A DNA stretch of 64,000 bases from Acholoe squamosa (Eukaryota > Annelida > Polychaeta > Phyllodocida > Polynoidae): positions 2,666,001 through 2,730,000 of the forward strand of contig OX439050.1 in NCBI GenBank assembly GCA_949317995.1, in the 5' to 3' direction. Below, piece after piece: positions 1 through 64,000 of the stretch; position 1 is the stretch's first letter, and the number at the start of each line of letters is the position of its first letter. The notes under the pieces were generated by a model. It was not told where the DNA came from. It saw only the letters and a list, made by a program, of their open reading frames with translations, and made no database searches. A program made the translations under genes and the position numbers.

Positions 1-559
1 CCATACAATGTGTTAAGACTGATGGCTAGCAGATCTATGCTGTACATGAACCATGGTTTCAGATAGTGTATAAGATATAAAACTGAGGGTTAGCAGATCT
101 ATGCTGTACATGAACCATGGTTTCAGATGGTGTATAAGATATTTCTCTGCCTCCCATCCACAGTAAGCTTCAGAATGCAAGATTTAGACACAATTATTGT
201 TTACAGTCTCTTTTTAATTAGACCAATGTACCCTCAGAGCCATCCCATTTACCTTACTTATGAGCAATCCCCTGCAACCAGACGATAAACAAGCACAGAA
301 TGATGTCCTGTATGATGGGACATGATGTAAAACTGACATAAAAACTACCAAGTCATTATAATAAATGTACAGTAATATTGATTGGCCCAATATCATCTCT
401 GCGTCGGCTTCACCAGCACCTTTATTGAAATAATGAAGTGCAGCCCCTAGATACCGTCATAAATGATGGTCAGGAACTTGTCCTATAGAGTTAGATACTT
501 TGTAAATCTCCTGTAAACATGCTCAGCTACTTTTTATAACATCATCCCTACCATTCAGA
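1..559. other. Intergenic, no gene seen
   Basis: AT-rich DNA with no supportable coding region. It holds only the two-copy tandem repeat at 19-144. It runs into the (TA)n tract in which element E1 sits. Confidence 0.5.
19..144. repeat. Two-copy tandem repeat, period about 64 bp
   Basis: Two adjacent, nearly identical units (about 19-82 and 83-144) share the core GCAGATCTATGCTGTACATG and the following CCATGGTTTCAGAT. Only a few substitutions separate them, so the duplication is recent. Confidence 0.85.
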
Positions 560-574
560 TATAAATATATATAG

Positions 575-612
<38 letters not shown>
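560..612. repeat. (TA)n microsatellite, left flank of E1
   Basis: An imperfect AT/TA tract stops exactly where the left LTR of E1 begins. The right LTR of E1 is followed by a second TA tract (8873-8918). The element therefore landed inside one microsatellite, and the target duplication cannot be read. Confidence 0.85.
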
Positions 613-616
<4 letters not shown>

Positions 617-956
617 GCGCCCGTTCGTATTATGAATGATCGAAGAACACAACCCGTCAAGTAAAATTAACTCGCTTGGTTTATTGCCCTGGCACTCCTT
701 GGCCACACCATCTAAATGCAATCTGCTGGTAGAAATGTCGTCTGCAACCTCCTCCGGGAGCTAGCTGCTTGACTGTTCACCTCGGGCTGTCGGCTGGATC
801 TGACCTCAGGTGGAACTAGTCGTGCTTTATATACAAGTCTCCACCGAGACGCTGCCTCTCGTGCAGCGTTTCGGCGGACCACTCCCGAGCGTTGAGACTT
901 TCCCCGAATGACTGCGTGGCAGTCATTCGGCGGTCATTCGGCGACCTCTGCTATCA
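613..956 (-). repeat. E1 3' LTR
   Basis: Matches 8549-8872 over most of its length, including the reverse-strand AATAAA signal (680-685) and TATA box (about 825-834). Read on the minus strand it begins TGATAGCAG, against TGTAGCGGAG in the other LTR. Its U3 end differs by an extra segment that forms a perfect 11-bp hairpin (904-930). The outermost dinucleotide at 613-614 reads AG rather than TG. Confidence 0.9.
904..930. repeat. 11-bp perfect hairpin in E1 3' LTR
   Basis: CCGAATGACTG, a 5-nt loop, then CAGTCATTCGG. A further partial copy of the arm follows (about 931-941). The 5' LTR has only a 5-bp version at this place. Confidence 0.85.
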
Positions 957-981
957 ACAAGGAGTGACCAGCTTACCTAGT

Positions 982-1416
982 TTATTCAGCCGCATCGTCG
1001 TCTTCCTCCTCACCGCCCTCCTCCGGTTCCCCCTCTCCTGCAGCCTCCTCTGTCTCCGGCTGCTGCTGCTCCCAGGGCCGGCTGCAGGTTTTACAGGTAT
1101 CCCGTTGGCTTAAGTCCACAAATCTGTTCCGGGTTATAACCACAGTCTCGAACTCACCTCCTGGGAGCATCACTAGAGAGGTGGTCTGGCTCCCCTCCCC
1201 TAACTGGCGCACATCTGGCCCCTGCTCCTCCGGGGGCAGTAGTCTCTGTGCAAGTCGTCTCAGGGTCGCCGACCCTTGGTAATCCGATTGCCAGGGGTTA
1301 CGCGCCCCAGCCTCCTCAGCATGTCCTTCCTCCGTAGCTCCGCCGGACGTCCCCGGCTGTGGAGATGCACCAAGACCGTCCGGTGGGGGAGCTGTGGGTG
1401 TGGGGGTGGATGTCAC
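982..1416 (-). CDS. E1 accessory ORF, acidic C-terminal part
   Basis: 144 codons, open to within 26 nt of the 3' LTR. The product is Pro/Gly/Glu-rich, contains a CKTCSRP pair of cysteines near residue 110, and ends in a run of Glu/Asp. It overlaps the 151-codon ORF upstream in another frame. Composition changes abruptly where the frames cross, so I read the two as one original ORF split by a frameshift near 1416. No known domain is recognised. Acidic tails occur in chromatin-interacting and capsid proteins alike, so no function is assigned. Confidence 0.5.
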   Translation of the reverse strand: MTSTPTPTAPPPDGLGASPQPGTSGGATEEGHAEEAGARNPWQSDYQGSATLRRLAQRLLPPEEQGPDVRQLGEGSQTTSLVMLPGGEFETVVITRNRFVDLSQRDTCKTCSRPWEQQQPETEEAAGEGEPEEGGEEEDDDAAE

Positions 1417-1771
1417 CGGAGTCGGCGGGTACTGCAGAATCCCCCAATTCCTTCCCCTTCACCGACCCTGCCGAAGTATCCGCCGAAGGAGTTTTCACCA
1501 TAGCAAGGGCATCATCCAGATTAAGAGATCTGTTTAGTGTCACGTCTGTAGCCTCAGAGACATTCACCGAAGTGTCCAGTCCATACAATGTGAGTTCAGT
1601 GCCCTGGACCCACACTGGGCCCCCTTTTTCCCCACTTCCTCCGGCTTCCTCCTTAGGTCCCTCCCCCAACACCTCCTCCTCGTAAGACTTAAGTTCCTCC
1701 TCAAACCCCGGATCCACTAAATCATAGTCCACCTCCGCCCCCGGGAACAGTCTCTTGAGTCTTATCATCAT
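1316..1771 (-). CDS. E1 accessory ORF, N-terminal part
   Basis: 151 codons starting with two Met codons. Its ATG overlaps the stop of the long integrase-accessory ORF (1768-4716) in an ATGA arrangement, a layout associated with stop-and-restart translation in several viruses and retroelements; use of it here is inference. The first 40 residues are charged (MMIRLKRLF, then acidic), followed by a Ser/Thr/Val-rich stretch. The last ~35 codons look out of frame. The real continuation is probably the frame of 982-1416. Confidence 0.5.
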   Translation of the reverse strand: MMIRLKRLFPGAEVDYDLVDPGFEEELKSYEEEVLGEGPKEEAGGSGEKGGPVWVQGTELTLYGLDTSVNVSEATDVTLNRSLNLDDALAMVKTPSADTSAGSVKGKELGDSAVPADSGDIHPHTHSSPTGRSWCISTAGDVRRSYGGRTC

Positions 1772-4716
1772 TTGATTAGGTGTTTCCCTATCTTAGCTTT
1801 TTCCTCGTCTATCTTAGTCCTCACTTCGGCGTTGCTGGTGCGTACAGCTGGTTTAGTCCGACTCCCCACTATCCCCCCCGAAGACTCAGGTGGGCCCGGT
1901 GGCGGCTGCTCACCCCGCCTCCCCCCGCTGCACTCCCTCTCCGGAGAAGCCTGAGCTGACGCTGCTGCCGCCGAGGACTTCCCCTTGCCCCCTTTGATAT
2001 CCTTTTTTACTCTCTTCTTCTCACTTTTACCCCCCGCCGAGTCACTGGGGTTCTTCCTCTTCCCTGATGAGCGGGTGCCAGCGCTAGGTGGGCCCGCCGG
2101 AGAGCTCTTCGATTTTGCCTCCTCTTGCTTCTTCTCAGGTGATATCTGGATTAACATCTGCTCCAACGTGTGTGCAGACATAGTGTAACTGCCAGGAGTG
2201 TCGCCTTCCCCCAGCTGTATTCCTGGGGAGCTTAAGTCACTGAAGGGGCTACCCCCCGGCAACACCTTCTGTGGGGTTAGCTGTTTTCGGGGCTTACTTC
2301 CTTGTCCTCTGGTGCTTCCTACGTCGGGGAACTCCAGCATCACTGGCTCCCCCAGCTGCCATTCGTCCGCATCATACTCTTTATGTACAGATCTTATATG
2401 CCCCCGGAGGTCGCCCTCCCTCTTCTTGCGAACTTGGTTGGAGCACTCTGGATACAGTGGGCAGCGGTGCCCAAGCCCCGCTCCGGCGTGGCCCTCCACA
2501 TGTCGCTCCAGGGTGTCCTTTCTTGCAAATACTTTTACTATTCCCCTGTCGGCGCATGTCTGGCAGGCGAACTCCGGAGTGTCTCTGGCTCCCTCCCCCT
2601 TGGACTTGGCCTGTCGTGGCATGCTGGCCGTGAAGACCTCCAAGTCGGCGTAGTGGATAATTTCTCGTCCTTGTAGATTAGGTGCTTGCTTCTCTGTCGG
2701 ATTCTGAGTTGACTGAGCACCTCGCCCTTCCTTTATACCTCCCCAGCCCCGAGACGTCCCACCTCCTCCCGTGTCCCCCTTTGCTCTGATTGGTTGGTTG
2801 CTTTCGGCGAGCTCGGCGGGCCCTGGGAAAGTCGCCTGGGTATTCCCCTCCCCACTTCGGTAGCGTGGGAACCCTGTGTCAGGCGGTCTCCGCTCGTGGG
2901 AGCGCCCCTCCTCCCTTCTATACTTCTTTTTTATTGGTTGGCCACCTGTCTCCCGTTTATGTGGCGATCTCCCTATTGGCCGAGGTGACTGACCCCTGGA
3001 TCTAACCTGACTTTTACCATGGCGCCTCCTCTCCGCTGAATGGCTCCGCCGTCTCTCCCCTTCCCTGGCTACCACCACCGATTTCACCTTTCTGGTGCCT
3101 CTCTCCGTCCTCTCCCGGCTGTGGGACCCGCCCGGGCTCCCGTGTCGTCGTCTCTCCCCTCCTTCTTTGCTCGGGGATCTAGTTTTCTTAGAAGAAGTTT
3201 GCTGGCTTCTTGGCACCACCAACCGCGTGTCATTTGTTGCCGCCATCTTGCCGTTAACCATCCTCATGACGTCACGGCGAGCGCTGGGTCCCGGCGGGTC
3301 CTCCCCTATTATCGCCCGGGGAGACCTTAGGCTGGTGACCGGCGGCCCCCCTTCCTGGGCCCCGGAGAGGCGGAGACCAGTTTGAGATGTACGTCGGGTG
3401 ATGCTTTGTAGGAAGGTCTTCCTCTTTGAGGTCAAGATGAAGCGCATGGAGACCATTCCTCTCCACCTTCTCTCCTCCTCTCGAGTGATTGCCTTCCTCT
3501 CCTCCGGCACACCCGCGTTCCTCTCTTCTACTCTTTGATTAGCTTCATTTTCGTTTTGTGCCCATATTAATTCCTGTTTCCATCTATTCCAGGCTCGCCG
3601 CTGCTTTCTCCAGTCCTCTTGCATTTTCAGATACACCGGTGCCGTCCTCCGTTCCCGCCGAAGCCGATCATATTCATCCATTCTCTCACCGTTTTCTTTG
3701 ATTTCCAGCCTTCTTTTCTCACGCAGGTCTTCAGTTTCTTTTTCAAATAACCCATCAGGAATATCCCAGCTAGGCAGGAGTGGCCCACCCAGTGGAATCT
3801 TCGGCAAGTCGGCATCCCACCGTTCGGGAGGTTTTCGGGGTTCCATTGAGTTACTCATCACGCCACCGTCTGCTGGCCTGCTCTGCGTCACCGCTCGTAT
3901 CATGGCGTTCCCCTCTCCCCCTGGCAACTCCCGCCCTCCGCCAAGGTCTCTCTCTGGTGGTACCTTCTTGATAGAGTCGAAGTGTACTACTTTCACAAGG
4001 CGCCCCTTCCGTATGGTGAACAACACCTTCCCCCGAACCTGGACCACCGTCCAGGGGCCCGTCCAGTATGACTGAAGCTTTGGAGAGACGCCCTTACTCT
4101 TGAGTGGGTGGTAGTAGAAGACTGTGTCCCCTTCCACTATGTTTACTGCCCCTGCCATCACATCGTAGTTACGCCTCTGCCTCTCTACGGCCACACCCAG
4201 CACTTCCCGAGCATAGTGAAAGGTTTGGGCCATCTGCACCTGCAGTTCCGCCACATATCCTTCCAGGGAGCTGGGCGGGGGCCCCGCCGGATAGAGTAGA
4301 GCCAAGGGGGTAGTAGTCTCTCGGCCCATCATCATCATATTGGGTGTTATGTTAGTAGAGGAGTGAGCAGAGGCTCTGTATGCTGCCATTACATAGGGCA
4401 ATTTCCTGTCCCAGTCCCTCTGGTCCTTGGCCACCGTGGTGGCCAACAGCATCTCTATGGTTCGGTTAGCCCTCTCCACCATCCCATCACTCTCAGGGCG
4501 GAAGGCACATGTCCTAGTCTGGCTAACTTCCAACAACCTTAGGACCTCCTGGAACACCGCCGACTGGAAATTACAGCCCTGATCGGTGTGGACCGTCCCG
4601 GGGGGTCCCAGGCGGCACACAAACTCCTCCACGAAGACTCTAGCCACAGTTTCTGCCTGCTGATCCCTCATGGCATACGCCTCTGTCCACTTGGTGAAAT
4701 AATCGGCAATCACCAT
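1768..4716 (-). CDS. pol: E1 integrase catalytic core fused to zinc-finger accessory region
   Basis: 982 codons. Residues 1-~170 are the integrase core: the second and third acidic residues lie in VHTDQG and in SDGMVERANRT, and the first lies upstream of the start Met, beyond an in-frame TAG at about 4720. Residues ~200-250 form a GPY/F-like module (YWTGPWTVV). After it come ~720 residues not expected of pol: a charged helical/coiled segment (~290-420), an Arg/Ser-rich stretch (~510-590), two C2H2-type fingers (~714-780: C-X2-C-X17-H-X3-H, then C-X5-C-X14-H-X4-H) and a Lys-rich tail. Family usage would put env or nothing here. Whether the accessory part is released by proteolysis or splicing is unknown. 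Confidence 0.85.
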   Translation of the reverse strand: MVIADYFTKWTEAYAMRDQQAETVARVFVEEFVCRLGPPGTVHTDQGCNFQSAVFQEVLRLLEVSQTRTCAFRPESDGMVERANRTIEMLLATTVAKDQRDWDRKLPYVMAAYRASAHSSTNITPNMMMMGRETTTPLALLYPAGPPPSSLEGYVAELQVQMAQTFHYAREVLGVAVERQRRNYDVMAGAVNIVEGDTVFYYHPLKSKGVSPKLQSYWTGPWTVVQVRGKVLFTIRKGRLVKVVHFDSIKKVPPERDLGGGRELPGGEGNAMIRAVTQSRPADGGVMSNSMEPRKPPERWDADLPKIPLGGPLLPSWDIPDGLFEKETEDLREKRRLEIKENGERMDEYDRLRRERRTAPVYLKMQEDWRKQRRAWNRWKQELIWAQNENEANQRVEERNAGVPEERKAITREEERRWRGMVSMRFILTSKRKTFLQSITRRTSQTGLRLSGAQEGGPPVTSLRSPRAIIGEDPPGPSARRDVMRMVNGKMAATNDTRLVVPRSQQTSSKKTRSPSKEGGERRRHGSPGGSHSRERTERGTRKVKSVVVAREGERRRSHSAERRRHGKSQVRSRGQSPRPIGRSPHKRETGGQPIKKKYRREEGRSHERRPPDTGFPRYRSGEGNTQATFPGPAELAESNQPIRAKGDTGGGGTSRGWGGIKEGRGAQSTQNPTEKQAPNLQGREIIHYADLEVFTASMPRQAKSKGEGARDTPEFACQTCADRGIVKVFARKDTLERHVEGHAGAGLGHRCPLYPECSNQVRKKREGDLRGHIRSVHKEYDADEWQLGEPVMLEFPDVGSTRGQGSKPRKQLTPQKVLPGGSPFSDLSSPGIQLGEGDTPGSYTMSAHTLEQMLIQISPEKKQEEAKSKSSPAGPPSAGTRSSGKRKNPSDSAGGKSEKKRVKKDIKGGKGKSSAAAASAQASPERECSGGRRGEQPPPGPPESSGGIVGSRTKPAVRTSNAEVRTKIDEEKAKIGKHLIK
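2490..2577 (-). other. Paired C2H2 zinc fingers in E1 accessory region (approximate)
   Basis: Finger 1 begins FACQTCADRG and has C-X2-C-X17-H-X3-H. After about eight residues, finger 2 (RCPLYPEC) has C-X5-C-X14-H-X4-H. Element E2 has a comparable pair at about 36430-36640, with the same inner X14 and H-X4-H spacing in the second finger. Confidence 0.75.
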
Positions 4717-4800
4717 AATCTACTTGTTCCCTTCCCTAGTCACTGGTAGGGGGCCCATGATGTCCATGGCTACCACCGGCCCAAGATACCGTTAACCTCC
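4717..4800 (-). other. Deletion junction: integrase HHCC end missing in E1
   Basis: The spacer after RNase H (ending GEVNGIL) runs directly into the start of the integrase core ([10 protein letters not shown]). The H-H-C-C zinc-binding domain and flanking ~100 residues that Ty3/gypsy integrases carry are absent. A TAG stop lies in the core frame between the first acidic residue and the Met at 4716. This copy cannot make a normal integrase. Confidence 0.75.
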
Positions 4801-5441
4801 CCCAGCAGGTCTCTCTGGGCTGCCCACGCCTTCAGTTCGTAGCCAGCCCCTCCCAGTTCCGCCAGGTCCACCTCCTCCCCTTCTATCCACTTCTTCACTT
4901 GCTGCAGGATGGGGTCAGCTGCTTGCTCCCTTTCCCAGTCCAGCTCTTCGGGGGAAGCTATCTCAGCTGGTGAGGGGGACTCCGCCGAAGCCTCCGGCGA
5001 GATCTCCTCCCCTACTGTTTCTGGGGGTGCTTCCCTCCTCCGCCCCTGAGCATGAGTGATCACTCTGCACACTTCCATTCCTGCCTCCTCTCTCCCACAG
5101 TGTCTGCACGGCCTACGAGATAAGCCATCAGCATTCCCGTGAAGCTTCCCCGCCCTATGCTCTATCCTTAGGTCGTAGGTGTCCATCACTTGCAGCCACC
5201 GAGCGATTTGCCCCTCAGGTTCCTTAAACCCCATTAACCACCGGAGGGACGCATGGTCTGTCCTTACTCTCGTAGGCCGTCCTATCAAATAATGCCTGAA
5301 CTTCTTCAGAGCAAAGACAATGGCCAGCAGCTCCCTTCTGGTCACACAGTAATTCCGCTCCTCTTTATTTAGGGTGCCAAGCCAAGACCCTTTCGTGCCC
5401 CTCCTGCTCTTGTGACAGGACTGCCCCCAGTCCGGTGTCAC
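4770..5441 (-). CDS. pol: E1 RNase H, C-terminal two thirds, and spacer
   Basis: 223 codons. The RNase H signatures [19 protein letters not shown] and [11 protein letters not shown] are present, with a downstream [17 protein letters not shown] typical of gypsy RNase H. An acidic spacer follows. The first ~25 codons are out of register: the segment with the DTDAS catalytic motif sits in another frame at about 5395-5460, so RNase H is spread over three frames. Confidence 0.85.
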
Positions 5442-5758
5442 TGGCGTCGGTGTCCAGTCTCAGTTCCCCCCCTGGGGGCTCTAATAAGCTCCTGCTTCAG
5501 ATGCTCGAAGGCCAGCTGGCAGTCTCGGTCCCATTCAAACTTCCTTCCCTTCTCTGCCAGGCTGGACAGGGACTTGGCTACTGCTGAGAAATCTTTGACA
5601 AAATTTCGGTAGTACCCAGCTAACCCTAGGAAACTGCGCACTTTGGTGATATTCTGAGGGGTGGGCCACCCCTCCACTGCCTCTACTTTGGCTGGGTCGG
5701 TGGCTATCCCCTCCTCACTCACCATATGCCCCAGGAACATCACTCTCCTTCTGGCCAA
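5438..5758 (-). CDS. pol: E1 RT thumb/connection
   Basis: 106 codons in the same frame as the RT ORF, separated from it by one TAG stop at about 5780. It contains the gypsy signatures [12 protein letters not shown] and [15 protein letters not shown]. It ends where a frameshift near 5460 moves coding into another frame. The TAG replaces what is usually a lysine codon in relatives. Confidence 0.85.
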
Positions 5759-5779
5759 TTGGCACTTGCTTGGTTTGAT

Positions 5780-6811
5780 CTAAAGCCCCGCCTGGATAAG
5801 CCTGTCTAACACCTCCTCCAGCCAGTGAAGGTGCTCTTCAAAGGTAGACGAGAAGACTACGACGTCATCCAGATATACTAGGCAGGTCTCCCACTGCAGG
5901 CCCCGCATCACCACCTCCATGACTCTTTCAAATGTCCCGGGTGCATTGCATAACCCGAAGGGCATACGGCGGAACTGAAACAATCCCCGGTGGGTGGCAA
6001 ATGCAGTCTTCTCCCTGTCCTCGGCAGCTATGTCCAACTGCCAGTAGCCACTAGCTAAGTCCAGGGAGGAAAACCAGGTGGCCCCGGCCATGGTGTCGAG
6101 GCAATCCTCTTCCCGAGGCAGCGGGTAGGCATCCTTGATAGTGACAGCATTTAGCCGCCGATAATCAATGCAGAACCTCGTTGTACCATCCTTTTTTTTT
6201 ACTAGTACAATAGGGGATGCCCAGGGCCCCACCGCCGGCTCGATTACCCCCGCTTCCAGCATCTTATCCACTTCCTCGTCTACCACCTGACGCCTGTGAG
6301 GTGCCAGACGCCTCGGCGGCTGTTTCAGGGGAGCTGCGCCCCCCGTGTTGATGTGGTGTTGAGCCAGAGTAGTATGGCCCCTGTCCTCCGGCCCCACCTG
6401 GAATGCGTGGATCCTACTCCTGAGCAAAGTGGCCAATGCCCTCCTCCTGTGCGCCTCAGTCCCGTCCACCAGCTCAGCCACCACGTTCCTCCCTTCCGCC
6501 GTTAGTTCCTGCCTTCCCACCACACGACACCTTCCGCCGATCCCCCCTTCGCCAGCCTCCACCGAAGTCAGGGTTCCCAGCGTTTCGGCCCGGTGGATTG
6601 TCAAGGCTTCCCCTCCCGGGTTCAAAACCCGCACACATGCTTGCCCTTCCTCTGGGACTATTAGCCCTCGCCCCACCAGGAACAGGCTACTCTTTCCCAC
6701 CGATTCCGCCTTTTCCACCATCCCTTCCTGCCCTTCAGGCCAAACCCCTAAGACCTGGCCCTCCACCAGCGCTTCCTGCCCGCCGGCTACCACCGCTGCT
6801 CTGGCACACAC
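5780..6811 (-). CDS. pol: E1 reverse transcriptase
   Basis: 343 codons. RT blocks in order: KKKDGTTRFCIDYRRLN, LDLASGYWQLDI, FGLCNAPGTFERVM and the catalytic YLDD at residues 313-316. The first ~100 residues are the protease-RT linker in this frame and overlap the protease ORF by 77 nt. The catalytic residues are intact; only the stop that ends this ORF breaks it. Copies viral or element RNA to DNA in the cytoplasmic particle in this family. Confidence 0.95.
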   Translation of the reverse strand: MCARAAVVAGGQEALVEGQVLGVWPEGQEGMVEKAESVGKSSLFLVGRGLIVPEEGQACVRVLNPGGEALTIHRAETLGTLTSVEAGEGGIGGRCRVVGRQELTAEGRNVVAELVDGTEAHRRRALATLLRSRIHAFQVGPEDRGHTTLAQHHINTGGAAPLKQPPRRLAPHRRQVVDEEVDKMLEAGVIEPAVGPWASPIVLVKKKDGTTRFCIDYRRLNAVTIKDAYPLPREEDCLDTMAGATWFSSLDLASGYWQLDIAAEDREKTAFATHRGLFQFRRMPFGLCNAPGTFERVMEVVMRGLQWETCLVYLDDVVVFSSTFEEHLHWLEEVLDRLIQAGL

Positions 6812-7346
6812 GGTCCTCCGGACCAGCCCTTCTGGATTCGAGTCCCCCCGGCCACGCCACCGATGCTTCCGCCATATCCACCTTAATACGGTGGTCCCTC
6901 AGGAAGGAAGCTCCCAAGATGGCCTCATTGCCAATCTCTGCTACTGTAAACGTGGTAGTCGTGATTGTAGACCCCAGTTGAAAGCTTCCAGTGAACTTCC
7001 CCCGCACCGCCATGGGCCTGCCGTCGGCGTTAAAGATGTCACTTTCGGCGGGATCCAAATTGGGGTATCCCCCTGCCCGTCTCCACCAGTCCACTGACAA
7101 CAGGTTAAGGGACGACCCAGTATCCACCAACAGCTGTACCTCCTTTCCGCCTGTCTTCCCAGCCACTATTATCCTGTTACCCCCTTTTTCCTGTCTCCCC
7201 TGCACCCTCTCGTCCGGCCATTTCTTTTCAACCCTAACAAGGCCGCTGGTCAGGGTCGATTCTAGTTTTCCGCCGGGCGGGAAGCGCTTGGCGGAGCTGA
7301 GTCCACTTTCTTCTCGGCGTCTCCCCCCTTCTTCAGTTGGGGGCAC
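6735..7346 (-). CDS. pol: E1 aspartic protease
   Basis: 203 codons. Retropepsin active site LLVDTGSS at residues 73-79, and the supporting ILG at 143-145 (EAILGASFL). It overlaps gag by 85 nt in a different frame and overlaps RT downstream, as expected if pol is reached by frameshifting, although decay frameshifts are equally possible here. Its role in the family is cleavage of Gag-Pol. Confidence 0.9.
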   Translation of the reverse strand: MPPTEEGGRRREESGLSSAKRFPPGGKLESTLTSGLVRVEKKWPDERVQGRQEKGGNRIIVAGKTGGKEVQLLVDTGSSLNLLSVDWWRRAGGYPNLDPAESDIFNADGRPMAVRGKFTGSFQLGSTITTTTFTVAEIGNEAILGASFLRDHRIKVDMAEASVAWPGGLESRRAGPEDRVCQSSGGSRRAGSAGGGPGLRGLA

Positions 7347-7930
7347 TCCCTCTTAAAATGGCCCTCCTGCCCACACTGGAAGCAGCCTGTTCGCCTCCGG
7401 GTGGTCGCCTGGGACCCTGCATCTACTTTCTGGCTCAGCTCCTTCACCATGGCGGCCATCTCGTCCATCTTGGTGCAATAAGTTGTCATCTTCTCGGTGA
7501 GGGAGGCGTCGGCGGCTCTCACTTTGAACTTGTCTACCCCTTCCCGGTTGATGGTCTTCAGATAGGCCTCCGCCCCTATTGCTGTCATAACAGCCGCCTG
7601 CAGGTCCTTGGGCTGCATCTGATATACCCACTGCCTAAGCTGACTGTTTCCCAAAGCGGACAGGAACCGGTCCAGAACCAGTGCGTCCACCGTCTTTGCA
7701 TCGGCGTCGGGGTAAGCTAGCCGTGTGTATTTTGTAAGTTCCTCTTGCAGAGCCTGTAACGTTTCCCCCGGCTTACGCTCCCTGGTTCGGAGGAGCGCTT
7801 TGTAAGTTTCCATCTGATTAGGCGGTTCGAACCTTAATCGGCTTCCGCCCCTCGGCTGGTCCACACTCATCTCCTCCTCCTCCTCCTCCTCCTCCGATCT
7901 TCCTCCTCCCACCTCTACCGGCGACGACAC
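7262..7930 (-). CDS. gag: E1 Gag, capsid and nucleocapsid part
   Basis: 222 codons. Residues ~40-150 resemble the retrotransposon gag domain (RKPGETLQALQEELTKY, ALVLDRFLSAL). A CCHC zinc knuckle CFQCGQEGHFKREC lies at 183-196. The first 20 codons read through an (GAG)n tract as poly-Glu; the upstream gag portion is in another frame. Slippage in that microsatellite is the likely cause of the frame break. Confidence 0.9.
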   Translation of the reverse strand: MSSPVEVGGGRSEEEEEEEEMSVDQPRGGSRLRFEPPNQMETYKALLRTRERKPGETLQALQEELTKYTRLAYPDADAKTVDALVLDRFLSALGNSQLRQWVYQMQPKDLQAAVMTAIGAEAYLKTINREGVDKFKVRAADASLTEKMTTYCTKMDEMAAMVKELSQKVDAGSQATTRRRTGCFQCGQEGHFKRECPQLKKGGDAEKKVDSAPPSASRPAEN

Positions 7931-8489
7931 CTTCTCCTTCTCCTATCTCTCCCTCCTCCACCGGAGGCGTCCGGCCCCTCCGTGGGGGAATCAGGCGCCT
8001 TCTTAATCCCTCTCTCCTTTCCACTTTTACCTGTTCGGGGGGCTCTCTTCGTGCCCGACCTCCCTGACCCGCCTCCGGTTGTCTCCCGTTTACCTCTCTG
8101 CCCTCGTCCACCAGGCGTTCCTTGAACTCTACTTCTTCGTCCTCCTCAGTATCGCCCTCAGCGTCCTCAGGTAATTCAGGTAAGTAGATCTCTCCCCCTT
8201 CAGCCTCTCTAGCTTCCTCCTCCACCTCCTGAGCCCTTTCTTCCTCTCCCTCAGGCAGTTGAGGTTGCACTAGGGGTGTTCTCTCATCCCAATTCCACCC
8301 CTCTGTGGCTCTTCCTTCTGTTGCAGGGGTTCCACCGATCATGGGAGGCCGCCCCAACGCCATCTCCGGTTTTCTCTGGCGGCCTCTCAACCCCTGTGGT
8401 CCACCCTCCGCCCCTTTTTCCCGATTCTCGTCCTTCTTTACCGCAGACCTCAACTCCATTTTCTTTTCTCCAGATCCTCCCTCAGCCAT
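7818..8489 (-). CDS. gag: E1 Gag, N-terminal part
   Basis: 223 codons, starting at the first Met after the primer-binding site. The product is highly charged: Glu-rich in the middle, Arg/Gly-rich at the end. It finishes in poly-Gly encoded by the repeat at 7871-7895 on the plus strand. No domain is recognised. It overlaps the capsid ORF by about 110 nt in another frame and was probably continuous with it before slippage. Confidence 0.65.
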   Translation of the reverse strand: MAEGGSGEKKMELRSAVKKDENREKGAEGGPQGLRGRQRKPEMALGRPPMIGGTPATEGRATEGWNWDERTPLVQPQLPEGEEERAQEVEEEAREAEGGEIYLPELPEDAEGDTEEDEEVEFKERLVDEGREVNGRQPEAGQGGRARREPPEQVKVERREGLRRRLIPPRRGRTPPVEEGEIGEGEGVVAGRGGRRKIGGGGGGGGDECGPAEGRKPIKVRTA

Positions 8490-8530
8490 TCTTCGATCTC
8501 ACCGGACGCAGGTTCGTAGAAAAGTATTAA

Positions 8531-8548
8531 GAACACCTCTGTCACCAA
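8531..8548 (-). other. E1 primer-binding site
   Basis: Directly inside the 5' LTR the minus strand reads TTGGTGACAGAGGTGTTC. TGG followed by a tRNA 3'-end complement is the usual form. The tRNA was not identified by eye. Confidence 0.7.
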
Positions 8549-8869
8549 TGTAGCGCCCACTCGTATTATGAATGATCGAAGAACACAACCCGTCAAGTAA
8601 AATTAGCTCGCTTGGTTTATTGCCCTGGCACTCCTTGGCCACACCATCTAAATGCAATCTGCTGGTAGAAATGTCGTCTGCAACCTCCTCCGGGAGCAAG
8701 CTGCTTGACTGTTCACCTCGGGCTGTCAGCTGGATCTGACCTCCGGTGGAACTAGTCGCGCTTTATATACAAGTCTCCACCGAGACGCTGCCTCTCGTGC
8801 AGTGTTTCGGCGGACCACTCCCGAGCGTTGAGACTTTCCCCGAAAGGCTGCGTGACAAGCCTCTCCGCT

Positions 8870-8872
<3 letters not shown>
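8549..8872 (-). repeat. E1 5' LTR
   Basis: 324 bp, TG...CA ended (TGTAGCGG to CGCTACA on the minus strand). The minus strand carries a TATATAAAG box (8761-8770) and AATAAA (8616-8621), giving a U3-R-U5 layout. (AT)n follows at 8873. Confidence 0.92.

Positions 8873-8918
<46 letters not shown>
8873..8918. repeat. (AT)n microsatellite, right flank of E1
   Basis: About 46 bp of AT dinucleotide; the continuation of the tract at 560-612 split by E1. Confidence 0.9.
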
Positions 8919-8921
<3 letters not shown>

Positions 8922-9577
8922 AGTCATGCATGGAAAGAGACTAATGCAGAATTTCTCAAATAAGGGTGATTTTTTTGATACCCTTAACATGGATCATGGA
9001 TCCCGAAGATAACAGGTTGTTCAGATCAAACTGTACAAACCTGACTATGGTCAAGACCTAAAGTTCAGGAGTTTGGATTCATGAGACTGTGCACTGGAGC
9101 TCCACATGTGTCAGTCACTCTTGTATCTTTTTTTGTGCTCTGTATGTGGTGGTCTACATAGGGTTAAGAATGACATCAGTCACAGACGATAATAGTATCT
9201 TGTAGCACCGTTAGCAGCAGAAGAAGCTAATACATATTCACATTGGATGTGAAGGGGATATTTTTCACATGATTTCCTCCTCAGAACTTATAGAAAGCTG
9301 TTTTGGGATAGATTACATACATCCATTTTCCTCGTATTTTAGACCCACATACTTCTGGTTCAGAGAATTCGAGTCTTCATATTCAAAGTGGTCGTAGATT
9401 GATGATGTGAGTGCTGCAGTGTGACATTGAAATCTGTATTTACCAATCCATTATCATTAATGGATATGTAATTCAAACAGTGCAGATCCCACATTTAGAA
9501 AGGCTGCCTACCACAGCATGCATACGATGGCACCACAATATGGCAGCAAGGTGACATTGGGGAGGGGTATTGTTGTA
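8919..9577. other. Intergenic, nothing recognised
   Basis: AT-rich non-coding DNA. No ORF, repeat or RNA that I can support. Confidence 0.4.
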
Positions 9578-10270
9578 TGTTGTGTTGAAACAGGCTCCTG
9601 ACTCTTAAGGCTGAACATGAACTACGCTATCATGGATGACCTAGTAAGGTTTTTCTGTGGTTATATTTTTCAACTTCTCTTTTCAAACAGCATAGAGATC
9701 ATCATACCCCAGATCTACACAGCCACATATCTATGACATTAAAATGTGTATTTACCAATCTACTAATTAATATGTTATTCAAGCCTGAATACCATATTTG
9801 ATGTAATTTGCTGATAATACACTAAAGAAATTCGAAAATGAATGTACTGTAGTGGAACTGGGCTTCTAAAATGGAAAATAATAATGAAACCTTTCCACTT
9901 TGATCTACCTCAAAGTGTTCAATATGCAATAATAGGTAACAGCTGCAGCCGTATAGCTCGACATTGTAAATCTTTACGTGCCATTTCTCCCATGTGCTAC
10001 TGTCTGTATAACTATGTGTATAATCAAACCGTTAGTTTGTTTATGTCATAAAGTACTAACTTGTAGTCATCAGTGATTCTGGGGATTTGGGAGCTCATAA
10101 TTCAGAAGAAGTGACAGTTTTGAATCTTCTGGTTAAATTTGAGTTGAAACCTGAAAAAGTGTCATAAAATCAATCCCTTTTTGTAATATACTAAATTTAA
10201 TCAAGTGTGTTTCAGTGGTATTTAATTGAAAGAGTAAAAATTGCATCACATTCAATTTGCAAATGGATTA
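9578..10270 (+). repeat. Duplicated upstream block, copy A
   Basis: About 690 bp that aligns by eye, with substitutions and small gaps, to 23150-23887. Shared landmarks are TGTGTTGAAACAGGCTCCT, CATATTTGATGTAATTTGCTG, AATAATAGGTAACAGCTG and TAAATCAAGTGTGTTTCAGTG/ATAATTTAAT-like ends. Copy A lies upstream of gene A and copy B upstream of gene B, so the duplication carried the gene and its 5' flank. Confidence 0.8.
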
Positions 10271-10565
10271 GGGAATGTGCAATACAGCGCTCCATTTGGT
10301 AACTATGGCAAAGCTACCCCCTGCTATATAAGCGCGGCGCTGCCATTCGATCGGCAGTCGGGCTCTACTATTCATACGGTGCACAACACCCCTGTGCTGG
10401 GGGTTGGCACAAATTTTTACCGGTTGCCAAGGTTGGTTGGACTTAATCAACATTACCATTCGTCTTTTAACCTGGCAAAGTTGGTTTCTACCAAAAATTC
10501 TGGCCAAGATGGGCCGTAGAAGACGGCCCATCTTATGCATCTTAGTGGATTTGGCACTTCGGCAC
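10271..10565. other. GC-richer insert replacing gene A's first-exon region
   Basis: This segment has no counterpart in the gene B locus and is flanked on the left by the duplicated upstream block and on the right by intron sequence that matches the end of gene B intron 1. It contains a TATA box (CTATATAAGCGCGG at about 10322), many G/C-rich words and a perfect 12-bp hairpin (10506-10534). Both strands have ~95-codon ORFs without recognisable domains. It may be a mobile element or LTR piece, or an acquired promoter; I cannot decide. Confidence 0.45.
10506..10534. repeat. Perfect 12-bp hairpin
   Basis: AAGATGGGCCGT, loop AGAAG, ACGGCCCATCTT. It lies inside the unexplained insert upstream of gene A. 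Confidence 0.85.
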
Positions 10566-10756
10566 ACCTGACTTAAGGCAGACTCTAGAAGACACAGACC
10601 TAGAGTCTAGAGTAAAACCTATACGGCCTGTAAACTCTGATAGTGCTATTTCAACCCAAAGTGTTCCTGGGTATTCAAACCTGTTCTTTTTATATGTATT
10701 TCCTAACATTGGTTTATTTCAATCAATCCATGACCGTGTGCACTTTTACTTACGAG

Positions 10757-11242
10757 GTTGATACAGAGGATGATGAGAGTGAGCCAATCGATGTCAGCAC
10801 TTACCATGAGATTAACGCATGGTAAGACCTTTCCCCTTCATGTGTTTGATGGTGATATTGCCTAGCACAAAACAGTGAAAAATAATTGTTAGGGTTATCA
10901 GGGATCGCCACAAAACTGTGCAGTGAACCACGACAATTGTATTGCAGTGAGCCAAAGTAGTTTTTACCGGAAACAAAAATAATAATTTGATTAGCATTTT
11001 GTAATTCCAGCTGGCACTTTTCTACACTGGGAAAAACCTTTCAAGTAAGGTACAAAAGAAAGGCTGGAAATGATGTCAATGTAGCTCCATCCATATGTCT
11101 AGTTATCAAGACTATAAATGTGACGGTGCTAAGTGCTAGAGTTGGTGGAGAAGGTGCTACAACTAATGTTACAGATGTACAGCAGAAGGTGCAGGAACTG
11201 GTACAGCAGGTCCTGTGGCTGCTCCACCCAAACTACACCAAA
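10757..11242 (+). CDS. Gene A exon pair 1 (10757-10821 and 11011-11242)
   Basis: The first exon follows TACGAG and ends ATG|GTAAG; it encodes an acidic VDTEDDESEP segment. The second follows ATTCCAG and ends at AAA|GTAGGC. It encodes WHFSTLGKTF, KAGNDVNV, TINVT and then NVTDVQQKVQELVQQVL, a probable amphipathic helix. The second exon has the same length as its gene B partner. The intron between is 189 bp. Confidence 0.7.
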
Positions 11243-13633
11243 GTAGGCACCAATGTTTTACCAACAGACATCAGATCTAGTTTACTGTGTTTTTTTTCTA
11301 CATACTTCTTTATACTGTCCATAATCCTTTTTTATGTCACTTTGAAATCAGAAATATAAGTTGCTCTTTTTGCCAATCTCTGATATGTAAATTCTATCAT
11401 TTTCTCGATTTTTTTAAAATTCTTTTACCAACTACTGTTTCTTTTTTAGAACAATTTCCTTTATTTGCTATAGATTTTCTGGATGGTATCTAAGCGTGTA
11501 TTGTTAATAACACATGCAAACATCAGGTGGCTGCCATTCACCTTTGGAGGTAGTCTCATAGGCAGCCATGGTGAAACTAATACTGATTTTTTTGTGCACT
11601 TAGCATAAGGAATTAACAGTTTTGATCTATAATTTGTAACAAATTACATATTTCAGTATTGTTAAAAACACTGAAATGTTTAACATAACAAGTATATATC
11701 TTATCACACTTATTTTATTTTATATATAGTAATGATAGTGGGGGAGGGGGTTGGGGGTAGCACTGGAATGCGGGAAATTCTTTAGAAAATTCTTACTGTG
11801 TATATGTTAACACTGTTGGCACCTTTTCAGACAACATTCTCTTTACTTTTTTTCTAAATCATTCTGGGGCAGGGATATTTCTTGTTTCAGGTGCTAGGTT
11901 ATTCCATACAGTTGAAGTCGAGTGATATAGGCTTCTCTTAACAGAGGTTAATCTTGTCATAATAACTTTTAACCCTAAACCATCCCATTGTCTGGTATGT
12001 AATAATCTAAGGTCTAGGTAGAATGGGTTTGCCATTGTAGTTGTAAAGTACCATTGTCTGTCTTTTAAATAATTAACTCCTGTTAATGCATGTACAAGAT
12101 GAGTGGATGTTTTATTATCCATCCTTAAAACAATTTTAAGACACCTGTTTTGCATTCTTTGTAATTTATCATTTAATGTCTTTGTTGTTCCTTGGTATAA
12201 CACACATCCATAATCAAAAATTGGTAATAGAAAGGTTTTATATATCAAAGCTAGAGTATCTTGGTCTAGGGCCTATGAGATTCTTCTAAGTTGGTAACTT
12301 CTAAACTCAAGTGTTTGTATTTGATTTCTAATGAAAATATCATACTTCAGTTTAGGAGGATCCAGAATTACTCCTAGGTATTTATATGATGGTACTTAAT
12401 GTATCTTTTGATCATTCAATTTAAGTACAATTTTGTTCTTTGTATTAGGAAAGAAAACCATATATTTTGTCTTGGAAACATTCACTGTTAACAAATCTTC
12501 TTTACACCACTCTGCATATTTATTTAAATCAAGTTGCATTACTGCAGCTGTAGTTTGTAGGTCATTATCTGAAGTGTATATAACTGTGTCATCAGCAAAT
12601 AACTCAATTTTACAATGATCATAACAGGATTCTACATTGTTGACATATATTAGAAAGAACAATGTCCCAGTACAGATCCTTGAGGGACTCCGAAGGAAAT
12701 TAGTTCTGTAGGTGAGGTAGTGTTTTTGGCTATAGTTAATTAAAATCTATTTTCTAAGAACGTATTAATACACGTATGTGTGCTGTACTGCTGTCTCGTA
12801 TGGTATGTAGTCTCCTTGTTTACTTTTTAAAAACAATCACATCTGTTACATGGATACATTCAGCAGATTAGAAATGGTAGCACAGTACATATTAACCTAA
12901 CTGTATTTTCATACATGACTTACCAAATCCTCTAGAAATAGATCTCAGAGATGACCAAATACATGTAATGGTTCACCAGGTTTGCCTATAGTCTGTTCTT
13001 TAAGGTGCACCTCATATATATCAGTATGTTGGCCTCATATTGCACACAAGACAACAAAAAATCATTTACAGTCATAACGGTAATTTTCAAAAAAAAACTA
13101 GCATGGCTTTTCAAGGTTCTATAGATGTCTGAGCATTTCTATCATTTTTTCTTTTTAAATTTACAAATGATTTTCCATAGCAATGCAGGTAGAGGACAAT
13201 GTGATTGATCTGGATGTCAGCTCACTCATGGAGGCATCCCATTCCATTGGGTAAGATATCCTGATCCTACAAATGTCTGAACCTGGTTCCATTGCCCTGT
13301 CCTGCACATGAGTAGTTAATTCAGGAATTCTGATATTACCCCAGCAATATCAAGTGCTATGATTTGCTTTTAATTTTTATGTTATAAGTAATCTTTTTGT
13401 GATTATTCTGTGTATTCAATTTCAGCTGGAGGTTTTCTAGACTGGGAAAACCTTTCAGAGCAATATTCACAGTGAGAGCTAAGAATGATGTCGACATAAA
13501 CTTGTCTGCCCCTCCAGCTCCAGTCATTGAGATGACTATAAATGTCACAGTGATGAATGCTGATGGTGGTGGAGAAGGTGCTACAACCAGTGGCACAGCA
13601 GTGCAGGAACAGGGAGAGATTGAGGATGCATAG
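10757..13633 (+). CDS. Gene A: secreted-type repeat protein paralogue lacking its first exon
   Basis: Four exons can be placed by splice sites and alignment to gene B: 10757-10821, 11011-11242, 13189-13250 and 13426-13633 (TAG). Exon sizes 65, 232, 62 and 208 nt match gene B (65, 232, 62, 166), phases are consistent, and together they encode 188 residues. The unit is a short acidic exon then a W-x-F-S-x-L-G-K ... KNDV ... TINVT exon. No exon resembling gene B's signal-peptide exon was found upstream; its place is taken by the insert at 10271-10565. A LINE fragment lies in the third intron. Either gene A starts from a different first exon or it is a 5'-truncated pseudogene; the frames are still open, which favours recent loss or function. 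Confidence 0.65.
11243..11829. other. Gene A intron, unique part
   Basis: AT-rich intron sequence before the LINE fragment. No feature recognised. Confidence 0.4.
11830..12730 (-). mobile_element. 5'-truncated LINE (non-LTR retrotransposon), RT C-terminal part
   Basis: Minus-strand ORFs 12396-12662 and 11859-12248 carry RT signatures. The first has FFLIYVNNV followed by the catalytic FADDT (residues ~23-27) and LTVNVSKTKYMVF. The second has the C-terminal region with LPIFDYGCVLY and LQRMQNRCLKIVL. Just upstream, in another frame, is GVPQGSVLG. This order is that of jockey/CR1-type LINE RTs. Frames are broken between the blocks, and the 5' part with endonuclease is absent. It sits in gene A's intron in antisense orientation. 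Confidence 0.85.
12731..13188. other. Gene A intron, remainder
   Basis: AT-rich intron ending in a pyrimidine-rich stretch and CAATGCAG acceptor. No other feature seen. Confidence 0.4.
13189..13633 (+). CDS. Gene A exon pair 2 (13189-13250 and 13426-13633)
   Basis: The 62-nt exon is bounded by GCAG and GG|GTAAG. The last exon follows TTTCAG and encodes WRFSRLGKPF, VRAKNDVDINLS, PVIEMTINVT and an acidic end, with TAG at 13631-13633. The F-x-V-x-A-K-N-D-V-x-I-x-L-S pattern faintly recalls FAMeT-like domains; that is only a resemblance. Confidence 0.7.
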
Positions 13634-13653
13634 TGAAAGTCCGACGTTCGTAA

Positions 13654-13735
13654 AATAAAACTTTTGAGAGTGTCTATAGTGTTTGACTGTTTGGTTGGGT
13701 GCCGTTTTTTTTTCTAATTTTGAAGGGAAAATAAA
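13654..13735 (+). promoter_or_regulatory. Candidate polyadenylation signals of gene A
   Basis: AATAAA at 13654-13659 and again at 13730-13735, 21 and 97 nt after the stop codon, in a T-rich context. Confidence 0.6.
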
Positions 13736-14336
13736 GTATTGTCTCATCATATTTCTATTTTTTAGTTTGTGCTGGCCAGAAGGAAAGAGTAATAAAAACC
13801 TTGGTTTGTTTTGCAGCTTTTTGAAATGATGGCTGTTATTTTTTTTCTGAAATTTTCATGACATTTCCTGAAATGTTAGGGCGTAGAGGGTGTCATTATG
13901 AGTTTCTGAGAAAGTTGGAATGGTTTGATAGTGAATTCCAGACATTTTTACCAGGAATTTTGTAGCTTTCTCAATATTGTGAAATTTGGCTACTACCTAC
14001 GTTTCAAGAACCAACATTAGTCAATTTTGGCTGGGTAGCTGTTCCTCTCAAATATCTCCTAGGAGTTGTCCTGGTCCATTTCCTTTGGAATTTGAATGGC
14101 CAGTATAATAAAAAGTTTGAATTTGGTAATAGGTGTCCCGAATGTTGTTGTAAAATCTGGAACAGCAGTGAACTCTGCCATTCCTTCATTACCTGACACC
14201 AATAATACATTGATTAAAAGAGTAAAGGTCACAATTGTCTTGAAAACAGAAACAAATTGTTGTAGGTTTTGGGATCTCCAAACAAAATATTTTGCTGGAA
14301 AACATTTTTGTCTTGGAACACAGTTTTGTGTTAGCC
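13736..14336. other. Intergenic, nothing recognised
   Basis: AT-rich DNA downstream of gene A without coding support. Confidence 0.4.
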
Positions 14337-14424
14337 CCGGTCAGACCTGTCTTTGATTTGAAAACAATTGCTTTACAACAATCCCACAACAATTGTTCTG
14401 GATTCTAAGACAGGTGTGACCAGG
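14337..14424. repeat. Imperfect inverted repeat (MITE-like)
   Basis: CCGGTCAGACCTGTCTT at the left and AAGACAGGTGTGACCAGG at the right are inverted copies with a few mismatches. The spacer between contains AACAATTG and CAATTGTT, which are also inverted. The total of ~88 bp could be a small non-autonomous element; no target duplication was seen. Confidence 0.55.
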
Positions 14425-15645
14425 TCTTAACTCTGACCCCTGGGTGTGAGCTAGTCCCCAGTTTGCACTATCTATAACCATATTCTCTTTTGCCACTGCA
14501 AGGACCTCATGAAAACTAAATGCAACTGAAGAACTTCAGCTATAAAATATGAGGTACAAAACTTCACAAGCAATAAAACATGACATTCATACCTCCTCCT
14601 TCTCCAAGCACAACTTTGGTTATATAGATAGATAAGACAGACCACCAGGTGGGTGCTATGATTGGAGAGTATTGAACTCATGAAAGATTCGTCTGTTTTA
14701 CTGTGTAGGGAATATAGCAGAGTAGATGGGCTGGAGATGACAGGGAAGTCCTGACATTCTCCAAACCTCAGAACTTCATTTCTATAGCCCCATGGGTGGG
14801 AGGGGAATACAGTAAAGGGAACAGTCTGATGGGAATCTACAACTTGAACAGTGAGAGGTAATGGAGGATATAGGAGGTAAGGAAAAGGTCAATAAAGTTG
14901 CTATTCCACTAAAGTACATCGGTCAATTGGGAAAATTGGTGATTTCTGTTTGGGTTTACGTAGTTACATTTCCCTAGTACAGCTATTATGCTTGCTGGTT
15001 TACTTCAATTATTGAATTATTGAAGCTCTTTGTAATGGACCACTCCAACATCATGTAGTTTATGGACCGGGATAAACCCTCAACTCTGTTAGCAACATCT
15101 CCGGCTTGAAAAAAAAACACACAAAAAAGGACCTTGTGCAAGATCCATCTTTTTGCTGTATGCTAAATCTAAAACACCTTCCCTTCAGATTGGTCATCAT
15201 TGGCTATTAAAATTGTCTGGAAGCCATGGCTGCTCATGAACAGAGACTCTAAGTCAGACTTATGTTATTTCCATGTACATGTATATGGTCAATTGCAACA
15301 AGTTGGGGTCACAGGGATCAAATTCAGTGAAAAAATAAAAATGCTTGGATTGTTCCAAAAGTGTATGTGAATAAAACTGATGCATAGAAGGGCTCAACCT
15401 GAACTTTGGGAACACTAATATAAACAATAATTGTCGATTTCAGGTGCAAATCATTCATATTGCATTGAATCCTATGGGATTCTGGTCAAATAGCATCATT
15501 TTTAGGAGCAGAGTTTGCCCATCTTAAACTGACCATATTGGTACCAAATCCATGATTCATGATGGTAGCCATTTTCATTTTACACAAGTAACCTGTAATA
15601 GACATTCTTACATCAAATTCAAGATTTAAAAGACATTATAGTTTG
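14425..15645. other. Intergenic, nothing recognised
   Basis: AT-rich DNA with scattered short ORFs lacking any family signature. Confidence 0.4.
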
Positions 15646-16035
15646 TGTGGCACATATGGTTCCGTGTGGCACATATGGTTCCCTGTCACATTTCAGTGTC
15701 TTTGGTCAAGAGCAACTGGTATAATTCTGTTTTTATTTCTGTTATCAAACCCCTATATAGGTACAATAGTTTGATAACAATATAGGTTTATACCATGCAA
15801 TATTAAATTTATGGCGATCTGGGATATGTGGCACGTATGGTTCCTCCAAAACTACTCCAATCTTACTTTAATTCATACCTATCAGAATAGTAGGTTACAT
15901 GACTGATACTTGGATTTCCTTCATTGTCCATCCTGAACTAAACATATGAGAGATTCTTTTGACCTACTTAAGTCCTATCTATACTGTTTTCTTTATCGAT
16001 TCTAATACAATGAAAATTGTGGCACGTACGGTTCC
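15646..16035 (+). repeat. Four copies of an 18-bp motif
   Basis: TGTGGCACRTAYGGTTCC occurs at 15646-15663, 15665-15682, 15827-15844 and 16018-16035 in the same orientation. The first two are adjacent. The DNA between the other copies is not obviously repeated. Confidence 0.8.
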
Positions 16036-17876
16036 ACTTTACCTACACCACAAGGCTTTTAGCAATAACTCCAGGCAGATAGGGGGAATAGTTCTTGAAG
16101 TGATTATATATAATGCTAAATATTGGGGGCTAATGGAAATATAAGAAAAATGTACATATCAAATGCATTTTCTCTTTACTTTGCCCAATACCAGTGGGAG
16201 CAGTATGAAAAAACGTTCAAAATACCCCATAAAAAGTTCTTATTTTGTAGTCTGCTGCTTAAGATACTAACGATACATGGGCAAAACCATAGTTTCCAAG
16301 TAAGATCCCGACCTTACCCACCTAATGGAAATGAAAAATATCCAAAACCTTCAATCTTTAGTCACAATTTACCCCCTTCTCATGGTGAAAAATGGGTTTG
16401 CCATATGTAAAGACATTTAGTCCCATAAACATGAGACCTGCATGATGTCATGTGTTATTATGTCTTTACTGTGGTTTCAGCTTATATCGCATTCCTCCAC
16501 CCTCACTGACAGCAGTATTGGAGGTGTTTCTTCAGCACCTTCTGCTCTGATGAAGAAGAGCAAAGGCAGAGCTTTACACTTGAGTTCAAAATAGTATGTT
16601 TTTGTGATTTCCTTGTGCAACAGACCCATCCGTACATACCTCCCACCAGGCTGATATGTTATAGATGTGCACAGAGCAAGAGGTGTACAATTCTACTTAT
16701 CTAAATAAGGACGGTTATCACTGAGCCTTCGTGCAGCAGGAAATGTCTCAGCAGTCAGCAGTAATGGCAGGTCTTATTACTTTTCATGACAACTACTTTA
16801 TAATGAGAATAGGATGTTCTATTTCCTCTTGCCAGCATGATAAGATTGGACAGACCCCCATATATCTAAGCAACAGGTGCACTGGTGGTTTGCACTGACA
16901 GTAGATTGGAAATGAATTTGTTATTTAGTAGGAAATTAAGATGAGTATCAATATCATCACAGACAACCTTAGTATTGCAATAAAGAGTATTGGTGACTTA
17001 CTGCAGCGGAGGCGTATCTCATAGAATTGAATAAAAACTTTCCCATCAACCCTATCTCCACACTTTCACGCCAGAGAGCTATGACGTACTATGGTGTATT
17101 AAGGGGTCGTAAGGGGGAGTTTCCACAAAAACTAAATTTCAACAATTGTATGGACAAAAGAAAAAAAAGTGCCCTCGCAAATCCCTCCAAAATCCATTTG
17201 AAATCATAAGAAGTAAGATATATGACACATTTTCATCCTATAATGATGTTCAAAGGAAAAGACGCTAAAAAAAGAACGTTTGTGTTCCATTCACATTACA
17301 TAGAAAACAAAATGTTACAGGACGGAAGGAAATTGTTAAAGGCATTGATTATACTTCCAACCATGTATGACATGTCCAGGTTTATTAACTTTTTCACTTA
17401 TTTTACATGTCAAAATATTTTTGTGGAGGCTGCCCCTTATGACCCCTTAAAGCCTTCAGTAGCTGTTGATAAAGGGATAAATGAGCTGTATCTCCATCAG
17501 ATATTACACGGGAAATCAAACAGAGGCCATTCATATTGACAGTAGTTGGTCTAGTATCAGCTGGGGAATCAGTAAATTATATCATTACATGTAGACATGC
17601 TCCTGCTTTACAGTCTGTACCCAAACACTAACCTCAGTGATTGGTAATGTATCACTCGATATGAAACACTTTTTGTCAGACTCCCATTCAGACCTATTGA
17701 CCACGTATACTGAAACCCTGTCCTTCTTGATTCCCTTTCCTTTGTTTTACATTCAGATTTAGGCCCTTATATTGATTTTACTTTATTGCAGGTCCCCAGG
17801 CTCCCCTGCTCCACCACACTGCTAACCCAAATATATCCCCCATTCCTGTGGATGCATGTTGGACTACGTCCAAGGG
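16036..17876. other. Intergenic, nothing recognised
   Basis: No supported gene. Short ORFs at 16123-16410 and 17222-17539 have no signature and no splice or composition support. Confidence 0.4.
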
Positions 17877-18001
17877 ACTGGTGTAAATATGATGTATGGG
17901 AGTGCAGGGAGTAGTGCCCGCCTTTCTTACATTTGTTGGAACTGGTGTATTTATCAGGTATGGCACAGGAGGGAATAGTGGCCGCCTTCCTTCCATTTGT
18001 T
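17877..18001. repeat. Two-copy tandem repeat, period about 63 bp
   Basis: Units 17877-17939 and 17940-18001 share GG(A)ACTGGTGTA, AGGGA(G/A)TAGTG, CCGCCTT and TCTTACATTTGTT-like ends, with about 25 percent divergence by eye. Confidence 0.7.
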
Positions 18002-18350
18002 TCCATCTATTTAGTCTCTACCCATGTGGTTTATATGACAGCTGTACCAGTGGCATTGTTCTTCCCTCTGATCAGCTGATACTGCAGAATGATATTCAGC
18101 CTTTTCAAAACCAATCAAATCCCAGTAACATATCTGTGCTCATATAGATTGTTTCCAGTCTTCTGGCTTCATATGTGAAGGGCATCAAGCCACCCTTGAC
18201 ATGTAAACTATTGCCATAACATGGGGTGATATAGATATATGATCCCAATAAGTTTAAATTATCACCCAGTAGCATGCTGCACAGCATTACTAACAAGTTC
18301 AGTATTTATTTTATGTGAATAACTTCTTCCCGTAGAGATAGCATTACGGA
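18002..18350. other. Intergenic, nothing recognised
   Basis: AT-rich DNA leading into the GCCGATCC-containing island. Confidence 0.4.
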
Positions 18351-18625
18351 GCCGATCCGCACACCCCCAGTGGCGTAACGTGTGCCGATCCACCACAGCG
18401 GCCGATCCACCACTGCAGCCTCGTTCTGGGTGCATGTAAACATTCAAAATGGCGATGGGCGCTCGTGCGGTGAACTACGGTAATGGATTTTGCTAATTTT
18501 CAGTTAATTAAACACTCTAAAAACATAAAATAAATATAGAACTAAACTCCCCTGGTGTCCTCTGTGGCCGATCCACCCTTCGGGGGGGATCGGCCACCTC
18601 GTACACCACGGTCGTTTAGTTCTAT
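18351..18625. repeat. GCCGATCC-containing island with a long structured hairpin
   Basis: GCCGATCC occurs at 18351, 18384 and 18402, then again inside the hairpin at 18566, with its reverse complement on the other arm. The island is GC-richer than its flanks. The hairpin (18536-18625) is listed separately. Confidence 0.75.
18536..18625. repeat. 90-nt nested hairpin capped by a UUCG tetraloop
   Basis: From outside inwards: a 12-bp stem (ATAGAACTAAAC with GTTTAGTTCTAT), a 5x5 interior loop, a 6-bp stem (TGGTGT with ACACCA), a 5x5 interior loop, an 11-bp stem (GTGGCCGATCC with GGATCGGCCAC), then CCC-TTCG-GGG. Spacer lengths on the two arms match exactly. C(UUCG)G is a known ultra-stable RNA tetraloop. 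No transcript evidence is visible. It could equally be a foldback DNA element. Confidence 0.85.
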
Positions 18626-20536
18626 CTATTTACTATCAGAAAACAGGTTCACATAACAAATGCACATTGTATGTTTGTATGGTGAGGCCTGTGTCTTATT
18701 CCAGTAAGGACATAAATTTGTTTTATGTTCCTATTTATCTTGTTGGTGCATAGAGCTAGTGTTTGTCATATGTATATGTGGTAAAAGAAGGTGTAGAATT
18801 AATACTACTCCACAGCTATCCTTATGTCAATAGTAGGTAATATGCCCTCATTAAACCTTTCTAATTATGCTCTACTACAAAAACTATGTTCCTATTTAAA
18901 GGGCATGTATAGAAATAGATATGATATTAAGGAACTCTTGCTACCTGCATCCCAGGTTTGTGAAGACATCCACCCATGCCTGTGTCCTTGTCAGGCAGCT
19001 TCTTTTAAGCTGAGTACCAGCTGGTTCGTTTGGGGGAGGTGTGAATTGTCCTACCTTGTCTTTCACTTCATGAATAGCTTTGTTGAAGTATGGCTTGTCA
19101 CCTCAGTCTTTGGGATACATAAATAGCCTAGTGAGTTATGGGAGCACAGACTGAGATAGCAGGGAAGTGAACATTTGATCCAGCAGGATAATTTCTCAGA
19201 GGACATTCCCTTATTTGATTTGCAAGAACATCTTTTGGCCCAAAAAAAAGATTATTTCCACCAATATTGTTTTTCTAAGAACAGGTGAAGAGGATGGCAA
19301 TGTGAGACAAGGTGTTTAAAAACTAAGTGTTTTACCTGCACTAGAAGTTTGAAGGGCGGGTCATATTGCTACTTTCTGGCACCTTGCTTTGTTTTGTTCT
19401 TTTCTCCATAGAAATGACTCAGCTGATCGACAGTTGCACAGTCTTTTTTATTAATAGCTGTCAGCTGTGAGTGGGTCACACTGGCCCCAGTTCGTAGTCT
19501 ACCGATTACGTCACTGGTAAAAAGGCATGCTGGGAGGTACTATTTTTCTTAGCTGGTTCCTGGTGACTCAACCTGGTAGATGGATACCAGCAAATGCTGG
19601 TTCCCACAAGCACCCAGTATTAAGGTCAAAGTAGGTCCAACACCAGCGGCGTATGAATACATCGATTTTTGGTCAAAATGGTAACCTAGGGGAGAAGGCT
19701 TAGTTTGCCCACCAAACTAGGTCGCCAGAGAAGTTGGTGAGTGGGTCCTTTTTATTGAAACCCCCTTCAAAATCCATGTTATTCTTTGCATATCTGTAAA
19801 GAATGTTCATTGCAATAGGTTAAATACAATCATCATGTAATGTTACATGAAAGTGCCACATTCCCTCAGCCAAGAAACTGGCCAAAGGGAACGTGTATAA
19901 TAAAATAGAAGATGTGGCCATCTGGCCCATGTCTCCTACATTGTTGTTGCCCAATGCCTAGTGTTGTTATCTGATACCAGGCACAGGAGGTTGCTTGAAT
20001 TGGTTTAACCAGATCCTGTTTCCAATAAACAACTAAATCAAAATCAGCAAATTACATTCATTTATTATTAGATCACTCAGATTTTAATTTGTAGTATTTG
20101 ATTTGGTGTTCATGGCCCCCGAGGTGCAGGTTATATATTTTTGGAAGATTCAAGTGAATGGTGGAATACACAACAGTGTCATCTGAGTCTAAGTAATTGT
20201 ACACATCCACAGACTCAGTTCAGGTTGTTTGTTTTGGCCTTAGGTACTTAGTTGTGTGCACTTCACAGGAGATAAAGGCTCAATAATGACACTTTTGGTA
20301 TGGAATCCAACCATGACAAGTCTCCATATTAAAACGTAGACATCCTTAGATAGTCTATATGATCCCTCCATTCTTATTATGTCCAATATATTCAAAATAA
20401 AGAAGAATCCAATGATTTTTCCATTGTAAGCGAGTCCCGGTCAGGCCATTTTCTGCCTCCTTGTCTGACGAAAGTGTGTCAGTGGCCTGGATGTGGATGT
20501 AGGTCAACATGCCGCAGTTGAAGAAGACACAGAAAA
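18626..20536. other. Intergenic, nothing recognised
   Basis: No coding region, RNA gene or clear repeat. The short ORF 18824-19126 has no signature. Confidence 0.4.
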
Positions 20537-20650
20537 TTTAAATTCTCTAAATCTTTAAAATTAAACGTTGGTGACTAAATTTTAAAGTTGTGTAAGGTAG
20601 GTGAAATTATCAATCATCGTCATTTTCGCACAGATTCCTTACTGACTTAC
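20537..20650 (+). repeat. Local duplication, copy 1
   Basis: TTAAATTCTCTAAATCTTTA to GTAGGTGAAATTAT, followed by CATCGTCATTTTCGCACAG and ATTCCTTACTGAC, matches 20854-20996. Copy 2 has about 35 extra bases inside. Copy 1 lacks the SINE-like insertion that follows copy 2 and so shows the pre-insertion site. Confidence 0.85.
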
Positions 20651-20853
20651 TGTGCGGGTACCGATGTGAAGTGTGTTCTCGAGGATATTTTCAAACTTAT
20701 TTTCACTATAACCACTGTTGTTGCATGCAGGACCCAGCTCCTTGTATGTCCACAGATAATATCATGCTTTCAACTTGACGCTGATACACTGGCTCTATCA
20801 GTTTTTTGGTTGGTGAGAAAATTTTGAATGTGTCTATATAACTTTTGTATAGT

Positions 20854-20996
20854 TTAAATTCTCTAAATCTTTAAAATTAAACTTGGGTGACTAAATTTTA
20901 AAGTTGTGTAAGGTAGGTGAAATTATAAAAAAAACGGTAAAATCCTTGTCCCAACATTGCCACAGAACCATCGTCATTTTCGCACAGATTCCTTGT
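20854..20996 (+). repeat. Local duplication, copy 2
   Basis: Paralogue of 20537-20650 about 315 bp downstream. It ends in AGATTCCTTGT, the target duplication of the repeat at 20997-21179. Confidence 0.85.
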
Positions 20997-21179
20997 GAGT
21001 GAGTGAGTAATAGGTGTTTAACGCCATTCCGACAGCTACGGTCATATGCATGGGGAGAACAACATTACATAATTTCACAGAGAAATGTGTTAGTGTCTGC
21101 ACATATGTGGACTACACACACCTGAGGGAATAGAAAAAAGGAGAAAATAGATCCTTTTAAGTGGGTTAGAAAAGTCCAG
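20997..21179 (+). mobile_element. (GAGT)n-headed SINE-like element, copy 1
   Basis: 183 bp starting GAGTGAGTGAGTAATAG and containing TTTAACGCCATTCCGAC, AATTTCACAGAG and CTTTTAAGTGGGTTAG. It is flanked by an 11-bp direct repeat AGATTCCTTGT (20986-20996 and 21180-21190). A second copy with its own target duplication is at 56995-57174. No tRNA A or B box is obvious. Direct repeats of 11-14 bp suggest LINE-type integration. Similar GAGT-headed repeats are common in molluscan genomes. Confidence 0.85.
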
Positions 21180-21190
21180 AGATTCCTTGT

Positions 21191-21992
21191 ACCACAGTGT
21201 GTACTGTACTGCTTCATTGTAGAAACTACACTGATTCACTATAATGCAACAACAGAGGTTCATTGTTCAGTTTAAGGAGAATCCATGATAGGAATTGTGG
21301 ATGTTTTTAGAATGAATATTCATTGCGAGAAAATTCTGATTAGACATCACTGTCACAAATGAGGACATGTGTCCATGTCTGTGCATATGAACAGCAGCGC
21401 TCCCAATATAGAGTTAAGTTGGAGAACTAACCCACAGGGCTACCCTACTGGTGACACCTGGGGATATATACATAGGTAGGTCTACACCCTACTCACTCAT
21501 CAGGTCTCATGGTCCTAATAGTATCCACATTGAAGGGCACTGCACTGAGGGCTACACCTGACACTTTCTGTATCACACTTTTGATAGACTTTGCCTCAAC
21601 TTAGAAAATATATAAAGCTAGTTTTAAAATCCAGGACATTCATACTTTCCATATATCACCGTTGAGATAAGGAAAAGGTGAATATTTTTAAACCTAAATG
21701 TGAATATCATTTTGGAAGCATGCTCAACTCAAATGGTCCAATACACAAAAGTGAGGTTGGCCATATATGCATCTTTTTGCATTTTCCACTTCTATACATA
21801 TCCAACTATCATAATCTAAAAGTATTTGAAAATAGCAACATAACATGAATGATATTTTGGCAGGAAATGAGGTCATAAATTTTCCCATTGACTCCTATAG
21901 GTCTTTCTTCATTACAACCCTTTCCCAGATAATTAAGCTCGGTGACATGTCACTATTTTTACATTTCCTTCATCCCTATATATAAACCTAAT
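21191..21992. other. Intergenic, nothing recognised
   Basis: AT-rich DNA without a supported feature. Confidence 0.4.
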
Positions 21993-22068
21993 GATATCCA
22001 GAGGTATAGACAAAAATCAACACAACTTCTGATATCCAGAGGTATAGGCAAAAATCAGCACAACTTCT
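21993..22068. repeat. Two-copy tandem repeat, period 38 bp
   Basis: GATATCCAGAGGTATAG(A/G)C followed by AAAAATCA(A/G)CACAACTTCT occurs at 21993-22030 and 22031-22068, with two differences. Confidence 0.9.
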
Positions 22069-22221
22069 TTACCACTCATCCACCAGCATTTGTCATTAAT
22101 ATTAGTTATATGGTCTATTGTCACATACAAGCATGTTATTTAGCAGTTTAGTACTATTCTAAAGTACAAAATCCTCATGTATAAGACACACCCCTCACTT
22201 TGGTGGATCGCAAAAAACACA

Positions 22222-22255
22222 TTATGGCTTATACGTGAACCCGTATAAGCCATAA
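22222..22255. repeat. Perfect 14-bp hairpin
   Basis: TTATGGCTTATACG, loop TGAACC, CGTATAAGCCATAA. It follows TATAAGACACACCCCTCAC, which suggests an end of a small DNA-transposon-like repeat. Confidence 0.85.
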
Positions 22256-22429
22256 GGGATCCATGCCTACAGCAGGTAAAAATCAAAAACAGAGGGTCTC
22301 TGTGAAAATGGGATTAAATTTCTTTCTTTGATCTATTTAAAACCATAGATTCCTCTGCTACTTTTCTCTGCCACCTTCATAGGCCATGTGTTGTTTACAA
22401 ACAAGGGGTCATGTGATTGCACTAATCTC

Positions 22430-22640
22430 CTAATTAGGTCATGTTATCATGATAACCAGAATGCCGTCCTCTGATTGGCTGAGAGGTGGTCACTAATCCC
22501 TAATTAGGTCAAGGGGGCTTGGCCTATTATGCAAATGAGGTCAAGGTTAAGGTCACATGACCATATATGGGCATGTGCCACAGGGGTCCAGTGACATCAC
22601 AGGTCACGTGACCAAATGGAGGCCTCTGATTGGCTGCATC
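22430..22640. promoter_or_regulatory. Possible enhancer or promoter cluster
   Basis: In about 210 bp: TAATTAGGTCA twice (22431, 22501), CCTCTGATTGGCTG twice (22468, 22623; inverted CCAAT), an octamer ATGCAAAT (22529), AGGTCA half-sites (22538-22556), a perfect CArG box CCATATATGG (22561-22570), and an E-box CACGTG within GGTCACGTGACC (22615). The density is unusual against the AT-rich flanks. It lies 2.5 kb upstream of gene B. Function is inference. Confidence 0.4.
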
Positions 22641-23149
22641 CCCAGTGAGTAATGTCCTGTACTTAGCTATAGTCCTGTTCCGATATGTATAAATATTGTG
22701 TAAGCTGATATATACCTGCTGTGGTATGTGGACAAGTCAACCTAGGGATATAACTACCCTGGCAGCTATTTTAACAAACACAACCAGAGCTCCCAGTACT
22801 GAGTGTTAGAAGGGCCACAGTGTACAAATGATGGTAACACAATTAGGTGTGAACTTCATAGGTAGTGTGCAGTGTTAGACGAAGGAGGTTCTTATATACT
22901 TGATGTTAATGGATGTTGTTCACAGAGATGGTATTATCTTGGTGCTACCAGGGACCTTTTCCACTCTCAAGTCTTTTATCCTTGTGTTCTTAGAGGATAT
23001 TTTATAGCAACAAAAATAGTCTTATAGCAACAAAACCATCAGGTTTTATGAAGTGAATTCATCTTAGTCTGTAAATGACAGTCTTTCCTGTGGATAAGAC
23101 ACCATGATAGTGTAATCTGTACGAAAGGAAACATTAGAGTGGCTTGTCT
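22641..23149. other. Intergenic, nothing recognised
   Basis: No feature beyond the neighbouring motif cluster. Confidence 0.4.
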
Positions 23150-23887
23150 GTTGTGTTGAAACAGGCTCCTAAGTCTTAAGGCTGACCTTTAACTACTGTG
23201 TCATAAATGACCTAGTTAGGATTTGTTGTTACCCTATCTTTCAATTTGTCATTTTCTCCCACAAAACTGCATACACATGGACATACCCCAATTCCAAAAG
23301 GTCACATATCCATGCCATTAACTCTCTCACCCCCAGATTCCCCGTACTCAATCCTTCTATGGCAACTATAGTTGCTAGTGGGGTGGAGAGAGTGAATGTG
23401 TATATACTAATCCACTGCCATCAGTTAATATATAATATACCATATTTGATGTAATTTGCTGACAGTGAAATAAATGAACAGTAGTTAACAGTGACAATGG
23501 GCTCGAAAAATGGAAAATGATGATAAAACTGTTCAACTCTGTGTACAATATACAATAATAGGTAACAGCTGTTGCTGTATAGTGTGACACATCTAATCTC
23601 TATGTGACATATTCCCCATATGGTGCTGTGTATATAATCATGTGTATAATCAACAGTCAGTTGGTTCATGCAAAAAAAGCAGTAGCTTGTAGTCTTGTAC
23701 TGAATGTATGAGCTCATCATTCAGACAGCTATTAGCGTTCTATTTACATTTAAATTGATACCTGAAAAAAAGTCATAGCATAGGTCCTTTTTGATAATTA
23801 TACTACATTAAATCAAGTGTGTTTCAGTGCTATTTAATTGAAAGAGTAAGACTTGTGTAAATGTTTCAGGAAGAATGTGCACTTGGT
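23150..23887 (+). repeat. Duplicated upstream block, copy B
   Basis: Paralogue of 9578-10270, with an extra segment near 23320-23395 (ACTCTCTCACCCCCAG and following). It lies about 1.2 kb upstream of gene B's start codon. Confidence 0.8.
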
Positions 23888-25115
23888 CTTCTACCCTTGT
23901 TATGAGGTGGTAACCTTAATATAGAGGAGTTCCCCATATTACTGTCATGAACACCTGGTCAATAAATCAGCACTTTCAAATTTAAATGCACTAAATGCTC
24001 CATCTAGGTCATTTTATGGATCCGTGGTAAGAGAACAGAGTACTTCACAGTCGTCTTATTGGTAACGTTTGTAGCAATCAGAGTGGAACTGAATAGTTAA
24101 GTAATATCTATATATAGATTACCTTGTGCGCAGTAGCCATGGTTCAGTATGCCATACTGGTTCATCAATTCCCTGACCTCACTATAGCATTGGTGATTAT
24201 ATATGAACACACATCAAACCTGTAAAACACGGTAAGATTAACTTGTCTTGTCATGATGTAAGCACCAAGCTTTTCCTGTCATATAGTTGGATACTTTTTG
24301 TGCAACATAAATATATACAGAGGAAATATTTACCTCAAGTTTTTGAACTGACAATGAAGACTTACCTACAGAACATGGGCATTAAATCGCTATACTCCAA
24401 TCAGAGGATTTCTCAAGCCTATATTCAGAGTACACTCTCAGCCTAGCACACCAGTTTTACAGTGGATCTACACTGGGAGTACATTCCTATATAGACGGAA
24501 CAGACCAGCGTAGCTCACTATCGTGGATCAACGCTGGCAGTAAGCTCTGGCCTATTGGCACTGGTCCAACTTCCCACCATCGTTTTGAGTCTCAGGAGAA
24601 TGGCATTTTACTTTGGAATGCCTCCTTATAATCCTAGGATACTTAAAATTTTACCCCACCTTTGTTTGTCCAGTGTCTGCATGAATTAAGATATGTCTGC
24701 ACTCATTTGCCGACAGCTATGATAATAAGCCTCGGCCAGCTGACTAATTCCTATAGAGCTGTTTGGGGTTGTTGTGTAGGTACTACACCAGTATGTGCTG
24801 CCTATATACAAATCGGGCTGAGAGTGTATATATAAGAATGCCAAACACCACCCAGTGCACTCGTATTCCTTAATCTAAATCTGACATGTGACTTATTAAG
24901 ATATGTAGTAAGTAGGACTTCATTGAGCCTCTTCAAAATGAATCTAGCCTTTGAAATCATGTCGTTAAACCAAAGCTACAAATCATAATTTGACGGATTC
25001 ATACTTGCAGAATACTGCAAATACATGGATCTATGATATTGATTCAAGATCTGTTCATTGACCTCTGTTGTTAGGTCACATTCATCTTTTTAACAAATAG
25101 GGTTTTTCACTGTAG
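23888..25115 (+). other. Gene B 5' flank
   Basis: No coding sequence. A TATATATAAG box is at 24827-24836, about 300 bp before the start codon, and is a candidate core promoter. A TTTTTCACTGTAG acceptor-like site ends at 25115, so a 5' UTR intron is possible. Confidence 0.4.
24827..24836 (+). promoter_or_regulatory. Candidate TATA box of gene B
   Basis: TATATATAAG in a mixed context. The position fits a transcription start near 24860 followed by a 5' UTR exon and an intron ending at 25115. This is inference from spacing. Confidence 0.35.
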
Positions 25116-25129
25116 GTTTTGGTTTCATA

Positions 25130-25276
25130 ATGAAGACCGTATTCTTGTTGCTCGTTGTCATGGTGATGGCACTTAGAGTCACCCAGAGTAGTGCAATGAA
25201 TGTTACTGATGTACAGGAGACAGTCGAGCCACTGGTGGAGCAGGTCCTGGAGATGTTCCAGTCAGACCAGACCCAG
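25130..25276 (+). CDS. Gene B exon 1: signal peptide and first helix segment
   Basis: ATG at 25130, hydrophobic core VFLLLVVMVMALRV, probable cleavage after QSSA. Then MNVTDVQETVEPLVEQVL, homologous to the end of exon 3. It ends CCCAG|GTAGGG. The open frame continues to 25399 only by reading into the intron. Confidence 0.8.
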
Positions 25277-28200
25277 GTAGGGACAACTCTTATAAATCAA
25301 AAGCAGGAAGTGACCCACCACAGGCAGCCCTGTCTCAGTAAACCATACCAGCCCACTACACTACCAAAGACAGTCATCCTTTTTTTTTTGCTTTTGTGAG
25401 CATTTGTTCAAATGATGCTGTGTGAGTGTTGTAAACCATCACCAATTCTTTGATTCAACATTTTTGGTCACTTTTGAATCCACATTGAAAATTGTTGTGC
25501 TGATTCAGTGTTTATATATCAACACTGACTTATAAACATTATAAAAATTGAAACAACATTATATCAATTATGAGTCAACATAAGCTAACATTGATTCAAA
25601 GTTAGTTTACCCTCTGGGGAGTACCAACAATGCCTCAAATCCTCACAATATACCAGTACTAATGGGATAGTGAGTGAGTGAGACCAAACACAGTAGTCAG
25701 TGGTGCTTCCGCATATGGCTGGATTAACATGCCCTTTTTATATAACAACAAAAACATAAAGTTTTAAATCGACTGTGGCAGTTGATACAAATAAGCATAG
25801 TAGGTGGTGTAGACCCCTGGTGGTAATGGACCAATGAGCAGGAAGAATCCTTTAACGAAATAAACGATTTATTTAGAAACACACCGGTATTGAAATATCC
25901 CACACCCTAGGGACATTTCATACTAGACACTGATGCTAGCAATAATGCTATAGGGGCGGCACTCTCTCAGGTCCAGAATGGAGTTGAAGTCCCATTAGCA
26001 TTCGCTAGTATCACGTTAAGCAAAACTCAGCGTAATTATTGTACCACTAAGAGGGAAATACTGGCGGTAGTGGTGTATATGAAGAAGTATAAGCATTTCC
26101 TTTGGGGGACTGACTTTACTTTGCATACCGACCATTCTTCTCTAAGGTGGCTTCTTAACTTTAAGGATGCCAAGGGGATGATTGGACGATGGTTAGCTCA
26201 CTTATCCGAATTTGGATTGGAGCATAAGCAGATTGAACACCGCCCGGGTGAAAAGCATATCAATGCGGATGCCTTATCGAAGAGGCCAATCCAAAAGTGC
26301 CAAAATGCCAATTGTGAGGACTGTGGGGCCCACAATGCTGTGGTTGCCGGGTTTGTATACAACTATACCTAACCCCAGATCCCATGGGAGGAGGCTGTAT
26401 GTAGCTATCTCGATTGGTCTCCAGAGACCATCAAGAAGTTTCAACAGTCCCACCATCTTGGAATACTTACGGAAAGGTATTAAGCTGGTAAGGCCAATGT
26501 TATCTCTGGAGGACGGAGAAATGAGGCTATTTGTTGCTCAATGGACCGAGCTAGAGATCTGAATTGCCACAGACAATAAGCTACTGCAAATCGTGGTTCC
26601 TACTTCAATGAGGAAGGACATCATGGCCACCAAACGAGTGGTCATTTCGGGAAGAAAAGATCTATAGAACGTCTGCAAAGACATTACAACTGGCCAGGGA
26701 TGAGGAGCAACCTTCTTTGGTGGATTGCAACTTGTCCCGACTGTTGTAAAAACAAAACCAGGACCCAGCCTCAAGAGCCGTTTGGTGTCAGATTTGCTCG
26801 GGTAGCAATCGACAGCATAAGTGGATTCAATACGACACCTAAGGAGAATACATGTATGATGGTGGTAACAGACTATAACACAAAGTATACTGGGGTGACC
26901 CCCTTCCAAATCATAAGGCCGCTACATGTGCTGAAGCATTTGTAAAAGGCTGGGTGCTACATTTGGGTGTGCTCCTTATGATGCACAGTGATCAAGGTAG
27001 GTCATAGTTATGGCAAGAAATGTGCCATTACTTAGCTATATGCAAGACCGGAACCAACCCATACAGGCCACAATCTGATGGCCAAGTGTAATAGTTTAAC
27101 AGAACTCTGATACAAGTTCTGAAGCCTTAAAGGAATAACCATCAGGAAATTGGGATGAACAGTGTGAGTTTGTAGTACACGCCTACAATAACACCGTCCC
27201 TACAGCCACCAATTGTACCCCTAACCTTTTGATCAGCGAGGACATAATAATGCCTGCCAATTTGGTGTATGGAGTAGTCAGAATTAATCCAGAAGCTCCT
27301 TGCAGTGTACTCTTTGTTGAATCACTTTGTGACAGATTTAAACAGGCATACAAAGTAAATGAACTACTTAAGAATGCTAAATGGCAGAAGGTGGGTTATG
27401 ACACGTTTTAATCTAGGGGACAAAGTGCTAAGGTATTACAAGTAACTCGAACGATTAAAGCTCGTGACACCTTGGGAGAGTCCATTTAAGATGATAAGCA
27501 CTGAGTCCATGGTGAAAATGAAGGATTGCTACAATGGTAGGAATGGTAAACCAATGTAGGTTGTGCAGGACCCGGCAAAGGCTGTGGGTAATGCCAGAAA
27601 AATTGGAATGCTGACCGAGGGCATCAGACATAGTCCCAGCCTAAAAGCTGCTGTTACCTAACCGAGTCTGCTTCAAGTGAATGACATATGTTGTAGTGGG
27701 TCAGGGTACCAGAAGTATATTCCCTCGGTGGAATATCCCATGAGAGGTGGTCGGTAGTTCGTCTGAGGGCATTGGTGATTTGATTTCGCGTCTTTTAGAC
27801 GTGGACCCGAACACCGGGAACCTTAAGCTCCTCAACGAGGGATGTAGCAGCTCAGCTCCAAACCAGGAGTCGGCTGAGAGGATGGACACAGATGACAAGT
27901 CGATTGACCTGTAGATGTCCATCTGCCGAGGATAAAGGCATCTTTTATATGCCAGAGATCACTCTCAGATGACCACCCGAAACCTACGGACGGGAATGAC
28001 TACCTGCAGCTAAATGGACGCTACCCGAACCACCCTTGGACCACCACTCAAAAGGGAGCTCCATCTACACATCTTCATCAGTGTACATCAAAACAGCAAT
28101 GTGGCTTGCCACCACACTTATGTCGTGGGATGGAGCCGCAGAAACCAGTCATTCCAGGTTCGCTGGAAGTCAAATTTTTATTGTACGGGTGATTCTACTA

Positions 28201-31200
28201 TCCTGGTAGGACAACTCTTTTATAATTGTTTGTATATATTATTATAAAACATAAAAGAAAACAATTTTTTTTTCAGGTTCATACGAAACTACAACAAGTT
28301 TCAATCACTCTCGGATATGTCTATAAAAATTGTATAAGGTTAATAATATATGTTAATAATTGTATAACTTACCCTAGGTAAAGTCTAGGGAGGTGGTGTA
28401 GGGGCCGGCATCGTTGTATATATACTAGTGCGGATCATCCGAGAGATGTGCTTGTGTGTTGCTTGTTCCTTCTGTAGGGGCCAGCTCTGGCTGTAAGTCC
28501 ATGGCGGTAGGCCATCTGCCCCGTTCCGTTTGCACCAGCCCTCAGGGGCTGGTCAGCCAGTATAAGCTGCCCCCTTGTGTATTATACCGATCCAGGTGTA
28601 GGTGGAAGGTAGGGAATGTCAGACGGGGAAGTAGCTCAGCGGTAGAGCTTCTGCCTGCAGGTTGGAGGGTCCCAGGTTCGACTCCCGGTTTCTCCAGGAC
28701 GTTTTCCGCCAACCTCTTCACTGGTGGAGAAACCGAGTTGGTCCTGCCCTGCAAGGGGGGACTACGAGAACTCGGTTGTTGAATCATCATTGAATTATGA
28801 ACAATATTTCAACATTGATATGTCAACTGTTGATTGGATGTGGAAATGGTGATGGTTGTCAACATTAAATAAAATAATTGAAAAAGCACTGAAGACTAGT
28901 TGATCAACACCATTAACACAATATCAACCGGTTGTCAATGTTGATGCAATGTTCTGTGCTAACTGGGAACTTCTTCTCTTGTCCTTTGGGGCGTTATACA
29001 CTAATGGTCAGGGCATGAGACATGCTGGGTCATTGGTGGCCACCCCCCAGTACACCAATACACCCCTATATATGTTATGTAATCACAACTACACTCACCT
29101 GGTCCCCCCAGATGAGGTCAACTCCCATTCAACTTGTACCTGTATAACCGCCTTGGTTATTTACCCACCAACCGACACCTTAAATATTTACATATGTGTT
29201 TACAGATATATCTCATTATTTCAATATCTTTTATAGTATTTTTTAACAATATATAATCTATATTTCTCACTGGTATATAGTAATCCCCATATTCAATCAT
29301 ATAATATCAAGTAATGTGTTATAATATAAATCAACATTGATAATTTGTGTACCAAAACACAACTTATACAGTATTACACATTTCTCTCCAAAATAAATAT
29401 ATACTTTATTATACAACTTCTTCTCTTGTGCTTTGGGGTGTTGTCCACTAATGAGTGCATGCTGGTGACTTGTGAGTAGGGTCATTGCATTTGCCACAAA
29501 CAGGTGCAAATGTGCAATTCTTTGAATCACAACCAAAGCTGTTGTATCTATTACATTTTATGACTCCCCCATCTTCATTAAGCCTTAAACCCTGCTGATT
29601 TCGGGGTTGGCCATTGGCGCCTGATACTTTTCCTTTTGCCTTATTTTTACCTTCATTTTTCTTCTTCATACCTTCTGAATCGAAATGAAGTTTGGTAAGG
29701 TCGTCGTTACCAAAACCAAACTCATTAATGCAGTTCCCATAGACACATTCCTCCCTCACACTAGCATCATATTCCGCGTATGGTTCTTTTTCATAGAGAT
29801 CACTAGACGCTTTAAAGGAAATGAAACCCGAGTGGCAGAGAAATTTCATGATTTCAGGGACACTACTAAAGGTGCCCTCATCCATACCATTACATGCCCA
29901 TGTGATAGAAGTATACATGAGTTGGGGATATGAAACAGATTTAGGCTCTACCTTTAGTGAAATGTTTTAAATCAAACTGTTTTTTTTTTACTTTTAGTGA
30001 GTCTATCAGCCGAATATCTCTACCTTCTCTGGGTGGGTTGAATAAAAGGGTGCTTGTGATAGGTCCCCTTTCTGGCGATGAATCTTGTGATGAAGGGGGA
30101 GACATCCTCGGCAGAGGAGGCATCCTCCTGCCAAGGCAGTTTTAAATCGATTGTGGCAGTTGATACAATGAGCATAGCAGGTGGTGTAGACCCCTGGTGG
30201 TAATATAATCAACTAGACTCTCCCAGCCTGAGCACAGCCAGGTGAGAGGGGTACGCACATAGTCATGTTTATTCCAAGATTTCTGGCTTACTGGGTGCTT
30301 TTTGGTGGCTATTCCCATCAACATATCTGTCGATATTGCACACCCTGTAGGCTGTAACATCAATTTTGTAAGGCGTGCGGTTATCCATGGATAACCTGTG
30401 CCCAGTGCGGTTTATCCATGGATAACCACACACCTCTCATGTCCTTCCATGTCATATGTTACATGTTAAAACCCATGAAATTTTCAAGGCCAGGGCAGGG
30501 CTCGAACCTACAGTCTCAGATCCCTAATCCAACTCCCTATGCGCCACAGGGACTGACGAGAAACGCTCGGTTCGAACCACGTCTGGATATGATACAAAGG
30601 CCGGGCAGGCGATGACTGCGGGCTGACCGCTACCATAACCACGGGACACATTCAAACATAGCCAAGCTGACAGGGTAGGAGACGTCTTGGCCTAGCAGTT
30701 AGCGTGTTGCGCTTAGCCGTGAGAGGTCCGCGCAACGAGCCCCGGCCCGGGCGCATCTTTTTTCGCAGTATGCGCTGTCGCTGTCTGCTGCCGGTCGAGG
30801 AGGTGTATTCTACACAAACATAACAGTGAGACGCGTCTTTTTTCGCCGTGTGCGCTGTCGCTGTCCGCTGCCGGGTGACGAGGTGTATTCTACACAAACA
30901 TAACAGCGAGACGCATTGAAATCTGTCCGAGCCGAGACGGCCGCTGTCGCTGTCTGCTGCCGGGCGACGAGGTGTATGTACTGATCGTGTACACCCAATG
31001 GCTGGCATTGAGTCCCGGGGAGGGGGAATAATTTTTGTTTTCAACTTGAATTTATTGATCTTCTATTGATTATTTATTGGTTTCGTGGAATAAAATAAGT
31101 AGTCAATGGATAATTCATGACTCGTGTGTGTTAGCAAAGGCTAATAACACTCGGCCTATGGCCTTGTGTCATTATCCTTCACTAACACACACTCGTCATG

Positions 31201-32667
31201 AGTTATCCATTGGTTACTTGTTCAATATACACATATAAACCCTTTGTTATGCACACATGAGGGGTACGCTGGCTTTATGAGGCACACCTAAAATTACTGA
31301 TAACGTCCATCCTGATTTCAGGGAAATTCTAAAAGACACAGCAAAGAGCTACATGGCATGGCTTAAATATGAGATTAGATAGTGATAGTTTGACCCCAAA
31401 GTGTTCCTGAGTATTCAAACCTAAGGACATGGGTGTCGGATTATCTGGCCTGTTCATATATATTTCATAACATTGGTTCATTCATTTACATTTACTTACC
31501 AGGGTCATACAGAGGATGATGAGACTGAACCACTCAGTGACAGCGCATTCAATGATATAAACACTTGGTAAGACTTTCCCCCTTCAGGCGTTTGTAAACA
31601 TGGCAATTTTGTCTAGCACTACGCTGAAAAAACAACTGTTTAATCTACCAGGGATTCTTGTAAAACTGAACAGTGAACCACCGTAATTGTATTGCAGTGA
31701 ACCAGTGTAGTTTTTACAAGAAGCAGTACAGATATGAAAAATGATTATCAGTTTGTGTTTGTAATTCCAGCTGGAACTTTTCTACACTGGGAAAAACCTT
31801 TCAAGTAGGGTTCAAAGGAAATGCCAAGAATGATGTCCATATAGCTCCTGCAGATGCAGTTATCGAGATGACTATAAATGTGACAGCGCTAAATGCTGAA
31901 GGTGATGGACAAGGTGCAACAACTAATGTTACGGATATACAGCAGAAGGTGCAGGAACTGGTACAGCAGGTCCTGTGGCTGCTCCACCCAAACCACACAC
32001 TGGTAGGCACTTATACCTGCATAGTTGATAATAAATAGACACGTGATAATGTTTAGAAGGCCTAAATTTCTGTCATCTAGAACAAATCACTGACCTCAAG
32101 ACACCATTTCACAATGCACCAAAATAGTAAAAAAACAAAACAACTCCAGGTGTTGTTCAAACAGTTCTGATTGCTTGATTGCCAGGGTGACACAGAGAAT
32201 GGGGAGATTCATCCTGATGTCAGCTTATACAAGGAGTTTTCCTATCGGTAAGATTTAACCTCCTCTCTGCACTTATTTACAGACCTGATGCACTGCCCAG
32301 CCCTGCCAAGCACTAGTTATTTATGTCAGTTCCATAATTCCCTAACTATGTTACACCTGGGAAAGAGGGATTTGCTTTTTGGTGATTTGTATATAAGCTT
32401 TACCCAATATCTTAAAATTAATTGTTTTTTTTTTCTCATAAGCATACCCACAGCACCATTCCAGTATAACATTTGCAATTGTTCTTTGTATTTGGTTTCA
32501 GCTGGATGTTTCAACGATTGACAACAAATTTTAGAATAAATTTCAAAGTAAAGATTAACAACAATGTTAATATTGGCCTCCATCCACCTCCAGCACCAGT
32601 TATTGAACTGACTATAGATGTCACAGAAATGATTCCTGATAATGATGACAAAGATACTGCAAATTAG
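25130..32667 (+). CDS. Gene B: secreted protein of an unrecognised exon-pair family
   Basis: Five exons with canonical GT/AG borders: 25130-25276, 31503-31567, 31771-32002, 32186-32247 and 32502-32667 (TAG). They add up to 672 nt, 223 residues, with no stop or frame break. Exon 1 encodes a signal peptide (about residues 1-22) and a NVTDVQ helix segment. The rest is two copies of an exon pair: a short acidic exon (G-x-T-E-x-x-E) and a longer one (W-x-F-S-x-L-G-K ... KNDVHI ... PVIEMTINVT ... NVTDIQQKVQELVQQVL). Several N-x-T sequons fit secretion. Gene A is its paralogue. I do not recognise the family; a weak resemblance to FAMeT-like domains is noted only. Intron 1 has absorbed many mobile elements. 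Confidence 0.75.
25277..25759. other. Gene B intron 1, first part
   Basis: From about 25440 to 25620 there are degenerate CAACATTGAT/ATCAATTATGAGTCAACA-type words. Similar DNA recurs at about 28790-28970, so one older repeat may have been split by the gypsy relic between them. The rest shows nothing. Confidence 0.4.
25760..25826 (+). repeat. 67-bp repeat abutting the gypsy relic, copy 1
   Basis: GTTTTAAATCGACTGTGGCA through AGACCCCTGGTGGTAAT. A near-identical copy is at 30139-30204. This copy ends exactly where homology to element E2 begins. Confidence 0.85.
25827..26372 (+). pseudogene. pol: Relic RT thumb end and RNase H
   Basis: Frame open except for one TAG at about 25911. RNase H motifs LDTDASN, a TKREILAVVVY stretch and LHTDHSSLRWLLNF are visible, then IEHRPGEKHINADALSKRP. 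It closely matches the E2 copy. The ORF 26070-26372 is the part after the last upstream Met. Confidence 0.85.
26373..27480 (+). pseudogene. pol: Relic integrase, fragmented
   Basis: Pieces in several frames: the zinc-binding region end (WIATCPDCCKNK, about 26724), the core start (VRFARVAIDSISG ... MMVVTDYNTKYT, 26786-26890), the HSDQG area (about 26980), the SDGQV area with a stop where the catalytic Glu region begins (about 27075), and the core end (DIIMPANLVYGVV, 27240-27400). All are paralogous to E2 39388-40371. Confidence 0.85.
27560..27915 (+). pseudogene. Relic accessory tail
   Basis: First, sequence matching the end of E2's AT-hook ORF (MLTEGIRHSPS at about 27611). Then, after the internal deletion, a stretch ending QESAERMDTDDKSIDL and a stop at about 27913, matching the end of E2's last accessory ORF (ESAEKMDTDPEDL). 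The accessory C-terminus is thus recognisable in an independent, older copy. Confidence 0.75.
28478..28722 (+). mobile_element. tRNA-derived SINE, copy 1
   Basis: About 245 bp. A conserved head (GGGCCAGCTCTGGCTGTAAG onwards, ~147 bp) is followed by a tRNA-like part (28625-28696) with a perfect A box TAGCTCAGCGG and B box GGTTCGACTCC, and a short tail ending CTCTTCACT. A second copy is at 53614-53844. It sits directly against the truncated LTR of the gypsy relic. Confidence 0.88.
28723..29447. other. Gene B intron 1, middle part
   Basis: AT-rich. 28790-28970 repeats the CAACATTGAT-type words of 25440-25620. CAACTTCTTCTCTTGT plus CTTTGGGG(C/T)GTT occurs at about 28970 and again at 29416, so a short duplicated piece flanks this stretch. 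No gene. Confidence 0.4.
29448..29918 (-). pseudogene. DIRS-type Gag C-terminal fragment
   Basis: 156 codons on the minus strand. The second half of DIRS/Ngaro-like ORF1 proteins is suggested by KFLCHSGFISFKASSDLYE, YDASVRE, FGFGNDDL and the terminal Cys/His cluster: KCNRYNSFGCDSKNC, then FAPVCGKCNDPTH and a final C. It has no upstream gag part and no neighbouring RT, so it is a fragment. It may belong to the same family as the RT remnant at 50031-51101. It lies antisense in gene B intron 1. Confidence 0.6.
30139..30204 (+). repeat. 67-bp repeat, copy 2
   Basis: Near-identical to 25760-25826, with a few differences. Here it continues as ATAATCAACTAG instead of gypsy sequence. Confidence 0.85.
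30379..30427. repeat. Two adjacent perfect or near-perfect palindromes
   Basis: GGTTATCCATGGATAACC (30379-30396) and GGTTTATCCATGGATAACC (30409-30427), each preceded by GTGC. The centre of each is CCATGG. Confidence 0.9.
30485..30556 (-). repeat. tRNA-like SINE piece
   Basis: On the minus strand: TGGCGCATAGGGAG (A-box-like) and, about 30 nt later, GGTTCGAGCCC (B box), with the arms of a tRNA-like fold partly kept. It lacks an intact acceptor stem, so I call it a SINE or tRNA pseudogene. Confidence 0.6.
30565..30640 (-). repeat. Second tRNA-like piece
   Basis: Minus strand TGGTAGCGGTCAGCC (A-box-like) and GGTTCGAACC (B box) about 45 nt apart. Adjacent to the previous piece; possibly the same composite element. 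Confidence 0.45.
30685..30748 (+). repeat. Third tRNA-like piece
   Basis: Plus strand TTGGCCTAGCAGTTAGCG (A-box-like) and a degraded B box (CGCAACGAGCCCC). It runs directly into the 80-bp tandem repeat. Confidence 0.5.
30751..30990 (+). repeat. 80-bp tandem repeat, three copies
   Basis: Units start at about 30751, 30833 and 30913. They share CGCTGTCGCTGTC(T/C)GCTGCCGG, (G)AGGTGTAT and, in the first two, TCTACACAAACATAACAG. GC-rich against the flanks. The minus-strand ORF across it (30652-31044) is a repeat artefact. Confidence 0.8.
31094..31222. repeat. Large foldback element, ~62-bp arms
   Basis: The left arm (from AATAAGTAGTCAATGGATAA) and right arm (to TTATCCATTGGTTACTTGTT) are inverted copies with about 85 percent match. 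The centre is GGCC-TAT-GGCC. Confidence 0.8.
31503..32002 (+). CDS. Gene B exons 2 and 3 (31503-31567, 31771-32002)
   Basis: Exon 2 follows TTACTTACCAG and ends CTTG|GTAAG; it encodes GHTEDDETEP and on. Exon 3 follows AATTCCAG and ends CTG|GTAGGC; it encodes WNFSTLGKTF, AKNDVHIA, VIEMTINVT and NVTDIQQKVQELVQQVL. Both match gene A exons of the same length. Confidence 0.78.
32186..32667 (+). CDS. Gene B exons 4 and 5 (32186-32247, 32502-32667)
   Basis: Exon 4 follows TTGCCAG, encodes GDTENGEIHPDVSLYKEF and ends TCG|GTAAG. Exon 5 follows TTTCAG, begins with the family W-x-F (WMFQRL) and ends in acidic DNDDKDTAN before TAG. Exon 5 is more diverged from gene A than the other exons. Confidence 0.78.
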
Positions 32668-33361
32668 AAATAAGAGACACAAATACTTAATTTTACCAAA
32701 ACATGCCTTCACTTAATGAAGGCATGTCATTTCTGACAGCTCTTTGGCTTAAAAACATTATTTTCTGATGAACTTTTAGCACAGCATTACACTAAGTTTA
32801 TAACAAAGCCCAATAGTGTTTAAAAAGTGGTAAATAGATCACGATTAGCAAATAAAGATGTAAATCAGTGATCAGTGATCAAACGTGCCATGTTAAAAAT
32901 GATCAATATAAAATAACACTATGCTGGTACAATTCTTACATTCATCAAATAAAATATGACTTTTTCCTTGTATATGATAAACAACATAACAGCTGACGAT
33001 GCGATTCTCCAGTCACCTTGATACCACTCCATTAGTAGCCAGCGTTCTTATGTGAACACAATGATAACAAATAGGCAAAGGTAACCTTTTTGTAGGAATC
33101 CAATTACTTGTCACTAGGATCTGCTAGATAGATATTGTAGATATTTCTTCACACACAACAGAGCCTAGGGTTAGAAGGGTTGCCTTCCACAGCAAGCATG
33201 TGGTGTTGGTAGATAAGTGAGTTTCTACATAGTAAGGGTGCAATGTAAAAGGGGTTCTACAAACAGCCTAATAATGTTTCATACAAGTAACACTGTCCAA
33301 TATAGGTTCTAGGTGGGTTCCCACAAACTAGCTCCTGGCCTGCTGATAGAGGGATACTAAG
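32668..33361. other. Gene B 3' flank
   Basis: AATAAA at 32851-32856 is a candidate polyadenylation signal 184 nt after the stop. TGCCTTCACTTAATGAAGGCA (about 32703-32725) is a small inverted repeat. Nothing else. Confidence 0.45.
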
Positions 33362-33483
33362 CTAATAGATGATGAATATCAGGGCCCTAGGGCTGTATAT
33401 GCTGTATATACCTGAGCCACGAAGCGGCGAGGGTATATACAGCATATACAGCCCGTGGGGCCCCGATATTCATCACCTAATAG
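33362..33483. repeat. Large foldback with a 23-bp perfect core stem
   Basis: Core arms 33390-33412 and 33432-33454 (GGGCTGTATATGCTGTATAT plus ACC, and its complement) pair perfectly. Outer arms CTAATAGATGATGAATATC and GATATTCATCACCTAATAG pair with two mismatches. The 19-nt loop is 33413-33431 (GAGCCACGAAGCGGCGAG). Confidence 0.9.
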
Positions 33484-33689
33484 GTTTATACCACCATTTC
33501 CTCCATTTTGTATCAATTTCTTACCTTTAAAAGCATTTTAAGTCCCGAAATAGACAAATTTCTTCCCTCGATTCGACAGAAATAAAACGCCATCTTGTTT
33601 TCCACTTTGACTTAATTGGACCGGAAGTCGCCAAGCTGACCTAGTTGCAAGGTGTGGGGGAGCATATATTATTTTTTACGTGTATAATG

Positions 33690-33752
33690 CGTTTCCCGCC
33701 TGTAATTTCTAATGCTATAGCAATAGTACAATGAGACAAAAGGTAGGAAAAC
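33690..33752 (+). repeat. 63-bp segment duplicated into the E2 LTR, source copy
   Basis: CGTTTCCCGCCTGTAATTTC to AGGTAGGAAAAC. An identical or near-identical copy is at 33890-33952 inside the neighbouring LTR. Confidence 0.92.
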
Positions 33753-33782
33753 AGAACAATTTTATTTAAATAGAAATAAATA

Positions 33783-34203
33783 TGTAATGGTTCGTATCGA
33801 CTTATATGTTGGGTGGCTCGTTGGCTCGCTTATCACTAAAGATACCAACACAACACGAGTGATTCGGGTTGGGCAAAGCCCCTGATATCCGTTTCCCGCC
33901 TGTAATTTCTAATGCTATAGCAATAGTACAATGAGACAAAAGGTAGGAAAACCTCTCGGGTAGGACTTTATTCACTTCTCAGCTGCTTATAGTTAAACGT
34001 CTTGACTGGACTACGTCCAGTCCCCTTCTGCGGCTCGTCCGGCTTCTTAGTAGAAGCTGGACGCGAGGCATGGTGCTGCCCCCTCTTGTACCAGCCGGGT
34101 ATCGCAAAGCGACACCTAGTTGGCATAGAAGGAATGAGCACCACACGAACACGTCTCTCGGATGAACCGCACTAATATATATACAACGATGCCAGCCCCT
34201 ACA
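33783..34203 (-). repeat. E2 3' LTR
   Basis: 421 bp against 348 bp for the 5' LTR. The difference is mainly the 63-bp insertion (33890-33952) and a small insertion (about 34005-34020) that makes GACTGGAC-TAC-GTCCAGTC. Carries AATAAA (minus, 33967-33972) and a TATATATA box. Confidence 0.92.
33890..33952 (+). repeat. 63-bp copy inserted in the E2 3' LTR
   Basis: Copy of flanking host DNA 33690-33752, in the same orientation, 200 bp away and on the other side of the LTR border. Absent from the 5' LTR. Confidence 0.92.
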
Positions 34204-34969
34204 CCACCCCCACTAGACTATACCTAGGGTTGGGTGTATTAACAAATACCTTTTGTTAACCTTATACAATAATAAGTTATATATACATAGGTAAGTCTAT
34301 ACATAAGTGTTCGTATAGAATATACAACATTAAAGGGGCATTATAAATAATATTTACATAATAAGGCATCGTCGCATATAATCCGAAGTAACTAATAATA
34401 ACAGTTAGGAAGTGGTGCCTTATGCACCATCGACCTAAGGTGGTAAATGGTAACAATGTTACAGTGTTATTAAGTTTTAAAGACGTGATAAAAGTAATGG
34501 ATATGTAGTGATATGGTAATAATATTATTTTACAACAGTAAGTAACTGACCCGAGGTGGGGTAAATAACCCGAGAAAAAAATTTTGTTTAGTTTGATTAC
34601 AAAAATATAATATAGTATATAAAAATAGCTTTACACAAAATTTTAATACTGATAAAATAGGCGTCCTACCAGGGTAGTAGGATCGCCCTTACAAAATACC
34701 GAACTTCCGGCGAATCTGGAATAACTGATGTCTGCAGCTCCACCTGGCGACATATGTGTGGTGGCAAGCCACGTTGCTGTTGTGATGTGCCCTGATGAAG
34801 ATGGGAAGATGGAGCCCCGGTTTGGTGTGGTAATCCGTTTATGTTTCGGGTAGCGTCCACCTTCGCTGCAGGTATAGTTCCAGATCGGCGAGTCCAGCAT
34901 AAGGATAAGAACCTCTAGCATGGTAAATGCCTTTACCCTCGGGTACCATAGGCTCCTTCAGATGGACAC
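34204..34969 (-). other. E2 3' untranslated region
   Basis: AT-rich DNA between the last accessory stop and the 3' LTR. 34640-34930 matches the relic at about 27920-28250. No polypurine tract is obvious at the LTR border, which reads CCACCCCCACTAG on the plus strand (a purine-rich stretch on the minus strand, possibly the tract). Confidence 0.55.
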
Positions 34970-35578
34970 TTAAAGATCCTCGGGATCAGTGTCCATCTTC
35001 TCAGCCGACTCCGGGTGGCCAGCCGGACCCGAGCTGCTGCAACTGCTCATAGAGAGCAGCACTGGGGTTTCGCTGAGAGACTCGCTACGCAAGCTCAGCG
35101 CGCCCATCCCCTCGGACGGACTGTCGACTGCCTCGGGCTGGGGTGGTGCATCCGGAGCGAGGGAAAGGGACGACGCAGAGCCGTCCCACTCGTCCAGGTG
35201 CTTCCCGAAGCGGAGGAAGAACTTGAGGTCGGCCTCCTTGTACTTGTGGATATACCCGGCGTTCTCAGCACGGTGGAACTCCTTAAGCTTTTCAGCTTCC
35301 AACTGCTGGCGCTAGCAGGATTGGATTGCCTCCTCGACATTCTTCCTCTCCTGTTCCCGGATCTTCTCTTCCTCCCTCTTCTGGACCTCAAAGACCAGGT
35401 TGAAGGTGGCTTCAGTCATGCTCCGCCAATAGTCGACTGACTTTTGGCGATGCGATGCCTGCCATTCCGCCATCAGGTCGTTCTGGATTACCGCCGTCTG
35501 AACGTCGCGGTGATCAACGAACGTGATCGGATCCTGAAGACCTGACAGCGTACTCGCAATAAGTCCCATAACAGGCAC
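34970..35578 (-). CDS. E2 accessory ORF, coiled-coil C-terminal protein
   Basis: One frame of 202 codons with a single in-frame stop near 35310. The first half has a Glu/Arg/Lys-rich helix (VQKREEEKIREQERKN); the second half is Ser/Pro-rich and ends ESAEKMDTDPEDL. The end is conserved in the relic at 27.9 kb. It follows the zinc-finger ORF after 21 nt in another frame. No known family recognised. Expression route and role unknown. Confidence 0.6.
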
Positions 35579-35598
35579 CCGAGGGGCCGCTGGTGGGA

Positions 35599-36720
35599 CT
35601 ATAGCCGGTGGGGCGCGGCGGCCTCTACAGTGACAGACGAAGCGCCTGCTGGAGGGACCGAGGGACCCTCAACTGTTGCACCTCCCCGGCCTCGGCCGCC
35701 ACCCGGGGGAGCTCGGGTGGAGTCCATGCCACCACGGCCTCTACCCCGGGGCTTGGACCGGCCCAAGGGGGTTAGGACCTGAGATTCGGGTCCCGCTGGT
35801 CCCATTGCAGGGAACTTTGCCGCGTACTCACTATACGTGGGCCGCTTGCCGGATGACCCTTCACCGGCCCACCATGCTCCGTGTCCGGATGGGGCACCAA
35901 AAAAGGTGCTCCAGTCATCCGGACTGCCAGTGGCTTCACTCTGGGGGTGCTCTGTTGCTGGTGTTGGGGCTGGAGTGGCCGCCTGGCTAACCACCCTATG
36001 GGTCTGGTTGCCAGGCATATCCAGAGCCGAGACTTGTTGTCCCGACTGGCGATGATCAGCTGGGTTGGCTGGTCTGGGCTGATCCTTGTTACCCGAAAGG
36101 CTTACGGATCGGTCTGCGCGGGTCCTCTTGGAAGCACCGGTAGCCGTAGCTGAGCCTCCATTAGGTCCCTTCGAGCTAGCCTTGCCCTTCTCCCACTTAT
36201 CGTCCCCTCGCCACTTCTTCACCTTCAGGTGTACCTCGTTGGGCATCCCGAACTTGGTAGGCGAGAAGTTAATGGCGAAGTAGGCCAAGAGGTTGCCACT
36301 CCTCCATGAACAGAATCCAGTCTCGAATGCCTGTTCCTTAACATCCTTCACGCTCAACGAAGCCCAGTTAGCCAGGAGCTCGTTGAAGCACTTTACAGCC
36401 CGTTTCCGAGTTTTCTCCAGGTCGGTACCATGGGCTTTCTGCAGATGCAGAGCCATGTCCCGACGCCGGTTGGTCGAAAACAAGCCGTCACAAAGCTTAC
36501 CCAGACGGTGTCAGGGTACGCACTGAAGTAGGGGCTTGTGGTGCATATGGTGCTCCACGATATGGCGAGCGAAGCGAGGCTTCGTTTCAAACATCTTCTC
36601 TCCTGTGAGGGCTAGCTGGCACGACTCGAATGGGCACTTGCGGCGGTTGCCGCTTGGTCCCCATTGTGTCATAGCCCATTGAACTTTCGTCCGGGCCTCG
36701 TAGTTATATATCGACCCCAA
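35599..36720 (-). CDS. E2 accessory ORF with paired C2H2 fingers
   Basis: One frame broken by one TGA at about 36510. Finger 1 is in the first part: CPFESC then X18-H-X3-H. Finger 2 straddles the stop: its second Cys and H-X4-H (ALHLQKAH, C-X14-H-X4-H) lie just after. A basic, structured stretch follows (AVKCFNELLANWASL, FINFSPTKF-like region), then Gly/Arg/Pro-rich low complexity ending RGRGRGG repeats. Finger spacing resembles that of E1. It occupies the env position. Nucleic-acid binding is the likely property; the role is unknown. Confidence 0.7.
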
Positions 36721-36740
36721 TTTGGATTTGAGCTAGTCAA

Positions 36741-38333
36741 TCAAATGAGGTAGAATTTTCCTACTGGCATATCCGAGGGGCCTGACTTCATCCACTCCTC
36801 GTTATCGCTATCACCATCTTTATTGACGGCGCCCGGGACTGTGTCGTAAGCACAGTCCGCGAAGCAGCGGGGAGTCCGTTCCTGGAACCCCTCGGCTGCA
36901 TTCTTCCACATCCATTTCTGATTGTCGTCTTTGGGGACGTCCGTGGTCATTTCTTCCCATGTCATCACAGACTCCAAATCAGATTTGGCTGACTCAGGCA
37001 GCTCTGGGTTGCTTGCGCTTACCTCACTGTCCGTGTAGATGCCCTCCCCTTTACAGCCGGCTCGGCTGGTGGTGGTCGAAGCCTTGGTAGAGGTTTTGGC
37101 GCTCATCCCGCTGGTGCTAGCAGAGGATGCTGCAGTAACCGAAGTGGCTACCGTGGTTGTTGGGGCGCTGGAGACGGGCGTCTTCGGGTCGCCCTTACCC
37201 CTCGGCTTGGTGGGGGGTGCGGGCTCCGCCGGATATGCTTTCGCTCCATTCTTCTTCTTGCGGCGCACGACCTTGGGTGGCTGCGCTGGCACTTCGGGAC
37301 TAGAATCCGACTGAGGTGGATCCTTGTCCCTTGAACGAGGGCTCCTCCTGCCACTGACAGGGGAGTCAGAGCCGGAGGCGGCCTTCGCTTTACTTTGGGC
37401 CAGTTGTTTCCGGTGGGCCCGACGGGTAGCGGTTAGCTCCTTCTGCTGTTTGGCCAGCTCGGCTCGCTTGGCCTTAACAGCAGCCTGTTGCCGTGAGATG
37501 TCCTCTTCCGAGATCTCACCGGCCGCCTCCGGTATGTTGGCGCCCGGTTCCTGCTCGGTCGTGGACCTCTCGATGGCGATCCTGATATCCTCCACCTCCA
37601 GGTCACTCTCAGTGAGAGGACCCTTTGGTGCTGGCTTACGGCTCAATCGCTTGACCCGTCCGGTTTCCACCGACGACTGTGTGATGGTGGAGTCTGTATC
37701 CATGTCGGATTCAGACTCTCTTAGCTGAGCGGCCTTCCGGGTAATGCCTTCGGAAAGCAGCACAGCTCGGGCCAAGCTCTCGTTGACCGCCATCTCCTCT
37801 GCCAACCGTTTATAGTTGCGGAGCCAGGAAACAGGCAGGTTTTCTGCTAACTCGTCTGTGCACGAGTCCATCACCAGAGTCTTGAAGTCGTCTGGCACGG
37901 TGTCGGCCTGGCCGGGTGTTTCCGCCAGGGGACCGCATCCGAACATAGAAGGATGCATGGGGATGTAGGTCCCCCAAGAGGTGTACACGACACCGGTCTC
38001 CACGTCCACGTCGGCTATTCGCTCGGTGCGTGTTCTGTATCCTGGAGGATACAGCGGAATGTCCAGGACATCAAGGTTATCACCCGAAGCCGTTGCTGTA
38101 GACGTTGGCTCTGGGCGCGGTGGAGGGGGAGGAGGCATCCTCTCTCTGTCGGTGACCTCGGCCATCCCAGAGAGCGTGAGGGCTGCTTCCTCGACTTTGG
38201 ATCCCCTTGCAGGGACCGCCGTTGAGGAGTCCATGTTCTCCTCAACCCGACACGAGACCGTCGGGTCCTCGCCTTCCTCCAACTGAACGTTGGCGGTCTG
38301 ACGTGCGGCGTCAATCGTCCCCTGTGCCATCAC
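36741..38333 (-). CDS. E2 accessory ORF, 530 residues, no known domain
   Basis: Fully open. Residues ~65-75 are a Pro run; ~90-150 look structured (IPLYPPGYRTRT, VVYTSWGTYIPMHPSMFG); ~165-215 are helical with LPVSWLRNYKRLAEEMAV. A Lys/Ala/Gln coiled-coil lies at ~285-320 (AAVKAKRAELAKQQKEL), followed by Ser/Thr/Pro-rich and Lys-rich patches, and an acidic, Trp-containing end. It precedes the zinc-finger ORF and is in another frame. Remaining open for 530 codons in an otherwise decayed copy suggests real coding in the source element. It is missing from the relic. Confidence 0.65.
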   Translation of the reverse strand: MMAQGTIDAARQTANVQLEEGEDPTVSCRVEENMDSSTAVPARGSKVEEAALTLSGMAEVTDRERMPPPPPPRPEPTSTATASGDNLDVLDIPLYPPGYRTRTERIADVDVETGVVYTSWGTYIPMHPSMFGCGPLAETPGQADTVPDDFKTLVMDSCTDELAENLPVSWLRNYKRLAEEMAVNESLARAVLLSEGITRKAAQLRESESDMDTDSTITQSSVETGRVKRLSRKPAPKGPLTESDLEVEDIRIAIERSTTEQEPGANIPEAAGEISEEDISRQQAAVKAKRAELAKQQKELTATRRAHRKQLAQSKAKAASGSDSPVSGRRSPRSRDKDPPQSDSSPEVPAQPPKVVRRKKKNGAKAYPAEPAPPTKPRGKGDPKTPVSSAPTTTVATSVTAASSASTSGMSAKTSTKASTTTSRAGCKGEGIYTDSEVSASNPELPESAKSDLESVMTWEEMTTDVPKDDNQKWMWKNAAEGFQERTPRCFADCAYDTVPGAVNKDGDSDNEEWMKSGPSDMPVGKFYLI

Positions 38334-38794
38334 AGTGGGGCAACTTCCAATTTTAAAAAATTGGCAAATGTGTTGGACTCCTTCCGAAGGATTCGTCCAA
38401 CAAAGGGGGAAGGTGTAGCAGAGCTAACCACACAGCTACCGGCTGCCGAACGCCAAACAATAACTGGAGCGAAACGGGTGGTGTCTTACCGCCACGAGTC
38501 TGCTCTAGTTATGAACAATATGACGTCAGACCTCCTGTCTCCCGAGATCCTGCAGGGGATATCCGGTGACCTAGTTCTACGCTTTCCCGCCGCACCCACG
38601 CCGCCACCTAGGGAACTAGATCCGAACTAACATGCTAGACGCGGCCTACTACCCGAGTGCTATCGTCTGGAGCTTGGCGGTGTATACAACGCTTCAAAGC
38701 GAATGCACCGGTTAATCCGACCGCCGCTCACGGGATACAGCTACCCGGGGAGGGCGCGTTCAGCATCCCTAGCCGTGGAATGTATGTTATTCGC
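38334..38794 (-). other. E2 spacer between integrase tail and accessory ORFs
   Basis: 460 bp with no good minus-strand ORF. May hold a splice acceptor or leader for the accessory ORFs; none could be identified with confidence. Confidence 0.4.
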
Positions 38795-39232
38795 CTACAG
38801 CGAACAACACGCAGCAGCTCGTTGTGTACTGAGTTCGGTTACAGCAGACCTCAACCGGGGACTGTGTCTAACGCCTTCGGTTAGCATTTTATTCTTCCCG
38901 GCTTTACGTACGGCCTTCTCCGGGTCCCGTTTAGCCACGGCGAGACCTTTCCCATACGTATTGCCTTCACTCAGCGAGACATTTTTCCGTTTCTTACGAT
39001 TAGGTCGTTTCCTGGCCTTCGTCTTCTTTTTAACTACTCCCCCAGCTTCCGGCGCTTTCCTCGGCCGTCCTCTAGGGCGTTTCCCAGGTACCACCGCGTT
39101 GGGCTTGCTAGGCGCAGGCTCAGGTGGATGATACCCGAACTCCCTTTCCGCCTCTTCGCGTCCCTTCCAGGGCCGAAGTTTTCCGACATTTGTCTTCCAT
39201 TTCCTACCAGTTAGGCAGTCCTCCATCATCAC
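38795..39232 (-). CDS. pol: E2 integrase C-terminal tail with AT-hook
   Basis: 145 codons, strongly basic. A canonical AT-hook core is seen in GKRPRGRPRKAPEAGG (residues ~50-65), followed by KKKTKARKRPNRKKRKN and, near the end, EGVRHSPRLRSAV. The last segment is conserved in the relic at ~27.6 kb. It begins in another frame just after the integrase core, so it is most likely the integrase C-terminal extension. AT-hooks bind the minor groove of AT-rich DNA; a targeting role is inference. Confidence 0.7.
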   Translation of the reverse strand: MMMEDCLTGRKWKTNVGKLRPWKGREEAEREFGYHPPEPAPSKPNAVVPGKRPRGRPRKAPEAGGVVKKKTKARKRPNRKKRKNVSLSEGNTYGKGLAVAKRDPEKAVRKAGKNKMLTEGVRHSPRLRSAVTELSTQRAAACCSL

Positions 39233-39387
39233 TCGGAGATGATGCGAATAATTTTAAATGGACCTTCCCAAGGCGTTACGAGCTTTAACCGTTCCAGCGG
39301 CTCGTAGTACCTTAGTACTTTGTCCCCAACATTAAAATGAATTCTTTTGGCATTGGTGTCATGACCCACCTTCTGCCATTTCGCACT

Positions 39388-40371
39388 CTACAGCAGTTCT
39401 TTCCGAACGGCCTCGTATGCCTGTTTGAATCTATCCCTTAACGACTCTACAAACAATACGCTGCAGGGCGCCTCTGGGTCTATCCCAACCACTCCATACA
39501 CTAAGTCGGCGGGCATTATGATGTCCTCGCCGAACACTAGCATGTTTGGAGTACAATTAGTAGATGAATGGACAGTGTTGTTGTAAGCGTGTACTACAAA
39601 CTCACACTGTTCATCCCAGTCGTCCTGGTGGGTATTAACCAGGGTTTTTAGCACTTGTATCAAGGTTCTATTGAACCGTTCTACCTGTCCATCTGACTGT
39701 GGTCGGTATGGGTTGGTTCAGGTTTTGCAGATGGCTAGGTAATGGCACATTTCCTGCCATAGCTCTGACTCGAACTCTCTCCCTTGGTCACTGTGCATCA
39801 TAAGGGGGACACCCAAATGAAACACCCAGCCTTTTACAAACGCCTCAGCGCATGTGGCGGCTTTGTGATTGGGAAGAGGAAACACCCGAGTGTACTTTGT
39901 ATAATAGTCGGTTACGACCATCATGCAAGTATTATCTCGGGGCGTCATTTTAATTCCGCTGATGATGTCTATCGCTACTCGAGCGAACCTGACACCAAAC
40001 AATTCCTGGGATAAGGGTTGCTTTCCCAGGCCGGGTCCCAGCTTGTTTTTACAACAATCCGGGCAAGTGGCGATCCACCGAAGTAGGTGACCTCTCATTC
40101 TGGGCCAGTAGTAACGTCTTTATAGACGCTCTATCTTACCGAAATGACCACTAGTTTGGTGGCCATGGCAATAATACATGATATCCCTCCTCATCGGGGT
40201 GGGAATCACTATTTGTAACAGCCTACCGTTGGTAGAAGTAGTCTTCCACCTGCACAGTATGCCGTCTCGGATCTCTAGCTCGGTCCATTGAGCTAGCAAT
40301 CGCCTCGTTTCCTTATCTTCTAGGGATAACAGCGGCCTTGCCGGTTTAATACCTGTCCGTAGGTATTCCAT
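39388..40371 (-). CDS. pol: E2 integrase
   Basis: One frame interrupted by a TAA (about 40100) and a TGA (about 39717). Zinc-binding region: CHGHQTSGHFG and WIATCPDCCKNK. Core: VRFARVAIDIISG (first Asp), MHSDQGREFE (second Asp), and after the TGA, SDGQVERFN (Glu). DDE residues are therefore all encoded, but the protein cannot be made in one piece. In the relic the codon at the TGA position encodes Gly. Confidence 0.9.
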
Positions 40372-42176
40372 TATGCGCGCAGTGGTGGGATCCGACTGTT
40401 GGAACTTCTTGATGGTCTCCGGGGACCAACTGAGATAGCTACATACAGCCTCCTCCCAGGGGATGCGGGGGTGGTATAATTAAATACCAACCCAGCTACC
40501 ACAGCATTGTGGGCCCCGCAGTCTTCACAAGTGGCATTCTGGCACTTTCGGACGGGTCGCCTCAACAAGGCATCCGCATTGATATGTTTAGAACCGGGCC
40601 GGTGCTCTATTTGTTTGTGCTCCAATCCAAACTCATATAGATGAGCTAACCATCGTCCAATCATCCCCTCGGCATCCTTAAAGTTAAGGAGCCACCTTAG
40701 AGATGAATGGTCGGTTCGTAAAGTAAAGTCAGTTCCCCAAAGGAAATGCTTAAACTTCTTTGTATACACCACTACCACGAGGAGTTCTCGTTTAGTGGTA
40801 CAATAATTACGCTGGGTCTTGCTTAACGTGTTGCTAGCGAATGCTATTGGGACCTCGACTCCATCCTGGACCTGAGAGAGAGCCGCCCCGATTGCATCAT
40901 TGCTCGCATCTGTGTCTAATATGAAATGTCCCTCGGGAGTAGGATATTTCAATACGGGTGTATTTCTAAACAAATCCTTTATTTTATTAAAAGATTCTTC
41001 TTGCTCGCTGGTCCATGGGAATGGGTCCCGTGCCCTACCCGGGGTCCAGTGAGCTAAGCACTGCATTGGAAAACTGACACGAGAGTAATTCGGTATGAAA
41101 TCACGGTAGTAGGAACAAAATCCTAAAAATGATCTCACCTCCTTAGCACTCGTGGGTCGTTCCCAATTCTCTACAGCTTCTAAATTCTCCGGATCCGCAC
41201 TCACTCCGTTAGGGGTGATGATCCTTCCCAGATATGTAACTGTTTTCTTAAACAGATTACATTTCTTGGGTTTAAGTTTTAGACCGTTGGATAGTATCCG
41301 GTCGAGTACCAATTGCAGATTTGCATGGCATTCCTTAAACGACTTGCCGAACACGACAACGTTGTCCAAGTAGACCAAGCATTTCTTCCACAAAAGGTCA
41401 CTCAACAAGGATTCCATCATGGCCTCGAATGTAGTAGGGGCGTTACACAATCCGAAGGGTAAGACATTATACTTGAATAGCCCCATATGACTAGAGAACG
41501 CGGTTTTCTCTTTGTCATCGGGGTGCATCGGTATCTGCCAATACCCGGATTGCAGATCCAAGGTACAGAACCATTGGTTCCCACCCAAGCTATCTAAAGT
41601 CTCGTCTATCCTAGGCAGAGGATACGAGTTCTTCTTTGTTATACCGTTCAATTTTCGGTAATCTACACAAAAGCGGATTGTACCGTCTTTCTTAGTGGTC
41701 ATACAAACAGGGCTGGACCAGGGACTGGAGCTCGGCACGATCACCCCTAGGTCCAACTGCTTTTGTATTTCCTGTTCACAAATTAACTTCTTCTTAAGAG
41801 GAAGTCTGCGATACGGGATTTTAAAAGGTTTCTCGTCGCCCAAATCTATAGTATGCAACAACTTATCGGATCTGCCTACCGGTCCTCCTTCCCTACCGAA
41901 AGCACTCTCGTACCTCCGTAGGAGTTTTGCTAGGCATTCCTTATCCTCCGTATTCTGTAAATCTGATTGTTCAACCAGTTCCTGAAATTCTTCATCCAAA
42001 GGATGCTTACTAACAGGGTTTAGTGGTTTATTGAACCTGGCCTCGGCGACGTGTTCTACCGAACTCATCTCTCCCACACTGTCGCCTCGTTTCAAGTAAA
42101 CCACCAAACCACTTCGGTTAGTTATGGGTGATACAGACCATGCTGCGTTAGCCACCAATGTGTCCACTGAATCCAA
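40371..42176 (-). CDS. pol: E2 reverse transcriptase and RNase H, with YLDN active site
   Basis: 601 codons. RT blocks: KKDGTIRFCVDYRKLN, LDLQSGYWQIPM, FGLCNAPTTFEAMM, then VYLDNVVVF, where the family has YLDD. Loss of the second catalytic Asp should abolish polymerase activity. Thumb: VRSFLGFCSYYRDF. RNase H: LDTDASNDAIGAALSQ, KRELLVVVVY and LRTDHSSLRWLLNF. A frameshift near 40465 puts the last ~30 codons out of frame with the integrase. Confidence 0.93.
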   Translation of the reverse strand: MDSVDTLVANAAWSVSPITNRSGLVVYLKRGDSVGEMSSVEHVAEARFNKPLNPVSKHPLDEEFQELVEQSDLQNTEDKECLAKLLRRYESAFGREGGPVGRSDKLLHTIDLGDEKPFKIPYRRLPLKKKLICEQEIQKQLDLGVIVPSSSPWSSPVCMTTKKDGTIRFCVDYRKLNGITKKNSYPLPRIDETLDSLGGNQWFCTLDLQSGYWQIPMHPDDKEKTAFSSHMGLFKYNVLPFGLCNAPTTFEAMMESLLSDLLWKKCLVYLDNVVVFGKSFKECHANLQLVLDRILSNGLKLKPKKCNLFKKTVTYLGRIITPNGVSADPENLEAVENWERPTSAKEVRSFLGFCSYYRDFIPNYSRVSFPMQCLAHWTPGRARDPFPWTSEQEESFNKIKDLFRNTPVLKYPTPEGHFILDTDASNDAIGAALSQVQDGVEVPIAFASNTLSKTQRNYCTTKRELLVVVVYTKKFKHFLWGTDFTLRTDHSSLRWLLNFKDAEGMIGRWLAHLYEFGLEHKQIEHRPGSKHINADALLRRPVRKCQNATCEDCGAHNAVVAGLVFNYTTPASPGRRLYVAISVGPRRPSRSSNSRIPPLRA

Positions 42177-43042
42177 CCCGATACTTGATAAATATATACT
42201 GTGTCGGGTTCAAAGACTCCAGTTTCATTCCTTTGGGCCATTGATCCGCCACAAAGGACGTCGCAAGTGGTCTTCACCGTGTGTATCACTGATGCAACCG
42301 ATGACACCTGTCTCAATACGCACTGGACATGCAAGCCATACTGGTTCCGTATACTTATCATACCATCCCTGGGATCCAAGACGGCCCCATATAAGCTTGC
42401 AAAATCCAATCCGAGGATTCCGTCATCACTAACCTCTGCTATAGTCGGCGAAAGAACAAATTCTTTGCCTCCTATGCGGATAGGCATAAACATCCTACCA
42501 AAAGTACACATACTGCTTCCGTCGGCCGTGCAAGCATTTACCCCGGTTTTGAGGTTCTCATGACTGCTGGCCACCGAGTCGAAGAATCTTTTGGACACAC
42601 AGGAGTGGCTGGCTCCAGTATCCACCAAGAATTCTCCTACCCGGCCTTCCACAGATATGGGTACATACCACCGTCTCCCCCCTAAAGGAGAGGGGTTGCT
42701 GGTAAACTGGTGAAAGTCTCCCGAATCACCAAGATTCAATCTGAGTCCTCTCAAAAACTCCAGACACGGATGACTTGGGGGAAGGTGTGTCCCACACACT
42801 CGAATCAACTCCTTGATCCATCCTCCCTCTCCCCCAGTGTGGCCACTCGCCTCCATATGTTCGCCACCGTACACGTAAGCACTAGGGTCCCTGGCCCCGG
42901 CCGTAGTGCAGGGGTGCGCACCCACAGCCACCCGGCATCCAGGTGAATTTGATTCGAAATCTTCCACCGGATTACCCGCGGTAGCATTTTGGCATTCGTT
43001 CCATCCTGGGGTGATACCCAATGCCGTGGATACAACCCCCAC
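42122..43042 (-). CDS. pol: E2 aspartic protease region
   Basis: 306 codons. Active site EFLVDTGASHSCVS and supporting DGILGLDFAS. The start overlaps the zinc-knuckle ORF by one base; the end overlaps RT in another frame. A ~100-residue Gly-rich stretch precedes the catalytic domain. Confidence 0.9.
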   Translation of the reverse strand: MGVVSTALGITPGWNECQNATAGNPVEDFESNSPGCRVAVGAHPCTTAGARDPSAYVYGGEHMEASGHTGGEGGWIKELIRVCGTHLPPSHPCLEFLRGLRLNLGDSGDFHQFTSNPSPLGGRRWYVPISVEGRVGEFLVDTGASHSCVSKRFFDSVASSHENLKTGVNACTADGSSMCTFGRMFMPIRIGGKEFVLSPTIAEVSDDGILGLDFASLYGAVLDPRDGMISIRNQYGLHVQCVLRQVSSVASVIHTVKTTCDVLCGGSMAQRNETGVFEPDTVYIYQVSGWIQWTHWWLTQHGLYHP

Positions 43043-43272
43043 TAGTTTCCCACATCAGTGGAATCCATAGCGTTCTGTTCCCCTTCGCCGTTATCTTCGG
43101 CTTCATAGAAGGCAGCAATTACCGGCTTAGCAGCGGTACATTCAGACGAATAGTGTCCCATGCGTTGACACCTGAAACACTTAACCGTACGGCGATCTAC
43201 TCTGGGTCTCTGCCGGCTGGCTTGGAGGGCATCTGTAATTTTCTTACACATATCCTCCATAAGTTTGGTCAT
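43042..43272 (-). CDS. gag: E2 Gag nucleocapsid with CCHC knuckle
   Basis: 76 codons with VKCFRCQRMGHYSSEC, a C-X2-C-X4-H-X4-C knuckle. It is the nucleocapsid end of Gag, in a different frame from the capsid ORF upstream. Confidence 0.88.
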   Translation of the reverse strand: MTKLMEDMCKKITDALQASRQRPRVDRRTVKCFRCQRMGHYSSECTAAKPVIAAFYEAEDNGEGEQNAMDSTDVGN

Positions 43273-43342
43273 GTCCGGAGGCTGACCCTTCGCTTTATCA
43301 GCGTTGTCAGAGGGCTTAGTTGCCTTCCCACCAACTTTCGGG

Positions 43343-44008
43343 TCACTCCTGACCTCGGTTCAGAATCCCTCGATTTACTAAACGCCTTCCTCGGAATGTA
43401 CTTCCTACCTGTAGTATTTTTCCTAAGCTGCACGAGCAAAAGGTGCCGTCCTCTTGCTCGATGTCAATCAGTTCAAAATCATCCGGGGTATTATCTACCT
43501 CGGATCTCTGAACTACCGATGCCAGTGGAGCCGAACCCGTGGTATTCGGGATGTCTCCGGCTATCATGGTTCGCTTCTTCACGGCCATATCTATACTATT
43601 AAATATGCCGTGCAATGTTATGCCTTCCTTCCAGGCATCTCTCGCAGCAATTTGCTCGTCTCGGTCTCTCAGACCCTTGACAAATTGAGTGATCAATATA
43701 CCATCCATATACCAGTCCTGGTTTTTTGTACCAGGTCTGGCCTTACTCAACAGGGCATGCAGTTCCATACCGTATGCTCTGAAAGCTTCGTTTGGCTTCT
43801 GTGTACGTTTCTTAAAGCGGACCATCGGATCTTCCTTGACCATGTTACACAATAGTCCGCTAGCAGATTCAACTAACTGCTCAAAACTTCCTACGAGACC
43901 ATACCAGGTCCGCCATTGCTCCACTGCCATGCGGCCCGGCCCTCCTTTCAAGCATCTTACTAGATGTGGCTTGACCTCGTATGGGGTCCAACCATTGCAG
44001 TTCATCAC
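43343..44008 (-). CDS. gag: E2 Gag capsid
   Basis: 221 codons with the retrotransposon gag pattern (NGWTPYEVKPHLVRCLKG, ARAY-like FRAYGMELHALL, QFVKGLRD). Upstream the same frame continues past a TAG at about 44037 to around 44080. The last ~40 codons become basic and may be out of frame. Confidence 0.82.
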   Translation of the reverse strand: MMNCNGWTPYEVKPHLVRCLKGGPGRMAVEQWRTWYGLVGSFEQLVESASGLLCNMVKEDPMVRFKKRTQKPNEAFRAYGMELHALLSKARPGTKNQDWYMDGILITQFVKGLRDRDEQIAARDAWKEGITLHGIFNSIDMAVKKRTMIAGDIPNTTGSAPLASVVQRSEVDNTPDDFELIDIEQEDGTFCSCSLGKILQVGSTFRGRRLVNRGILNRGQE

Positions 44009-44080
44009 ATCGATGAAATCTTCAAACCATTCTTTCTATGGCCGGGTACCGTCGTATTCCTTAGGAATCACGGCTACCCT

Positions 44081-44536
44081 TCAGGCTGAATTGTGATCAT
44101 ACATCAATCGAGTGCATTGTTGTTTACTCCATTCAATCGCCTTGGTTTCATTCAAGGTTCGATTGCTTCCCATTCCACCAAAGCTTGTATTGCTTGGTGG
44201 TGGCGGTGGTGGTGGTTGGTTATACGTCCACTGTGTACCACTGCAGTTTGTATAGCCACCACCCCCTTGGTTAGGGCCGGTACCCGAGGCACAATCCCTA
44301 CCTGCGTTGGGGCCGTTACCCGAAGTACCATCCCCACCCTGAGCACCAGTGTGGTTAGTGCCACCCTGGTGACCGCCATCAGATGGCTGGCCCGCATGGT
44401 TTGGGTGATTACCACCGTTAGGTGGAGTTTGTTGGTTGCTGGTGTTACCAGCTCCCAATCCGACATCTTCTGTCTGTTCCACGTGTATGTGGAATCCACT
44501 AGTTTCAGCACTTGTGTCGGAAGTATCCCTAGGCAC
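44081..44536 (-). CDS. gag: E2 Gag, low-complexity middle part
   Basis: 151 codons, rich in Gly, Asn, Gln and His (GGNHPNHAGQPSDGG), then a Pro run, then ETKAIEWSKQQC. It is probably a linker of Gag; separated from neighbours by a stop and a frame change. Confidence 0.6.
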   Translation of the reverse strand: MPRDTSDTSAETSGFHIHVEQTEDVGLGAGNTSNQQTPPNGGNHPNHAGQPSDGGHQGGTNHTGAQGGDGTSGNGPNAGRDCASGTGPNQGGGGYTNCSGTQWTYNQPPPPPPPSNTSFGGMGSNRTLNETKAIEWSKQQCTRLMYDHNSA

Positions 44537-44559
44537 GAAGTCCGGGACTAAGTTATGGA

Positions 44560-45402
44560 CTATCTATTGGCTTCCTTGAGCTCCAGCTCAGCCAACTTTT
44601 TATCCTTCTCTTTCTCGTCTTTCTCCTTTCGCTCCAATCGGTGAGCTACAGAGGATAAACGATATTTGAGGTCGGATTCCTTAAGAATCGCCTCCTGTTC
44701 AACAGAACGGAGCTTACCGATCCGAGCTTTTGTCTCTTCCTCTATCTTCGCTTGGGCTGCCATGAATTGTTCATGCTGCCTCTTAGCCTGTAGCTCTACC
44801 TGCTCTTTGGCTTTCAAATAGGCCGAAGTAGTTTTATACCCGGGACCCATCCGACGTCCGTATATTGACTTGCGGCTGCCTCCAGGGTTAAACATGGAGT
44901 CCGACAAGCCTTCATCTAAAGAAAGGCCTAGGGAGTGCCTTTCCGAGCTTCTCGGCAAGGTCTTCCGAGGCACAGTCTTCGGGGTTGCTGTATGAACCTT
45001 CGGGTCCTTTACAGCCTTGCCGTCGTCGCTATCATGATCAGACGACATCATTAGTGGGGCTACCCCGGTTGCCCCCTCTGGTACCGCGCCTGTAGGGGTC
45101 GCGGTACGCTGTATAGGGCTCTCGGCTATTGGTGTACCCAAGGTGCTAGCCGAGCCTGCCGGAATAATAGGTCCCAGCTGGCGTCTGCTAGTTATAACTT
45201 GGGACCAATCGCTCAAGTTCAAGGTTGGGGGTCTCAGTACCCCCCTAAACAATCCTGTATCCGGGGCTACCATTTGAGGTGTGCCCGGATACAACTTAAC
45301 AATGCCATCTCCATTTCTGGTGGCACCGTCTGTTAGACCGGGTGTCGAGAAGACAGTCTGGACACCTTCGGGTTGAACATATGTTGTTGACCCGGTTTCC
45401 AT
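44560..45402 (-). CDS. gag: E2 Gag N-terminal coiled-coil region
   Basis: 280 codons from the first Met after the primer site. The first ~175 residues are Ser/Thr/Pro-rich; residues ~195-280 form a long charged coiled coil (KRQHEQFMAAQAKIEEETKA, RLERKEKDEKEKDKKLAEL). Long N-terminal coiled coils are not standard for gypsy Gag. It may assist assembly, by inference. Confidence 0.65.
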   Translation of the reverse strand: METGSTTYVQPEGVQTVFSTPGLTDGATRNGDGIVKLYPGTPQMVAPDTGLFRGVLRPPTLNLSDWSQVITSRRQLGPIIPAGSASTLGTPIAESPIQRTATPTGAVPEGATGVAPLMMSSDHDSDDGKAVKDPKVHTATPKTVPRKTLPRSSERHSLGLSLDEGLSDSMFNPGGSRKSIYGRRMGPGYKTTSAYLKAKEQVELQAKRQHEQFMAAQAKIEEETKARIGKLRSVEQEAILKESDLKYRLSSVAHRLERKEKDEKEKDKKLAELELKEANR

Positions 45403-45527
45403 TCTAACAACAGATGCTGGGATGTGAAGCCATTCTCTTCGAATCCCTCTAGCCCAGGGCTGGAGGGACCCGCATCGGGTTTCCCGAGGCTTTCAGCCAA
45501 TGTGGCCGCGCACCACCCCCGAACCAA

Positions 45528-45543
45528 CTGGTCACGGCACCAG
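45528..45543 (-). other. E2 primer-binding site
   Basis: Minus strand CTGGTGCCGTGACCAG directly inside the 5' LTR. The same 16 bases follow the E3 LTR at 63702. E1's site is different. Confidence 0.8.
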
Positions 45544-45891
45544 TGTAATGGTTCGTATGGACTTATATGTTGGGTGGCTCGTTGGCTCGCTTATCACTAA
45601 AGATACCAACACAACACGAGTGATTCAGGGTTGGGCAAAGCCCCGGATACCCCTACCTCTCGGGTAGGACTTTATTCACTTCTCAGCTGCTTATAGTTAA
45701 ACGTCTTGACTGGACCCCTTCTGCGGCTCGTCCGGCTTCTTAGTAGAAGCTGGATGCGATGTGTTGCCCCCTCTTGTACCAGCCGGGTATTGCAAAGCGA
45801 CACCTAGTTGGCATAGAAGGAACGAGCACCACACGAACACGTCTCTCGGATGAACCGCACTAATATATATACAATGATGCCGGCCCCTACA
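45544..45891 (-). repeat. E2 5' LTR
   Basis: 348 bp, TGTAGGGGCC to CCATTACA on the minus strand. TATATATA box near 45870 and AATAAA at 45671-45676 (minus). Matches 33783-34203 apart from the insertions there. Confidence 0.93.
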
Positions 45892-45895
45892 AATA

Positions 45896-46101
45896 TAACA
45901 ATATTTTTGTAAATGTTAAATCTCAAAGCATACATGTCATTGTACATATACATGAAAGGACATGTCCAATACATTTACATGTCACATAAGACAAATAATT
46001 TATTTCATATTGATATGAACAGTGCAGTTGGTGAAGTTTACATGCTGAATACTGTGGTTTTATCTTGTACCTCAGAGATTTGGATGTCAGCCATTTTTAC
46101 A
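45896..46101. other. Intergenic
   Basis: AT-rich; no feature. Confidence 0.4.
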
Positions 46102-46502
46102 TCATTCTTGGTAGAAGATATGATATTGGTGGCACATGCAATGGTTTGTATATATTTTACTGAGACAGGCAGCATAAGATATACGATTCATGATTTTCCC
46201 GATGGTATTTACACCCATGGGAGTGACAGTATACCATGTGGTACTCAACTTGTATTTTTTTTTCTTGTAGGTTTGCAAGAAAGCTGTACAATTTGGGTTC
46301 AATTTAGACAGATACATCTTCAGGGATTTTACAGGGCATGAGGCAGTGCCTGCAAATTCATGCCCATCTGCATCTTTTTTGAACACAAAATCTTCCTTTT
46401 TCAAATTGTGTAGACCCTCTCTGGCCCTGCGACCAAAATGTAACACCATCTCAAAGAAAACCTTATTCTGTGAAGACAAAGGGCTGTCATTTGAAAGATC
46501 AC

Positions 46503-46835
46503 CTTAAGAGTACATTTTTTCTTTTGTCTTCTTCACTGATAGGTTCGTAATGCTTAGATACATCTAGACCACTTTTTTTGTTCATTTTTATTTTCCCTTC
46601 AGCATATTGTAACATTGAACAAAGAGAGGATCTATCATTATGTTGAAATTTCTATTGAATGGGGGAGAAGTTATATGACGTTGAATGGCACCTCTTATGG
46701 ACATCAAAGATCTCTTGTTGTATTCCTGACCATCTTTTGTCCTAACTTCTCCGTAGAAACGTCTCAATAAGGGAGCCAGAGCTTCTTTGGAGAATTCTTC
46801 AAAATCACTTTGTTCGTCATTTTCCACCAGCCAAG
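46503..46835 (-). pseudogene. Crypton-like gene, exon 2 start
   Basis: Acceptor TTTTTTTTGCAG before 46835. ORF 46588-46827, then a frame change into KKSGLDVSKHYEPISEEDK. It continues into 46102-46479 after another frame change. Confidence 0.6.
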
Positions 46836-47093
46836 CTGCAAAAAAAAATTAAACAATTTGAGAAAAAATTAAGTTTTCAATAAAGTATTTAAAAAAAATT
46901 AGCTGATCTTCTAGTTCCAGTTTTACAATGCACATTCATATGTACCACGTAACGACGAAAAAATTAATATATGCTCCCTGCGCACTCATCATGCGTATTC
47001 ATGGTCCGGTCGCGGCCTGCCATAAGGCCCTGCATAATGTATATGAAAGTTTTTTCGACTTGTCAAACTCGATTTAACATTATAAATTCTTAC

Positions 47094-47446
47094 CTTTGAA
47101 AATATCCACACCCCATTTGGTAGCCTTTAGGGTGTTCTTCAATTTGGAGGCCATTTCTATGGTATTTAGATGTTCATTTGGCAAGGAAACAAATCTTTTT
47201 GGGTCGTCTTTGGTACCGGTAGGAGGTTTAAACTTAGGTGCAGTCTCATCGCTCATATCCACTGGAGTTTCTCGCATCTGTCTGGCCATTTCCTTAACAT
47301 ACGAGCCGTCTGTAAAAAGTCGCACCTCGTATTCATAGTAGCCTTTGTGTATGACATTGGTTACTATCCACACATATCCATTCTTCATCCTTCTTTACCT
47401 CCACAAATTGTCCAACTTTGAACCGTGACAGCCACGTAGAAGCCAT
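47094..47446 (-). pseudogene. Crypton-like gene, exon 1
   Basis: ATG at 47446; a frame break near 47395 separates the first 25 codons from ORF 47080-47388. RFVSLPNEHLNTIEMASKL lies in the second half. Donor at 47093. Confidence 0.6.
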
Positions 47447-47773
47447 GTTGACAGAAAGAAATCTTCCAAAGTGGAGGTAGAATAGAAATAGGTCACTTCC
47501 GGCAAGGACACTGTAGATATAGGTCAAGTGCTCGTCGTACGAGGAACACACCGAAAATTTCGGACCGTTTTGGAAAACCAATGGATTCTTATTTATATCA
47601 AAGGAAATGGAGAAAATTAGCATGCGGTCCTCTTCTATGGATCGAAAACTTCTTGGGATTTCAATATTATTACCTGACACGCTTGGAATCAAGACGAAAT
47701 TTGACTGCAAACTTAGCACTAGGACCTCAGGTTAGAACTTATTTATTTTCACATTGTGTTTCATCACCGTTCA
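47447..47773. other. Flank of the Crypton-like pseudogene
   Basis: No coding support. Confidence 0.4.
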
Positions 47774-47840
47774 GTGTGGCGCTATGGCTAAGGCCTTCGC
47801 CTACCACCACTGCGGCTGGGGTTTGATCCTCATACGAGTT
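47774..47840 (+). repeat. tRNA-like SINE piece
   Basis: GTGGCGCTATGGCTAAGGCC (A-box-like), CCACTGCGGC (anticodon-arm-like) and GGGTTTGATCC (B-box-like). A degraded tRNA-derived sequence. Confidence 0.55.
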
Positions 47841-49059
47841 GGGACGATTTTTCACAATGGAAAATGGCCAGATTGAATTTGTATATCTGCCACACATTTC
47901 CAAAAATATTCTAAGTCCAACTTGACCCTGAAAAAGTATATACCAAAAATTTCAAAAATGCACAAGGGTGGTATATGCAGAATAATGCACGGCTAAACTG
48001 CATATAAACCCACCGGAAGTCCCGAAATTGTGGTATAATATAAAATATAGGTAACCTTACCCTCTTGTAGATGGATGGTAAACTATAGAGCCTCTGGCCA
48101 CAAGTGGGGTTGAGTCCTATGTCTGACTGACATAGTCTAACCCAACAGAGTGTTCTAGAGGCATGAACAAGAGCTGACTCACTGGATACTGACTGGATGG
48201 AGGCTAGGGCTGAGCTTATAAGGCCTATCCTAGCTTCCTCCCTCCAGACTAGCTGGAACCAACAGCAATTGCCACTGCCATTGTCCATTAGTGCTGAGTC
48301 TTTGATTTTCATGGGGGTACATAGGATGCCCCTATCATCAGTGTGGTGCCCCCATTTGGCATGTTCAACCTTCTGTAATACAGCGATGCTTGTGCCTGCG
48401 TGCTGGCAATTGTGCATGTGCAGAGGTAATCCAGTTGGCCACCTGTAGCCTGCCGCCCATGCGCACTAGTCACTTTGGCAGAGTTGTAGTGTACCCGGAG
48501 TTCTAAACACTCTCGACTGCCTAGCACCCTTAATAATGGATCTTTTGACACCGGATTACATCCATGGGATGCATCATGGATGGGCGCATCCAGGCCATGT
48601 CCATTATCCAGGCCACGGTATCTGTGAGATAGCGTCAGCGCTATCAGAAATTCACACATTATACTTAACATCTTTTTTCCCCCTATAGCGTCCTAGCAGG
48701 TCACTGGACCGTGAACGCTCATATATAGTTATGTATTCATGCCTCATATTATATGCATTAATATAATCCTATGTTACTATTTAAGGCATTAATAAATACT
48801 TGGTAACAGAAACCCTCCCTCCATCATTTAGCAGAGGGAATGTACAATGTATTTAAGAGGATTTGAAGTAATAGGGAGTGCTTCAAATACAAATTTTGTT
48901 GTAGAGCTCGTCAGTATGTACAAAATTCTGTGGTAAAATACATTTCCCTAAATCTAGGCATATAACTGTAATCTTGTGCAACTTCCTAGTTTGGGTGCCA
49001 AACCGACCTAAGTATGCTTGACATACAAATTGGCTTTGAAGTTGCTTTAATTTCCCTAG
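47841..49059. other. Intergenic, nothing recognised
   Basis: Minus-strand ORFs at 47911-48417 and 48309-48671 overlap each other and have no family signature. I see no support for them. Confidence 0.4.
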
Positions 49060-49315
49060 AAATGGGTGTATATGTGTACAAGTGTTTTTACAAACAAATC
49101 GTGTGCAACATACAATTATTTTTCTGCAACATTAGGTACAAATTACAATTTGTGTAAAAATACAAATTAGCATGTTATTTCGTACAACTGTGCGAATTTA
49201 GTGTAGAAACGTACAAATGTGCAACATTGGGGCACAAACGTACACACTTGACACACAACATACAAATTGGTGTACAAAATACAATTAGTGTACAATTTTC
49301 AGACAAATTTTTCTG
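49060..49315. repeat. Degenerate GTACAAA-rich tract
   Basis: GTACAAAT, GTACAA, ATACAAATT and GTGCAACAT words recur roughly every 15-30 bp on both strands. No exact period. Possibly an old satellite. Confidence 0.5.
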
Positions 49316-49639
49316 AGGGTCAAAAAAACGTAGTACTTTATGTACAATAGACTTGTTTGTCTCTTTTAGTTACTTTAATTTTGCTGTATTGGTGGCAGTG
49401 GGCTGCTGTTTGGTGACTTCTCCCTCGCATTTAGAGTACATGTGCCTTAAAAAATATTTCAGGTTAATATCTTAAGTAGCTATGACATTTTCAATATATT
49501 TCGTGAGTGATTCTGATTTTTTTTTTGATGTATAAGTATTCTTATACTTTTCTACATTTTACACATTTCATTTTTATCGATTTCTTTGGTTACCTAATGT
49601 GTGTTTCTTTAATATCTTAAGTAGCATGATTAGCAGATG
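49316..49639. other. Intergenic, nothing recognised
   Basis: T-rich DNA without features. Confidence 0.4.
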
Positions 49640-49725
49640 GTAAGCACATGGTTAGTAATGGTTAGCACATGGGACTAAGGATCCCAGCACTGTCTGGTGC
49701 GTGGGTACGAATCCCATATGAGACA
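49640..49725 (+). repeat. tRNA-like SINE piece
   Basis: ATGGTTAGCACATGGGAC (A-box-like), then GGGTACGAATCCC (B-box-like, with matching T-arm). Followed by repeated ACCTAATTCA(T/C)AAAA words to 49865, probably part of the same repeat. Confidence 0.6.
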
Positions 49726-50030
49726 GAATTTTCCCATCGAATTACCTTCAAAAATGACCTAATTCATAAAACCTCCTGCTATGCCTGGCCTATTTCAAAA
49801 AACCTCCTCCCAGACCTGACCCAATTCACAAAACCTCTTGCCAGAACTGACCTAATTCATAAAATCTCCTGCTGTCCCTCAAACTGTAGAATAAACCTAC
49901 AGTATGAACAATAGGGGGCAGGGCCAGGTGGAGTATAAGCAGTTAAAGCTGTCTTTCTCTTGTAAGTATTCTCCTTTGCAGACACGTCACTGTGACTCAC
50001 ACTCCCACCAAAATAGGGTTAATTAGTACA

Positions 50031-51101
50031 CTAGTGTACTGGAGTAAATTCCGAGGCATGGTGGGAGGGAAGGGGGTCTGGTGACCTAGTAAGGAGGTTG
50101 AAAGGCTTCATGGTGCCGTGCTGGAGTAAAAACGTAGAAGGTCCGGTATCTGCATTATACCCGAGAACTCTCACAGAGAGCAAAAATAACTCCTTGATCC
50201 AACCCATGCATAATTTATTCTTGCTGCAGCCAGGATTCAACATATGCATTACCTGGGTGTTATCTGTTATGAACAGCAATTCACTGTTTTCCCAAAGATG
50301 CCCCCACCGTTTAGGTGCTAGAAGAACAGGCCAAAATTGCAATGTTTTCATTAAATTTTGAGGGGGAGGGGGTGGCAGCCCTCCTTCCAGTAGCCCATCA
50401 ACGAAACACTACCATGTAATGCCCAAAGCCGGTAAATTATGCGTCACTATACACAGCTAAATGCCTATCAGAAGACTTAATAATGTGAGCAGAGCAAATC
50501 AATTCTCTTGCAAACTCTAGCCACCATACAATGTCAGCTCTAGCCAAACCAGATAGGCAGACTTTATGATGGGACTTTTTCACTGAATTACACAAATCAT
50601 ATATGCATCGCATGAAACAGTAACCCCGCGTACCACCTTGCTGGGATGGGCTAAATTACCAGCACGAGATTGAATCTCTTGTTTTGTCGTTTTTATTTTA
50701 CCTTCAGCTTTCTTCAATTTGAATAGCAAACTAGCCATCTTATCACTATGTAAAGTCAGTTTCATTTCAATGCTGTCAATTTCTATGCCCAGAAATACAT
50801 CTTTCCTTGACACTGGTGAAATCTTTTCGTGTGACTGACTGAAGCCTAAGTGGCGTATAACCCTAAACAATGTGTGCTGAGCCGATAATGAATTTAATAC
50901 AAATAGACCAGAGGCCATGCCAAAACAAAGTCTGGGGTCACAGTATGCGACATCACCCCTTCCATCATCAAAGTTCCAACATAATCCTTGTACTTGTCTG
51001 TCAGCATAATAAATATTTACATTACGGTATGCATCACTGTCTGTTAATGTATCACATAAATCATCTAGTGAATTGTACACATTAATGCAGAATTCATTCA
51101 T
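50031..51101 (-). pseudogene. DIRS/Ngaro-type RT and RNase H remnant
   Basis: Minus strand. ORF 50580-51101: GLCWNFDDGRGDVAYCDPRL, CFGMASGLFVLNSLS, then AQHTLFRVIRHLGFSQSHEK and VFLGIEIDSIEMKLTLHSDK. The block that should hold the catalytic YxDD is missing between LNSLS and AQHTL. ORF 50031-50351: RNase H-like WGHLWENSELLFITDNT and MGWIKELFLLS. Together these follow DIRS-type RT/RH order. Stops and frame changes lie between. The element is dead. Confidence 0.8.
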
Positions 51102-52065
51102 TGGTGAGCTTTTCTTACCACCTTTTGAGCAGTCTGTTATAGGCCTTATGCTGACCCCTTTATCAGTTTATCAGTGTCCAGCTCGTCTTTTTTCTTCACA
51201 ATATAATCATTTTAATGCATGAATCTTGTTTTTTTGTCAGACGAAATTTCTGACTGAATGTTATACCTATATCCTCTCTTCATATCACTGTAAAAAGCTA
51301 AGGTAAGGTGAGATAGAGGCTGATTACAAATATTGATGTAAAAAGGTAAGAATGTGAGGACAGTCAGTGGTGAAAGGTAAACACTATTGCAATGTGGTGC
51401 AAAGGCAAAAAAAAACAATAGATTAATTTAGAATGTCCATCATAACACCTAGATGTTCAATTTTGCCTATATTTACTGTCATCAGGTTTGAAAAATGCTT
51501 GCAATGAGACAGCACCTATGAAAATGTAACCACCAGTAAATATGCCAGTGATTTCCAGGGGAGATCAGCCAGCACTGGCAAATATTTTCATTTGACTGGC
51601 TCAAGATACTTCTAATATGAATCTGCAATATCCATGATAAGTTGAAAATCACACTGTCTCAGGTTGGGCATTAGGGGGTGGTTAGGCTGTTTTGCTAGGA
51701 AGGGTATGGTGCTATAAACATGGTTCTCTTCTGGCCTTGAGGAATGGATGAGTTATAGACATGAAAAAGAGAGGCAAATAGAAAAAGCACTCCAGAGCTG
51801 CTAAAATTGCTTAATAAAAAGTAAGTAAAAGGTTTATGAAATAGAAAAAGCAAGCTTACTGGATGTGTGCCTGTTCCAACTAAGGTGCCAGGGGATTGTT
51901 GGTAACCATTTTTTTATCATGATAAACATGATGGGTTTTATGATAATGGACATAGGAAAGGCAAAACCGTGACAAACTAGTTTCAACGCCTGTATTACGA
52001 ATTATATTCATGAACATATGATGAGATATATTCAGATTAAACTATACAGCAAATTCCTCACCCCC
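51102..52065. other. Intergenic, nothing recognised
   Basis: AT-rich DNA; no feature. Confidence 0.4.
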
Positions 52066-52152
52066 ATGCAAAGAGAGACAGACAGAGAGAGGCAAAGAGA
52101 GACAGAGAGAAACAAAGAGAGACAGACACAGACAGACAGAGAGGAGAGATAG
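52066..52152. repeat. GA-rich simple repeat
   Basis: (GAGACA)n/(AGACAGAG)n imperfect tract. Confidence 0.9.
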
Positions 52153-53309
52153 ATGTAAAAAATTGGAAACGCCAGGCACAGTGAACAGTGATGGTATTTG
52201 GGTGCTATCAATTGAGAAATGAGAATCCATTATCTACATCAGTACCACTTTGCTCTAATGATTTGATTTATTACTTACACTGAAGAATCTAGAGCAGACC
52301 TAACATCCAGGCCCAGCCCCCTAGTGGTGTGAATTATAACTAGATGTGGATAGGAATACATTATAAGTATGTGTGTAGCAGCTTATTCGGTACACGTCCT
52401 GTAGTGATGGCACAGGGCAAGGGTAATGTGCTGCCCTCTAGTAGCCATGTGAATACTTAACAGGCCATGACAGAGCAGCTCCTTACCAAATTACCTCATT
52501 GAGCGTTAGTGGCCGAGCAGCCACCATAACAGGTTTGTAAATCGTACACAGCTATCAGCACTGATGACACTAATTTATTCAAGCTAAGTGCTACTTAGGG
52601 GTATATCCATTCATGATAGGGGGATTAGCCAAACATAGTGAATGGTACTCTCCTTTGTGATACCTAAATACTATTAGTGAGACCAGATGCAGAGTGTGAT
52701 CAAATTAAAACATATCCGTTGGGAAAACAATAGCGAAATAATGCAATTTTAAGAGGACTGCAGACAAAAGCAAGGGACCTCTTTCATTATCTTTCTTTCT
52801 GCCTTTTTCCCTCTAAAGGATTAATAACATCATCTAGAGTTGGGGATTTAAGGTTAATTCATTTGTATTGGACAATTCTGATATTGAACCTCCTAAATTA
52901 AAACTGGCACTCAACCTAACCACAATTACTTTTAATCAAAAATCTTAGATGAAAAGCCAACCATACTCTGCTGGAGAGTGCAGCGTCTTTCTTATGAGTG
53001 GGAGGAGCAGCAAGTTAAGTTCATCTAGACCTACATCCACATGGCTGTGACTGTGATGGATGTCACATATCTATCATCTATAGCGAGGCTACAGGACATA
53101 CAACAATCAGCCTGCTCAATACCTCCACATTTACTAAAAGCTGACTGGGTACATGGACATCTGAAGTGCATGCAGTATTGCTATTGGTTGAAAAGTAAGC
53201 CTGAATTATAATTTGGCTTCTAAATTGATCCATAGAATAACATGCACATTTTGATAATGACTTAGTTGTACTCATATTGTTTGCAGACCAAACATGGATG
53301 CACATTACA
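52153..53309. other. Intergenic, nothing recognised
   Basis: No feature supported. Confidence 0.4.
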
Positions 53310-54390
53310 TAAGGTCATATTTGATACAACTTTCAAAGAATGTAAGATAAATGGATGTGAGTGATTTTATTGGCCCACACTGGACAAAATAATGCCGTAA
53401 AAGCCTAATGGCCTCACAATGGTGGAATTCTTTATCCTGATCTCACAAAAGTCAGCCACCGGTGTCCTATCAAAGACCACTTTAGGTTGTTTGGCTGACC
53501 TGCAACTCAGAAAAGTGCCTTTTCTGGATCCAGTTATCCCAATTTAGAGAAGTGAGTGAAAGAGAAATGGATAAAAAAATGATATTGTCATGAGAGGCAT
53601 GACACATGTATAGGGGCCAGCTCTAGCTGTTAGTCTATGGCAGTATCAACGTTCCGGTTGCAGCAGCCACCAAGGGCTGGTCAGCCAGTGAACACTGCCA
53701 TGTCGTGTCATACCGATCCAGATGTATGGTAGAGAATGTCAGGTCTAGGGATGAAGCTCAGTGGTAGAGTGCTCGCTTGCAAGTTGAGAGGTCTCTGGTT
53801 CGAAACCCAGTGTTTCCAAATACGTTTTTGCCGACTTCTACACTTGTATAGATCCAGTGAGCAACATAATCCATTGTATTCAAAAATACATGAATGGACA
53901 GTTTCAATAGCCACTCGATGCTTATAGTTAAAGTAATCAGTTTTCTGTACTAAATGAATCCATGTCAACTTGTTTCTAATGTGTCATTTATAAATCAACC
54001 CTCAAAAATGTAAAATAAATGAATGTGTGTGATTTTGACAGTAGAGACTCACGAATATGAATCCCAATATCTTTTCAAAGACCACCTTAGCTTGTTTGAC
54101 TGTTCTAAATTGCCCAAAATCTGCCTATTCCTAATTCATTCATTTCCATTCAGAAAATTGACTGAGAGAGCAAAGGATGAAAAATGATATTGCCCTGTGA
54201 GGCATGGCACATGTATAGAGCTGGTAGATCGAACATTCATTGCACCTCAAAAGGCCCTTTACAATTCAGAATATGAATGGGCAAATGGTTCCAATGTCCA
54301 TCAAATATTCACAAAGTTAAATCAATCAGTTAGCTGCACTAAATGAATCCATGGCAGCCTGTTTCTATCATGTCTACTGTTCTCTCCTCT
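53310..54390 (+). repeat. Tandem duplication, unit about 430 bp plus a SINE in copy 1
   Basis: Copy 1 (about 53310-53985) and copy 2 (about 53985-54390) share AAATGTAA(G/A)ATAAATG, TCAAAGACCAC, AAAAATGATATTG, GAGGCATG(A/G)CACATGTATAG and CACTAAATGAATCCATG. Copy 1 is longer by the SINE at 53614-53844; copy 2 is the empty site. Confidence 0.8.
53614..53844 (+). mobile_element. tRNA-derived SINE, copy 2
   Basis: 231 bp, homologous throughout to 28478-28722, with A box AAGCTCAGTGG and B box GGTTCGAAACC (tRNA-like part about 53743-53817). Flanked by TGTATAG (53607-53613 and 53845-53851). The duplicated locus at about 54218-54225 lacks it, which fixes the ends. Confidence 0.9.
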
Positions 54391-54577
54391 CTTGGTTTGT
54401 CTTTGTGTTTTTGAGGGCATGCAAACATCCACATATTAGAAGTGGATAGAAATGGCAGTATCAAGTCTCAATTTGAACTGCTGATCAGTTGTAAGGGGCT
54501 TTCATGGCTGCATGACTGATTCAGGACCACATGAATAGTGGTCATGATTTACCAATGTAGTGCTGATGTGACTTAAG
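54391..54577. other. Intergenic
   Basis: No feature seen. Confidence 0.4.
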
Positions 54578-54692
54578 GTTGTCGTCCTGACAACCTGAGT
54601 CGTCAGAATGACAATACTGACAACACAGAGCCGTCATACTGACATTTTAGGTCATCAGGATGACGAGCTAAGGTTGTCATTTTGACCACCTG
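54578..54692. repeat. Cluster of GTC(A/G)T-centred inverted motifs
   Basis: GGTTGTC-N5-GACAACC (54578-54596), GTCGTCAGAATGAC, GTCATACTGAC, GTCATCAGGATGAC (54651-54664) and GGTTGTC-N5-GACCACC (54673-54691) lie in one 115-bp stretch. First and last share the same arm and spacing. Confidence 0.75.
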
Positions 54693-56980
54693 GAACATTT
54701 TTGCCCTAGTCAAAACACACAACCCTCTAATGATAACTAATGAGCTCTCCTGTATCTTGAGTTTTGCTCCCATTCCATATCTACCCCAAAACAGATTCTT
54801 ATCGAGAACAAAGGGGTGACTGGGTGATAACCTGCTTGACACATCTGAGGGAACAGCTATGAGATAATCCGTTAGTTAGAAGAGACAAAGGGCTGATATT
54901 GGTAGCTGCACTATAGGTACCTAATTGTGGCACAGTAAATGGCTAGCACAGCTCGTTCAATTACGTCATTTTTACGTGAAAATCCATCTTATTTGCGTAA
55001 TAAAGACATCATTTGGATGGGTTGTGCTAGCAGGGAAGCTACTTATGTACACATTACAGTAGAATGCCAATAAAACTATCTGGGGTTGAGTGCTGATGAT
55101 GCACAGTCATTCAAGATATGAAAACTAGATGATTGTTTTTTGGTGGTTTCCTGGTTATGTGGTAAACAAAAGCTTCAATTAGGTTCTGGTTTTGGCCTTC
55201 TAAACTAACTATTATGTGTGCTATGATTGATTTAGTGTTTGCAGTAAGAAGTTGGGAAATGGGTGATGTTACCAAAGAACTCATGGAATTTTATGTGAAA
55301 GCTGGTCACCCCAGATGTCTAGCAAAGTGTTTTGGGGTTCGCTAAAACATATGCCATATCCAAAAGGCACTATCAGGTTTACTGCACATCAAAATAATAA
55401 GAATAATGTGCTTACCTGTAAAAGCACTGAATCTTTGAATATGCATCAACTTGAGCAAAAACATATGAAACATTGACCTACTTCCAAACTGTCACTATTA
55501 GCAGTGTGTGCAAGCCGTATATGTATAGGCTAGGTGTGCTTTCATCAAACAGTGAAAATGACTTGTTCTGAAGATAAAAAAAAAGCAAAACAAATATTAC
55601 ACATTTCTATGAGTATTTATACGTGTAAGCTACACAATCCATTAAAATCTACATAGTACTTTGAAATACAGTGCTCTGAAAATGAATTGCTACTTAAATG
55701 TATTGTGCGTGTTTTACCTACATCATCTCGACTGTATCAATCCACAGGCGTCCCCTTTCCTTGGTATAATGCACCAATGCAGAGCATGAATATTTTATCT
55801 CTCTCCATTACGTTTTTATTGTCCTTTTGTTATATATTTGTGAAAGCAATGCTAATTATACCAAATATGGCGTGGTCTATCTAACCCCCTGCACATTTCT
55901 TTAAGTAGGCCATGATCAGGTTGGAGATGAGGATATCTTCTTAGGACACACCAGGATCATAGTACAAGAGTCTGATTTTAGTCTATACTAAGATTCTGAT
56001 ACCATGCACAGTCTTAGGATGTACTGGGATCTTAGTACACTTGTGTGTGCACTGGACCATGACACTCACCTCTGCAGGTGTATGGGCCAATCAGAGCCTT
56101 GGTCACTGGACCATGACACCTACCTGTGCATACATTATTGGGGTCAAAGGTGGGATGGTGAAACTACTCCACTATTTTGTACTTACATTTACATTAAATG
56201 ATACATTTACTCCCTTATTAAACAACACTTGGCTAAAATGAAAACGTCATTTTGTAGGCATTTATCTATTCTTTAATCTTGTGGGTTCATATTTATTAGC
56301 AAATTTAACAAAAAATTAGCAAACAGATTTTACTATACCAGGACTAGGGGGAAATTTATACATATAGCCATTTCTCAGAGAATATTCTGATTTTAGTTCT
56401 GTAAAAGAGTGCATATATAAAATATAGTCCCCATGTACTTTAGGTGACTTTAGAATTATGTATTTTGATGAATAAGTTAGAGAAATTTGATGATAAAACA
56501 GTGTACTAAGTTCTTGGTATGCCCAATGATCCAGGGACTATCATTCAATCTTAGGGCATACTAAGAAACAGGTTAGTCCTGAACCTGATGATAGCAGGTA
56601 CAGCATAATATTGATGTGTAGAATGCGCCTATCATGTTTCAAAATATGCCTGTTATTTTTCTTAAATATATTTTAATGGTCAAAGTTGATGCTTACTTTT
56701 GAAGACTTAGAAGGCCGTATTCTTATTCAAGACCTATAAAGCTAGCTTCAACCTGTCCTGATATCTATACTATTGGCTGAATAGTATTGAAATCCAATTG
56801 CTCATTTTAGGCAGTCTCTCATAAGGGGACCAATTTCTCACTGGCTGTTTTGATGCCAGTGGTGCTTGACTTCAGAGTGCCTAGGAAGAAGTATGTGGAA
56901 CGAGTCATTAGAGATGGATTTGGGGTTCGGGTAGTCTGTAACAGAGGAGGATGAACAGGAATATGGGTAAGCCAGGCTTG
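54693..56980. other. Intergenic, nothing recognised except a short repeat
   Basis: CACTGGACCATGACAC is repeated at 56050 and 56104. Short diverged TTAGGA(C/T)...CTTAGTAC words recur near 55940-56040. No gene. Confidence 0.4.
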
Positions 56981-56994
56981 TGGGATCTGGTGAG

Positions 56995-57174
56995 TGAGTG
57001 AGTGAGTAATAGAAGTTTAACACCATTTCGACTGCTAAGGTCATATTCATGGCGAGAACTTCATTACACAATTTCACAGAGGAATGTGTCAATGCCTGCA
57101 CATATGTGTACCACACACATCTGAGGGGATAGAAAAGAGAAGAAATAGACCCTTTTAAGTGGGTTAGGGAAACC
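56995..57174 (+). mobile_element. (GAGT)n-headed SINE-like element, copy 2
   Basis: Homologous to 20997-21179. Flanked by a 14-bp direct repeat TGGGATCTGGTGAG (56981-56994 and 57175-57188). Inner borders are ambiguous by a few bases because the head is itself GAGT-repetitive. Confidence 0.85.
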
Positions 57175-57372
57175 TGGGATCTGGTGAGGAGTAGAGGGGA
57201 TGTCAGTGATCACATTGCTGGGTGTGAGATGAGATGAATATGGGACTTATGGGTGGTAATCCAACTATGGGGGTGCAAATGATCAACACTTCATGCATGA
57301 CCAATGGTAGCCTCTCATGTAGGCAGGAGGCTTTGGTGGAGATTATGGCACTCATTGTGCAGAGGCCCTGTG

Positions 57373-57540
57373 GGGGATATTGTAGGGATGAGGTGTTTGT
57401 GTCTGTGAGTGTGGGGGGAGATTGTAGGGATGAGGTGTTTGTGTCTGTGAGTGTGGGGGGAGATTGTAGGGGTGAGGTGTTTGTGTCTGTGAGTGTGGGG
57501 GGGGGGATTGTAGGGATGAGTTGTTGGTGTCTGTGAATAG
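57373..57540 (+). repeat. 42-bp minisatellite, four copies
   Basis: GATTGTAGGGATGAGGTGTT plus TGTGTCTGTGAGTGTGGGGGGA, repeated four times; G-rich on the plus strand. The fourth copy is shortened. The minus-strand ORFs across it are repeat artefacts. Confidence 0.92.
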
Positions 57541-58453
57541 CTCCTGCAACAACCCCCAATGAAGGTCCCATGTGCGGCAGAATTTTTTCTGTATAGTGTG
57601 GAATGAGTTTACTTGTGTGTAAGGGGCAGCACACCGCAGAATGCAGTCATGGGGGGTGATTAATTATGTTATGGCAGATACGATCTTTACTATAGACTAG
57701 TATTAGAACAGCCGTATTCCATGGGACAATGCTGGCCACCATGGAATCTGAATGGTGCATGCAGCCTCTATCTGCACTGTGCTGTCACTTCAAACATGGC
57801 GGCAGGGTATAGAAACATGCATGACCTTGCCCTTGCCTAAAGGCTTGACGTAAAGTTTAAATAGGGAATTTGCAATTGAATTAAAATACAGCTTGTAAAG
57901 GATGATTATGATTATGTGTGCATTCAACAGGAATGGTTGAAAGGGAAAATTACTTAGCTTCAGCAGGTTCTGAGCTGTTAGAAAATCCAAAGCACACACA
58001 CACAGTCTAAGTCATGTTCCTTAAAACAGTGTTCCAGCTTACATTGGCTAAGACTGAGCTGTATGTTGAGAGCCTCACAGTCCATTACTTGAGATGCCTC
58101 TTTGTGTCAATTCCTCTGTTTGACGTCACTCGATCACAGTCATTCAAATATCTGACATTCGGTTTTGATGTTGAGGATCTATAAGCAGATGGTTCTCAAC
58201 TTCCAACGATGTTTCAAACACACCTGTTTTAGGCTATGTTGATCCAAAGAAGGTGGAACCATTAGATTGGGATCCTTAAAAACACCCACATTTTGATCTT
58301 CTGTTTCGGGGCCCACCTTCTTTTAGCCAAAGTAAATAGTGATAATGATTACCTCTCTATTACCCCATAATGGTTGCCAATTCCATTACCAGGAATGTCT
58401 TTATTCTTTTTAGGGCCAACGTTAAATATTGCATTTAAAGGACCTTTAAGGAA
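57541..58453. other. Intergenic, nothing recognised
   Basis: No supported feature. Confidence 0.4.
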
Positions 58454-58498
58454 GGCTTTCGATAAATGTCCACAAACTGAGGACATTTATCGAAAGCC
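58454..58498. repeat. Perfect 18-bp hairpin
   Basis: GGCTTTCGATAAATGTCC, loop ACAAACTGA, GGACATTTATCGAAAGCC. An isolated foldback; no target duplication seen. Confidence 0.9.
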
Positions 58499-59117
58499 AA
58501 TGAGGCTGCATAGACAATTTGTAAACAGACACTTAACATGATTACAACAATGAAATTAGAGATTTGACTAAAATAATATTATATATAGATAGATTTTCCT
58601 AAGGGTTACGTTGCCCCAAACAACTTTTCATAGAACCACACAAGAGTGATGTTTAAACATGTAATAAGAACACTGTTCAACATGACAGAACAACCACAGC
58701 CAACACACAGATAAATCAAAGTACTTAGAATAATCAATACCTGTCAACCCTCCTCCATCGTGCAAACTGTCCTGTATACATAAACACCTTATCAGCATTT
58801 TATCAGGTATTGGACATATTGCAATGTCAGATGCTGCATTGATGTGTTTGGTACTCTGCCTACATACACAGACAAAACAGGGTCTTAAAAGAGATTTTAA
58901 CAATAAGAAGTGTCAAAAATGTTTCTGAATTACAGCATTATTTCAACTTTCATATTCACCAAATCTGACATAATTGGTATGATTTGTCTCTGTAGTTGTA
59001 CGCAACCTATATTTTTGAGAGTAATTTTCTGTCAGCATTGGTTATACAGCCACCAAACTAGTCCCAGCAAATTGTCATGACTCCTCTTCAACCTGTGTGA
59101 AGTGGCTCACACATATC
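58499..59117. other. Intergenic, nothing recognised
   Basis: AT-rich DNA. No feature. Confidence 0.4.
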
Positions 59118-59318
59118 GCTAGATGGAACACGGCGTCGCTATAGCACATTACCACCAGGAATAGCAATGATGGTGGTCACATGGCCTCACCTCAGATGGC
59201 GAGATGAGACGCACACCACATCATAACGCACGTTCACCACGGATGGCAAGGATCGTGATCACTCACACCTCGCTAGATGAAACGCGTACCTCGTGATAGC
59301 ATGGGTTCACCTCACATG
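59118..59318. repeat. 77-bp degenerate tandem repeat, 2.5 copies
   Basis: Units start at 59118, 59195 and 59272 (GCTAGATG(G/A)AAC or GATGGCGAGATGAGAC), each followed by TTCACC and GGATGGCA(A/G)-type words. Roughly 65-70 percent similar by eye. Confidence 0.65.
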
Positions 59319-59362
59319 TGGGTATACTGAGTCGGTGGGTCAATGTATAAAGGCCTTGTAAG

Positions 59363-60015
59363 GGCACCAGGGAGGTGGTATTAATATTAGAGGATGATAT
59401 GACAGTGTCCAAACACTTCTGGCACTGGTTAAAACCTGTCCATACACCCTACAATAGCAGGAGTGATGTGAGTGGGTATGGCCTCTCCCACCCTGGCATG
59501 GAGCACATGCATGCCACTTACCTTGACATCCCAGCACGATTTACCATCTTCATGAAAAGGTGATCTCACCTCAAGCCACCAGTTGGCGTAACTTCCAGGC
59601 CTGGTTTTACCACTCAGAGACCAACTCCTCTTCCCTCCCCTTGGTACCAAGGATTCTCCCCTCACAGTGGTTCCTGGGGGAGCTGAGACGAGGGCAGGAG
59701 AGGAATCTATGGGAAGTGTGGGACATATGTTATATCCACTACAGCCACCCTCCCCAGTACACGATCATGTTAAATATTGCCCAGGAGGGCCTCCTAGCTG
59801 TTAACAGGCATGAAGCAGGCTTGCATGACAGGGGGACAGCTAAATCTGACCCATTATGTCAGGTATGGAAGGATGTGTATGGGGTACTACCCCAGGTTCT
59901 ACCTAAGTTTGGGTATGATGGGAGGTTGGAGAACGCTGCTGAGGTGGAGGAAATGGAGGTGAAGGAGGGGATTGGGTATGACATGGGAGACATATCCTAC
60001 TCGGCAGGAAGGTGA
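59363..60015 (+). pseudogene. Glycosyltransferase-like fragment with one frame break
   Basis: Two frames: 59363-59563 has VVLILEDDMTVSKHFWHWL, DVSGYGLSH and LDIPAR; 59560-60015 has ATSWRNFQAWFY, LVPRILPSQWF and LNIAQEGLLAVNRHEAGL, ending in an acidic tail and TGA. LEDD after a hydrophobic strand is the metal-binding motif of GT-A glycosyltransferases (GT13-like layout); the assignment is from motif only. The frames meet at AAAAGGTGATC near 59560. That is either a one-base indel or a short, undetected splice. The upstream part of the catalytic domain is missing; CACCAG before 59371 could be an acceptor. Confidence 0.5.
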
Positions 60016-60820
60016 TTGTAGTTAGACATTAACTAGGATTTAGAATATAAGGGTTATTTGGAACACAAATTTAAGGGGGCTGATTGGTATTTAATGAAAC
60101 ATTTAACTCTGTTGAGATGTTTGGTCAGACTGCAGTTAGCATTGGTCTGTCAATAGGTACAATGTTTGTCTATGATGGATCCGTGGGAAGAAACATGTGA
60201 GGAATGCAATAATTTCTTATGTTAAACAAACACAAGAAACGAATCATGTGATTGTTATGATCTTCTGTCAAGGCTTTAAAGTGTTTGAGGACATGTTTCC
60301 GAGGCCTGAAAGTACAGGTCTTTGCCAAATGTTAGAACTGTAAACATAACATGCTGTATACTGACTCCATACGTAGTCAGTGTGATTCAAGTACATTTCT
60401 ATTGTATTTTACGATTGTTTGGAATTTGTTCTAAAACACTCATATAATCTAGGCAATGTTTGTACTAAACAGAAATACTTGAAATAGTGTAAACTAATTG
60501 ACTCTCATTAATCCAAATCTCTCAGTTATCTCAAAGTATCTATCTTAATTCATATCTGCCTTTTCATAACTTTTTCATCTTAGTTATGTTTACTCAGATT
60601 TAGTTAGTAGTACATTCAGAAACACTCAGAACCTTCCTCCATTTTTAGATAATTTATAAAACATTAACTTGGAGTAGTTTTTAGACGAAACCTCTAAACA
60701 CAAATTTCTGGCAAGGACAGAAAGCCGCCTTGTGTTTCATAGAGTCTGTGATAGTAAACAACCCACAATGTTATTTAACGTATCCCTTTGCATTCATGAA
60801 CGGTGACTTAGAAGTTTTAC
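60016..60820. other. Intergenic, nothing recognised
   Basis: AT-rich DNA before the minisatellite. Confidence 0.4.
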
Positions 60821-61260
60821 CAAACAACATTTATATATAATGCCATAATAAGGGTTTTACCAAACACCATTTATATATCATGCCATATTAAGGGTTTTAT
60901 CAAACAACATTTATATAATTATAATGCCATAATAAGGGTTTTACCAAACACCATTTATATATAATGCCATATTAAGGATTTTACCAAACACCATTTATAT
61001 ATAATGCCATAATAAGGGTTTCACCAAACACCATTTATATATGATGCCATAATAAGGGTTTTACCAAACAACATCTACATATCATGCCATATTAAGGGTT
61101 TTACCAAACACCAATTATATATCATGCCATAATAAGGGTTTTACCAAACACCATTTATATATCATGCAATAATAATGGTTTTACCAAACACCATTTATAT
61201 ATATAATGCCATATTAAGGGTTTCACCAAACACCATTTATATGTAATGCCATAATAAGGT
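60821..61260 (+). repeat. 40-bp minisatellite, eleven copies
   Basis: CAAACACCATTTATATATAA, TGCCATAATAAGGGTTTTAC, repeated eleven times head to tail, 39-44 bp each, with 5-15 percent differences. Each unit contains TTATATATA and TGCCATAATAAGGG. No unique spacers between units. Confidence 0.95.
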
Positions 61261-62225
61261 TGTTGTAAAGGCTCAGCATGATGCATGAATGCGGATTTGG
61301 TGAGTAGACACAATCCTCATGTTAACTAATCACCATGGTGAATAAATGAAAAAACCTAAAAGGTTGACTAAATGCAGTGTTCTTCCTGCCTACTGCCTCC
61401 ACTACATTCTCAGAAGTTCTAGGATGCTAGATATTATTAGTAATGATACTTAAGAGTCGGATATTAACTCTAAAAAGTAAAAGTTAAACTCTAGGTAAAT
61501 TGTGTATACAATTAGAAGAAGTTGAATCCACAGTTTTTTTTATCATTTTTATCAACATAGGTGTATCAAAAACTATGGTCTTCACAAACCATGATTTTAG
61601 GAAATATGTGCATAAGAATGCTGGAAACAGGAGACCCATGTTTAAATCAAAGAACAAAAAGAACAAAAACCAAGTGGTCATTTAATGAAATGCCAATTGA
61701 TGTCACCCGTCCATGTTATTCATGATAAAAATTAAGTGGAAGGAAAATAAACCATCACATAAGTATTCAATTTGGTGACTAAATAGGATATTATAGAGCA
61801 TGAACAGCAAAGAGATCTAGTGCTATTGATCGTTCTTTGTCTGTTGTCCTTAATATCTACGGCAATTTGTGAATCAAAACTTTAAGAACCACTCAGAGAT
61901 TGTATGACTTATACGTATTGTTGTCAGGACTGCGAGTTGAACATGAATCTTTCATATCAAACACTAAACCTTAATGCATTTGTGCATCATCCCCAATGGT
62001 CCGCAATATGAAAAAAAAATGAAATGTCCATCAGCACTTCATTGTTGCACTGCTATACTTTCTAAGCAGAAATCTGTTTTACCTTTGAATATTTGCCCAT
62101 TATTAAACAGTGCTGTAGGATAATATATTATGTTGACCCTGTTTGATTGACATGATGCATGACAACGTTAGGATATAATGCATCAATGCATTATTAGTCT
62201 CGTTAAGTGTTTGGTCCATTCACCT
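61261..62225. other. Intergenic, nothing recognised
   Basis: No feature supported. Confidence 0.4.
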
Positions 62226-62390
62226 TCAGTATAAATCCTTCAGATATAACTGTAATGTACACATGTTATAATAACTGTTAGGTACAAACAGTAGGGTAAC
62301 TATTATGATAAATGTTGAATAAATCAGTATAAATCCTTCAGATGTAAACATGATACAACTGTAATGTACAGATGTTATAATAACTGTTTC
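62226..62390 (+). repeat. Two-copy tandem repeat, period about 105 bp
   Basis: CAGTATAAATCCTTCAGAT, CTGTAATGTACA and ATGTTATAATAACTGTT occur in the same order at 62228 and 62331. Confidence 0.8.
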
Positions 62391-62699
62391 TCAAACTCTT
62401 ATCATGGGAATCCCCAATCGTTCAAGGACTGCATCATGCATGAATACAATAATATTGTCTGCTGATACATAACCCTTACACTGACTCTGGATGTCCATTA
62501 CACCAATTTCCTCTTGTATGATTCATCACTTGTTGCTCCAAAGCTGATGAAGAAATCTATTGATCCTGTGTCTTTGGCAGGCAGATCCTTCACCCATTAA
62601 GGTGAGTGCCTGCTGCTTCATGGGGGATAGGGCATGGCTTGTTTTGTCTCTATGGGATGTACAGTGTTCCCTCTTTGAGGGTCTCATAGCATATGGCTG

Positions 62700-62805
62700 A
62701 ACTCTGTTTGTTATGATAAATATATATTCTGTTACTTTTGGTTATTCCACTATGGTTCTGTTATGATAAATAACTGATTCTGTCCCATTTGGTTATTCCC
62801 TATTG
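62700..62805 (+). repeat. Two-copy repeat, period about 58 bp
   Basis: GTTATGATAAATA, ATTCTGT and TTTGGTTATTCC recur in order at about 62709 and 62760. Confidence 0.7.
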
Positions 62806-63326
62806 GTGAAACCATGCATTATTTTGATATTTTAGATATAACTTCATTATCATTAGTAAGATCACTCAGATAATGTTAAGTACATCACCAGGACAATGAA
62901 ATAACAAAATGATCATTAGTTTGCCCAGTGATGTCCTGACAACACCCTATCCAGGTTATAAAAGCCACTACCAGTGTAATAACCAACCTTTCCAACAGAA
63001 AATGTAACTCTATCATGCTCTCTAGGGCAGCCCTATGTAAGATGAGACCTTGTATATAGCCAATGGGAGCATCACATGCATTGTCTTCAAAGAGTATGAC
63101 TGGTATAGTTAACAATTAAATGATGGATTGGAGTCAAGATGAGATAGGTAGTATTCACTCAGTTACCATGGAGCATATAATGTGATTGTTAAGAGTGCAA
63201 GAGTAAGGGTTTGAAACACTCCATAAGGGGTTAATGTGATCAATTCTACAATGTTTAGTTGATTTCATTAGCAAACTTCTGTCACAGAGGCAGTTTATAG
63301 GGACTGGGTAATAATCATAAGATATG
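62806..63326. other. Intergenic, nothing recognised
   Basis: No feature. Confidence 0.4.
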
Positions 63327-63701
63327 TGTAGAGGTACACTTTACTACCATAGGAGTTGGGTACCGTCTGACGTGGCGGGTGAGTCGAGTCGTCGGACGTT
63401 CCTCAGGTTCCGGATAGGTGGCAGCACCGATCCGGGTCTGTGGGGACATCTGACGACGAACACCTGGGTCCGTATATAAAGCCCAGGGCTCAGCCGCTAC
63501 GTCAGAGGCCCTTCTGGCCTCCACACTATGTAAACCACTGTCTTTTAATATTAGCTGCCTCTTTGATATCATTCGGCAGCCGTGAGTGTGCATTAAGTAA
63601 TAAACCTAACCGTTGGCATACACTTGGAATACTGTCTTACTCTTTCTTTCCGAATCGTAAGACCCGAACCCCCCAGGTCCGTAAGGCCACAAACCCTTAC
63701 A
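63327..63701 (+). repeat. E3 5' LTR
   Basis: 375 bp, TGTAGAGGTACAC to CCCTTACA. TATATAAA at 63473-63480 and AATAAA at 63599-63604 give a U3-R-U5 layout. The left edge is set by TG...CA symmetry only, since the second LTR is outside the window. Confidence 0.7.
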
Positions 63702-63720
63702 CTGGTGCCGTGACCAGGAT
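63702..63720 (+). other. E3 primer-binding site
   Basis: CTGGTGCCGTGACCAGGAT directly after the LTR; its first 16 bases equal the E2 site. Confidence 0.75.
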
Positions 63721-63840
63721 ATTCTGGTGTATAGCCCGGACGTTATAACGTCCGAACGGCTAGTACATGGGTTAGACACCCTTAGGGAAGCTAACCCAGC
63801 AGGGCAATCACTTGCCCAAGAGAATGGAAATGGATCGCTA

Positions 63841-64000
63841 ATGCTCCAAGCCCATTCGGACCCACAAGATGCAGAATCAGCATCCTGGAGAGATCCCGGA
63901 CCCCACTATAATGATAGTGAGGAGAATCTGCCAGACTCTGTACGACGCGAACAGTCCATACAGAGACATAGTAACTTAATAGGCCAGCATTCAATTGTTG
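63841..64000 (+). CDS. gag: E3 Gag N-terminus, partial
   Basis: Open from the ATG at 63841 to the window end (53 codons). The same frame is open without Met back to the PBS. The product is polar and charged (SDPQDAESASWRDPGPHYND), which fits the disordered N-terminus of a Gag. No domain is reached before the edge. Confidence 0.55.
   Translation, partial: MLQAHSDPQDAESASWRDPGPHYNDSEENLPDSVRREQSIQRHSNLIGQHSIV

Follow-up and report, generated by a model that had tools for sequence, protein, structure and literature searches.

Three related families of Ty3/gypsy-type retrotransposons in Acholoe squamosa, here called the E2 clade, carry a third gene after integrase whose product holds a pair of C2H2-like fingers, and in the family of element E2 the finger region is under strong purifying selection. 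The original prediction, made from one E2 copy and a second element (E1) in the same stretch of DNA, was that two distinct gypsy lineages might share a conserved accessory gene. This stands for the E2 clade (three families with reverse transcriptases 79-90% identical), whereas for E1 kinship is suggested by what follows. Taken as a whole, the best explanation seems to be that the third gene of the E2 clade encodes a nuclear, nucleic-acid-binding accessory protein to which the E1 pair is probably related, a composite reading that we consider about evenly balanced.

The finger pair in a broken element

The window (i.e. the whole stretch of 64,000 nucleotides that was analysed) contains E2 on the minus strand, an LTR retrotransposon of the Ty3/gypsy type, as the Pfam domains of protease, reverse transcriptase (RT), RNase H and integrase stand in this order between its LTRs. 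Its 5' LTR (45544..45891, minus strand, found by self-comparison) has TGTA...TACA ends and is followed by the primer-binding site TGGTGCCGTGACC (45530..45542, minus strand), which we take to be tRNA-His-like. Next come, all on the minus strand, gag (assigned by position) and the protease region in broken frames (42122..45492, with the protease domain at 42122-43054), RT with RNase H (40371..42209; Pfam RVT_1 1.3e-33, RT_RNaseH 6.1e-31), for which the best-scoring solved structure is that of Ty3 RT, and integrase (38795..40119, with H2C2 and rve within 39718-40119). The tail of the integrase (38795-39253) is strongly basic and carries KRPRGRPRK, presumably an AT-hook-like motif, and the Pfam scan of this tail gave no match. 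A degraded copy of the accessory gene (34970..38330, minus strand), delimited by tblastn, reading frames and the long-frame copies elsewhere, precedes the 3' LTR (33783..34203, minus strand), which is interrupted by a 66-bp copy of adjoining outside sequence. Within 33687-33952, the 66-bp sequence adjoining the 3' LTR has a 98% repeat inside the LTR (33887-33952) that is absent from the 5' LTR. No Pfam env family was listed for the E2 pieces of the window or for the accessory protein of either element.

E1 is likewise a minus-strand LTR retrotransposon (LTR matches 614-918/8550-8854), with Pfam domains in gypsy order between the LTRs in a scan without RNase H and H2C2. Its gag frame (7262-7942) holds a CCHC knuckle and matches SCAN weakly (E 3e-4, under the curated cut-off). 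That LTR, primer-binding site and pol differ between the two elements, as had been claimed, is confirmed by primer-binding sites of TGGTGCCGTGACC in E2 and TGGTGACAGAGGTG in E1 and by RT regions that are 41% identical over 310 aa. Troyka elements are described as having LTR ends CG...CG and a 3-bp target duplication, in the part of the source consulted (PMC12440569); membership of E2 or E1 in this group was rejected, since the E2 LTR ends are TGTA...TACA and the E1 5' LTR ends likewise. Elsewhere in the window there is a tandem array with a 40-bp unit (60749-61324), its copies 61-91% alike over a 130-nt frame, and three related blocks (10998-11250, 13413-13613 and 31758-32010) have, by eye, the appearance of exons of a fibronectin-type host gene family.

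The predicted finger motifs are present in E2 on the minus strand, with CPFESC-X18-H-X3-H at 36636-36547 and a second Cys/His unit ending in C-X14-H-X4-H at 36522-36430. The spacing needed some correction: in columns compared across families, the second conserved His of finger 1 lies one residue later, giving C-X4-C-X18-H-X4-H for finger 1 (36547..36636, minus strand), and the distance to the second finger, first put at about 11 residues, is a linker of 8 residues in E1, E2 and the two further families, L051 and L053. Finger 2 of E2 (36430..36522, minus strand) reads C-X9-C-X14-H-X4-H, the long opening C-X9/10-C being common to the E2 clade, while E1 has C-X5-C. The claim that an accessory ORF of E2 carries this pair holds for the motifs and fails for the window copy, in which an in-frame TGA (36513-36511) breaks finger 2 and is followed downstream by more stops and a frame change. 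In fact, the listed ORF (35599-36483) starts inside finger 2 and holds only the later part of it, and a tblastn comparison with the accessory protein of copy L041 aligns three separate pieces between 38330 and 35165. The window copy thus has no single frame that encodes the pair, and the argument must therefore rest on its relatives.

In canonical C2H2 fingers (Pfam zf-C2H2), twelve residues separate Cys from His. The E2-clade fingers resemble canonical tandem fingers in having two Cys and two His per unit, a linker of near-canonical length and a P before finger 2, whereas E2-clade and E1 fingers depart from them in having X17-20 and X14 instead of X12, in the C-X9/10-C of finger 2 in the E2 clade, and in giving no match to a Pfam zinc-finger model, for either accessory protein, at E 10 (the HMMER filters dropping most matches above 0.1). 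Nor did the E2 pieces of the window match such a model at 0.1. A protein database search with E2 or E1 gave no match, viral contigs gave no relative, and solved structures gave weak matches only to the finger-region profiles A1, A2 and A3. AlphaFold2 models of the two finger regions had a mean pLDDT of 36.8 and 34.6, which is too low for use. In a six-frame scan with a pattern fitting both elements, E1 and E2 were the sole matches in the window, with 0 in 500 six-frame shuffles; the pattern was built from E1 and E2 themselves, so that this result shows rarity and not kinship.

Conservation of the gene within the E2 clade

The genome of the same species (1.48 Gb) was searched with a 73-aa piece holding E2 finger 1, for which 150 of 7,450 first-look candidates were scored. 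All 150 listed matches are 89-100% identical to the query; counted by eye, 143 have no stop within the match (7 do), and 17 lie in an open frame of more than 1,000 aa. Eight of these 17 long-frame copies were fetched, and their accessory frames measure 1,115-1,214 aa from stop to stop. A MAQxT start is found in the long frame of six of the eight (L044 is without the motif, L045 has it in another frame), and six frames, all except those of L041 and L047, end in the tail MDTDPEDL. Upstream of MAQG, the integrase frame ends at a distance of 503-519 nt in L041, L045 and L048, 684 nt in L042 and 615 nt in L046, while for L043 no integrase frame of at least 90 aa was listed there. Because the integrase frame ends before MAQG, the accessory protein is a separate ORF in the E2 family.

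Among the eight copies (28 pairs, NG86), dN/dS is 0.23 for the whole accessory protein; it falls to 0.09 round the fingers (residues 470-740) and rises to 0.31 in residues 741-915. Leaving out L045, whose frame starts shifted, gives 0.20, 0.08 and 0.32, respectively (21 pairs). These copies were chosen for long frames, which favours a low dN/dS, but the contrast between regions is not explained thereby. For the ligands, 21 of 28 E2 loci passed a filter of finger-1 pattern and open flanks, and 20 of them were aligned; L018, in which a deletion takes out finger 2, was left out. Since copies were picked with the finger-1 pattern, the conservation of finger-1 ligands is partly by construction, whereas the finger-2 ligands were not so fixed. 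In finger 2, the first Cys and the first His are kept in all 20 aligned loci, the second Cys is lost in L017 and L045, and L010 lacks the last His.

Further elements were sought in four stretches of 10 kb each (40 kb in total), selected because they lie next to E2 copies. Two of them (L050 and L052) hold E2-family elements, and the other two (L051 and L053) hold two further gypsy families, with RTs that, over 110 shared columns, are 79% identical to that of E2 and 90% identical between the two (a stop in the L053 RT piece being masked for the comparison). A protease-RT-integrase frame was seen by eye in L051. Both families have the finger pair after integrase, the accessory gene of L053 being split over several frames. 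Although a loose Cys/His pattern served to find the pairs, the homology is independent of that pattern: the accessory protein of L051 matches that of E2 with 37% identity over 198 aa round the fingers (E 3e-34), a second match covers the C-terminal domain (E 4e-8), and the N-terminus shows a weak likeness (E 0.02-0.03). With RTs at 79% and homologous finger regions, it follows that the finger module is inherited within the E2 clade.

The same comparison of E2 with L051 gives 34-37% identity round the fingers of the accessory protein versus 79% in RT; the accessory protein thus diverges far faster than RT, and yet the fingers persist. In alignment A3, made up of L051, L053 and four E2 copies with all ligands (i.e. 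without ligand losses), the invariant columns comprise the eight ligands and two Cys upstream of them, and also the H-H-x-P linker and some other residues, with finger 1 as C-X4-C-X18..20-H-X4-H. An own-genome search with the L051 region, in which 142 of 8,947 candidates were scored, gave 145 matches, some of them pieces of one copy. Two diverged copies from this search, L055 and L056, which were fetched by place and not by pattern, have kept finger 2, with one finger-1 His missing in L055.

Close relatives without fingers had been named as evidence against a conserved module, and such a relative of E2 does exist in the window. This element, E3 (25826..28473, plus strand), was recognised by sequence matches to E2 and is degraded, with RT, integrase and LTR pieces; its DNA is 84% identical to E2 in RT and 76% in integrase, and the 3' untranslated region and LTR also match. 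However, about 95 bp past the end of its integrase (27626-27658, plus strand), positions 27753-27905 (plus strand) match the last 51 residues of the E2-family accessory protein, with a score of 74 compared to 49 for the highest of 2,000 shuffles. Since this C-terminal tail is retained, primitive absence of the gene was rejected, and the rest of the gene was lost from E3 by internal deletion. Just downstream of E3 lies a tRNA-Cys (gca) gene call (28625-28696), the 3' end of which matches neither the E2 nor the E1 primer-binding site.

Relation of the E1 pair to the E2-clade module

The finger pair of E1 (2383..2565, minus strand) reads C-X2-C-X17-H-X3-H, a linker of 8, and C-X5-C-X14-H-X4-H. 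It lies in an accessory extension after integrase (982..3963, minus strand) which is RS-rich, then has the fingers and a charged C-terminus, and which is in three pieces in the window copy. Other copies read without interruption from the integrase core into the extension (1,448 aa for both L023 and L028), and in 7 of 48 matches the frame is 2,428-2,429 aa long without a stop in the match; two more of 2,428 aa have a TGA within the match (by eye). The long frames were inspected only from the integrase core onward. Of 20 fetched loci, 19 passed the finger-1 filter and are 95-100% identical to the first. For 15 copies chosen for open frames (105 pairs, with 91 for the C-terminus), dN/dS is lowest in integrase (0.16) and highest in the RS-rich linker (0.52), with 0.33 for the finger region, 0.23 for the part that follows and 0.30 for the C-terminus, so that the fingers, being above the two later parts, are not the most constrained part of the E1 accessory extension.

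In RT, E1 is 48-52% identical to E2, L051 and L053, and the corresponding values for Ty3 are 43-50% (110 shared columns); the E2 piece by itself is 48% identical to E1 and 50% to yeast Ty3. The RT of E2 is thus no closer to E1 than to Ty3, which means that great age would have to be assumed for a module that E1 and E2 both inherited from their last common ancestor, and transfer is equally possible. The RT tree consists of five sequences, too few to date the gain of the module.

For E1 and E2 taken alone, the comparison favours the alternative that both took up C2H2-type pairs independently, through capture or convergence, with descent only within the E2 clade. BLASTP of the two accessory proteins gave no significant match at the fingers, and one match with an E of 2e-4 was rejected because it consists of charged, coiled-coil-like sequence and is gone after masking of low complexity, upon which no BLASTP match is left and the remainder of the two proteins is unalignable. 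A comparison by hhalign gave P = 0.17, the score of the module was reached by 59-67 of 3000 shuffles with Cys and His fixed, and that of longer regions by 144 of 2000. Independent uptake would also fit the RT values just given, the continuation of the integrase frame into the E1 module where the E2 module has a frame of its own, and the fact that a profile of the E1 finger region scores the solved C2H2 protein KLF5 (16.2 bits, best of 177,635 sequences) higher than L051 (10.3 bits).

The two further families point the other way. The scores of E1 with L051 and with L053 were reached by only 0-2 of 3000 Cys/His-fixed shuffles, the accessory proteins of E1 and L051, compared by BLASTP with masking, match in a single place, the finger pair (27% identity over 74 aa, E 0.023), and hhalign, run with A3 and the E1 alignment, gives P = 1e-4 and a probability of 58%. 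As any two C2H2 units resemble each other, these values were calibrated with decoys. The score of an 85-aa E1 stretch against A3 was reached by 1 of 400 decoys with Cys and His fixed, by 11 of 400 when F, L, V and I were held in place as well, and by 1 of 400 canonical C2H2 decoys; against an alignment of six sequences (L051, L053, L055, L056 and two E2 copies) the counts were 2, 14 and 2 of 800, respectively. The profile-profile comparison that had been proposed has a divided outcome, being not significant for E1 versus E2 alone and suggestive of kinship once L051 and L053 are included, albeit less clearly so against the decoys with fixed hydrophobic residues, which speak for independent uptake. 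What independent uptake leaves unaccounted for, besides the few shuffles and canonical decoys that reach the scores, is the common order, the long first finger (17-20), the 14/4 second finger and the 8-residue linker.

On this evidence from sequence comparison, the E1 pair is probably a distant relative of the E2-clade module, by descent or by transfer, and independent uptake seems somewhat doubtful. Tentatively, it is also possible that gypsy lineages which split long ago (RT about 50%) share an undescribed finger-pair system, retained or moved between them, as a free gene in one and joined to the C-terminal end of the pol frame in the other. Such a system would serve animal gypsy elements as a general module for handling RNA or DNA.

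Related systems and possible functions

Accessory genes have been described in other LTR retrotransposons, and the following comparisons hold for the parts of the cited texts that were consulted. CERV, encoded by Cer1 of C. elegans, is a nuclear accessory protein with a Cys-rich loop that is needed for RNA export (PMC10309623). Likened to it by description, the E2 protein is also an extra LTR-retrotransposon protein with a Cys-rich candidate finger, but that of CERV is of the C4 type and its reading frame partly shares gag exons (PMC10309623). In LTR retrotransposons of bdelloid rotifers, ORF3s are common to different retroelement lineages (PMC5408684), and the E2 gene is likewise a third ORF shared between lineages, although the bdelloid ORF3s belong to other types (GDSL esterase, DEDDy exonuclease, coiled-coil, transmembrane or env). 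Neither zinc nor C2H2 occurs as a word in the ORF3 text consulted; the DEDDy ORFs of Vesta2 and Vesta5 do have a Zn-type Cys-His-Cys motif (PMC5408684). Additional ORFs of plant LTR retrotransposons are extra proteins as well, but of plants (PMC7264820), and the m6A demethylase domain of orchid Ty3/gypsy elements is an extra domain of another kind, again in a plant (PMC9289625).

In a word search of four papers about LTR elements from molluscs, annelids and clams (PMC8220671, PMC6238403, PMC8905726, PMC8556966), the words zinc finger were absent from the text consulted, and no C2H2 pair after integrase in animal gypsy elements is described among the matches listed by an open-access word search, covering titles and the starts of abstracts and missing synonyms. 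Third ORFs shared across retroelement lineages are already known, and the finger-pair gene after integrase is a new variety thereof. Extra genes of LTR retrotransposons show what an element needs beyond gag and pol, and a finger protein under selection, in families with at least 100 matches each, is a candidate that can be tested for a part in RNA export, packaging, targeting or anti-silencing. Its absence from the Pfam scan suggests that profile-based annotation misses such genes.

In the proposed mechanism, the third gene lies between integrase and the 3' LTR of the Ty3/gypsy-type elements of the E2 clade and encodes a protein of about 1,000-1,200 aa, predicted to have disordered stretches, a central domain in which a conserved Cys pair precedes two C2H2-like fingers of non-canonical form, and a C-terminal domain that is charged and looks coiled-coil-like by eye. 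The separate frame in E2 suggests that this protein would be translated from a spliced or separate message. It may then act in the nucleus and bind nucleic acid, most likely the RNA of the element itself, and such binding would aid the export or packaging of that RNA, by analogy with Cer1 CERV. The fingers, together with RG motifs in the E2 protein and RS dipeptides in that of E1, fit a nuclear nucleic-acid-binding protein; neither RG motifs nor four basic residues in a row occur in the L051 protein. Among the possible functions we infer that RNA handling ranks first, integration targeting second and anti-silencing third.

DNA binding is the commonest job of tandem C2H2 fingers, and it is conceivable that the protein tethers the pre-integration complex to chromatin, as chromodomains do in chromoviruses. 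Targeting of integration by the fingers would agree with the frame that the E1 fingers share with integrase and with the very basic integrase tail of E2 and its presumed AT-hook-like motif, but it is unlikely, considering that the finger protein of E2 has a separate frame, more than 500 nt past the end of integrase in L041, L045 and L048, and that the tail was empty in the Pfam scan. Even less probable is a role in countering host silencing (e.g. small-RNA or KRAB-like pathways) through host factors or the DNA of the element: a rapidly diverging accessory protein is to be expected in an arms race, but the finger region is under strong purifying selection within the E2 family, and no host partner is known. 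Finally, the view of the region as decayed filler whose Cys/His spacing arose by chance holds only for the present coding ability of the broken window copy, with its stop in finger 2, and is rejected as extremely improbable for the E2 family, given a finger-region dN/dS of 0.08-0.09, homologues in two other families, and 150 and 145 matches elsewhere in the genome.
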